Shown here piece after piece: positions 1 to 40,652 of a stretch of DNA of 40,652 nucleotides. The notes below the pieces were generated by a model. It was not told the origin of the DNA. It searched no databases and saw only the letters and a program-made list of their open reading frames with translations. The stretch covers positions 26,333 through 66,984 of the forward strand of contig JAJVHZ010000101.1 of assembly GCA_022072255.1 (NCBI GenBank). Direction: 5' to 3'. The position numbers and the translations under genes are program-made. Numbering within the stretch: the first letter of the stretch is position 1; each line of letters opens with the position of its first letter. This stretch comes from Gammaproteobacteria bacterium. Its GTDB lineage: Bacteria; Pseudomonadota; Gammaproteobacteria; JAJPIJ01.

Positions 1-2
1 AC

Positions 3-1013
3 TGGGCCTTCGAGTATTCGCTGGACTACGTCAAGACCAATCTGCGCGAGGCCGATGGATCCAAGGCGGGCGATTATTCCACGGCGACGATGCTCGGACA
101 GATCATGTACCGCTACCCGCTGTGGAACGATCGTCTGGTCCCTTTCGCGATGGCGGGCGGCGGCGTCGGGCTGGGCGAGTTCAGCGGGCGCGAGGATTTT
201 GAGTTCGACGGCGGCGGCAGCGATTACGACGCACTGGGTGTGTTCGGCGGCGGTTTCGACTACTTCCTCGTGGACAATATTGCGCTGACGGCGCAGGCGA
301 AGTATTACTTCGGGTTCGATCCGAGCGTGCGATTCGGCGCGCAGCGGCCGGAGCTGTCGAACGACCAGGTCGTGCTGAGCGGCGGTCTGCGTGTCTACCT
401 CGACAGCCTCGGCGCGGGCGAGCGCGCGCGCGCCGCGCGCTCCGACCCCGGCCGCGACAGCGACGAGATGCGCGGCTACTTCGCGCTGCGAGCCGGCAAG
501 GCCTACTTCACCGATCGGCACACGATTCCGGGGATCGCCATCGAGGAATCTTCGGGTCTGTGGGGCAACGGCGGGTTTGGCATGAACCTGAATCGCCATT
601 TCGGCGTCGAACTCGCGATCGAGGGCGGCCGCGCCCAGATCACCTCCAGCACGCTCGGAAGCATCACCGGTTACCCCGTGTACACCGGCGCGATCCTGGG
701 CCGGGCGCGCTATCCGATGTTCGACGATCGCGTCAGCCCCTACGTGCTCGCCGGCGGCGGCATCGGCTTCGGCGAGACCGGCGATCGCGATCAGCCGTTC
801 TCGGTGACCGGATTCGGCGGCGGGAACGACATATCCGGGATCTTCGTCCTGGGCGGCGGCGCGGAGTATTTCATCGAGAAGAACGTGGCCGTGGGCCTCG
901 AGGTGAAATACACCACGCTGTTCGAAACCGAGGTCACGGTCAACGGGCAGCCCGGAGAGCTCTCCCCGGATTACGTGTCGGTCTCCGCGGGCATACGCAT
1001 CTTTTACCCGTAG
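3..1013 (+). CDS. Outer-membrane beta-barrel protein with two tandem barrel domains (5' partial)
   Basis: The reading frame is open from the left edge, so the start and any signal peptide lie outside the window. The visible 336 residues hold two copies of one module. Each has a run like 'YPLWNDRLVPFAMAGGGVG' or 'YPMFDDRVSPYVLAGGGIG', then a Gly/Asp-rich loop, then 'GGGFDYFLVDNIAL' or 'GGGAEYFIEKNVAV', and ends in alternating strands ('VVLSGGLRVYL', 'VSVSAGIRIFYP'). The second copy begins near 'GYFALRAGKAYF'. A terminal aromatic-rich strand ending FYP fits an outer-membrane barrel of the OmpA-like/OMP_b-brl type. A linker rich in Ala, Arg and Asp separates the copies. The family assignment rests on the strand pattern; the ligand or role is unknown. 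Confidence 0.75.
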   Translation, partial: WAFEYSLDYVKTNLREADGSKAGDYSTATMLGQIMYRYPLWNDRLVPFAMAGGGVGLGEFSGREDFEFDGGGSDYDALGVFGGGFDYFLVDNIALTAQAKYYFGFDPSVRFGAQRPELSNDQVVLSGGLRVYLDSLGAGERARAARSDPGRDSDEMRGYFALRAGKAYFTDRHTIPGIAIEESSGLWGNGGFGMNLNRHFGVELAIEGGRAQITSSTLGSITGYPVYTGAILGRARYPMFDDRVSPYVLAGGGIGFGETGDRDQPFSVTGFGGGNDISGIFVLGGGAEYFIEKNVAVGLEVKYTTLFETEVTVNGQPGELSPDYVSVSAGIRIFYP

Positions 1014-1330
1014 TTGCTCCTCTGCCGGTCGTGGCGTGCCGCGGGAGGCGTCCGTCGTCGGCGACAGGATTCCGTGTGCCGCGCGCTGTTCCGGCCCCTG
1101 CCGTCAGGGCTCTGACGGCCCGTATCGCCCGGCTGCGTTTCCGCTCGACCGCAAGCCGGCCGGCAAGCGCTGGATTCTGGCGGGCTTTCCGTCCGGCCCC
1201 GGCGGGCACCGGTGCGCGGGTCGGGGGCGGGAATGCCTGCGCCGGACCCGGCACGCCCGCTGCATGTGCCTGCCCGGAGGCCGTGGTGCCCACGGCGAAA
1301 TGTCAGACGGCGGTGCAGCAGGGGATTGCG
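1014..1330. other. Intergenic stretch after the barrel gene
   Basis: GC-rich sequence with overlapping open frames on both strands but no family-like protein, no clear hairpin with a U-tract, and no promoter I can defend. Nothing convincing is seen here. Confidence 0.4.
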
Positions 1331-1501
1331 ATGGCGCGAGCGGTGAGGCGGCGGATGGTGGTGAAGTTCCTGGCCGGCGTGGTGGCGCTGGCGCTCTATC
1401 TCATGGGCGCAATCGACACGCCACGGCTCGAGGACGCCTCGCAGGTGCACTACGCCACGGCGGGCGTCGCCTCCGGGGGCTCCACGCCCGCCGACGGCTG
1501 A
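1331..1501 (+). CDS. Possible 56-aa single-pass membrane peptide
   Basis: A short ORF opens with ATG after an AGGGG run six bases upstream. It begins with a basic segment (MARAVRRRMVV), then one hydrophobic stretch (FLAGVVALALYLMGAI, about residues 13-28), then a polar tail ending GGSTPADG. That layout suits a small inner-membrane peptide with its N-terminus in the cytoplasm. I recognise no family. The ORF lies in a GC-rich stretch where chance frames are common, so this is a tentative call supported only by the ribosome site and the TM pattern. Confidence 0.35.
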   Translation: MARAVRRRMVVKFLAGVVALALYLMGAIDTPRLEDASQVHYATAGVASGGSTPADG

Positions 1502-1517
1502 GCCTCTCCCTGATCCC

Positions 1518-3107
1518 CTAACCCCGGGGAGTGCCGGCGGTATGCACGGCGTGCACGTGGCACCCCGTCAGGTAGCGTGAAACCGCGCCGGCATCGAGTT
1601 CGGTCCCCGCAAGCCCGATGTATCCATCAGGACGCAGCAGGTAATAGGCCGGTCCGGCGATCTTCGCGCGCGCCAGCTCCCTCGTATTGTCCGGATCCGC
1701 GGGCACCGCATGGATCTGCACCAGATCGCCGTAGCCCGCCCCCGTCCCCGCCGGCACCGGCTGTCCGAAAACCAGCAGATGGAAGTGCAGGTCGTCGAGC
1801 TGCCGGAACAGATCGTCCGGCCCGCTGCGCGCCCGCAGCTTCAGCCTCAGCCACGGGAAACGATCGCCCGCCACCGGGGCGCCGCTCTTCAGGCCGGTGC
1901 GGTTCTGCGATAACGGGCTGCGCGGATAGCGCACACCGATCTGCGAGATCGTCCTGAAGGCGAGCCGGCGCACCCGTTCGATGGTCATCGCCACGGCCGC
2001 GAGCCTCGCGATGACGCGCGTGCGCAACAGGCTCGCGACCCGGCTGTCGGAGACCACCAGCGTGAACGCCTGGTCGGTGGTCTGGAGCAGACGGCGCGCG
2101 ACCGGCAGCCGTTCCTGCTCGTAGGAGTCCAGCAGTCGGGCCTCGGCGCGGCCGCCGAGAACGAGGCCCAGCTTCCACGCGAGGTTGTAGGCATCCTGCA
2201 GCCCGGTGTTCATGCCCTGCGCGCCCACGGGGCTGTGGATGTGGGCCGCGTCGCCGAGCAGGAAGCAGCGCCGATCGCGGAAGCGCTCCGCGGCGCGGTG
2301 GTGTATGCGGTAGGTGGAGAACCAGCCGCACTGCAGGAATTTCAGCGCAGTGCCGGCCTCCTGCCGGATCGCCGGAACCACCTCTTCGAAGGCCAGATCG
2401 TCGCGCGCCCGCAATGGCGGGGGCAGGATGCCGATCACGCGCCAGCGGTCGGCCCCGCGCATCGGGAAGAACAGGTGGAATCCGTCCCGCCACAGGTAGA
2501 CGTTGAGCTCGCCCGGCTTCATGGGCCCGGTTGCCGCGGTATCGGCGACGAAGAAGACCTGCTCGTACGGCGCGCCGGGAAAGCCGATGCCGCTCAGCTC
2601 GCGCACCGCGCTGCGTGCGCCGTCGCATCCCGCCACCCATGCCGCCTCGATCTCGGTCGTGCGTCCATCCGGTTGCCGGAGCGTGACTTCGACGCGATTG
2701 GGATGCTGCCGCAGGGCGATGAGCTCGGTGTTCCATTGCACGGCCACGTCCCAGTCGCGCAGCTTGGCGCCCATGATCCGCTCGTTGTCGTCCTGCCCGA
2801 GCATCAGCACGAACGGATAAGGGCTCAGCTCACGGCCGATGTCGCCCAGCGGGATGCGAGCCGTCCATCGGCCGTTTGCCCACAGGTTGGCGCCCCCAGC
2901 CTGGAATCCGAGTGCGAGCGCCTGGTCGATGATGCCGAGCCTCGCATAGATCTCGAGCGTGCGCGCCTGCACCGCCATCGCGCGGGTCTGCTGCGCGGGT
3001 CCGGAGTGCCGATCGATGATCATCGCGCGTATGCCGCGGCGCCCGAGTTGATTCGCGAGCATCAGTCCGGTCGGTCCCGCCCCGACGATGAGTATGTCCG
3101 TGTGCAT
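1518..3107 (-). CDS. FAD-dependent aromatic-ring monooxygenase (PheA/TfdB type)
   Basis: This 529-aa protein has the full set of class A flavoprotein hydroxylase motifs: the N-terminal GxGxxG dinucleotide fold (GAGPTG, residues 9-14), the DG motif (GCDGARSAVRE, about 160-170), and the GD motif (LLGDAAHIHSPVGAQGMN, about 283-300). The last ~150 residues have the size and place of the degenerate thioredoxin-like domain found in phenol-hydroxylase-type members. Such enzymes use NAD(P)H and O2 to hydroxylate phenolic or polyketide rings; the substrate here cannot be read from sequence. The ATG follows a CAGGGAC ribosome site. It is the last gene of a leftward operon, 31 bp after the bestrophin-like gene. 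Confidence 0.88.
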   Translation of the reverse strand: MHTDILIVGAGPTGLMLANQLGRRGIRAMIIDRHSGPAQQTRAMAVQARTLEIYARLGIIDQALALGFQAGGANLWANGRWTARIPLGDIGRELSPYPFVLMLGQDDNERIMGAKLRDWDVAVQWNTELIALRQHPNRVEVTLRQPDGRTTEIEAAWVAGCDGARSAVRELSGIGFPGAPYEQVFFVADTAATGPMKPGELNVYLWRDGFHLFFPMRGADRWRVIGILPPPLRARDDLAFEEVVPAIRQEAGTALKFLQCGWFSTYRIHHRAAERFRDRRCFLLGDAAHIHSPVGAQGMNTGLQDAYNLAWKLGLVLGGRAEARLLDSYEQERLPVARRLLQTTDQAFTLVVSDSRVASLLRTRVIARLAAVAMTIERVRRLAFRTISQIGVRYPRSPLSQNRTGLKSGAPVAGDRFPWLRLKLRARSGPDDLFRQLDDLHFHLLVFGQPVPAGTGAGYGDLVQIHAVPADPDNTRELARAKIAGPAYYLLRPDGYIGLAGTELDAGAVSRYLTGCHVHAVHTAGTPRG

Positions 3108-3138
3108 ATGGTCCCTGCTGCCAGACCGGCGTGGCGTG

Positions 3139-4062
3139 TCAGCTCAACACGTAATTGACCGGCTGCAGCGGCGGCGGCACGTCGGTCTCGCCCAGCGTCT
3201 GCCGCAGGTCGATCTCGATGATGCGGCAGACCGCGGCGAGCGGCAGGGCGTAGGGTTGGGTGCCGAACGGTTCCTCGATCTGCGTGCCCACGGCGTCCAG
3301 GCCGAAGAAGGTGTACGCCAGGACCGCGGCGATGAGCGGCGTGGCCATGCCGCAGCTGTCGAGCAGACCGAAGGGCACCAGCAGGCAATACACGAAGATG
3401 GTCCGGTGCAGGAGCAGCGTGTACGCGAACGGCACCGGCGTCGTCCTGATGCGCTCGCAACCCGCGAGGGCCGCGCTCATGGCGGCGAGCTGAGTCTCCA
3501 TCACCGGCGCCAGGACAGGATTGATCCAGCCCTGCTCGCGGCAGCTCCGCAGTTCACGCGCGGTCGCGGCGATCATCGCCGTGGTGGGGCTGCGCGCCGC
3601 GCACACCCTGCGCAGCGTGTCGGCGTCCAGCAGCGGCCGCAGATCCACGGCCGGCGGGCTGCCGCGCAGTTCGTGGCGCAAGGCGTGGGGAATGGCGATG
3701 ATGCGGTAGACGAGCCCGCGCACGATCTCGGCCTCGCTTGCCGGCGGCGCCATCAGCGTCGAGGTCTGGCGGGCGAGGTTGCGGCACGCGATGGTCAGAT
3801 CGCCCCAGAGCCTGCGCGCCTCCCAGTAGCGGTCGTAGCAGACGTTGTTGCGGAAGCCGAGGAAGATGGCGAGCGTCATGCCGATGAGCGTGAAGGGCGC
3901 GACGTCCAGGTGCAGCTTCACGCCCACGATGCGGCCGCCGAAGACGGTGATCGCCGTCGCCACTGCGATACTGAAGACGAGCGGCCTCCAGATGTCGCCC
4001 AGGATCGAGCCTCGCAGGGTCAGCAGCAGGCGGACGGCGGAAGGGCGGTCGCGGACGATCAT
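3139..4062 (-). CDS. Bestrophin-like (UPF0187/YneE) membrane channel protein
   Basis: A 307-aa polytopic protein. The N-terminal hydrophobic segments (about 24-45 and 55-70) lead into FRNNVCYDRYWEARRLWG (70-87), the hallmark of the bacterial bestrophin/UPF0187 family. A long helical middle follows, then two more hydrophobic segments near 225-262. Bacterial homologues form pentameric ion channels in the inner membrane. The ATG at 4062 was chosen because homology begins there; the longer open frame upstream is a shadow of the ABC permease gene. The gene lies 20 bp after that permease gene and 31 bp before the monooxygenase gene, so all are probably cotranscribed. Ion selectivity and the link to the exporter are unknown. 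Confidence 0.85.
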   Translation of the reverse strand: MIVRDRPSAVRLLLTLRGSILGDIWRPLVFSIAVATAITVFGGRIVGVKLHLDVAPFTLIGMTLAIFLGFRNNVCYDRYWEARRLWGDLTIACRNLARQTSTLMAPPASEAEIVRGLVYRIIAIPHALRHELRGSPPAVDLRPLLDADTLRRVCAARSPTTAMIAATARELRSCREQGWINPVLAPVMETQLAAMSAALAGCERIRTTPVPFAYTLLLHRTIFVYCLLVPFGLLDSCGMATPLIAAVLAYTFFGLDAVGTQIEEPFGTQPYALPLAAVCRIIEIDLRQTLGETDVPPPLQPVNYVLS

Positions 4063-4082
4063 GGTCTGCTCATCGCAAGTTC

Positions 4083-4840
4083 TCAGGTCTTCAGGCGGTA
4101 GCCGGTCCGGAAGATCCACCAGACCGCCGCCAGGCACAGGCCGAGGAAGCCGAACGTGGCCGCCACGCTCAGCCCCACGTTCACGTCGGCGAGCTCGTAG
4201 AAGCTCCAGCGGAAACCGCTCACCAGGTAGACCACGGGATTGAACATGCTGACCGCCTGCCAGAACGGCGGCAGCATGTTCACGGAATAGAAGGTCCCGC
4301 CGAGGAAGGTGAGGGGCGTGATGAGAAGCAGCGGGATCACCTGCAGCTTCTCGAAGCCGTCGGCCCAGATGCCAATGATGAATCCGAACAGGCTGAAGGC
4401 GAACGCCGTCAGCACCAGGAAGACGATCATCCAGACCGGATGCTCGATGCGCAGCGGCACGAACAGCCCCGCCGTGGCGAGGATGATGAGGCCGAGGATG
4501 ACCGACTTGGTGGCGGCGGCGCCGACGTAGCCGAGCACGATCTCCAGCGGCGATACCGGCGCGGAGAGCAGCTCGTAGATCGTGCCGGTGAAACGCGGGA
4601 AGTAGATGCCGAAGGAGGCGTTGGAGATGCTCTGCGTCAGCAGCGACAGCATGACGAGGCCGGGCACGATGAACGCGCCGTAGCTGACGCCTTCGATCTC
4701 GGTGATGCGCGTGCCGATCGCCGCCCCGAAGACGATGAAGTAGAGCGAGGTCGAGAGCACCGGCGAGACGATGCTCTGCATCAGCGTGCGCCACGCGCGC
4801 GCCATCTCGAAGTGATAGATCGCGCGGACCGCGTGCAGGT

Positions 4841-4844
<4 letters not shown>
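4083..4844 (-). CDS. yadH: ABC-2 type permease, YadH-like
   Basis: A 253-aa integral membrane protein with six predicted TM helices and the ABC-2 permease layout: an amphipathic N-terminal helix ([20 protein letters not shown]), the early helix [15 protein letters not shown], and the conserved late block [20 protein letters not shown] followed by [15 protein letters not shown]. This closely resembles E. coli YadH. The start codon overlaps the stop of the ATPase gene in an ATGA arrangement, which fixes this start and indicates translational coupling. With the ATPase it should form an exporter; the substrate is unknown. Confidence 0.9.
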
Positions 4845-5767
<923 letters not shown>

Positions 5768-5846
5768 GGCGCAGATTCTACCCGTAACGATCGCCCAGCG
5801 GGTGGAATGACCCCCGTGCGCGCATCGGGAGCGGCCGGCGGCGTCC

Positions 5847-5876
5847 AAAAAAAAACGGCGCCGAAGCGCCGTTTCT
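5847..5876 (-). terminator. Rho-independent terminator of the beta-helix gene
   Basis: On the minus strand a 7-bp stem ACGGCGC/GCGCCGT closes a TTCG tetraloop, with extra A-T pairs extending it, and is followed by nine consecutive T residues. It lies 20-50 bases beyond the stop of the minus-strand beta-helix gene. The UUCG loop plus U-tract is a textbook intrinsic terminator. It also insulates the downstream yadG operon. Confidence 0.93.
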
Positions 5877-5896
5877 TCCGCGTTCCCTGGTTGCGC

Positions 5897-7873
5897 CTAC
5901 TTCCAGGCGATGCTCGCGTTCGCGGTGGATACCGCCGCGGACTTCGCACTCTCCGTGCCGGCGAGATTCACCGCGCTCACCGCGTAGGTGTGCGTTCCGC
6001 CAACGCCCTGATCGACGTAGAAGGTGCCACCGCGGGTGGAGATCGGCAGCCTGACGCCGTCGCGGTAGACGGCGTACTCGAGCACGTCGGCCTGGCCATT
6101 GTCGTTCCAGGAGATGAGCCAGGAGTCCAGCATCTTCTGGATCTTCAGGCCCGCCGGCACGGCCGGCGTGGACGCCGGCGGCGCGAACACCGCGTTACCG
6201 GTGTTGGTGAGCGTAGCCACCGAGCCGGCGCCGGAGAGGAAGGTCGGCGACTGGTACCTGTTGTCGAGCACCTTCGCCTCGGTGGTCGAGGAGAAGGCGA
6301 ACGCGATTGGCCGGTTGCTGCTGACGCCGCCGTTGCGCGCGATCACCGTGTTGTTGCTGGCGACCAGCCCCGTCATGTAGGAGTCGGAGGAATCCGAACC
6401 GATGAAGAAGCCGTTGATCGCCCCGGAGATGCCGTTGGCCACCATGACGACGTTGCTGTCGAAGGTGTTGCTGCCGCTGCCATAGCGATCGCGAATGCCG
6501 TAGATGTTGTTCTCGACATAGCCGCCCGAGGTGGCGACCGCGGAGTACTGCACGTCGATGCGGTTGCGGAACACGCGGTTGCCGTTGGCGCCGTTGGAGG
6601 TGCCGTTTTCCCAGCCGTCGAGGATGATGCCTCGGCCATCGTCCGAGACGATCTGGTTCTCGTAGATGTCGAAGTTGTCGGCCTTGGCCAGCAGCATGCC
6701 GTAGGGCGCCTTGCTGCCCTGGCTGCGCTTCTGCTGGATGCGGTTGCCGTAGATCTGCGAGCGGGGGGTGCTCGCGGTGGTCGTGCCGGTATAGATGATC
6801 TGCATGCCGCGGTGACCGTTGACCAGCACGTTGTCGTGGATGCTGATGCCGGCCGTGCCGCCGCCGCCGCTCACGTAGATCGGATCTGCGCCGCTGCCGT
6901 CGAGAGCTGTAGTGCCGCCCAGCACCTCGACGTAGTTGCGGTAGATCTGCGAGCCGGTGAACCGGTAGCCCTGCGAGTTCATGATGCCGTTGGACTGGAA
7001 GCCGGTCGTGCGGATCACCATGTCGTGCACGATGAACTTGCCGGGCGTGGAGGTCGAGCCGGCGAGGAAGATGGCCGGGGAGCCCGCCGTCTTGCCCGCG
7101 CCCTGCACCACCGTGCCGTTCATGATGGTGATGTTGTCGGCGAAGGTCGCCGTCTCGATGCCCCGCACGCGCGAGCTGCCCGCGGCGTTGTTGTAGGTGA
7201 TGGTGTAGCCGTTGAGATCGAAGGTGATGTCGCTCGCCGTGATCCGGACGGCCTGTCCCGCGGTCGTGAGATTGCCCGTCAGCTTGTAGACCTTGCCGGC
7301 CTGGTTCAGCGTCACCGTCGAGGTGCCGCCCGGCACCGCGATCTCCGCGCCGGTCGGCGGCGGCGGTTCAGGCGTGGGTGTCGGCGTCGGCGTCGGTGCC
7401 GGCGTGGGTGTCGGCGTCGGTGCCGGCGTGGGCGTGGGCGGGGGCGTCGGTGTCGGTGTCGGCGTCGGAGCAGGGGTGGGCGTGGGCGTTGGTGTCGGTG
7501 TCGGTGTCGGCGTCGGTGTCGATGCGGCGACGAAGGTCGCGGTGACCTTCGTGGTCCTGCTCATGGTCACGGAGCAGGTCGACGCCTTGCCGGTGCAGGC
7601 GCCGGACCACGCCGAGAAGGCGTAGCCGGCCTTGGGCGTGGCCTTCAGCGTGACAATGGTACCGCCGGCGAAACTCTTGCTGCACTCGCCGGCCAGCCAG
7701 GAGCGTCCGTCGATGGCGCCGCAATAGATCGCCTTTGGCGTCGAGGCCACGAGCCCCGTCGTGGGTTTGGTGACATTCAGCCAGTAGGTTGCCGCGTGGG
7801 CGCCCAGCGGCGCCAACAGCGCCGCAACGACTGCTGTCCGTACCATGGTGGCGCGTTGATGTTTTCTCGTCAT
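5897..7873 (-). CDS. Secreted right-handed beta-helix protein with InlB-B-like, Thr-Pro linker and FN3-like domains
   Basis: 658 aa from the ATG at 7873, which has AAGGACAGG just upstream and starts a clear signal peptide (basic MTRKHQR, hydrophobic core, cleavage near GAHA/AT, about residue 27). Residues ~28-115 resemble the InlB B/bacterial repeat fold and hold four Cys (51, 64, 93, 100) likely in two disulfides. Residues ~119-173 are an almost pure Thr-Pro linker. Residues ~178-560 repeat short strand units with Asn/Gly turns ([27 protein letters not shown]), typical of parallel beta-helix (PbH1) repeats as in polysaccharide lyases or adhesins. The last ~85 residues look like a fibronectin type III domain ([10 protein letters not shown] ... 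[10 protein letters not shown]). The enzymatic activity, if any, is unknown. Confidence 0.85.
7355..7519 (-). repeat. Thr-Pro-coding hexanucleotide repeat tract
   Basis: About 165 bp made of near-identical 6-bp units (GGCGTC / GGTGTC / GGCGTG on the plus strand) coding for about 27 Thr-Pro, Ala-Pro and Pro-Pro pairs. It is in frame within the beta-helix gene and forms its extended linker. Units that differ at the third base show it is not a recent pure expansion, but such a tract can still change length by slippage in steps of two residues without breaking the frame. Confidence 0.9.
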
Positions 7874-8256
7874 GTGGGACCTGTCCTTCTTGAATGTGTC
7901 GTTGGGTGTATTCGAGCCCGCATACAGCGGCCAGGACGCGGCCGTGCGATGCGTGCCCAGCGGTCCTTGGGTGAATGCGTAAGGCCTATAACGACCGGCT
8001 GTTGTTATGGTTGATAAGCCTACGGGACAGGGTGGCCGGCAAAGTGTGATGGCAGTCACGCGCAAGGCCGCCAATATCCTGACGCGTAGGACGCCGGATT
8101 TACGTTACGAATCCGTGCGTTGCGTATTGCCAGGGCGCGGCCGCCCGGTCTGTTCGGTCGGACTCGCTCCTACACACGAACGGCCTTCTAAAGTTTGCCT
8201 CCGTTCGCGCCGATCACCTGTCGAGGCCGCCGCTTCGGGGCACCCAAGGATCTGCA
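7874..8256. other. Divergent intergenic region
   Basis: 383 bp between the leftward beta-helix gene and the rightward gene at 8257. It should hold both promoters. The only structure I can point to is a small dyad, ATAAC at 7988-7992 and GTTAT at 8004-8008 with an 11-bp spacer, about 115 bp upstream of the beta-helix start, which could be an operator or part of a promoter. I cannot assign -35/-10 pairs with confidence. Confidence 0.35.
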
Positions 8257-9333
8257 ATGAAATCGACTAGGAGCGATCAGGAAAGAACCGCCATGGGCAG
8301 CCAGCGCGAGGATGCAAGGAAGACCAGCCCCCGGATCGGGGCACTCGTAACGGGCATCGGTGGACACGGAATGGCCTGCTGGCTCACGGGCGTGACCGGA
8401 GACGAACTGTCGTTGGTCGTCGCCCACGACTCGGTGCTCGGTGAACGGGACGCCGCCGCGCGGAGCCTGCTCGTCAATCTCTCCTGCCTGCTCGAGCGCA
8501 AATGGCATCTGCTGAACCTGCGCGGCACGATGGCCGGTGTCGCCGGCCGGGCCTTCAGGGTCCGCCTGACGACGCCGATCGCCGCGGAGCTCCAGGCGCA
8601 ACTGCTTGCCCGCCTGTCCGGCGGCGCCGCATCGAGAACGTCCCGTTCCACGACACCACCGGCAACCTGCGCGCAGCCGGCCGCGGCGCCTTCCCCGGTG
8701 GCGACCGCAAGTACTCCGGTCGAGGCCTGCCGGGCGATCGCCGGCGAGCATGGCGCGCAATGGATGCACGCGCTCATCGCGAGGATCGATGCAACGCTGA
8801 CGGAACAGGGCAGTACCGAGAGGCACCCGGCGTTCCGGCGCCGGCTGGAGGAGGATCGTGCCACGCTCGCGCTGGCGCAGGCGGCGATCCGGGAGGAAGT
8901 GGCGGCGCAGTTTGCGGGATCGGTGGACGACATGTTCAATTCCAGGCGCGACATCGCGGCGCGGGAGCGGACCATGGATCGGACCATGGGGCTCATGAAC
9001 ACCGCCGGACTCGAGGACATGATGAGCTTCGTCGACGTGGTGCAGGCGGTCGACCGCACCACGCACCCGCAGGTCCTCACGCTGGAGACGCGGCTCTCGC
9101 AACTTCTGCAGAAGGCCGTCAACGAGGACAACAATCTCCTGCGTGCCGAGCGCCTGTGCGAGATCGTCCTCGGCGCCATCATCGACCACTGGCCCGGCGG
9201 CGCGTCGAATCGCAAGGTCGTCACCGACGCCATGGGCGACACCGCGGCAATCCTGAACAAGGCCTACACGTCGATGAACGACGCCCTCGCGCCGGCAAGC
9301 ACCGCGCCCGCGGCGCGCAGCGCCGTCGCCTGA
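8257..9333 (+). CDS. Conserved-looking soluble protein of unknown function
   Basis: 358 aa with no signal peptide or TM segment. Residues ~25-130 look like a small alpha/beta domain; residues ~131-155 are a Pro/Ala/Thr-rich linker; the C-terminal ~200 residues are mostly helical (HPAFRRRLEEDRATLALAQA, LEDMMSFVDVVQAVD, LETRLSQLLQKAV). The segment around 'LEDMMSFVDVVQAV...LETRLSQLL' recalls the middle of DUF1631-family proteins, but I cannot confirm this. Two starts are plausible: ATG 8257 (AAGGAT upstream) and ATG 8293 (AGGAAAGAA upstream). The gene stands alone. No function is proposed. Confidence 0.65.
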   Translation: MKSTRSDQERTAMGSQREDARKTSPRIGALVTGIGGHGMACWLTGVTGDELSLVVAHDSVLGERDAAARSLLVNLSCLLERKWHLLNLRGTMAGVAGRAFRVRLTTPIAAELQAQLLARLSGGAASRTSRSTTPPATCAQPAAAPSPVATASTPVEACRAIAGEHGAQWMHALIARIDATLTEQGSTERHPAFRRRLEEDRATLALAQAAIREEVAAQFAGSVDDMFNSRRDIAARERTMDRTMGLMNTAGLEDMMSFVDVVQAVDRTTHPQVLTLETRLSQLLQKAVNEDNNLLRAERLCEIVLGAIIDHWPGGASNRKVVTDAMGDTAAILNKAYTSMNDALAPASTAPAARSAVA

Positions 9334-9718
9334 GCGATCGCTGTTGCAATAGGCTCGTCCGGCTCGCGCGCGATGGCAACCCGCCCGCTTCGGGGGCGAA
9401 GGGGGTGCACAATCGCGCGACGCTGCGCCCCACCGCAGATCAACCCTTTGCTCTGCCCAGCCGGTTGACGAATGCCGCGTCTCGCGGTTCGCGTCGGCTC
9501 GAAGCTCTTTGATACGCATCCATGAGGTCCGGCTGCCGCCATCTCGTGTCAATTTCTTGGCGATCCATCCTGCAGACTTGCGCGCAGAGTCGTCGCTCGC
9601 TAACTTCGCTGTAGTATCGGCGGCACGGGCGAGTCCGGCATCGAGAGCCCGCGCGGTCATCAGGTGCAGCAGACCGCGATGCCCAATATTTTTCCTGCAG
9701 GGATTAAAGGGAGTCGAT
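9334..9718. other. Intergenic region upstream of the PEP-CTERM gene
   Basis: 385 bp with no coding pattern. Locally lower GC near 9680-9715 just before the ribosome site is consistent with a promoter or leader region, but no defensible -35/-10 pair or hairpin terminator is seen. Confidence 0.35.
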
Positions 9719-10387
9719 ATGCGTAAGCTTCGTTCTCTCCTGGCGCTTGGCGTACTGGCGAGCTGCATTGCGACGGCAGGGCACGCGGCATCCGTGTCGT
9801 ATTACCTGGATCAATCCAACGAGAATGTCGCTCTTCCGGATGGCAACAACTATGCGCTCGTTACGGTCGATGACAACACGGCCGGGTCGATCACCTTCAC
9901 GGTGACGGCACTTCCGTCGCTGACCGGTCTTACCCCCTTGTCGAATTTCGGTATCCAGGAGTTTGCATTCAGCGTCACCGCCGCGAATTCAATCGCCGAC
10001 TCGGGCGTTGTTTCAGGGCAGTGGACGCTGCCGACCGGCTGGAGCGGGAACATTCCACCGCCCGCCAACAACGAAGACGGCTTTGGAGCGTTCGAGTTGG
10101 CCGTCGCCGGCACCGGAAGCAGTCGGCAGGACCCACTTGTCTTCCGTCTGAACGGCACCGGTTTGACCATTAACGACTTCACTGAACTTTCGACGGGAAC
10201 CGCGGCGCAGGGCAGCGTGTTCTTCGCCGCTCACATAGCGGGCTTTACCGCTCCAAGCTCTCCGGAGAATGTCACGAGCGCGTGGTTCGGCGGGTCGACG
10301 CCGGTGCCAGCCCCCGCCGCGATCTGGCTGCTGGGCAGCGCGTTGGCAGGTGTGGCGGTAGCAGTTCGGAGGGTGGAAAAGTCGTAG
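9719..10387 (+). CDS. Secreted protein with VPLPA/PEP-CTERM sorting signal
   Basis: 222 aa. The ATG at 9719 follows AAAGGGAG with ideal spacing and begins a signal peptide (MRKLRSLLALGVLASCIATA, cleavage near GHAA). The mature part is a beta-rich, Thr/Ser/Asn-rich domain with few charged residues. The C-terminus is a classic exosortase signal: TPVPAPAAIWLLGSALAG, a short hydrophobic helix and a basic end (RRVEKS). Such proteins are exported, processed by an exosortase (EpsH/XrtA family) and often linked to exopolysaccharide. The exosortase is not in this window. The gene is monocistronic with its own terminator. Confidence 0.88.
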   Translation: MRKLRSLLALGVLASCIATAGHAASVSYYLDQSNENVALPDGNNYALVTVDDNTAGSITFTVTALPSLTGLTPLSNFGIQEFAFSVTAANSIADSGVVSGQWTLPTGWSGNIPPPANNEDGFGAFELAVAGTGSSRQDPLVFRLNGTGLTINDFTELSTGTAAQGSVFFAAHIAGFTAPSSPENVTSAWFGGSTPVPAPAAIWLLGSALAGVAVAVRRVEKS

Positions 10388-10413
10388 ATCGCGACAACCG
10401 TTCAACCGCGGCA

Positions 10414-10440
10414 GGACGGCCCTTCGGGGCCGTTTTTATT
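10414..10440 (+). terminator. Rho-independent terminator of the PEP-CTERM gene
   Basis: Stem ACGGCCC/GGGCCGT (10416-10422 and 10427-10433) closes a TTCG tetraloop and is followed by TTTTTATT. It lies about 30 bp after the stop codon at 10387 and separates this gene from the convergent acyl-CoA dehydrogenase gene. Confidence 0.92.
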
Positions 10441-10522
10441 TGCGCAGGGCGGTGGAGTGCGGCGTCTCGAGCGCGCGGCAGGACTCGCGATTGCGGTTCG
10501 GGTCGATACCGCCGGGGAAACT

Positions 10523-11719
10523 TCAGGAGTAGGCGGGCAGGCCGGTGATCGCCTCGCCGAGCACCAGCAGGTGGATGTCGCGCGTGCCCTCGTAGGTGCT
10601 CACGCTTTCGAGGTTGCACATGTGGCGGAAGCACTGGTGCTCGTCGAGGATGCCCACGCCGCCCAGGATGTCGCGCGCGCTGCGCGCAACCTCGAGCGCC
10701 ATCTGCACGTTGTTCATCTTGGCCATCGAGATCTGCGGCGGCCTCAGCGAGCCCGCGTCCTTGAGCTGCGCCAGCCGCCATGCGAGCAGTTGCGCCCTGG
10801 TGATCGCGGTGGCCATGTGCGCGAGCTTCGCCTGCACCAGTTGAAAGCCCCCGATCGGGCGGCCGAAGGCGATACGCCGGATCGCGTACTGCCGCGCCTC
10901 CTCGAAACATGCCATCGCGGCGCCGAGCGCGCCCCAGGCGATCCCGTAGCGCGCCTGGTTCAGGCACTGGAAGGCGGACTTCAGTCCATCGGTCCGCGGC
11001 AGCAGGGCGCTGGCGGGAAGTTCGCAGTTCTCGAACTCGAGCCTCGCGGTGAGCGCCGCGCGCAGCGACAGCTTGCCCTCGATGAGGGATCTCCTGAAAC
11101 CCAGGGCATCCTTTTCCACCAGGAATCCGCGCACGGCCTTCGGGCTGTCGGGATCGACGCCGTCCTCGCCTTCCACCTTGGCCCAGACGATGGCGACATC
11201 GGCGACGGTGCCGTTGCCAATCCACATCTTCCTGCCATCGAGTACGTAACCGTCGGCGGACTTGCGCGCGCGCGTCTGCATGCCGCCGGGATTGGAGCCG
11301 AACTCGGGCTCCGTCAGGCCGAAGCAACCGATCTTCTCGCCCTTCGCCATCGCCGGCAGCCAGCGCAGCTTCTGCTCCTCGGAGCCGAAGAGGTTGATCG
11401 CCATCATCGCGAGCGAGCCCTGCACCGAGGCGTAGGTGCGCAGCCCGCTGTCCCCGCGCTCCAGCTCCTGCATCATCAGGCCGCAGGCGACCGCACCGAG
11501 ACCCGCGCAGCCGTATCCCCTGATGCCGGGCCCGAAGACCCCCAGCCGCGCGAGCTCGGGCGTGAGCTCCAGCGGGAAGGTGCCGTTGCGATAGTGCCGC
11601 TGGATGATCGGCAGGAACCGCTCCCCGACCCAGGCTCGCACGCCGTCGCGCACGCGCCGCTCCCCGGCCGAGCAGAGATCGTTCAGATCGTAGAAATCCG
11701 CTGCGTCGAAACCAGCCAT
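10523..11719 (-). CDS. gcdH: Glutaryl-CoA dehydrogenase (acyl-CoA dehydrogenase family)
   Basis: 398 aa, the usual length. It follows human and bacterial GCDH closely: GCFGLTEPEFGSNPGGM, the Arg-rich substrate region ARYGIAWGALGA, FGRPIG, ARDILGGVGILDE, and the catalytic base Glu377 in STYEGTRDIH. The enzyme oxidises and decarboxylates glutaryl-CoA to crotonyl-CoA using FAD, passing electrons to ETF. The ATG follows GGAGGAG. It sits 18 bp downstream of the CoA-transferase gene, an arrangement that fits glutarate activation followed by dehydrogenation in lysine, tryptophan or aromatic breakdown. Confidence 0.92.
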   Translation of the reverse strand: MAGFDAADFYDLNDLCSAGERRVRDGVRAWVGERFLPIIQRHYRNGTFPLELTPELARLGVFGPGIRGYGCAGLGAVACGLMMQELERGDSGLRTYASVQGSLAMMAINLFGSEEQKLRWLPAMAKGEKIGCFGLTEPEFGSNPGGMQTRARKSADGYVLDGRKMWIGNGTVADVAIVWAKVEGEDGVDPDSPKAVRGFLVEKDALGFRRSLIEGKLSLRAALTARLEFENCELPASALLPRTDGLKSAFQCLNQARYGIAWGALGAAMACFEEARQYAIRRIAFGRPIGGFQLVQAKLAHMATAITRAQLLAWRLAQLKDAGSLRPPQISMAKMNNVQMALEVARSARDILGGVGILDEHQCFRHMCNLESVSTYEGTRDIHLLVLGEAITGLPAYS

Positions 11720-11737
11720 GCCCGTGCTCCTCCGCGT

Positions 11738-12940
11738 CTAGATGGCGCCCGCCGCGCGCGCCGCGTCGATGTCCGCCGCGCTCAGTCCGAGCACGCGGTG
11801 CAGGACCTCCGCGGTGTGCTGACCGAGCATCGGCGGCGGGCTCGCACCGGCGCCGTCGTTCATTCCGAGCCTGATGGGCGAGCCCACCATGCGCAACGGT
11901 CCGATGGTCGGATGCGAAACTTCCATCACCATGCGGCGGGCCTGTACCTGCGGATCGGCAAAGGCACGGTCGAGGGTGTTGACCGGACCGGAAGGCACCT
12001 CTGCCTCGGCCAGGCGCGACAGCCATGCGGAGGCCGGTCGGGCTGCCAGCACCTCCTCCAGCAACGGTATCAATACCGCGCGGTGGCGTACGCGCAGGGG
12101 ATTGGTGCGGAAGCGGTCGTCCGCGGCGAGATCGGGACGGCCGACGGCGGCGCAGAAGCGCTGCCATTGCCCGTCGTTGCCGACCGCGACGATGATGTGG
12201 CCTTCGCGGGTCGCGAACGCCTGGTAGGGCACGATGGTCGCGTGCGCGTTGCCGTAGCGTTGCGGCACCTGGCCGGTGACCAGGTAGGCCGAGCCGACGT
12301 TCGCGAGCCATGCGAGCGTGGAGTCGAACAGCGAGATGTCGATGCGCTCGCCGGCGCCGCCGCGTTCGCGCGCGAGCAGCGCGGCCATGATCGCACTGGC
12401 GGCGAACAGGCCCGAGGTGATGTCGGAGATCGCCACGCCGACCTTCATCGGCGCGCCGTCCGGGTCGCCGGTGATGCTCATCACCCCGGCCATCGCCTGG
12501 ATCAGCACGTCATAGCCGGGCACGTCGCGATACGGACCGTCCTGCCCGAAGCCGGTGATGCTGCAGAAGACCAGCCGCGGGTTGATCGCATGCAGCGGCT
12601 CGTAGCCGAGTCCGGCCTCCTCGAGCGTGCCGGGCAGGAAGTTCTCGATCAGCACGTCGCTGTGCGCGGCCAGGCCGCGGATGTAATCGCGGCCGCGATC
12701 CGATTTCAGGTTGATCGTGACGCTCTTCTTGTTGCGGTTGCAGCACAGGTAGTAGGCGCTCTCGCCGCCCACGAACGGCGGCCCCCAATGCCGGGTGTCG
12801 TCGCCGCTGCCCGGGCGTTCTACCTTGATCACCTCGGCACCGAGATCGCCCAGCACCATGGCGCAATACGGCCCGGCGAGGACGCGGGAGAGATCCAGCA
12901 CACGAATGTGCGCGAGCGGAAGCGCCATAGATGAGGCCAT
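11738..12940 (-). CDS. CaiB/BaiF family CoA-transferase, probably succinyl-CoA:glutarate CoA-transferase
   Basis: 400 aa, a family III CoA-transferase. Motifs: VLDLSRVLAGPYCAMVLGD (14-32), CNRNKKSVTINLK (67-79), the catalytic Asp173 in AISDITSG, and GERIDISLFDS. Family III enzymes move CoA through an aspartyl-CoA thioester. Coupling to gcdH 18 bp downstream points to glutarate as acceptor, as in SUGCT/C7orf10-type enzymes, but the substrate is inferred from context. ATG 12940 is the longest start; ATG 12928 (MALPLAHIRV) matches the family start better. Neither has a strong Shine-Dalgarno. Confidence 0.85.
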   Translation of the reverse strand: MASSMALPLAHIRVLDLSRVLAGPYCAMVLGDLGAEVIKVERPGSGDDTRHWGPPFVGGESAYYLCCNRNKKSVTINLKSDRGRDYIRGLAAHSDVLIENFLPGTLEEAGLGYEPLHAINPRLVFCSITGFGQDGPYRDVPGYDVLIQAMAGVMSITGDPDGAPMKVGVAISDITSGLFAASAIMAALLARERGGAGERIDISLFDSTLAWLANVGSAYLVTGQVPQRYGNAHATIVPYQAFATREGHIIVAVGNDGQWQRFCAAVGRPDLAADDRFRTNPLRVRHRAVLIPLLEEVLAARPASAWLSRLAEAEVPSGPVNTLDRAFADPQVQARRMVMEVSHPTIGPLRMVGSPIRLGMNDGAGASPPPMLGQHTAEVLHRVLGLSAADIDAARAAGAI

Positions 12941-13048
12941 GTTACTCGAAGTGGCCCGCGGATATTTCCGCCGGGCGGCGCAGCGCCTGGCAGCGCTCGC
13001 GCGTGCAGCGGGTCGCCGGGCGGTCGCGCCCCGCGTGCCGCGGCGACA

Positions 13049-13474
13049 CTACGATGCTGCGGTGCGCGCGGGGTCCTGCGGGTGCAGGAGATCGGCGAGG
13101 GTGCAGTTGTCCAGGTGCGCGAGAAACGCCGCCAAGGCGCCGGAGACCACGCCTGTCAGCCGGCAGTGCCCGGTCAGTGCGCAGCGATTGCAGGGATTGA
13201 AGCACTCCACGAGCCCGAAGTCCGGCTCGATCGCTCGCACCACCGCGCCGAGTCCGATCTGCGCCGGTCGGGCTGCCAGCCGCATGCCGCCGCCCTTGCC
13301 GCGCACGGTCTCGAGGAAGCCGGCGCGGCCGAGCTGGTGCGTGACCTTCATCAGGTGCGCCTCGGAGATGTCATAGGCGCGAGCCACCTCGGCGATGGTG
13401 CAAAGCCTTCCGGGGTGCTGGCCGACATACATCAGCAGCCGCAGCGCATAGTCGGTCATCACCGTCAGCCGCAT
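13049..13474 (-). CDS. nsrR: NsrR-type Rrf2-family nitric-oxide-sensing repressor
   Basis: 141 aa from ATG 13474, preceded by CCAGGAG. The N-terminal winged helix begins MRLTVMTDYALRLLMYVG and contains HLMKVTHQLGRAGFLETVRG, as in NsrR. The cluster region has Cys91, Cys95, Cys98 and Cys104 (ECFNPCNRCALTGHC), resembling the NsrR [Fe-S] loop with one more Cys than the usual three. The end, AAFLAHLDNCTLADLL, is also NsrR-like. NO destroys the cluster and relieves repression. It is divergent from the DUF2249 operon, whose promoter region carries a dyad like an NsrR site. IscR or another Rrf2 member is less likely from the spacing of the Cys residues. Confidence 0.85.
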   Translation of the reverse strand: MRLTVMTDYALRLLMYVGQHPGRLCTIAEVARAYDISEAHLMKVTHQLGRAGFLETVRGKGGGMRLAARPAQIGLGAVVRAIEPDFGLVECFNPCNRCALTGHCRLTGVVSGALAAFLAHLDNCTLADLLHPQDPARTAAS

Positions 13475-13688
13475 GCCGGGGGCTCCTGGGTTGCGCGCCG
13501 TGGACTGATGGGGCTGCCCCGGCACGGCGACCGAGGCTTCCGGATCGGCGCTGGCAGGCCGTCGACACCGGGATTCGTATGGGTAACGTGTTCGTTCAGC
13601 ATCTTCAGGTCATGATCCGATCCGGCCCACCCGGGGCAGGGGCCGCCCGCGCCGCCACCGGCGCCCGGGGCGGCCGGGCCCGGACGCC

Positions 13689-13731
13689 TTGATCCAGGAC
13701 AAGGCCGCCGGCGCCGCACCGCGTCTATGTT
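13689..13731 (+). promoter_or_regulatory. Predicted Dnr/FNR class II promoter of the DUF2249 operon
   Basis: Box TTGAT-CCAG-GACAA at 13689-13702 (one mismatch to TTGAT-N4-RTCAA). Exactly 23 bp later lies TATGTT (13726-13731, 4 of 6 matches to TATAAT). A start of transcription near 13737 would put the box centre at -41.5. The same 23-bp spacing recurs at four other sites in the window. Confidence 0.6.
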
Positions 13732-13753
13732 AGGTCCATCCCGGATACATCTT
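13731..13753 (+). promoter_or_regulatory. Candidate NsrR operator
   Basis: An 11-1-11 imperfect dyad: left arm TAGGTCCATCC, right arm GGATACATCTT, with 7 of 11 positions symmetric. The right arm fits the known NsrR half-site (AAATRCATCTT) at 9 of 11. It would cover the predicted transcription start and so could block transcription when NsrR is intact. Confidence 0.5.
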
Positions 13754-13778
13754 TATCCCCGTCCCAGGAGCCTGCCCG

Positions 13779-14030
13779 ATGAGCATCACCATTGACGTCC
13801 GCACCGTCGCGTCACCTGCGCGGCACCCGCTGATCTACTCCACGTTCGACGGCCTGAAGGCCGGTGAGACGATGGAACTGGTCAACGACCACGATCCCAG
13901 GCCGCTGTATCAGCAGATGCTGGCCGAGCGCCATGGCCAGTTCAGCTGGGAATACCTCGAGCACGGCCCCCGGACCTGGCGGGTGCGTATCGCCAAGACC
14001 GGCCGCGACTGCTGCGGCCACTGCGGCTGA
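13779..14030 (+). CDS. DUF2249 protein with a C-terminal CCGHC motif
   Basis: 83 aa, the normal size for a single DUF2249 domain. Family hallmarks: LIYSTFDGLKAGETMELVND, HDPRPLY, and the C-terminal strand GPRTWRVRIAKTG. The end, CCGHCG, adds three Cys and a His that could bind a metal. DUF2249 proteins are often found beside NO and denitrification genes; their biochemical role is not settled. An AGGAG ribosome site lies eight bases before the ATG. It overlaps nothing and is followed 11 bp later by a second DUF2249 gene. Confidence 0.85.
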   Translation: MSITIDVRTVASPARHPLIYSTFDGLKAGETMELVNDHDPRPLYQQMLAERHGQFSWEYLEHGPRTWRVRIAKTGRDCCGHCG

Positions 14031-14041
14031 GGGCGCGGACC

Positions 14042-14302
14042 ATGAGCAACACTCACCTGCATCTGTCTGCCGATGCGATCTATCCGTTCGACGCGCGCGG
14101 CATCGCCAAGCGTTTCCGCCATGCCGCCATCTTCGGCGCACTCGACGCCCTGCGCCCGGGCGAGACCATGCGTTTTGTCAACGATCACGATCCTCTGCCG
14201 CTGCTGGATCAGCTGGCGGCGCGTTACGGCGAAACGGTGACGATCGCTTACCGCCAGCGCGAGCCCGGTGCGATCGTCATTGATTTCCTGAAGGCGGCGT
14301 GA
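14042..14302 (+). CDS. Second DUF2249 protein
   Basis: 86 aa with the same core as its neighbour: IFGALDALRPGETMRFVND, HDPLPLLDQLAARYG, and a closing strand PGAIVIDFLKAA. It has a longer N-terminus and lacks the Cys-rich tail, so the two are diverged paralogues, not a recent duplication. Its stop overlaps the GTG start of the next gene. It is probably controlled with gene 13779 by the Dnr and NsrR sites upstream. Confidence 0.82.
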   Translation: MSNTHLHLSADAIYPFDARGIAKRFRHAAIFGALDALRPGETMRFVNDHDPLPLLDQLAARYGETVTIAYRQREPGAIVIDFLKAA

Positions 14303-14718
14303 CGCGGTCCGCCGTCGTCCCGGCACGGGCTGCGGCGAAGGCGCGAGCATTGCCACACGGCCTGCGCCTGCTCCTCTGGCGAGCGCTGGCGCTCGGTTGC
14401 GTCGCGCTCGGCATGCTCGGGGTCGCGCTGCCCGGCCTGCCCACCGTCCCCTTCCTGCTCGTGGCCGCGTGGGCCGGTGGCCGCGGCTGGCCGGCGCTCG
14501 AGGTCTGGCTGCTCAACCACCGCCGGCACGGACAGGCCATCCGCCGATGGCGCGATCACGGCGCGGTGCCGAGGCGCGCAAAATGGACGGCCACGGCGAT
14601 GATGGTCGCCAGCGCAACGGTGATCGCCGTCTCGGCGCTGCCGTTGGCCTTGCAGATCGCCGTGCCCGCGTTCATGGCGTGCGTCGCGGTGTGGCTGTGG
14701 CGCCGCCCGGAACTCTGA
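14299..14718 (+). CDS. DUF454 (YbaN-like) inner-membrane protein
   Basis: 139 aa starting at a GTG that overlaps the previous stop (GTGA). It has the DUF454 signature: CVALGMLGVALPGLPTVPFL, then LLNHRRHGQAIRRWRDHGAV with PRRAKW, and two further hydrophobic segments. It is a small polytopic inner-membrane protein of unknown function. Translational coupling places it in the DUF2249 operon. Confidence 0.85.
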   Translation: MTRSAVVPARAAAKARALPHGLRLLLWRALALGCVALGMLGVALPGLPTVPFLLVAAWAGGRGWPALEVWLLNHRRHGQAIRRWRDHGAVPRRAKWTATAMMVASATVIAVSALPLALQIAVPAFMACVAVWLWRRPEL

Positions 14719-14785
14719 AGCGAGACCGCGGCCCGCGCCACGCTGTCTGACCATTTCTTCCCTTTCTTTACGTACGGCCCGGCGG

Positions 14786-16702
14786 TCATGCCGGCGGTAC
14801 CGCCGGCTGCGGGGCCGGCGTCGGTGTGAAGGCATCGGAGAAACAGAACTGCTCGGCCAGCCCGTGCGTGAGAAAGTCCGGCACGGCGGCCTCCACCATC
14901 CGGGTGGAACCGCAGGCATAGACCTCGAAGCCGCTCAGGTCCGGGTGGTCGATCAGCAGTGCCTGATGCACGAGACCGCGGCGGCCCTGCCAGCCGGTGT
15001 CGTCATCGGCATCCGACAGCACCGGCACGAAGCGGAAGTTCGGATGGTCGTGCTGCCAGCGCTCGGCCAGATCGACCATGTACAGGTCCTTGCGTTCGCG
15101 CACGCCCCAGTAGAGCCACATCTGACGGCGGATGCCGCGCCGAAACGCGTCCTCGACGATGCTCTTGATGGGCGCGAAGCCGGTGGCGCCGGCGATGAAC
15201 AGGATGGGGCGCTCGCTCTCGCGCAGTGTGAATCGGCCTATCGGCCCCTCGAACTCGATCGCGTCGCCCGGACGCATGCGCTCGAAGACATGCGTGGTGA
15301 ACCGTCCGCCGGGCACCAGCCGCACGTGCAGCTCGATGCGGGCGTTGTCGTGCGGCGCGTTGGCGAACGAGAAGGCGCGCCTGGCGCCGTCCTCGAGCAG
15401 GATGTTGATGTATTGACCGGCCGTGAAGTCCACACGCTGGCCCTCGGGCAGCTTCACCCATAGCCGAATCACCTCCGGCGCGAGCCGCTCCATGCTCTCC
15501 ACGGTACCGCGCATGCGCTGCGCCGCATCGGCGGCGGACAGCGACTCGACGTCGACCTCCAGCTCGACGTCCTCGAGTGCCGTCGCGCAGCACATGAGCG
15601 TCTGGCCCTGTGCGCGCATCGCCTCGGTGAGCGCGGCCGGCTGGTAGTTGCCGTGATCCACGCGGCCATTGAGCACCGTGCACACGCACACGCCGCAGCC
15701 GCCGGCACGGCAGTCGTAAGGCAGCGTGAGGCCGGCACGCAGCCCGGCCTCGAGCAGCGTCTCGCCGGAGCGCGCCGCCACCGCCAGCGCCCCGGGGTGC
15801 ATCGTCAGGCGATGCGGCGCGGCCTGGCCGCCCCGTCGGGGCGGAAGCCACGGCGCGGCCGCCAGCACCGCGGTGGCGCCGAGCACCAGTGCCCACACGC
15901 CGTTCAGCGGCCAGACGTACACCAGCGGGTAGAGCGCGAGCAGGTACCAGTCGAAGTCGAGCACCGTCGGTGCCTGTGCCAGATGCGCCGGGCCGCCCTG
16001 GCTCACGACCGGCTGCACCAATGCCAGCAGCACCAGCATCACCGCCACGCTGATCGCGATCGGTCGCGGCGGCTGGGTGGTCGCCTTGGGCACGCGCTGT
16101 ACGTGCACCCACATCAGCAGCAGCGTGAGCAGCGGCACGCCGATGTGGATGAACACGAGCAGCGAGAACAGCCGGTCGCTGACACTGTGGTCGTAGATGA
16201 AATTGCGCACCAGCTTGCCGCCGAAGCCGGGCAGCCAGTCGAGCCACTCGAAGCTCGCCTGGGTGACGAACTGCGCCAGGCGGTCCCAGGGGAGCATGAA
16301 GCCGTTGACGCCGGCCGCGAATACCAGCCACACCAGTACGACGCCCGTCATCCACGAGAACCAGCGGAATCCGCGCATGCGATCGAACGCCCAGTAGCGC
16401 AGCAGGTGGATCAGCATCGTCACGACCATTGCGTCGGATGCGTAGCGATGGACGCTGCGAAGGATGCCGCCGGCGTAGCGCTGGCCATGGGTCAGCGCCT
16501 CGACCGAACGAAAGGCCCCTTGGACGCTGGTGTCGAAAAAGGCGTAAAGGTACAGACCCGTGCCGGCGACGATCCAGAACAGGAAGAAGGTCAGCGCGCC
16601 CAGGTGATACAGGGGATTGAGCTTGTCGCCGAAGGCGCGGTTGAACACCGCCTCGGCATGCATGAATCCCGTGCGCAGCAGCCGCTGGGGCCCGAACCTC
16701 AT
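14786..16702 (-). CDS. Cytochrome b / [2Fe-2S] ferredoxin / FAD-NAD(P) reductase fusion
   Basis: 638 aa in three modules. Residues ~1-215 are a bc1-type cytochrome b core with two His-x13-His pairs (His85/His99 and His186/His200) for two b hemes. Two more TM segments follow (~215-285). Residues ~298-385 are a plant-type ferredoxin with Cys331, Cys336, Cys339 and Cys371. The rest is a ferredoxin-NADP reductase-like unit with FAD motif RAFSFANAP and nucleotide motif GATGFAPIKS. It could feed NAD(P)H electrons into membrane hemes. ATG 16702 shares one base with the stop of the heme-copper gene (TGATG). It is the last gene of the operon, and its cytochrome b part is paralogous to that of gene 18637. 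Confidence 0.88.
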   Translation of the reverse strand: MRFGPQRLLRTGFMHAEAVFNRAFGDKLNPLYHLGALTFFLFWIVAGTGLYLYAFFDTSVQGAFRSVEALTHGQRYAGGILRSVHRYASDAMVVTMLIHLLRYWAFDRMRGFRWFSWMTGVVLVWLVFAAGVNGFMLPWDRLAQFVTQASFEWLDWLPGFGGKLVRNFIYDHSVSDRLFSLLVFIHIGVPLLTLLLMWVHVQRVPKATTQPPRPIAISVAVMLVLLALVQPVVSQGGPAHLAQAPTVLDFDWYLLALYPLVYVWPLNGVWALVLGATAVLAAAPWLPPRRGGQAAPHRLTMHPGALAVAARSGETLLEAGLRAGLTLPYDCRAGGCGVCVCTVLNGRVDHGNYQPAALTEAMRAQGQTLMCCATALEDVELEVDVESLSAADAAQRMRGTVESMERLAPEVIRLWVKLPEGQRVDFTAGQYINILLEDGARRAFSFANAPHDNARIELHVRLVPGGRFTTHVFERMRPGDAIEFEGPIGRFTLRESERPILFIAGATGFAPIKSIVEDAFRRGIRRQMWLYWGVRERKDLYMVDLAERWQHDHPNFRFVPVLSDADDDTGWQGRRGLVHQALLIDHPDLSGFEVYACGSTRMVEAAVPDFLTHGLAEQFCFSDAFTPTPAPQPAVPPA

Positions 16703-18108
16703 CACGCTCTCCCCGCGCGCAGCGCGCGCCAGACCACGACGAGGAACAGCAGTCCGCCCAGGATCGCCACCGCGCCGCCCGCGCCCATCAGTCCCATGCC
16801 GAAGACCTCGCCGGGGCTGCGCAGGACCTGCTCGGCGCCGGCGACCTTCCGCTGCACGCCGTAGCCGCCCGACCACACCAGACCGACGACGTGCATCAAC
16901 TGCCCGAGTCCGTATACATAAGGCTGGCTCACTGCGAGCCGCCCGCGCGGCCGGCCCCATCCGAGCCGCGGCAGCAGGTGATAGACCAGCCCCATCAGCG
17001 CCAGCGTGACGCCGACGATGCAGCCGTGGTAATGCGCGGGGATCTTCACGTTGCTGCCGGTGATCGTCATGCCGATGACTCCACCGGAGGCAAACAGCAG
17101 CATCGAGGCCAGCAGCGCCGCGCGCAACGGCCGGGCCTCCTCCGGGACGCCCTGCCGCGTGGCGAGTGCGATCGCCACCGCCAGCACCACCGGGAAGATC
17201 GCCAGTCCGCCGCCGATGCGCATGCCCCAGGTGTGCAGCACGCGATGCTCCACCGTCACCACGTCGTGCGCGAGGTACGCATACGGCGTGACGAACACCG
17301 CCGCCAGCGCGATCGCGAACAGCAGCAGGGCCACGCGCGGGCTCAGCGGCACGCGCCCGCCGCAGGCCTGCGCCAGCGACAGCCAGGCCACCAGCATCAG
17401 CAGCGTCCACGTGAACTGCAGCGCGTGGCCGCCGCCCCAGAACAGCACCTCCCAGTAGGCCTTGCCGTCCAGTGCGATGGGCACCACCGCGAGCGACCAG
17501 GCGAAGGCGGCAAGCGCGACCGCCGCGGACACCGCGGCCGCGTACAGCCCGAAGTGCAACGCCGCCGCGCCGTCGAGCGCGCCGCCCAGGCGCGGGGTCG
17601 AGGTCAGCGACCGGGCCACCAGCAGGACCGACGCCAGGGCGAAGACCGTGAGCCCGCCGAGGAACAGGCGCGATTCCAGGACCGGGATGTAGTTGGCCAT
17701 CACCGGTACGCCCGGGTCGAGGAAGGGCGCGAACGCCATCATCGCGGTGCCCGCACCGGCGCCGCCGAGCGCAATCCAGCCCCAGGCCTCGTGGCGGGGC
17801 CGGGCATTCAGGCTCCAGAGCATGCCGGCAATGGCGACGAACCACACCAGCACCGACAGGTCCACGTGGACCACCAGGGCGGTGCGGAAGAAATCCACCC
17901 CCGGCAGCCAGGCGTTTACCCCGGGGGTACGCGCCAGCACCAGCAGCACCGAGAACAGACCCGAGCCGAGCAGAGCCAGCATGCCCAGCCACAGCCAGCC
18001 GCGCGCGAGCGCCTGCCGGCTGGCTTCGAAGTGCAGTTCGTACTCGGCCGGCTTCGAAGGAAGTAGGGTGCGCCCGCGGGCCAGGATCGGGGATGCGGTG
18101 GCGTTCAT
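16702..18108 (-). CDS. Divergent heme-copper oxidase-superfamily subunit I, candidate NO reductase
   Basis: 468 aa, about 12 TM helices, with heme-copper landmarks: low-spin heme His81 (VVHVDLSVLVWF), helix VI metal ligand His228 (WGGGHALQFTW), and helix X His359 and His361 (AHYHGCIVG). Two features are unusual. The residue four after His228 is Phe, not the active-site Tyr of A and B oxidases. Where helix VII normally has His-His I find Ala280-His281-Asp282. Loss of the Tyr and a His-to-Asp change argue against O2 reduction and point to one of the alternative NO reductase groups. The start overlaps the preceding stop (ATGA). Confidence 0.8.
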   Translation of the reverse strand: MNATASPILARGRTLLPSKPAEYELHFEASRQALARGWLWLGMLALLGSGLFSVLLVLARTPGVNAWLPGVDFFRTALVVHVDLSVLVWFVAIAGMLWSLNARPRHEAWGWIALGGAGAGTAMMAFAPFLDPGVPVMANYIPVLESRLFLGGLTVFALASVLLVARSLTSTPRLGGALDGAAALHFGLYAAAVSAAVALAAFAWSLAVVPIALDGKAYWEVLFWGGGHALQFTWTLLMLVAWLSLAQACGGRVPLSPRVALLLFAIALAAVFVTPYAYLAHDVVTVEHRVLHTWGMRIGGGLAIFPVVLAVAIALATRQGVPEEARPLRAALLASMLLFASGGVIGMTITGSNVKIPAHYHGCIVGVTLALMGLVYHLLPRLGWGRPRGRLAVSQPYVYGLGQLMHVVGLVWSGGYGVQRKVAGAEQVLRSPGEVFGMGLMGAGGAVAILGGLLFLVVVWRALRAGRA

Positions 18109-18644
18109 TGCAGTGTTATGCCGCCTTTCTCGGTGTCGAAATCGATGACGAGAACCTGCGCCGGTGCCAGGTGCACGCGGCGCTCGAGCCTGTAGGCAAA
18201 GCCCTCGCTGCGTACGTCGTCGCGCAGGCGCACACTGATTTGCCGATCGCCGGCGCGGACCGGGATCCGCCGGTAGATCGCCGATGCGCCGTCGCGCGCC
18301 AGTCCGGAAGGCGCGGCCTCGGCGCGCACTACCGGCGCCCCGTCGATGTCGAGCTCCACCGTCACCGGCGAGCGCTCGCGCGGGCACTGCACCGGCGCGC
18401 GCATGTTCGGCGGCAGCTTCGCCAGCTCCTCGGGCGTCAGCGGCCGGCAGTCGCCGACGGGCTTGCCGGTGTGTACGAGGCTCAGCTTGATGAGCGCGAG
18501 GTCGGCGGCCAGGTGCCGGTACGGCGGCCAGTGCGAGAAGACGCCGACCGCAAGGGCGAAGAGTCCGTAAAGCACGGTCTGCCCGACCCACGCGCGCAGG
18601 CCGCGCGGCCCCCCCGCGGCCGGAGACTTTAAAGATTCAGCCAT
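18105..18644 (-). CDS. 179-aa single-pass membrane protein, putative accessory subunit
   Basis: I do not recognise the family. It has a short cytoplasmic N-terminus, one TM helix (about 22-38, VLYGLFALAVGVFSHWP), then a periplasmic part with two Cys (66 and 87, in DCRPLTPEELAKLPPNMR and QCPRERSPV) and a beta-rich end. No CuA, heme-binding CxxCH or Fe-S motif is present. It overlaps the gene before it by 8 bp and the heme-copper gene after it by 4 bp, so it is probably a structural partner of that subunit I in the place a subunit II would hold. An NsrR-like dyad covers its start codon. Confidence 0.7.
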   Translation of the reverse strand: MAESLKSPAAGGPRGLRAWVGQTVLYGLFALAVGVFSHWPPYRHLAADLALIKLSLVHTGKPVGDCRPLTPEELAKLPPNMRAPVQCPRERSPVTVELDIDGAPVVRAEAAPSGLARDGASAIYRRIPVRAGDRQISVRLRDDVRSEGFAYRLERRVHLAPAQVLVIDFDTEKGGITLQ

Positions 18645-18654
18645 GATGCATCTT
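18632..18654 (-). promoter_or_regulatory. Possible NsrR-like dyad over a start codon
   Basis: Plus-strand arms AAGATTCAGCC and TGATGCATCTT flank one base and are symmetric at 8 of 11 positions. The right arm matches the NsrR half-site well. It lies inside the operon across the start of gene 18105-18644, so it may be chance or an internal control point. Confidence 0.3.
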
Positions 18655-20220
18655 CGACGTTGGACCGGAAAAATCATTGATCTTGGACAAGCGCTCGCGC
18701 ATCGAGGCGACCGCGGCCTCGAGCACGGCCTCCTCCTCGGCGTCGGCCTGCACCAGGTCTACCTTCGCGCGCGGCACGCTGGCGCGCAGTTGCGGCGCAC
18801 GCGTGCCCGCCAGCCGCTCGGCAGTCCAGCGTGCACCGAGGCGGAACGCGCAGCCGCCGTCGCGGCAGCTCGCGACCAGCACCCCCGCGGCGCCGTCACG
18901 CAGCGCGTACTCGACGAAGGACGGCGCCAGCTGACCGGTGCAGATGAGCGGCAGCACGAGGACGTCGGGGGCGGTGAGGCAGCGCGCATCGGCGCCCTGC
19001 GCACAACCGAAGACCACGATCGGTCGCGCCCCCCGCATCGTCTCGAGCCCGCTCTGCAGCCGCCGCCGCAGAGTGCCGACCGGCAGCTGCGGCATGTCGA
19101 TCCCGGTCACCAGGGCCGCAGTGCTGCGAAAGGGCGTCGATGACGGACAGGCGCCGGCGCAGATCCCGCAGCTCGCGCACAGGTCTGGATGCACCTGCGC
19201 CAGCTCGCGGCCGACCCGACGATCCGGGTGCGGCACCATCGTGATCGCCGCGAACGGGCAGTCCGCGAAACAGCGCCGGCAGCCGTTGCAGTTGGCCGGG
19301 TCGACCACCGCCACCGGCGCCCGCGCCGCGCTGCCGCCGAGGCGCGGCACTGCCGCCGGCAGGAAGGGCAGGGCGAGCAGGGCGCCGAACGTCCCCAGCG
19401 TCAGCACCCAGGTGAAGCCGGCGGAGGTCGCGTACATCAGCGGATGCACGAACAGCACGAGCCAGTCGAGCGCCAGCGGGGTCGGTATCCGCGTCAGATC
19501 CGCCGGGCCCTGGCTCGCCACCGGCGCCGCGACCGCCAGCGCGAGCAGCGCAGCGGACGTGCCGATCGCCAACGTACGCGGCGGGAACACGGCGGCCCGC
19601 GTGATCCGCTGGATGTGGAACCACAGGCCGAACAGCAGCAGTAGCGGCACGCCGATGTGCACGAAGACGAAGAGAGAGAACAACCGGTCGCTGACCGATG
19701 CACTGCCCAGAAAGTTGCGCGCCAGCGGGTTGGCGAGCAACGGCAGCGCATCGAGCCACTCCGCGGTAGCGATGGCCGAGAACTGTCCCAGGCGATCCCA
19801 GTTCAGCCAGAAGCCACCGATCGCGCTCACCGCGACCAGCGGCAGGAGGGCGACGCCTGTCAGCCACGAGTAGCGGCGGAAGTGGCGCCAGCGGCCGTGC
19901 AGGGCTTCGCGCAGCAGGTGCAGGGCGGTGAACAGCACGAACGCATCGGTGGCGTAGCGGTGCAGGCTGCGCATCAACCCTCCCGGCGACCACGGTGCGC
20001 GCGACATGCGCACGATCGAGTCGTAGGCACCGCTCACCGAGGTGTCGAACACGGCGTACAGCCAGATCCCGGAGAGCGCGAGCAGCCAGATCGCGAGAAA
20101 TGCCAGGGCGCCGAGCTGGCGCAGCGGATTGGATCCGGCGCCGAATGCCCGGTCGAAGCACCGCTCCACGCGGCGCCACGCAGACAACGCGCCGGCACTC
20201 GGAGACTCCGACACCTTCAT
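18637..20220 (-). CDS. Cytochrome b / 2[4Fe-4S] / MvhD-like triple fusion
   Basis: 527 aa. Residues ~1-215 form a bc1-type cytochrome b with His87/His101 and His188/His202 (both His-x13-His). Two more TM segments follow. Residues 311-321 (CNGCRRCFADC) and 348-358 (CASCGICAGAC) are two bacterial-ferredoxin [4Fe-4S] sites. Residues ~400-475 resemble the MvhD/FrhD delta-subunit fold (IVVFGCAQGADARC, PLICTGQLAPSFVEYALRDG, VLVASCRDGGCAFRLG) with Cys406, 414, 427, 452 and 457. MvhD normally links hydrogenase to heterodisulfide reductase. Here it would connect a soluble or Fe-S donor to membrane b hemes. ATG 20220 is used; the longer frame begins at a TTG. Confidence 0.85.
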   Translation of the reverse strand: MKVSESPSAGALSAWRRVERCFDRAFGAGSNPLRQLGALAFLAIWLLALSGIWLYAVFDTSVSGAYDSIVRMSRAPWSPGGLMRSLHRYATDAFVLFTALHLLREALHGRWRHFRRYSWLTGVALLPLVAVSAIGGFWLNWDRLGQFSAIATAEWLDALPLLANPLARNFLGSASVSDRLFSLFVFVHIGVPLLLLFGLWFHIQRITRAAVFPPRTLAIGTSAALLALAVAAPVASQGPADLTRIPTPLALDWLVLFVHPLMYATSAGFTWVLTLGTFGALLALPFLPAAVPRLGGSAARAPVAVVDPANCNGCRRCFADCPFAAITMVPHPDRRVGRELAQVHPDLCASCGICAGACPSSTPFRSTAALVTGIDMPQLPVGTLRRRLQSGLETMRGARPIVVFGCAQGADARCLTAPDVLVLPLICTGQLAPSFVEYALRDGAAGVLVASCRDGGCAFRLGARWTAERLAGTRAPQLRASVPRAKVDLVQADAEEEAVLEAAVASMRERLSKINDFSGPTSKMHHG

Positions 20221-20281
20221 GACACGCAACCCCGCCGGCGCGTGGGGCTGTCGGTTTCGGCCGCCGCGCCCGCGCGCCGGC

Positions 20282-21142
20282 TCAGGCTGAGTGCACCGGG
20301 TTCGCCACCGGCGCCGCAGCCGTGTCGTGCCGGACGCGCCGTTGCTCCCGGCGCTCGCGCCAAAGGTACACGGCGACCGTGGTGAAGAACGCGAGCCCGC
20401 CCAGCAACTCGAAGATCAACCCCCATTTGTAGCGGTACTCGCCGGTCTCCGGGTCGTAGACCGTACACAGGATGCGCACGCGTTCCACGATCTCGCCGAG
20501 CGAGAAGGTCGTGCCGGACGGCGGCGCGCCGAGTACCAGTTGGCGCAGCACGGCGCCCAGGGCCTCGGTGGTCAGGCGGTCGTTGTAGACCTGAGTGTAG
20601 ATGCGGCCCTCGCCATCGAGCACGGTCACGCCGACGATGTGATCGAACCCGGCCGGCGTCTCCACCCAACTGAATCCGAATGCGCGCGTCAGCGCCTCCA
20701 CGTCGCTGGCCCGCGGGCTCCCGAACTCCCAGTTCGGATAATCGATGCCGTTTTGCGCGGCGAACGCGCGCAGCGCCTGGGGCGTGTCGAATGGCTGGTT
20801 GAAGCCGATGCTCAGTACGTTGAAATGGTCGGGGCCGAGCAAGCGACCCAGGCCGCTGACCGCCGCGTGCAGGGTGCGTGTCTGTGTCGGACAGATCGTG
20901 AAGCATCCCGTGTAGATGAAGCTCACCAGCAGCGGCTTGCCGCGGTAGTCCGCCAGGCGAACCGGCCGCTCCCGGCGGTCCAGAAACGTGAAGTCCGCAG
21001 GCGTCGTGCCGATCGCCGTCTGGCTGGCGCGCAATGCCGCGGTCTGATCGAGGCGGGGGACGCCGTCGGCGTGTGTCCGCGGCGCGAATGAGAGGCCGAG
21101 ACCGAGGATCGCCGCGGTCAGAACCTCAGCGCAGCGCCGCAT
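20282..21142 (-). CDS. SCO1/SenC/PrrC-type copper chaperone with C-terminal TM helix
   Basis: 286 aa. Signal-like N-terminus, then a thioredoxin-fold SCO domain with Cys80 and Cys84 (GCFTIC) and His168 (FDHIVGV), the copper-binding set that loads CuA or CuB. After the domain (about residue 200) there is an extension with a TM helix near 245-268 (LIFELLGGLAFFTTVAVYLW), unusual because most SCO proteins are anchored at the N-terminus. The start ATG lies inside the end of ctaB (17-bp overlap). Its place in the operon suggests it matures the CuA subunit at 23772. Confidence 0.87.
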   Translation of the reverse strand: MRRCAEVLTAAILGLGLSFAPRTHADGVPRLDQTAALRASQTAIGTTPADFTFLDRRERPVRLADYRGKPLLVSFIYTGCFTICPTQTRTLHAAVSGLGRLLGPDHFNVLSIGFNQPFDTPQALRAFAAQNGIDYPNWEFGSPRASDVEALTRAFGFSWVETPAGFDHIVGVTVLDGEGRIYTQVYNDRLTTEALGAVLRQLVLGAPPSGTTFSLGEIVERVRILCTVYDPETGEYRYKWGLIFELLGGLAFFTTVAVYLWRERREQRRVRHDTAAAPVANPVHSA

Positions 21143-22025
21143 CGATCGCCACCGCCACGATGAGCACCGACAACTGCGCCATCGAGGCGAAGAAGGCCGA
21201 CATCGCGGTACGGCGCTGCGGATCGCGCGCCAGGGCGTGCGTGCGGCGCAGGAAGTAGGCACCGCCGGCGAGCGCGCCCACCAGGTATGCAGGCCCCGCG
21301 CCGAACGCGCCGGGCAGCAGCGAGGCGGCGACCAGGGCGATCGTGTTCAGGTGCACGATGCGCGCGGCGCGTTGCGTGCCGACCACCACCGGCAGCATCG
21401 GGATGCCCGCGGCCGCGTAGTCCTCGCGGTTGGCGATGGCCAGGCTCCAGAAGTGCGATGGCGTCCAGAGGAACAGTACCAGTGCGAGCAGCAGCGGCAG
21501 CGGTCCGAGCGACGGGTCCGCGGCGGCAGCGCCGGTGAGCACGGCGAAGCTGCCGGCGAGGCCGCCGATGACGATGTTGAGCCAGGTGCGGCGCTTCAGT
21601 ACCACCGTGTAGACCACCGCGTAGGTGAACGCGCCGAGGAACAGGTACAGCGCCGCGGCGCCGTTGAGCGTGTACCACGTCGCCGCCACCGACGCCGCGA
21701 GGAGCCCGAGGATCAGCGCCATCCAGCCCGCGCCCGGATGCAGGGCGCCGCTGGCGAAGGCGCGGCTGCGGGTGCGCTTCATCAGCCGATCACTGTCGGC
21801 CTCGATGAACTGATTGAAGGCCCCGGCGCTGGCCGATGCGACCAGCACCGAGAGCGCCATCACCAGCACCTGCCAGAGCGCGGGCGCCGGCGCCCGCGCG
21901 ACCGCCAGGCCGCCCAGAGCGGTGACCATGATCAGCATGCCGATGCGCAGCTTGAATACGCCGATCACCGTGCGCCATCCTGGCACAGCGGCAACGACTT
22001 CGGATCGGGCCAGTGCGGTGCTCAT
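21126..22025 (-). CDS. ctaB: Heme O synthase (protoheme IX farnesyltransferase)
   Basis: 299 aa, UbiA family, about nine TM helices. The first Asp-rich motif is NQFIEADSDRLMKRTRSR (71-88) and the second region is WTPSHFWSLAIANREDY, both typical of CtaB/CyoE. It farnesylates heme b to heme O, the precursor of heme A. AAGGAG precedes the ATG. It lies 35 bp after the B-type-like subunit I gene, so that enzyme probably uses heme O or A type cofactors. Confidence 0.93.
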   Translation of the reverse strand: MSTALARSEVVAAVPGWRTVIGVFKLRIGMLIMVTALGGLAVARAPAPALWQVLVMALSVLVASASAGAFNQFIEADSDRLMKRTRSRAFASGALHPGAGWMALILGLLAASVAATWYTLNGAAALYLFLGAFTYAVVYTVVLKRRTWLNIVIGGLAGSFAVLTGAAAADPSLGPLPLLLALVLFLWTPSHFWSLAIANREDYAAAGIPMLPVVVGTQRAARIVHLNTIALVAASLLPGAFGAGPAYLVGALAGGAYFLRRTHALARDPQRRTAMSAFFASMAQLSVLIVAVAIDAALR

Positions 22026-22060
22026 GGCTTCACTCCTTCAGCATCGGGCGCCGCCGCGGA

Positions 22061-23761
22061 TCAACTCAGCCCCCAGACCGTCGACAGATACTTCCAGTTG
22101 ATGAAGTAGTAGAGGACGAATGCCACGAGGAAGACCATCGCAAGCATGAAGGTCCCGGGCGCGGCGAAGCCCGCCGACCCGTAGGTCTGTGCGACCACGG
22201 TCGGTGCCGCACGCGGAACCGGCGTGAAGCGCGGGCTCTCCGCGCCGCGGTCGAGCCGCTTGCCCCACAGCAGCGAGCCGACGGTGACGTAGATGAAGAT
22301 CGCGCCGCCGGCGATGGCGGCCATGCCCCCGATGCCGACCAGCCCCATCATGAGGTAGGCAGCGCCGGGCCATTCATAGGCGAGCGCGTGCCCCTGGAAG
22401 GCCATGTCCCAGTGCCGGCGCGAGACGCCCAGCGTGCCCGCGCCCATCATCACCAGGGCGAAGAAGTACATCGAGAAGCCGAACAGGTACGGCTGCCACT
22501 GCGCGAGCTTGGGCGCGATCATCTCGCGCCGGAACAGCACCGGGATGAGATAGTAGGTGAGCGCCATGAAGGTCAGCGTCGTGCCTATCACCACCGTGGC
22601 GTGGAAATGCCCCGGCACGTAGATGGTGTTGTGGATGATCATGTTCAGCTGCTCGGTGCCCATCATCACGCCCGAGATGCCGCCGAGGAAGCCGAAGCCG
22701 ATGATGGCGATGAACACGCCCGAGAAGGTCGGGTTGCCCCAGGGCGCCTTGCGCAGCCACTCGAACAGGCCCTTGGTGTAGCCCTTCTGCCGCTGCGCGA
22801 CCTCCATCGCGCCGGGGATGGTCAGGCCGTGGATCATCGAGGCGAGCACCGCGAAGTACATGAAGTAGCTGGTATTGAGGACCTTCCAGCCGGTGGACAG
22901 GCCCGGGTCGGCGAGCAGGTGGTGGGCGCTCGCGAGCTGCAGGAACAGGATGTAGAGCAGGAACGCCGTGCGGCTGACGCGCTCGCTCATCGGCTTCGCG
23001 CCGAAGGCGATGGCCGCCACCAGGTACCAGACGGAAATGTGCGCGGCGACGTTGATCTGCTGCGAGGAGTGGCCTAGGGCCCACCAGATCGTGCGGTAGG
23101 CGAGCGGGTCCACCTGGTCGATCACGCCCATGGACTTCAGCCAGGTCGGGATCAGGATGATCGCGCCGGAGACGAGCGTGAACACCGCGATGATGGCGGC
23201 GGTGATCGCCCCGAAGGTCACCAGCGGCACGGAGCCCTCGTAGGTCTTCTCGTTCTTCGCCACCACCAGGGTCCCGAAGAACACGAAGCAGGCGATGAGC
23301 GCACCGACCGCGAACACTATGAGGCCGAGGTAGAAGTTCGGCTCGGCCATCATCGGCACGTAGGAGGTCATCATCACGCTGGAGGCGCCGCGGAACACCG
23401 CGATGTTGTTGACCACCGAGCCGATCAGCATGAGTGCGAAGGCCAGCCACGCGATTCTCGGCGTCGCTATCCGGCAGCGCAGCAGCGTCGAGGCGCAGAA
23501 GTACAGCACCGCGATCTCGAAGAAGATGATCCAGAAGATCAGCATGTCCAGACCGTGCGCCGTGAGGACCATGTAGAACGTCTGGGCCTGCAGCCAGTGC
23601 ACCGCCGGCCAGCGCGTCAGCACGACGCCGATGGCGAGCAGGCCGCCGATCAGCAGCCACACCACGCCGACGAAGGCATTGGCCTTGATCAGCCACTCGG
23701 CCTGGTATTCGAACTGGAGCCCGGAACGCGGGCAGGTACGGTAGGTGGTCGCGGTGCTCAT
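22061..23761 (-). CDS. B-type-like heme-copper subunit I lacking the active-site Tyr (eNOR-like NO reductase candidate)
   Basis: 566 aa. It follows Thermus ba3 subunit I through helices VI-X: helix II His69 (TAHGLDM), helix VI His231 (WWALGHSSQQ), helix VII His280-His281 (SAHHLLADPG), and helix X His385 and His387 (PGHFHATV). In ba3 the helix VI motif is His-Pro-Ile-Val-Tyr, where the Tyr is cross-linked and needed for O2 reduction. Here it is His-Ser-Ser-Gln-Gln, so the Tyr is Gln235. That change is expected for an NO reductase such as the group called eNOR. GAGGGGAG lies before the ATG. The CuA subunit gene ends 10 bp upstream. Confidence 0.85.
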   Translation of the reverse strand: MSTATTYRTCPRSGLQFEYQAEWLIKANAFVGVVWLLIGGLLAIGVVLTRWPAVHWLQAQTFYMVLTAHGLDMLIFWIIFFEIAVLYFCASTLLRCRIATPRIAWLAFALMLIGSVVNNIAVFRGASSVMMTSYVPMMAEPNFYLGLIVFAVGALIACFVFFGTLVVAKNEKTYEGSVPLVTFGAITAAIIAVFTLVSGAIILIPTWLKSMGVIDQVDPLAYRTIWWALGHSSQQINVAAHISVWYLVAAIAFGAKPMSERVSRTAFLLYILFLQLASAHHLLADPGLSTGWKVLNTSYFMYFAVLASMIHGLTIPGAMEVAQRQKGYTKGLFEWLRKAPWGNPTFSGVFIAIIGFGFLGGISGVMMGTEQLNMIIHNTIYVPGHFHATVVIGTTLTFMALTYYLIPVLFRREMIAPKLAQWQPYLFGFSMYFFALVMMGAGTLGVSRRHWDMAFQGHALAYEWPGAAYLMMGLVGIGGMAAIAGGAIFIYVTVGSLLWGKRLDRGAESPRFTPVPRAAPTVVAQTYGSAGFAAPGTFMLAMVFLVAFVLYYFINWKYLSTVWGLS

Positions 23762-23771
23762 TGTGCTCCCC

Positions 23772-24311
23772 TCACTTGACGTAGAGCCGCCCGACCATCT
23801 GGTGATGGCCGATGCCGCAGAACTCGTTGCAGACGATGGAATAGGTGCCGGACTGATTCGGCGTGACCGTCACGACGTGTTCGAAACCCGGCACGACCTG
23901 GATGTTGATGTTCACGGGCTGCAACGAGAAGCCGTGGTTGTAATCCATCGACGTCAGATGCAGGCGGTAGGACTTGCCCTTCTCCAGCTCGAGGATGGGC
24001 CAGAAGCTCCACAGCCGCGCGACGATGAAGACGTCGCTGCCCGGCGGCGGGGCGACCACCGGGATCTTCTGATCGGTCTCCGTGCGCACCGTCCACTTGT
24101 CGACCACGGCCTGGGCCTTGGCGGTGTACTGCTCGGGGGTCGTGCGGTAGGTCTCGGTCGAGAGATTCTGCTTGCCCCAGATATGCCAGCCGATCATCAT
24201 GAAGAACATGATGAGGCACCAGGTCAGCGCAATCGCGATCCAGGTGCCTTCGACGCGATCGATCGGGTGCTTGTACCACAGGCGCTCGGTCGGGGGGAGG
24301 ATGGCGCTCAT
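23772..24311 (-). CDS. Heme-copper enzyme subunit II with CuA site
   Basis: 179 aa, one N-terminal TM helix (about 23-42, TWIAIALTWCLIMFFMMIGW) and a periplasmic cupredoxin domain. CuA ligands are complete: His126 (DYNHGF) and CNEFCGIGHHQM with Cys161, Cys165, His169 and Met172. The short length and single TM resemble ba3-type subunit II. It should accept electrons from a periplasmic cytochrome c or cupredoxin and pass them to subunit I encoded next. GAGGAG is eight bases before the ATG. Confidence 0.9.
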   Translation of the reverse strand: MSAILPPTERLWYKHPIDRVEGTWIAIALTWCLIMFFMMIGWHIWGKQNLSTETYRTTPEQYTAKAQAVVDKWTVRTETDQKIPVVAPPPGSDVFIVARLWSFWPILELEKGKSYRLHLTSMDYNHGFSLQPVNINIQVVPGFEHVVTVTPNQSGTYSIVCNEFCGIGHHQMVGRLYVK

Positions 24312-24348
24312 CGTCTTGCTCCTCGTAGGTTCGTGGCTGCGGCGACGG

Positions 24349-24504
24349 TCACTTGGCCGCCGGAACGGTCAGGATGTCGATGACGCCCCAGAGGTTGTAG
24401 AGCACCATCGGGATCAGAACACCCAGGAACAAGAGCAGAAACGGGTTGTCCAGCAGTTTCTGCATGAACGGGACCGGCGCGTTTTCATCCTCGTGCTGAT
24501 TCAT
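24349..24504 (-). CDS. 51-aa single-TM subunit (subunit IIa-like)
   Basis: MNQHEDENAP start chosen because GAGGAG sits seven bases upstream; an ATG 27 bases earlier has no such site. A polar N-terminus is followed by DNPFLLLFLGVLIPMVLYNL, one TM helix, and a short tail. Size and pattern resemble the small extra helix subunits of ba3-type enzymes. It is the first gene of the operon, 37 bp before the CuA subunit gene. Confidence 0.75.
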   Translation of the reverse strand: MNQHEDENAPVPFMQKLLDNPFLLLFLGVLIPMVLYNLWGVIDILTVPAAK

Positions 24505-24924
24505 GGCATGCTCCTCTTCATTGATATGCACTGGCGTGTGGACGGCGGCGGGCCATCCCGCCCCTCCGTCGATGTATGGGGACGCGCGAGCCGCGCCGCC
24601 GGGAATGCCCCAGGGTACAGTCGGTTTCCGGCTCGAACCGGGCCAGGAGGCGAACGCGGAAGACGGCCGACGCCGTCGCGGTGCTTGCGGCCGGACTCAT
24701 GGACCCTGACCTCCCCAGGCTCGTGGATGCGCCAAGTCTAGGGCGCGGACCGCGCGGGTCGCCTTGATAGACGTCAAGAACAGCGACGACTCCGCGCCGG
24801 GCCGGCGGCAGTGGCCCCGTCGCGAGGAGAAGGCGGGGCCCGGTGACCGCCGGGAAGACCTGGCCGCACTTCCCGTTCTCCGGCCAGAAAGCCGATAATC
24901 CGCACCAACAAGAAAAGCCTCGAT
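24505..24924. other. Divergent region between the heme-copper operon and the ctaA pair
   Basis: 420 bp without a credible gene. It holds the Dnr-like promoter reading leftward (24735-24777). If that promoter is used, the operon's untranslated leader is about 225 nt. No rightward promoter for the ctaA pair is evident. Confidence 0.5.
24735..24777 (-). promoter_or_regulatory. Predicted Dnr/FNR class II promoter of the heme-copper operon
   Basis: Perfectly matched box TTGAT-AGAC-GTCAA (24764-24777; the arms are dyad-symmetric at four of five positions). On the minus strand a TAGACT hexamer (4 of 6 matches to TATAAT) begins exactly 23 bp after the box. On the plus strand no -10-like hexamer occurs at that spacing, so leftward transcription is favoured. 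Confidence 0.6.
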
Positions 24925-25842
24925 ATGAGCCTTGCCAAGGCGACAAACTGGACTGGGCGGCTGCTCGGCCTCGCGATCGTGCTGTCGCTGGCGGTCGTCG
25001 TGCTGAGCGCTTATCTGCGCATCTCGGCGGCGGGCCTGGGATGCGTGGACTGGCCGGCCTGCTACGCGCGGCTCAGCGCCGTGCAGGAGGGCGCGACCGG
25101 TCCCGCGCGGGCAATGCATCGCGCCACGGCCTCCACGGTCGGCCTCATCGCGCTCGGCTACCTGCTCGTCGCGCTCCGGCGCAGGCGCGACCGTGCCGCG
25201 GCCACGGCGCTGGTCGCACTCACGGCGCTGCTCGCGGTGGTCGGCCTGCACACGCCGTCGCCGCTCGAACCATGGGTGACGTTGATCAACGTGGCCGGCG
25301 GCATGGCCCTGCTCGCGGTCTATGGATGGCTGTGGCTGCGGCCCGAGGCCGCAACGACCAGGGGCTGGAGCGCGCGCCGGCTCGCCGCCGCCGCCGGCGT
25401 GGCCGTGGTATATGGCCAGATCGCGCTCGGCGCGTGGGCCTCGGCGCATTTCGCGGAGCCTGCGTGCCCCGGACTGCCGTGTCCGCGCGAGACCCCGACG
25501 GCGAGCATCGCTGACGCCTTCGATCCCGCACGGCGGTTGACCGCCACGGCGGGGCGCGTCACGGTCGACGACGCATCGGTGCTCGTGCAGCGGGCACACC
25601 GGCTGGGCGCGTTCCTCACATTCCTTTATATATGCATGCTGGTGTTGTACGCGCCGGCCCGTACGGGGGCGTCGCGCCGGGCTGGCCTCGCGGTCCTTGC
25701 GCTCCTGCTCGCACAGGTCGCGCTCGGCGTCGGGGCCAGCCTGTCGAACTATCCGATGTGGGCGGCGGTCGCCCACAACGCGCTCGCGGCGGTTCTCCTG
25801 CTCGCCGTCGTGCGCCTGTATCACGTGTACGCCCGGGACTGA
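24925..25842 (+). CDS. Divergent CtaA/COX15 paralogue (Cys-pair type)
   Basis: 305 aa, eight TM helices. It has both extracytoplasmic Cys pairs of the Bacillus CtaA class (Cys40/Cys46 in GCVDWPACY; Cys181/Cys186 in ACPGLPC) and three of the four heme-ligand His (65, 225, 284). The Glu three residues before the first His, essential in Bacillus CtaA, is Arg62, and the expected second His is Asn122 (TLINVAGG). The N-terminal half may therefore not work as in heme A synthase. It is 3 bp from a second, intact-looking CtaA, so it may be an accessory subunit or catalyse a different heme change. The ribosome site is weak (AAGAAAAG). Confidence 0.8.
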   Translation: MSLAKATNWTGRLLGLAIVLSLAVVVLSAYLRISAAGLGCVDWPACYARLSAVQEGATGPARAMHRATASTVGLIALGYLLVALRRRRDRAAATALVALTALLAVVGLHTPSPLEPWVTLINVAGGMALLAVYGWLWLRPEAATTRGWSARRLAAAAGVAVVYGQIALGAWASAHFAEPACPGLPCPRETPTASIADAFDPARRLTATAGRVTVDDASVLVQRAHRLGAFLTFLYICMLVLYAPARTGASRRAGLAVLALLLAQVALGVGASLSNYPMWAAVAHNALAAVLLLAVVRLYHVYARD

Positions 25843-25845
25843 CTC

Positions 25846-26895
25846 ATGACTGAACTTGCTCGAGCCGCCCGCCGTGGTCCCGTCGCCGCGTGGCTGCTCG
25901 TGTGCTGCGCGCTCGTCTTCGCGATGATCGTGCTCGGGGGCGTCACCCGACTGACCCGTTCGGGCCTCTCGATCGTCGAGTGGCAGCCGATCGTGGGCGC
26001 GATCCCGCCGTTCACCGAACGGCAGTGGGAGGCGGAGTTCGAGAAGTACAGGCAGACACCCGAGTACCAGAAGGTGAACTACGGGATGAGCCTCGCCGAG
26101 TTCAAGGAGATCTTCTGGGTGGAGTACGCCCACCGCCTGCTTGGCCGGACGATCGGTTTCGCGTTCCTCGTGCCGTTCCTGTACTTCCTGATACGCAGGC
26201 GGCTCGGGCGCGAGCTCGTGCCGAGGCTCGTGGGACTGTTCGTGCTGGGAGGACTGCAGGGGGCGCTCGGATGGTACATGGTCGCCAGCGGGCTGGTGGA
26301 CGACCCGCGCGTGAGCGCATACCGCCTCACGGCGCACCTCGGGCTGGCGGTGATCATATACGGCTACATGTTCCTGGTGGCGCTCGACCTGCTCTACCCG
26401 CAGGCGCGGCCCGCGCCCGCGCCGGCCCGGCGCTACGCCCTGGCGCTGACCGCTCTGGTGTTCGTCACCATCCTCGCAGGCGGCTTCGTCGCCGGCACGC
26501 GCGCGGGCTTCGTGTTCAACACCTGGCCGCTGATGTACGGGCGCCTCGTGCCCGAGGGTCTTTATGCCCTGAGCCCGTGGTGGCTCAATCTCTTCGAGAA
26601 CGTCGCCACGGTCCAGTTCAACCACCGCTGGCTCGCCTACGCCGTCGTGATCGCGACGGTGCTGCTGTGGGCGGCCATACGCCGCACGGGCGCAACGCCG
26701 CGCGCGCGAACGGCGGCACACCTGCTGCTCGCTGCCGTGGTGCTGCAGTTCGGGCTTGGCATTGCAACCCTGCTTGCGGTCGTTCCGGTGCCGCTCGGCG
26801 CCGCCCACCAGGGCGGCGCGTTGCTGGTCCTGACCGCGGCGCTCTTCCTCAACCACGCGCTGCGCAAGGGACCGGCGACCAACCCGTTCCGGTAA
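25846..26895 (+). CDS. ctaA: Heme A synthase, COX15/CtaA (alphaproteobacterial/mitochondrial class)
   Basis: 349 aa with eight TM helices. Landmarks: GGVTRLTRSGLSIVEWQP (31-48), Glu93 and His96 in WVEYAHRLLG, RLTAHLGLAV, the middle RAGFVFNTWPLM, FNHRWLAY and GAAHQGGALL, so the Glu and all four ligand His are present. There are no extracytoplasmic Cys pairs, as in the mitochondrial/alphaproteobacterial class. It oxidises heme O to heme A. It is cotranscribed with the divergent paralogue and, with CtaB, supplies heme for the heme-copper enzymes of the adjoining operon. Confidence 0.9.
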   Translation: MTELARAARRGPVAAWLLVCCALVFAMIVLGGVTRLTRSGLSIVEWQPIVGAIPPFTERQWEAEFEKYRQTPEYQKVNYGMSLAEFKEIFWVEYAHRLLGRTIGFAFLVPFLYFLIRRRLGRELVPRLVGLFVLGGLQGALGWYMVASGLVDDPRVSAYRLTAHLGLAVIIYGYMFLVALDLLYPQARPAPAPARRYALALTALVFVTILAGGFVAGTRAGFVFNTWPLMYGRLVPEGLYALSPWWLNLFENVATVQFNHRWLAYAVVIATVLLWAAIRRTGATPRARTAAHLLLAAVVLQFGLGIATLLAVVPVPLGAAHQGGALLVLTAALFLNHALRKGPATNPFR

Positions 26896-27191
26896 CCGCC
26901 CTTCCCCGGGCAGTTCTCGCCGCCGGTCGCGATCGCACGCGGCTGCCGGTATTGCACCGCCGTCCCGCTCGCCATCGGGCGGCCCCGGGCGGCCCAGGGT
27001 CGCCCAGCGCCCGGGGGACGAGGGACCCATCGCGCAGCCGGCCATCGCGTTCTCCCGACAGTCTCGATGAATCCGGTGATCGGACGTCGCACCGCGTCGG
27101 TGGACGGCTATTGATACGAGTCAAGGAGACCTGATCGCGGCAGACGCGATAGTTGCCGAAACGGGCCCCGGGTTCGACGAGGAGTGCGGGC
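26896..27191. other. Intergenic region before the polytopic NO-regulon gene
   Basis: 296 bp, GC-rich. It contains the Dnr-like promoter at 27111-27153, listed separately. No gene or hairpin terminator is seen in the rest. Confidence 0.5.
27111..27153 (+). promoter_or_regulatory. Predicted Dnr/FNR class II promoter of gene 27192
   Basis: Box TTGAT-ACGA-GTCAA (27111-27124), then 23 bp, then GATAGT (27148-27153, 4 of 6 matches to TATAAT). The box centre is 74 bp before the ATG. Confidence 0.65.
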
Positions 27192-28457
27192 ATGCGTCTG
27201 GCGTACGAGCGATCGCCGTCCATAAGCCTTCCCTACCGGTTCTTCGCCTCGGGATTACTGTTCGCGATCCTTGCCGCGGCGGCGGTAGCGGGATTCGGCG
27301 AGCGGCTGTGGGTGTCGCGCTGGAGTGCCGGCACGGTCGCGGCTCTGCACCTGTACGCGGTCGGATTCATGCTGCAGACCATGATCGGGGCATTGTTCCA
27401 GGTCCTGCCGGTGGCGGCGGGCGGTGAATTGCCGATGGCGCCATGGGTGGCGCGCCTTGCGCACCCGCTGCTGATCGTGGCGGCGATCGCGCTGCCCGCG
27501 GGAATGTGGCGGCAGGATCACGCGTTGCTGATCCTCGGGACCGCCACCGTGACCGGCGCACTCGCCGTCTTCCTCATTGCCGCGGCGATCGCTCTGCGCC
27601 GTGCGCACACCGGTGGACCTTCGTCCATCGCCGTCGGCTGCGCGCTGCTGTCCCTGGCGGTGGGGCTCGCGCTCGGGGTCTGGGCCGTGGCCGGCCTGCT
27701 GGGCGCGTCGCTGGATTTCATCACTGCCGTGATTCTGCACGCGGGCTGGATGCTGGGCGCCTGGGCGGGAAGCCTGCTCGCGGGTGTGGCGTTCATCGCG
27801 GTGCCGATGTTTCAGGCGACCCCGGAGTTTCCCCGCGCCCTGGTCCGGTGGCTGGCGCCGGTGTTCGTGGCGGCGGGCTTGTGCATGGCCGCGCCGCTCG
27901 CCGGCGCGCCGGCGGCCGCGCTGCGGCTCGGCCTTTGGATCTTCGCGGCGGCCATACTCCTGTTCGCGGCGACGGTGCTCGAACTGCAGCGCCGCCGTCG
28001 CCGGGCCCGCACCGATGCGACCTTGTGGCACTGGCGCGTGGCCATGGTGTGTGCCGCGGTATTCGCCCTCGGCCTGGCGTTCTCGGGGGCGACGGTGCGC
28101 GATCTCTCGATGCCGCTCGGCGTACTGGCGCTGCACGGCGTGTTTGGATCCGCGATCGCCGGGATGCTCTACAAGATCGTCCCCTTTCTGAACTGGATCT
28201 ATCTGCAGGCACGTATTGCAAATGCGCCGAAGATCGACCGCATGATCCCGGCGCGGGCGCAGGCCGTGCAGTTCGCGCTGCACCTGCTTGCGCTGGCGGC
28301 GCTGCTGGCCGCGAGCCTGCGGCCCGCGCTGGGCAGCCTGGCCGGCGGCGTGATGCTGGCCGCATACGCGGCGCTCGCCTGGAACGTGACGCGTGGAATG
28401 TGGAAGTGCCGTGAGCTCACGGCCGGAATTCGCGCAAGCGCCGGACGTCGTGTATGA
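27192..28457 (+). CDS. Polytopic membrane protein, remote NnrS/heme-copper-like candidate
   Basis: 421 aa, about 12 TM helices. ATG 27192 follows GAGGAG. Two blocks have a His followed by Gly-Phe or Phe-Gly in a helix: LHLYAVGFMLQTMIGALFQV with PVAAG (residues ~54-78), and LHGVFGSAIAGMLYKIVPFL (~315-335). A third His lies in ILHAGWMLGAW. This spacing recalls heme-binding polytopic proteins such as NnrS, but I cannot confirm the family. The Dnr box upstream puts it in the predicted NO regulon, and it ends inside the 3' end of dnr. A role in NO tolerance or heme/copper handling is inference. Confidence 0.7.
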   Translation: MRLAYERSPSISLPYRFFASGLLFAILAAAAVAGFGERLWVSRWSAGTVAALHLYAVGFMLQTMIGALFQVLPVAAGGELPMAPWVARLAHPLLIVAAIALPAGMWRQDHALLILGTATVTGALAVFLIAAAIALRRAHTGGPSSIAVGCALLSLAVGLALGVWAVAGLLGASLDFITAVILHAGWMLGAWAGSLLAGVAFIAVPMFQATPEFPRALVRWLAPVFVAAGLCMAAPLAGAPAAALRLGLWIFAAAILLFAATVLELQRRRRRARTDATLWHWRVAMVCAAVFALGLAFSGATVRDLSMPLGVLALHGVFGSAIAGMLYKIVPFLNWIYLQARIANAPKIDRMIPARAQAVQFALHLLALAALLAASLRPALGSLAGGVMLAAYAALAWNVTRGMWKCRELTAGIRASAGRRV

Positions 28458-29172
28458 CGATGTGGCGGCCCTGCACCGATATGAGTCCCGCCTCGATGAG
28501 ATCGTGCTGGACGCGGGAGAGGGTCTCGGGCGTCACGTTCAGGCGCGAGGCGATGATCAGCTTGGATGCAGGCAGGTCGATCTCCGCGCGCCCCTCGGCG
28601 ACGTCCTCGCCGGTGCCGGCGGATTGCAGCAGAAACCCGATCAGGCGCTCGGCGCTGGAGCGCAGCGAGTACGCCTCCACGTCCAGAACCAGCGCATGCA
28701 GGCGCATCGACAGGCCTGCCATCATGCGGCGGGCGGCACCCGGGTCCCGCGCCAGCAGTTCGAACAGCGGTTCCCTGGGGATACGCAGCAGGCACGTGTC
28801 GGCAAGCGCCTGCGCGTAGACCGGGTAGGGCTTCTCCGCGAACAACACCGCTTCGCCGAAGCTCTGTTGCGCGCCGCGCAGCGAGATCACCTTCTCGGCG
28901 CCGCGGGTGGCGGCGAAGGCGAGCTTGATCTGGCCGTCGAGGACCATGTAGAAGCCGCTCGGCATGTCGCCCTGGCGAAAGAGGACCTCCCCCTTCTTCA
29001 GCCGGATCACCTCCGCGCCGGCCGCGATGGCGGCAAGCGACTCGGGTCCGACATTCGAGAAGATGGGCATCGCGGCCAGCGCACCCGGGATGTTCACCGC
29101 CGATCCGTCGCTCGCCGCGCCGTCGACCGCGGGCGTCTGGCCCGGGGCACCGTCGGAGGGTGTCGAGGACAT
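28417..29172 (-). CDS. dnr: Dnr-type Crp/Fnr regulator
   Basis: 251 aa. Residues ~36-150 form the cyclic-nucleotide-type sensor domain (GEVLFRQGDMPSGFYMVLDG; SFGEAVLF), then a dimerisation helix and a winged helix. The recognition helix has ETLSR (216-220), the FNR/Dnr residues that read TTGAT. The FNR N-terminal Cys cluster is absent (only one Cys, in ADTCLLR), so it is not an O2-sensing FNR and fits Dnr, a heme-based NO sensor. The first ~30 residues are a low-complexity tail; the true start may be later. It lies 6 bp after the TonB receptor gene and overlaps the convergent gene 27192 by 41 bp. As third gene of the nirS operon it should be self-activating. Confidence 0.85.
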   Translation of the reverse strand: MSSTPSDGAPGQTPAVDGAASDGSAVNIPGALAAMPIFSNVGPESLAAIAAGAEVIRLKKGEVLFRQGDMPSGFYMVLDGQIKLAFAATRGAEKVISLRGAQQSFGEAVLFAEKPYPVYAQALADTCLLRIPREPLFELLARDPGAARRMMAGLSMRLHALVLDVEAYSLRSSAERLIGFLLQSAGTGEDVAEGRAEIDLPASKLIIASRLNVTPETLSRVQHDLIEAGLISVQGRHIVIHDVRRLREFRP

Positions 29173-29178
29173 GCCGGT

Positions 29179-31428
29179 CTACCAGCCGATGCGCAATGTG
29201 AGCGCCGCGTTGCGCCCCGGTTCCGTGAAGAATCCCGGTGACGGCACGTTGTCCTCGGTGACACCGCGCAGGCTGGCCCATTCCCAGTAACGCTGATCGA
29301 AGACGTTGTAGATGCCGACGTCGAGCGAGGCATACCGGTCGAAACGCAGGCGCGCGCGCAGATCGAGCGTGACGTAGCCCGGCGGTTCGAAGAGGTTGGC
29401 CGTGGAGCGATCGACACGCCCCTTCTCCGACACCGCGGTCAGCACCGCGCCCAGTTCCGGCCAGCCGCCGCGCGCCTCGCGCTCGATGCCCACCACCAGA
29501 GTTGCCGGGAGCACTGTGTTCAGCGGCTCATCGCGCTCCAGATCGTCGCCCTGCGACCAGGCGAAGGCACCATGCACGTTGACGCCCCGGAGGGCCGGAT
29601 GCAGCGATGCCAGTGCAACGCCCGCCGCCGCCTCAACCCCGAAGATCCGGGCGCGATCGCGGTTGACCGACTGGAACACCGTCGCGCCGGTGGCATCCAC
29701 GCCGAGGTTGGCGCGGCTCTCGATCAGGTCCTCGTAGTGGTTGTAGTAGCCGACCAGCCGCCACCAGGCCTGGTCGCCCGAGTGGTTCCAGCCGAACTCC
29801 ACGCCGTGGCTGCGCTCGGGCTGCAGATCCGGATTCGCCAGCACGACGTAGTTGAACTGGGGCACGAAGAGCGCGATGTTCACGTCGCTGAACGGCGGCG
29901 ACCTGAAGCCCTCGACGTAGGCCGCGTAGACCTGATCGTTGCCCGTGACCGCGTAACGCACGCCGAGCTTCGGCGTGAGGCTCGAATCCGAGAGGCCAAC
30001 GGGCTCGACGCCCGGATTGTCCTCGCGGAAGAGCTCGTCGGCCTCGGCATCGACGCCGTAGTGGTCGTAGCGCAGACCGCCGATCACCGCCCAGCGCGCC
30101 TCGGGCAGCGCGACCTCGTCGGTGAGGAACAGCGCCCATTCCTCCGCGGTGGAATTGGGAAAGTCGCGCACCGGCAGGTCCTCGCCGAGGATGACGTTGG
30201 TGACCGCACCGGTGACGAGATTCGTCTGGCGGCCATCCCGCTCCTCCTCGTAGTCGGTGCGGCTCGCCTCGAATCCGTACACGAGCTGATGCTGCAGGCC
30301 CCACGCCGCGAACTCGCGCCGCAGGTCGGCCTCGACGCCGAGCTGATCCGCCTGGAACCGGAAATCGCGCTGGCGCAGCAGCGGGAACGGCGCGAACGGC
30401 GGCTGCGACCGCCTCTGCTCGATCACCTGCTGATCGATGCGTGCGCGCTGTGCGTACAGGCGTACGGCGACCTCGTCGGCCAGCCACCCGGCACGATCGA
30501 ATTCCAGCCCGACCAGCGCGCGCTCGCGCTCGTCGCCGTCGTCGCTCTGCAGGCTCTCGGTCGCGATGAACCGCCCGGTGCCGGGGAGCGAGCGCACGTC
30601 GGTCTGCGCATCGGTCGCGTAGCGCTCCAGCGTCAGCGCCGCCCGCCCCAACGGGTGTTCGGCGGTCAGCTTCAGAAAGCCGCTGTCGCGCTCGACGTCG
30701 GCCGGGTTGGCGGGCAGCTCGTCGTCCTGCGCGTTGTTCTCGATCTCATGTCCATTGCGCCTGGAGTACAGCGCCAGCGCGCCGAGGCTCTCTCCCTGCC
30801 AGGCCCCGAGCAGGCCGGTGCGCATGGCCGCGTCGCGCGTGGTATAGGTCGCGAGCACGCCGCCGTAGGCGTCCTCGGGGCGCGCGAGGTCGTTGGGGTC
30901 GCGCGTGGTGAAGGACACCACCCCGCCGAGCGCGTCGCTGCCGTAGAGTGTCGAGGCCGGCCCGCGCAGGATCTCCACGCGCCGCACCAGTTCCGGGTCG
31001 ATGAGGTCGCGGCCGGCGCTGGAGAGCAGGCCGATGCTGAAGCCGTCCGGCAGCGGCACGCCGTCGATCTCGATGCCCACACGGTTGCCCTGCAGCCCGC
31101 GGATGTTGAAGCTGTCGGCGCCAAAGCGCGCGTGATCGCTCACCACCGCCACGCCGGGTTCGTAGCGGACGAGGTCGCCCAGATCCTGCGCCTGCAGGCG
31201 CTCGATCTCCGGCCTCTCGATGACAGAGACGTCGCCCACCACCTCGGCGGTGGGCTGCGGCCGTCCGGCGGCGATGACCACGAGGTCGGGCAGCACCGAG
31301 AAGCCGGTGGCGGCGCCGTCGACGTTCACGGCCAGTGCGGGCGGTTCGGGTACCGTCTCGGGCAGTCCGGGTTCGGCACCGCAGGCGGGGGAGAACAGCG
31401 CGGCCATCAGCAGCCGTGAGGGGTTCAT
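29179..31428 (-). CDS. TonB-dependent outer-membrane receptor, hemoglobin/heme type
   Basis: 749 aa. A plug domain (about 60-170) has DLGDLVRYEPGVAV, FNIRGLQGNRVGIEIDGVPL and VEILRGPASTLYGSDALGG, the pattern of the hemoglobin/transferrin/lactoferrin receptor group. The barrel ends with NAALTLRIGW, a proper C-terminal aromatic. The N-terminal signal (MNPSRLLMAALFSPACGA) is short but plausible; a TonB box is not obvious. It lies 76 bp after nirS and 6 bp before dnr. Placement in a nirS operon suggests uptake of heme or a metal complex needed by the denitrification enzymes. A copper (NosA/OprC-like) substrate is an alternative, but I see no Met- or Cys-rich metal motif. Confidence 0.83.
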   Translation of the reverse strand: MNPSRLLMAALFSPACGAEPGLPETVPEPPALAVNVDGAATGFSVLPDLVVIAAGRPQPTAEVVGDVSVIERPEIERLQAQDLGDLVRYEPGVAVVSDHARFGADSFNIRGLQGNRVGIEIDGVPLPDGFSIGLLSSAGRDLIDPELVRRVEILRGPASTLYGSDALGGVVSFTTRDPNDLARPEDAYGGVLATYTTRDAAMRTGLLGAWQGESLGALALYSRRNGHEIENNAQDDELPANPADVERDSGFLKLTAEHPLGRAALTLERYATDAQTDVRSLPGTGRFIATESLQSDDGDERERALVGLEFDRAGWLADEVAVRLYAQRARIDQQVIEQRRSQPPFAPFPLLRQRDFRFQADQLGVEADLRREFAAWGLQHQLVYGFEASRTDYEEERDGRQTNLVTGAVTNVILGEDLPVRDFPNSTAEEWALFLTDEVALPEARWAVIGGLRYDHYGVDAEADELFREDNPGVEPVGLSDSSLTPKLGVRYAVTGNDQVYAAYVEGFRSPPFSDVNIALFVPQFNYVVLANPDLQPERSHGVEFGWNHSGDQAWWRLVGYYNHYEDLIESRANLGVDATGATVFQSVNRDRARIFGVEAAAGVALASLHPALRGVNVHGAFAWSQGDDLERDEPLNTVLPATLVVGIEREARGGWPELGAVLTAVSEKGRVDRSTANLFEPPGYVTLDLRARLRFDRYASLDVGIYNVFDQRYWEWASLRGVTEDNVPSPGFFTEPGRNAALTLRIGW

Positions 31429-31504
31429 GATCCTGTTCCGTGCGCCGATCACGGTGGCGCGTGCCGAGAGGCCCGGACGCCGGGCGGCGTCCGGGCGTGT
31501 CACC

Positions 31505-33790
<2,286 letters not shown>

Positions 33791-33836
33791 GCAACGCAGG
33801 CGGCGCCTCTCGGGGACAACAAGAAAGGAAAATGTG

Positions 33837-35156
33837 ATGAATCGTTCGGGCGGGTTTTGGTGTGCGTTGACGCTGGCGCTTTGCTCCGGGATCGCCGCCG
33901 AGGCGGCCGTGGCGGGGGAGAACCTCATCGAGGCGGTCACCAGGGGCAAGGTGGATTTTTTCGGACGGCTGCGCTACGAGCACGTCGATGACGAGCAGGG
34001 TGGGGTCGAGGATGCCGATGCCTTCACCCTGCGCACGGCACTGGGTTATGAAACCGGCCTGTTCTACAAGTTCGGCGCATACCTGCAGTTCGAGGACGTG
34101 CGCGCAATCGTGGAGGACTACAACGACGGCGGTACCAACGGCAAGACGCAGTACGCGACCGTGGTCGATCCGGAGGGAACGGAGCTGAAGCAGGCCAACA
34201 TGCGCTACGAGTTCACACCAGCGAGCATGCTGCGGGTGGGACGCCAGGACATCCAGCACCGCAAGGCGCCGCTGCATCGGTACATCGGCAACGTGCTCTG
34301 GCGCCAGCACTGGCAGACCTTCGACGCCGCGCGCCTCACCGCCGGGCTGATGCCGGCCGCCGGCGGCGAGGCCAATCGCCTGCTTCTCGACTACACCTAC
34401 GCGTGGAACGTCAACCGCATCTTCGGGGAGGACAATCCGCTCCCGGATCGCTCCGACTATCCGATGAACTCGCACTTCTTCAAGGCCAACTGGGACGGCT
34501 TCGAGGCGGTCAAGCTCGAGGGTTATCTCTACAGCCTGGATTTCGACCACTCGGTCTCATACCGCTTTTCCACCAACACCGTCGGCCTGCGCGGCGAAGG
34601 CGAGAGGCCGGTCGGCGGGCAGTGGAAGGTCCTTTATACGGCGGAGTTCGCTCACCAGTGGGACGCTTACGAGAACCCCAACGACATCGACGTCAACTAT
34701 TACCTGGTGGAGGGCGGCGCGAGCTACAAGGTCGGCAAGCCGTGGCTCGACGCCATCACCGTCAAGGCCTCCTACGAGGTGCTCGAAGGCGACGGCGGCC
34801 AGGCGTCATTCCAGACCCCTCTCGGCACCAACCATGCCTTCCAGGGCTGGGCGGATCGCTTCCTCGTCACGCCGGGCGACGGGATCGAGGATCTGTTTTT
34901 CACCCTGCGCGGCGGCGTCTACGGCGCCAACGTCATGGTGATGTACCACGACCTCGCCGCCAACGATCGCGACTATGACTACGGCACCGAGTGGGACGTG
35001 GTGGCCGAGAAGCCATTCCTGAAGCACTGGATGGCCGGCGTCAAATACGCCGGCTACTCGGCATCCGACGATGCGCTGAACGTGGCGGCCAACAGCGGCA
35101 CCGGCCAGGCATTCGACAAGGAGATCTTCTGGGCCTATCTGCAGTTCAAGTGGTAG
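33837..35156 (+). CDS. Outer-membrane porin, alginate-export-like barrel
   Basis: 439 aa. ATG follows AAAGGAAAA and starts a signal peptide (cleavage near EAAVAGEN). The mature part has the alternating strands of a large barrel and the pattern KVDFFGRLRYEHVDDEQ near the N-terminus, MLRVGRQDIQHRKAPLHRYI in the middle, and a C-terminal AYLQFKW with terminal aromatic. This resembles the Alginate_exp/OprE-like porin group. Its Dnr-type promoter and divergence from nirS suggest a role in passage of nitrite, nitrate or another solute under denitrifying conditions; the substrate is not readable from sequence. Confidence 0.8.
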   Translation: MNRSGGFWCALTLALCSGIAAEAAVAGENLIEAVTRGKVDFFGRLRYEHVDDEQGGVEDADAFTLRTALGYETGLFYKFGAYLQFEDVRAIVEDYNDGGTNGKTQYATVVDPEGTELKQANMRYEFTPASMLRVGRQDIQHRKAPLHRYIGNVLWRQHWQTFDAARLTAGLMPAAGGEANRLLLDYTYAWNVNRIFGEDNPLPDRSDYPMNSHFFKANWDGFEAVKLEGYLYSLDFDHSVSYRFSTNTVGLRGEGERPVGGQWKVLYTAEFAHQWDAYENPNDIDVNYYLVEGGASYKVGKPWLDAITVKASYEVLEGDGGQASFQTPLGTNHAFQGWADRFLVTPGDGIEDLFFTLRGGVYGANVMVMYHDLAANDRDYDYGTEWDVVAEKPFLKHWMAGVKYAGYSASDDALNVAANSGTGQAFDKEIFWAYLQFKW

Positions 35157-35172
35157 GCGTGCCGAACCGCCG

Positions 35173-35198
35173 CCGCGCCGTCGCGTGATCCGGCGCGG
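35173..35198. terminator. Hairpin between convergent porin and GST genes
   Basis: CCGCGCCG/CGGCGCGG, 8-bp perfect stem with a 10-nt loop, in the 62-bp gap between two convergent stop codons. There is no U-tract on either strand, so it may aid termination or stabilise 3' ends but is not a standard intrinsic terminator. Confidence 0.35.
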
Positions 35199-35218
35199 TG
35201 CGCGTGGACGCCGCCCGC

Positions 35219-35824
35219 TCAGTGGTACTCGAGGGGGATGAAGCGGGGCTGCGCGGCGACCCGCCCGATCCAGGCGGCCACGGCCGGGTAGCGCCCGAGC
35301 TCGAAGCCGCCGTCCCCGGCGACGTGCGTGTAGGCGAACAGCGCGATGTCGGCGATCGAGTAGGCATCGCCGGCGAAGAACGGGTGCGCGCTGAGATGCT
35401 GTTCCATCACCCCCAGTGCCTTGTAGCCGCGCTCGTGGAGATTCGGGACCTCGGCACGGCGCGGGTGATCCGCCGGCAGGAATTTCATGACGAACCTCGC
35501 CACGGCAATGTACGGCTCGTGGCTGTACTGCTCGAAGAACATCCAGTGCAGGGTGTCGGCGCGACCCCAGCGATCGGCCGGCCACAGCGGGGTGCCCTCG
35601 GCGAGGTAGCAGAGGATGGCGTTGGATTCCGGCAGGTATCGCCCCGGTTCGACCTGCAGCAGCGGCACCTTGCCATTCGGGTTCATGGCGAGGAACTCCG
35701 GGGTGCGCGTCGCGCCCTGCAGTATGTCCACCTCCTGCCAGGCATGCGGTATCTGCAGCTGACTCAGCAGCAGCCTGAGCTTGTAGCTGTTGCCGGAATG
35801 CGACGAACCGAAGACTTTGTACAT
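35219..35824 (-). CDS. Glutathione S-transferase family protein
   Basis: 201 aa, typical length. The N-terminal thioredoxin fold has SSHSGNSYKLRLLL, NPNGKVPLL (cis-Pro) and the glutathione-binding ESNAILCYLAEGT. The C-terminal helical domain has the N-capping motif SIADIALFAYTH. GGGGGAACC precedes the ATG. It conjugates or reduces with glutathione; the substrate is unknown. It stands alone between convergent and codirectional neighbours. Confidence 0.92.
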   Translation of the reverse strand: MYKVFGSSHSGNSYKLRLLLSQLQIPHAWQEVDILQGATRTPEFLAMNPNGKVPLLQVEPGRYLPESNAILCYLAEGTPLWPADRWGRADTLHWMFFEQYSHEPYIAVARFVMKFLPADHPRRAEVPNLHERGYKALGVMEQHLSAHPFFAGDAYSIADIALFAYTHVAGDGGFELGRYPAVAAWIGRVAAQPRFIPLEYH

Positions 35825-35922
35825 GGTTCCCCCCGATTTTCGTCCTCACGACCGCCGGCACCGGCATGAGCTTCACCGCCGCATCGTGACGTGATGGGTT
35901 CCTCCAGTGTAGACGGTTACGG

Positions 35923-36903
35923 CTAGGACATCGCCTCCACGATCAGCCAGGTGACGTAGGCGAGGAACAGCGTCGTCACCACGATGCACACCGTCCAGTT
36001 CAGCCGCACCGCCGCCTGGCTGCGGTCGCGCTCGAGCAGCCACTCCGCCGCGATCGAGGTGACCAGCGCGACGAGGACCATCAGGAAGGTGGCCGTCGCG
36101 AGCTGGGAAACCAGCAGCGAGCGCGCGGCCCGCGTTACGTGCTCTCCCAGGGTATACACGTTGCCGACGCCGGCGAGGATGGCGGTGGTGGCCAGCGTGG
36201 CGCGTATGCCGAGCGAGGAGACGTTGACCATGTACATGAGCAGGCTGATGAGATTCGCCGCCAGCAGCCCGGTGAACTGCGTCGTGACCAGGTACTGGCT
36301 GTCGCGCGCCACCTCCAGTTCCATGACCACGCGCGAGAACTGATCCGCCTTCTCCGTGCCCAGCCCGAAGCGCGTGTCGTAGCCCTTCACGTGTTCCAGC
36401 AGGCGCAGGGTGCCGAGGCGGAAGCCGGGCAGATCGACCAGATCGCTCAGCTTGCTGTCGAGGATATCGGGCACCAGGCGCAGCTCCGAGGCCGTGTAGG
36501 GGGTCTCGAAGATGACACGCAGGACGTGGCGATCGAACGGGAAGCGCCGCAGATTCCAGTTGTGGTTGACGGTTGCCGTGACGAAGGCGGCGCTGTAGTG
36601 TCGGCCGTCGGGCAGGGTGCGGGTGTTGGCGCCGCGCACCTGCCATTGCCGGCCGTTGACGATCTGCAGGTCGGATTCCGGGTCGATGGTGCGTGTGTCG
36701 CTCACCCACCAGAGGTAAAGATTCAGGTCATAGCTGTTGTTCACCACGTCCGGGCCGTGGATGCCGGTGACGTACATCCCGAACCGCACCTCGGCGGGGG
36801 CGGCCGGAGCGGGCGCCGGCGCAGCGCCGATCAGGACGAGAAAAAGCCACGCCGCCAGGACGTGGCGAACGTGGCCGTCGTGCGCTTCCCGGTGTCGCGG
36901 CAT
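35923..36903 (-). CDS. Pentameric ligand-gated-channel-like protein
   Basis: 326 aa. Signal peptide (~1-36), a beta-sandwich extracellular region (~38-198) and four TM helices (~205-227, 231-250, 262-290, 299-322). WNLRRFPFDRHVLRVIFE near 116-133 matches the 'FPFD' strand of Cys-loop/pLGIC receptors, and the second TM helix (GIRATLATTAILAGVGNVY) looks like the pore-lining M2. No Cys-loop cysteines, as in GLIC and ELIC. It probably forms a pentamer in the inner membrane opened by a periplasmic ligand or proton. Start chosen at the ATG before the signal sequence; the longer frame upstream runs into the LysR gene. Confidence 0.72.
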   Translation of the reverse strand: MPRHREAHDGHVRHVLAAWLFLVLIGAAPAPAPAAPAEVRFGMYVTGIHGPDVVNNSYDLNLYLWWVSDTRTIDPESDLQIVNGRQWQVRGANTRTLPDGRHYSAAFVTATVNHNWNLRRFPFDRHVLRVIFETPYTASELRLVPDILDSKLSDLVDLPGFRLGTLRLLEHVKGYDTRFGLGTEKADQFSRVVMELEVARDSQYLVTTQFTGLLAANLISLLMYMVNVSSLGIRATLATTAILAGVGNVYTLGEHVTRAARSLLVSQLATATFLMVLVALVTSIAAEWLLERDRSQAAVRLNWTVCIVVTTLFLAYVTWLIVEAMS

Positions 36904-36955
36904 GGTGCGAACAGCATAACAAAAGGCGGGCGTGCCAACGCGCGAGGCCGCAGCC

Positions 36956-37930
36956 TCATCGGCGCACGCCCCGCCGGCGTGCCGGCGCGGGCGTCGGCGC
37001 AACGGCCTCCTCGCGGACGAGCCCGGTGATGAGATCGCGCAGCCAGACATGGCCGGGATCCTGGTCCGAGCGCGCGTGCCACATCATCGAGATCGTGAAG
37101 GTCTCCAGCGGTATCGGCGGCGGGCTCAGGGTGAGTCCGAACACCCCGGCGCAGCGCCGCGCCATCGAGGTGGGCAACGTGGCGATGGTCTCGGTCTCCT
37201 TCAGGATGAACGGCAGAGTCGAGAAGCGCGTGGTCGAGAGGACGACGCGGCGCCGGCGCTTCAGCCGCCGCAGCGGCTCGTCGACCACGCCCTCGAAGTC
37301 GCCGACGAATGACATCAGCAGGTGCGGGTGCCTGAGGTAGTCCTGCAGCGCGATCGGCGCCTGCAGACCCAGGCGCCTGCCGTCGTAGAGGCAGGAATAG
37401 CCCTCCTCGTACAGCGCCTGCTGCCGATGCCAGGCGGAGATGTCGCTGAAGCGCGAGATCCCGAGATCGATCTCGTTGCTGTCGAGCAGGCGTGCGCCCT
37501 GCTCGCGGCCCGCGAGCTGGCTCACCAGCCGCACCCCGGGCGCCCGCTCCGCGATGCGCCGGATGAGCGTCGGCATCAGCGCCACCTCGATGCTGTCGGG
37601 CATGCCGAGCCGAAAGCTGCGCCCGGCGCTGGCGGGGTCGAAGCGTTGCGCACCGAACAGGGCGCCGTGGATCTGCGCCAGCGCCGGGCGGAGCTGGTCG
37701 CCCAGCTCCAGCGCCCGCGCCGTCGGCTCCATGCCCCGCGCAGTGCGCAGGAACAGCTCGTCCTTGAAGAGGTCACGCAGGCGTGCCAGTGCCGCGCTCA
37801 CCGCCGGCTGCCCCAGGTAGAGCCGCTGCGCCGCGCGCGTCACGCTGCCCTCGCGCATGAGCGCGCTGAACACCAGCAGCAGGTTGAGGTCGATCCGCCT
37901 GAAATCGCGTTCGTTGATATCTGGAATCAT
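36956..37930 (-). CDS. LysR-family transcriptional regulator
   Basis: 324 aa. The N-terminal winged helix reads RRIDLNLLLVFSALMREGSV, TRAAQRLYLGQPAVSAALAR and LRDLFKDELFLRTARGMEPT, a canonical LTTR pattern. The effector domain is of normal length (PDSIEVALMPTLIRRI...). ATG 37930 gives the usual start; the longer frame is a shadow in the divergent region. It is transcribed away from the EamA transporter gene, the usual sign that it regulates that gene. An AT-rich patch with a partial dyad, ATCA/TTGAT at about 37934-37948, lies just upstream of its start. Confidence 0.9.
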   Translation of the reverse strand: MIPDINERDFRRIDLNLLLVFSALMREGSVTRAAQRLYLGQPAVSAALARLRDLFKDELFLRTARGMEPTARALELGDQLRPALAQIHGALFGAQRFDPASAGRSFRLGMPDSIEVALMPTLIRRIAERAPGVRLVSQLAGREQGARLLDSNEIDLGISRFSDISAWHRQQALYEEGYSCLYDGRRLGLQAPIALQDYLRHPHLLMSFVGDFEGVVDEPLRRLKRRRRVVLSTTRFSTLPFILKETETIATLPTSMARRCAGVFGLTLSPPPIPLETFTISMMWHARSDQDPGHVWLRDLITGLVREEAVAPTPAPARRRGVRR

Positions 37931-38069
37931 GACAATCAATTGGAATGATAAATCGACGGGATCCACACTACAAACGGCGATGGCGGGGCCGGGTATCGCC
38001 GGCGGCGGCATGGCGCCGCCCGCGTCGCGGCGTGCCCGGGTGAACGAGGAGATGGTGGTGGTGGACAAG

Positions 38070-39137
38070 ATGCGCACGTGGATCATCGGTGCGGGCCGGC
38101 GCGGGACTGCGACATACGCACCGGCACGCCGCCCCGCCAGGCGCCCGGGCGCCGGCGCGGCGCCGCGCGGTGCGGGGACACCCGGCAGCGGGGAGCGCGA
38201 TACCTCGGCCCCGAGCCGCGCGCTGCAAGGGCGGGGGGAGGCGTTCGGCTACGTCTGTGCCGCGTTGACGGTGGCGATCTGGTGCGGATTCATCCTGATG
38301 TCGCGCTTCGGCGGCACCAGCGGCCTGAGCCCCTACGACGTGACGGCGCTGCGGCTGGGCACGGCGACGCTGGTGTTGCTGCCACTGTGGCTGTGGCGGC
38401 GGCCAACCGGCGTTTTCAGTGTCCGGATGGCCGTCCTCGCGCTGCTGGGCGGACTCGGCTATGCGCTGCTGGTCTACGGCGGCTTCAGGTACGTGCCGGC
38501 CGCGCATGCCGCGGTGCTGCTGCCGGGTCTGCTGCCGTTCGAGATCGCGTTGTTCACCTGGCTCGTGACGGGCGAGCGCCCCGGGCGCATGCGCCGGCTC
38601 GCGCTCGGCGTGATCGCGCTCGGCGTGGCGAGCCTCGCCATCGAGAACATGGCGTCGGGCACGAGCATGTTCGGGGCGATGCTGATGATCGCCGCCTCGC
38701 TGTGCTGGGCCCTCTACACGGTGCTGGCGCGCCACTGGCGCGTGCCGCCGTGGCCGGCCACGCTGGGCGTGAGCCTCATCGCCGCGGCGATCTACCTTCC
38801 CGTCTACCTCGCATTGCTGCCGAAGCAGATCGGCACGGTGTCGTGGACGGTGGCGGCGGCGCAGGGGTTCTACCAGGGTGTCATGGCCATGATCGTGGCG
38901 ATGATCCTCTATCTGAAGGCGATCGAGTTCCTCGGCACCGCGCGTACCGGCAGCCTGATGGCGCTGGTGCCGGCGATCTCGGGCTTCCTCGCCGTCCCCG
39001 TCCTGGGCGAGGCGGTGTCGTGGTGGATAGCCGCCGGACTGCTGCTTGTCACCGCCGGCGCGTGGCTCGGTAACGTCGGTCCTCGGATCTTCGCGAAGAG
39101 GATCCATGTCGTAGGTGACCATCCGCATCGCGCGTGA
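38070..39137 (+). CDS. EamA/DMT-family transporter
   Basis: About ten TM helices in two EamA repeats. The first begins near FGYVCAALTVAIWCGFILMS, the second near FGAMLMIAASLCWALYTVLA; conserved ends include GTARTGSLMALVPAISGF and LGEAVSWWIAAGLLL. It is probably an inner-membrane exporter of metabolites or amino acids. The start is uncertain: ATG 38070 leaves about 55 basic, Gly/Pro-rich residues before the first TM helix, and ATG 38052 is equally possible. It is divergent from the LysR gene. Confidence 0.85.
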   Translation: MRTWIIGAGRRGTATYAPARRPARRPGAGAAPRGAGTPGSGERDTSAPSRALQGRGEAFGYVCAALTVAIWCGFILMSRFGGTSGLSPYDVTALRLGTATLVLLPLWLWRRPTGVFSVRMAVLALLGGLGYALLVYGGFRYVPAAHAAVLLPGLLPFEIALFTWLVTGERPGRMRRLALGVIALGVASLAIENMASGTSMFGAMLMIAASLCWALYTVLARHWRVPPWPATLGVSLIAAAIYLPVYLALLPKQIGTVSWTVAAAQGFYQGVMAMIVAMILYLKAIEFLGTARTGSLMALVPAISGFLAVPVLGEAVSWWIAAGLLLVTAGAWLGNVGPRIFAKRIHVVGDHPHRA

Positions 39138-39216
39138 GGGCGCCACCGCCGGACAGTCGCCGGCGCGGGCCCGGGATCCCGGTGCCGACCGAGCGCCGGG
39201 CGCGTTCGATGGATGA

Positions 39217-39263
39217 TAGAATGCCCGGCCCATCGACACGGACGGTCGGTGTACTGTCGATGG
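39217..39263 (+). promoter_or_regulatory. ffs promoter -10 and 5' leader hairpin
   Basis: TAGAAT at 39217-39222 is a good -10 candidate. Downstream, CCATCGACA (39230-39238) and TGTCGATGG (39255-39263) form a perfect 9-bp inverted repeat with a 16-nt loop whose 3' arm meets the predicted mature 5' end of the SRP RNA. No clear -35 is seen. Confidence 0.45.
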
Positions 39264-39371
39264 TGGCCGCGTCGGTCCCCCCGCGACGCTAAGTTGTGAA
39301 CCCCGTCAGGCCCGGAAGGGAGCAGCGGTAACAGCCGATGCGTGCGCCGGGGTGTGGCTGGCGCGGCCGCC
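39262..39371 (+). ncRNA. ffs: Small (4.5S) signal recognition particle RNA
   Basis: About 110 nt. The conserved apical domain is plain: GTCAGGCCCGGAAGGGAGCA with the GGAA tetraloop, and the partner strand AACAG then GATGCGTGCGCCGGGG. The ends, GGTGGCCGCGTC and GGCGCGGCCGCC, pair over 12 bp with two G-U pairs and define the approximate termini. It binds Ffh to target membrane proteins. It sits 96 bp before dnaX, as in several gammaproteobacteria. Confidence 0.93.
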
Positions 39372-39467
39372 TCCATTACTGGCCGGCCAGCGCGGCAGCC
39401 GGGCTGGCCGACGGCTCGCGGCCGAGGCAACGAGCAGGCCGTCCACGACACCGAGACGATAGCGCCC

Positions 39468-40652
39468 ATGAGCTACCAGGTACTCGCCCGCAAGTGGCGG
39501 CCGCGCCGCTTCGAAGACATGGTCGGTCAGCAGCACGTGCTGCAGGCCCTGGTGCACGCCCTCGACGAGGGTCGTCTGCACCATGCCTACCTGTTCACCG
39601 GTACGCGCGGCGTCGGCAAGACCACGCTGGCACGCATCTTCGCCAAGGCGGTGAACTGCGAGGCGGGTGTGAGCTCGAGACCCTGCGGGGAATGTTCCGC
39701 CTGCCGCGAGATCGACGAGGGCCGCTTTGTCGATCTGATCGAGGTCGACGCCGCCTCCCGCACCAAGGTCGACGAGACCCGCGAGCTGCTCGACAACGTG
39801 CACTACGCGCCGACCCGGGGCCGCTACAAGGTGTACCTCATCGACGAGGTGCACATGTTCTCGAACCACAGCTTCAACGCCCTGTTGAAGACGCTGGAGG
39901 AGCCGCCGCCGCACGTGAAGTTCCTGCTGGCGACCACGGATCCGAAGAAGCTGCCGGTAACGATCCTCTCGCGCTGCCTGCAGTTCAACCTGAAGCGGCT
40001 GACGCCGGCGCAGATCGAGAAGCACCTCGAGCACATCCTGGCGCAGGAGCGCGTCGACAGCGACCGCAATTCGCGGCGACTGGTGGCGGAAGCCGCCGAC
40101 GGCAGCGTGCGCGACGCCCTGAGCCTGCTCGATCAGGCGATCGCCTTCGGCGGCGGCGCGCTGCGCGAGGCCGAGGTCGGCGCGATGCTCGGCACCATCG
40201 ATCGTCAGCAGATCTTCGAGTTGCTGCGCCTGCTCCTCGCGGGCGACGCCGCGGCCGTCCTGCGCCAGGCGCGGCGCATCGCCGAGGCGAATCCGGAATT
40301 CTCCGCCGTGCTCGCGGATTTGCTGGGGCTGCTGCAGCGGATCGCCGTGGTGCAGGTGCTCGGCGCCGATGGCGAGGGCCTCGAGGACGACGAGGAATTG
40401 CGCGCGCTCGCCGCGCGGCTCTCCCCGGAGGACTGCCAGCTGTACTACCAGATTGGTCTCATCGGGCGGCGCGATCTGCCGCTGTCGCCGGATCCTGCAG
40501 GCGGTCTGGAGATGATCCTGCTGCGCATGCTGGCATTCCGCCCCGCGGGGACGGAATCGACCGCGCCATCGGCGCCGGACGGCGGCGCGGCGGGGACGGG
40601 CGGGGCAGCGCGTTCGGCGCGGGCCGATGCGCCGCGGCAGGCCGTGGCCGCG
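39468..40652 (+). CDS. dnaX: DNA polymerase III subunit gamma/tau (3' partial)
   Basis: 395 codons are visible and the frame is open at the right edge. [20 protein letters not shown] is the universal DnaX start. Walker [10 protein letters not shown], the four-Cys zinc site (C-x8-C-x2-C-x2-C, from VNCEAG to CSAC), Walker B YLIDEVHM, the sensor/Arg-finger region [18 protein letters not shown], and domain III are all present. The last ~25 residues enter the Ala/Gly-rich linker before the tau-specific domains. It loads the beta clamp. Confidence 0.96.

Follow-up and report, generated by a model that had tools for sequence, protein, structure and literature searches.

Which protein reduces NO at this locus, and what do the two neighboring cytochrome b fusions do? 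NO reductases set the amount of N2O released by denitrifiers, and eNOR-type enzymes are often overlooked or annotated as oxidases. We analyzed a window of 40,652 nt from a gammaproteobacterial contig (JAJVHZ010000101.1), in which the cytochrome b fusion genes cytb-FeS and cytb-FNR flank the genes of a 179-aa protein and an HCO-like protein. Judged from sequence, there is about an even chance that these four genes form a dedicated accessory electron-input module in the operon of an eNOR-type NO reductase, in a denitrifier that carries nirS.

Together they make up the 3′ end of a nine-gene operon on the minus strand (24504-14786), whose 5′ to 3′ order is a 51-aa membrane protein, CuA subunit II (COX2), COX1B, COX10, SCO1, cytb-FeS, the 179-aa protein, the HCO-like protein, and cytb-FNR (Table 1). 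The overlapping codons that an earlier note had described for the four genes were confirmed: cytb-FeS and the 179-aa gene overlap by ~8 nt, the 179-aa and HCO-like genes by 4 nt (ATGA), and the HCO-like gene and cytb-FNR by 1 nt (TGATG). The true start of cytb-FNR lies at 16702 (ATG) rather than at 17992 (GTG). The earlier note overlooked the upstream part of the operon to 24504 and a second, intact, NOR-type HCO (22061-23761). Small genes resembling the 51-aa gene lie directly 5′ of COX2 in Defluviimonas, Thermus, and Thermomicrobium. A domain search of the operon (14786-24504) revealed no Rieske gene, and the operon contains no cytochrome c partner that would link the P side of the cytb proteins to CuA.

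Table 1. Features of the window, with coordinates counted from its first nucleotide.
Feature	Coordinates	Strand	Basis or remark
51-aa single-helix subunit, first operon gene (LLDNPFLLLxLG... motif)	24349..24504	-	sequence
COX2, subunit II, complete CuA motif (H126, C161, E163, C165, H169, M172)	23772..24311	-	alignment
COX1B, B-type HCO subunit I, likely NOR (eNOR) type; CuB H231, H280, H281; Tyr replaced by Gln235	22061..23761	-	alignment
COX10/CyoE heme O synthase (UbiA family)	21126..22025	-	domain assignment
SCO1/SenC copper chaperone	20282..21142	-	uncertain start; frame open as far as 21262
cytb-FeS, fusion of a di-heme cytochrome b (b6 + subunit IV-like) with 2[4Fe-4S] and FlpD/MvhD	18637..20220	-	527 aa
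cytb-FeS, cytochrome b domain	19336..20220	-	Pfam Cytochrome_B E 2e-18; matches cyt b6 structures
cytb-FeS, 2[4Fe-4S] ferredoxin domain	19132..19305	-	domain search
cytb-FeS, FlpD/MvhD domain	18679..18984	-	E 4e-13
179-aa protein, one TM helix and beta-sandwich, invariant C66 and C87	18105..18644	-	no Pfam family
HCO-like protein, heme ligands H81, H359, H361, plus H228; CuB His pair replaced by A277-Y278	16702..18108	-	alignments, fold comparison
cytb-FNR, fusion of a di-heme cytochrome b with [2Fe-2S], FAD, and NAD(P) domains	14786..16702	-	638 aa
cytb-FNR, cytochrome b domain	15818..16702	-	E 1.7e-19
cytb-FNR, [2Fe-2S] Fer2 domain	15578..15781	-	domain search
cytb-FNR, FAD_binding_6 and NAD_binding_1 (FAD, NAD(P)) domains	14885..15505	-	domain search
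nirS, cytochrome cd1 nitrite reductase	31505..33688	-	functional partner, same strand, upstream of operon
Crp/Dnr-type regulator	28417..29172	-	within window
Rrf2 regulator, NsrR/RirA-like	13049..13525	-	below both model cut-offs
FNR/Dnr-type box TTGATAGACGTCAA	24764..24777	+	1 mismatch; operon's upstream region

COX1B H69, H231, H280, H281, H385, and H387, which comprise the CuB and heme ligands, were kept in 82/82 sequences, and the active-site Tyr was replaced by Gln235 in the same 82. Its closest solved structures were of the B family (7deg, ba3). The cupredoxin subunit COX2 is encoded directly upstream of COX1B, and its CuA residues were kept in 80/80. Gln in place of the active-site Tyr is a hallmark of eNOR (PMC8756737 Table A4), a type of enzyme that has been biochemically characterized, as reported by PMC11388526. 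COX1B/COX2 is thus likely the operon's NO reductase, of eNOR type, with membership assigned by active-site residues rather than by a tree with named eNOR references. COX1B was ruled out as an sNOR, which would have Asn, not Gln, at the Tyr position. Another HCO of the same genome carries GHVFIN.

The HCO-like protein retains the whole HCO subunit I fold and the heme ligands (VIA Z 27-31 vs HCO subunit I structures), as in ba3, cNOR, cbb3, and others, but differs from these in having Ala-Tyr for the CuB His pair. In two independent alignments against the upstream B-type subunit I, COX1B H280-H281 fell on Ala277-Tyr278, and only H228 of the three CuB ligands is present. Because two of the three are lost, this protein is unlikely to reduce NO, the role in which the earlier note had cast it; COX1B/COX2 is the more likely NO reductase. 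The His-Asp pair on which that note based a heme-copper center is literally present as H281-D282 but does not constitute a metal site: H281 is found in only 38 and D282 in 58 of 105 homologues, and the residue of COX1B aligned with D282 is an Asp that is not a ligand. In contrast, H81, H228, Q231, H359, and H361 are invariant or nearly so across the same 105. Assignment as a gNOR was rejected: relative to the CuB pair, the candidate active-site Asp is displaced by four residues toward the C terminus, and F232 (F in 99/105 homologues) occupies the position equivalent to the Tyr. A sequence search of the PDB gave no match, and no match to the family was found among plasmids. The protein is missing from several operons that keep COX1B, and its lone homologues adjoin heme A/O synthesis genes (CtaA/COX10) or aa3 operons; it is dispensable to the operon. 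These features suggest that it is probably only a helper.

The two flanking proteins had been described as sharing a di-heme b core with different soluble modules, and our analysis bore this out, with cofactor motifs intact. Each b domain has H-x13-H twice; FDTSV-x-GA and RS-x-HRY are common to both, and the two domains are 48% identical. The heme His and a DW motif are invariant. All 12 Fe-S Cys of cytb-FeS were kept in 91/91 homologues, and those of cytb-FNR in 79/79. These conserved domains imply that electrons enter from NAD(P)H and by an Fe-S route; the thiol donor that had also been proposed found no support. Both fusions share the four heme His and a subunit IV-like part with cytochrome b of the b6f/bc1 complexes, and their best structure matches were cyt b6. 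They differ in that DW[FY], a P-side quinone-like motif, stands where PEWY is expected, in the lack of a Rieske or cytochrome c1/f partner, and in their C-terminal cytoplasmic reductase domains. In known systems FlpD acts as a docking domain with a [2Fe-2S] cluster. Modules of the QmoB/QmoC and HdrA-MvhD type likewise couple FlpD/MvhD and 2[4Fe-4S] to a membrane cytochrome b; however, that cytochrome belongs to another family, and cytb-FeS is a single fused protein with no HdrA flavin subunit.

cytb-FNR formed one clade in the tree (support 100/100), showing a single origin by one duplication. The view that it is a genus-specific oddity was overturned by a scan of genome contigs. A cytb-diflavin reductase fusion in one genome (L041) was considered as an independent recruitment of an NADPH module and set aside. 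Its b domain lies in an 873-nt perfectly identical repeat, and the full-length fusion is absent from every other sampled genome, so that a recent duplication and an assembly error are indistinguishable.

Linkage of the genes in relatives was the test that the earlier note had set for its own proposal. The genes were linked rather than scattered: COX1B, cytb-FeS, the 179-aa protein, the HCO-like protein, and cytb-FNR occurred all together in 59/61 long named loci, and the exact 8-gene order in 43/80 named loci. In five genomes a full COX1B is missing from the cytb-FNR locus or lies beyond its reach, and all five carry COX1B. The operon occurs in many soil and wastewater bacteria, and an alphaproteobacterial plasmid carries a minimal version (COX2-COX1B-CyoE-SCO-cytbFeS-179) that has neither the HCO-like protein nor cytb-FNR. 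The NO context was strong. Besides nirS in the window, nirS was found in 29/32 genomes with cytb-FeS as against 45/337 without it (independent sample, 369 genomes), and an FNR/Dnr box lay upstream of the operon in 30/73 cases vs 55/1460 control stretches. No copper nitrite reductase was found in the genome that carries the window.

Under the reading we prefer, the NO reductase would be COX1B/COX2 (22061-24311) and not the HCO-like protein within the four genes. For the direction of electron flow, we infer that each cytb fusion would serve as a transmembrane electron wire fed from the cytoplasm. In cytb-FNR, electrons would pass from NAD(P)H through FAD to [2Fe-2S]; in cytb-FeS, from an FlpD-docking donor to 2[4Fe-4S]. 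They would then cross the membrane through the two b hemes to the P-side quinone-like site (DW[FY]), with the quinone pool and/or the reductase as putative acceptor. The 179-aa protein may be a periplasmic partner of a cytb, and the HCO-like protein, with hemes and no normal CuB site, may be a relay or an assembly helper. Outward transfer of NAD(P)H electrons is strongly downhill, so that with this module energy conservation would be given up for rapid removal of NO. Two points count against the cytb proteins feeding eNOR: COX2, with its CuA, may simply be supplied by cytochrome c, and the operon offers no Rieske or cytochrome c link from their P side to CuA. The cytb pair of Ca. Accumulibacter vicinus lies away from eNOR, and in another genome (G085) a cytb-FNR homologue stands alone; both were counted against an electron-input role.

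CcoG, NosR, and NirI are thought to mature or reactivate other enzymes. The four genes could similarly be an assembly or activation module, in which the cytb fusions carry reducing power from the cytoplasm into the periplasm for maturation or reactivation of the copper and heme sites of eNOR, and the CuB-less HCO-like protein is a heme-handling assembly factor. We regard this only as a tentative alternative. SCO1 and COX10 within the operon, and lone HCO homologues beside CtaA/COX10 or aa3 operons, also fit such a role, as does the 179-aa protein, whose TM helix and beta-sandwich give it a layout that we take to be broadly that of FixH-type proteins. However, there were no Fer4_5, FixG_C, or FixH domains and no FixG/NosR/FixH similarity among the Pfam matches, and two full NAD(P)H/Fe-S input chains seem excessive for this purpose. 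It is unlikely, in our estimate, that the operon encodes a supercomplex not described before, fed by NAD(P)H and by Fe-S electrons, in which an eNOR-type reductase would be permanently coupled to both cytb reductases through the copper-less HCO paralogue as a heme-only relay.

It also seems rather improbable that cytb-FNR, with or without cytb-FeS, is a free-standing quinol/NAD(P) oxidoreductase for redox balance, merely co-regulated with denitrification. The conserved P-side quinone motif, the separated cytb pair of Ca. Accumulibacter vicinus, the lone homologue in G085, and the published Accumulibacter "novel quinol reductase" re-oxidizing quinones (PMC4930944, PMC9041414) are consistent with this view; however, linkage to the NOR operon is near-strict elsewhere, and quinol to NAD(P)+ transfer with electrons to the N side would be strongly uphill. 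The single complex of the earlier note, in which the HCO-like protein (16702-18108) would be the NO reductase fed by both cytochromes, gains something from its HCO fold, conserved heme ligands, tight gene overlaps, and NO context, but is highly improbable given two absent CuB ligands, several operons that retain COX1B without it, and an intact NOR-type HCO within the same operon.

The locus matches eNOR in having Gln for Tyr in its B-type subunit I and a cupredoxin subunit II encoded directly upstream. For the module that follows here (cytb-FeS, 179, HCO-like, and cytb-FNR), our literature search found no description and no cytb-FlpD-HCO complex, the published eNOR gene-neighborhood figures lying outside that search and comparison. 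The only related item was an incidental table entry, in PMC8756737, of a cyt b6 + DMSOR-beta + FlpD ORF (RME88945.1). The earlier note's remark that it knew of no described complex of this composition needs qualifying: we found no description of the whole assembly, but eNOR itself and the Accumulibacter "novel quinol reductase" (PMC4930944) are precedents. The latter, an unusual cytochrome b/b6 described in Ca. Accumulibacter (PMC4930944, PMC9041414, citing Garcia Martin 2006), is probably of the same family as cytb-FNR. A cytb-FNR homologue in an Accumulibacter genome (L177) is 61% identical in the b part and 60% in the reductase part. The quinol reductase was discussed there as a single quinone-oxidizing protein for anaerobic TCA flux, and the sources cited connect it neither with a cytb-FeS paralogue nor with an operon for NO reduction.

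A conserved module that may supply NO reduction with electrons from NAD(P)H or an Fe-S route would, if real, alter bioenergetic models of these denitrifiers and give the long-discussed Accumulibacter "quinol reductase" a concrete setting. Retention of a copper-less heme-copper paralogue in many genomes poses a question about the evolution of HCOs that has become testable.

For the fold of the 179-aa protein there was no PDB match below E 1e-2, and Pfam gave only weak scattered matches. In three loci (L161, L168, and L194), cytb-FNR has its own copy of the 179-aa gene.

The two outer genes of the block at 20220-14786 encode paralogous cytochrome b fusions. The iron-sulfur fusion (cytb-FeS) and the flavin reductase fusion (cytb-FNR, whose true start is the ATG at 16702) have b domains with 48% identity, and both carry H-x13-H twice, FDTSV-x-GA and RS-x-HRY. 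Successive genes of the block overlap by 8, 4 and 1 nt. Family alignments showed no variation in any Fe-S cysteine, the heme histidines, a DW motif or either cysteine of the 179-aa protein. The fusions, shared motifs and overlaps described in the earlier note are thus real; the His-Asp centre it placed in the heme-copper-oxidase-like protein (HCO) did not hold up as a copper site.

Features in the window
Feature	Position	Strand	Remarks
Four-gene block	20220-14786	minus	cytb-FeS, 179-aa protein, HCO, cytb-FNR
cytb-FeS	18637-20220	minus	Pfam Cytochrome_B + Fer4 + FlpD
179-aa protein	18105-18644	minus	Pfam search matched no family
HCO-like protein	16702-18108	minus	COX1 match, 47.8 bits only
cytb-FNR	14786-16702	minus	Pfam Cytochrome_B + Fer2 + FAD_binding_6 + NAD_binding_1
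51-aa single-helix protein	24349-24504	minus	upstream of block
Two adjacent CtaA/COX15 (heme A synthase) genes	24925-26895	plus	divergent from operon; first has weaker Pfam score
Crp/Dnr-type regulator	28417-29172	minus	
TonB-dependent receptor	29179-31503	minus	between nirS and Crp/Dnr-type gene
nirS	31505-33688	minus	two cytochrome c-type domains ahead of d1 domain

H281-D282 is literally present in HCO. Aligning 105 homologues showed H81, H228, Q231, H359 and H361 to be invariant or nearly so; position 281 was His in 38 and position 282 Asp in 58. Profile-profile alignment and MAFFT alignment against the family of the B-type subunit I (COX1B) placed the COX1B CuB pair H280-H281 at A277-Y278 of HCO, and D282 opposite a non-ligand Asp. 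On this alignment evidence, H281-D282 is no copper site. Structure prediction (pLDDT 89) gave a model folded like HCO subunit I; taken with the alignments, it indicates that the protein retains one CuB ligand and both heme sites and has lost the other two CuB ligands.

Lone HCO homologues elsewhere often adjoin COX10, CtaA or an aa3 operon (CuB-less examples are loci L049, L058, L062, L063, L065, L066, L067, L070 and L071), and NirS was found in 37 of 46 HCO-bearing genomes. These neighbours and the NirS tendency favour a helper role (in handling heme, in assembly or as a relay) over NO reduction. The genome that holds the window encodes another divergent HCO (L004, G000:C19:59292-60623; sNOR/nNOR-like, its GHVFIN having Asn at the Tyr position) and two CcoN-type oxidases.

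The operon extends upstream of cytb-FeS on the same strand, through genes for the 51-aa protein, CuA subunit II, COX1B, COX10 and SCO1. No CuB or heme ligand is missing from COX1B, but the Tyr of oxygen reductases is replaced by Gln235 (82/82 sequences); the full CuA motif of subunit II is kept in 80/80. Gln at this position is the hallmark of eNOR, Asn of sNOR and Asp of gNOR (PMC8756737 Table A4). Judged by the active-site residue, COX1B and subunit II are likely an NO reductase (NOR) with the eNOR hallmark.

Among 369 genomes of the class, cytb-FeS was found in 32, HCO in 46 and NirS in 74. NirS was present in 29/32 cytb-FeS genomes versus 45/337 others (Fisher p 1e-19, relatedness ignored). 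Deeper lineages of the class commonly show the order COX2-COX1B-COX10-SCO1-cytbFeS-179-HCO, and cytb-FNR is seldom present there. A b-domain scan of named genomes yielded 80 loci, mainly from Burkholderiales, Rhodocyclales and Lysobacterales; selection by query similarity biased them to close relatives. The exact eight-gene order occurred in 43 of the 80. The co-occurrence of the four genes was confirmed: among the 61 loci spanning 14 kb or more, 59 held all four together with COX1B. A Defluviimonas plasmid carries a minimal operon form without HCO and cytb-FNR. In five genomes the cytb-FNR locus either has no full COX1B or stops short of one, and each of these genomes encodes COX1B somewhere. 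Genome G085 has a cytb-FNR homologue alone, away from the operon (L106:8982-10970). Ca. Accumulibacter vicinus UBA5574, listed without Nor (PMC6446978), encodes a full-length, eNOR-type COX1B homologue with 70% identity (L177, G369:C148:27160-28851).

In a tree of 61 b domains, all cytb-FNR domains formed one clade (support 100/100), and a single duplication origin therefore follows. In three rearranged operons (L161, L168, L194) cytb-FNR precedes cytb-FeS and has a 179 copy of its own behind it, which suggests that cytb and the 179-aa protein form a functional unit. At L041:5881-6711, with NnrS nearby, a second cytb is fused to a diflavin (FMN-FAD-NADPH) reductase; it shares a perfectly identical 873-nt stretch with cytb-FeS and is either a recent duplication or an assembly error.

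We propose as the most likely mechanism that electrons from NAD(P)H in cytb-FNR, and from an FlpD-docking donor in cytb-FeS, would travel over Fe-S centres and a pair of b hemes, reaching the P side and there quinone and/or the NOR. Such outward flow is downhill in field as well as redox terms, and the module would accordingly serve to remove NO quickly and not to gain energy. One alternative is an assembly or activation module. Another is a quinol/NAD(P) enzyme acting on its own, a role already proposed in Ca. Accumulibacter (PMC4930944), whose 'quinol reductase' very probably belongs to the cytb-FNR family. eNOR is already known; the conserved NOR-operon module of paired cytochromes, 179-aa protein and CuB-less HCO was not found described in the literature covered, but the main eNOR paper lay outside it, so novelty is unproven.

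An NsrR/RirA-like Rrf2 regulator is also encoded in the window, and no NirK was found in the genome. The window has 13 FNR/Dnr-like boxes versus 3.2 expected (up to 2 mismatches), one of them at 24764-24777. With at most 1 mismatch, such a box lies within 600 nt upstream of COX2 in 30/73 relatives' operons, versus 55/1460 control stretches. Elsewhere in the window, 5897-8074 (minus) encodes a protein that combines a low-complexity region with a divergent InlB B-repeat domain.
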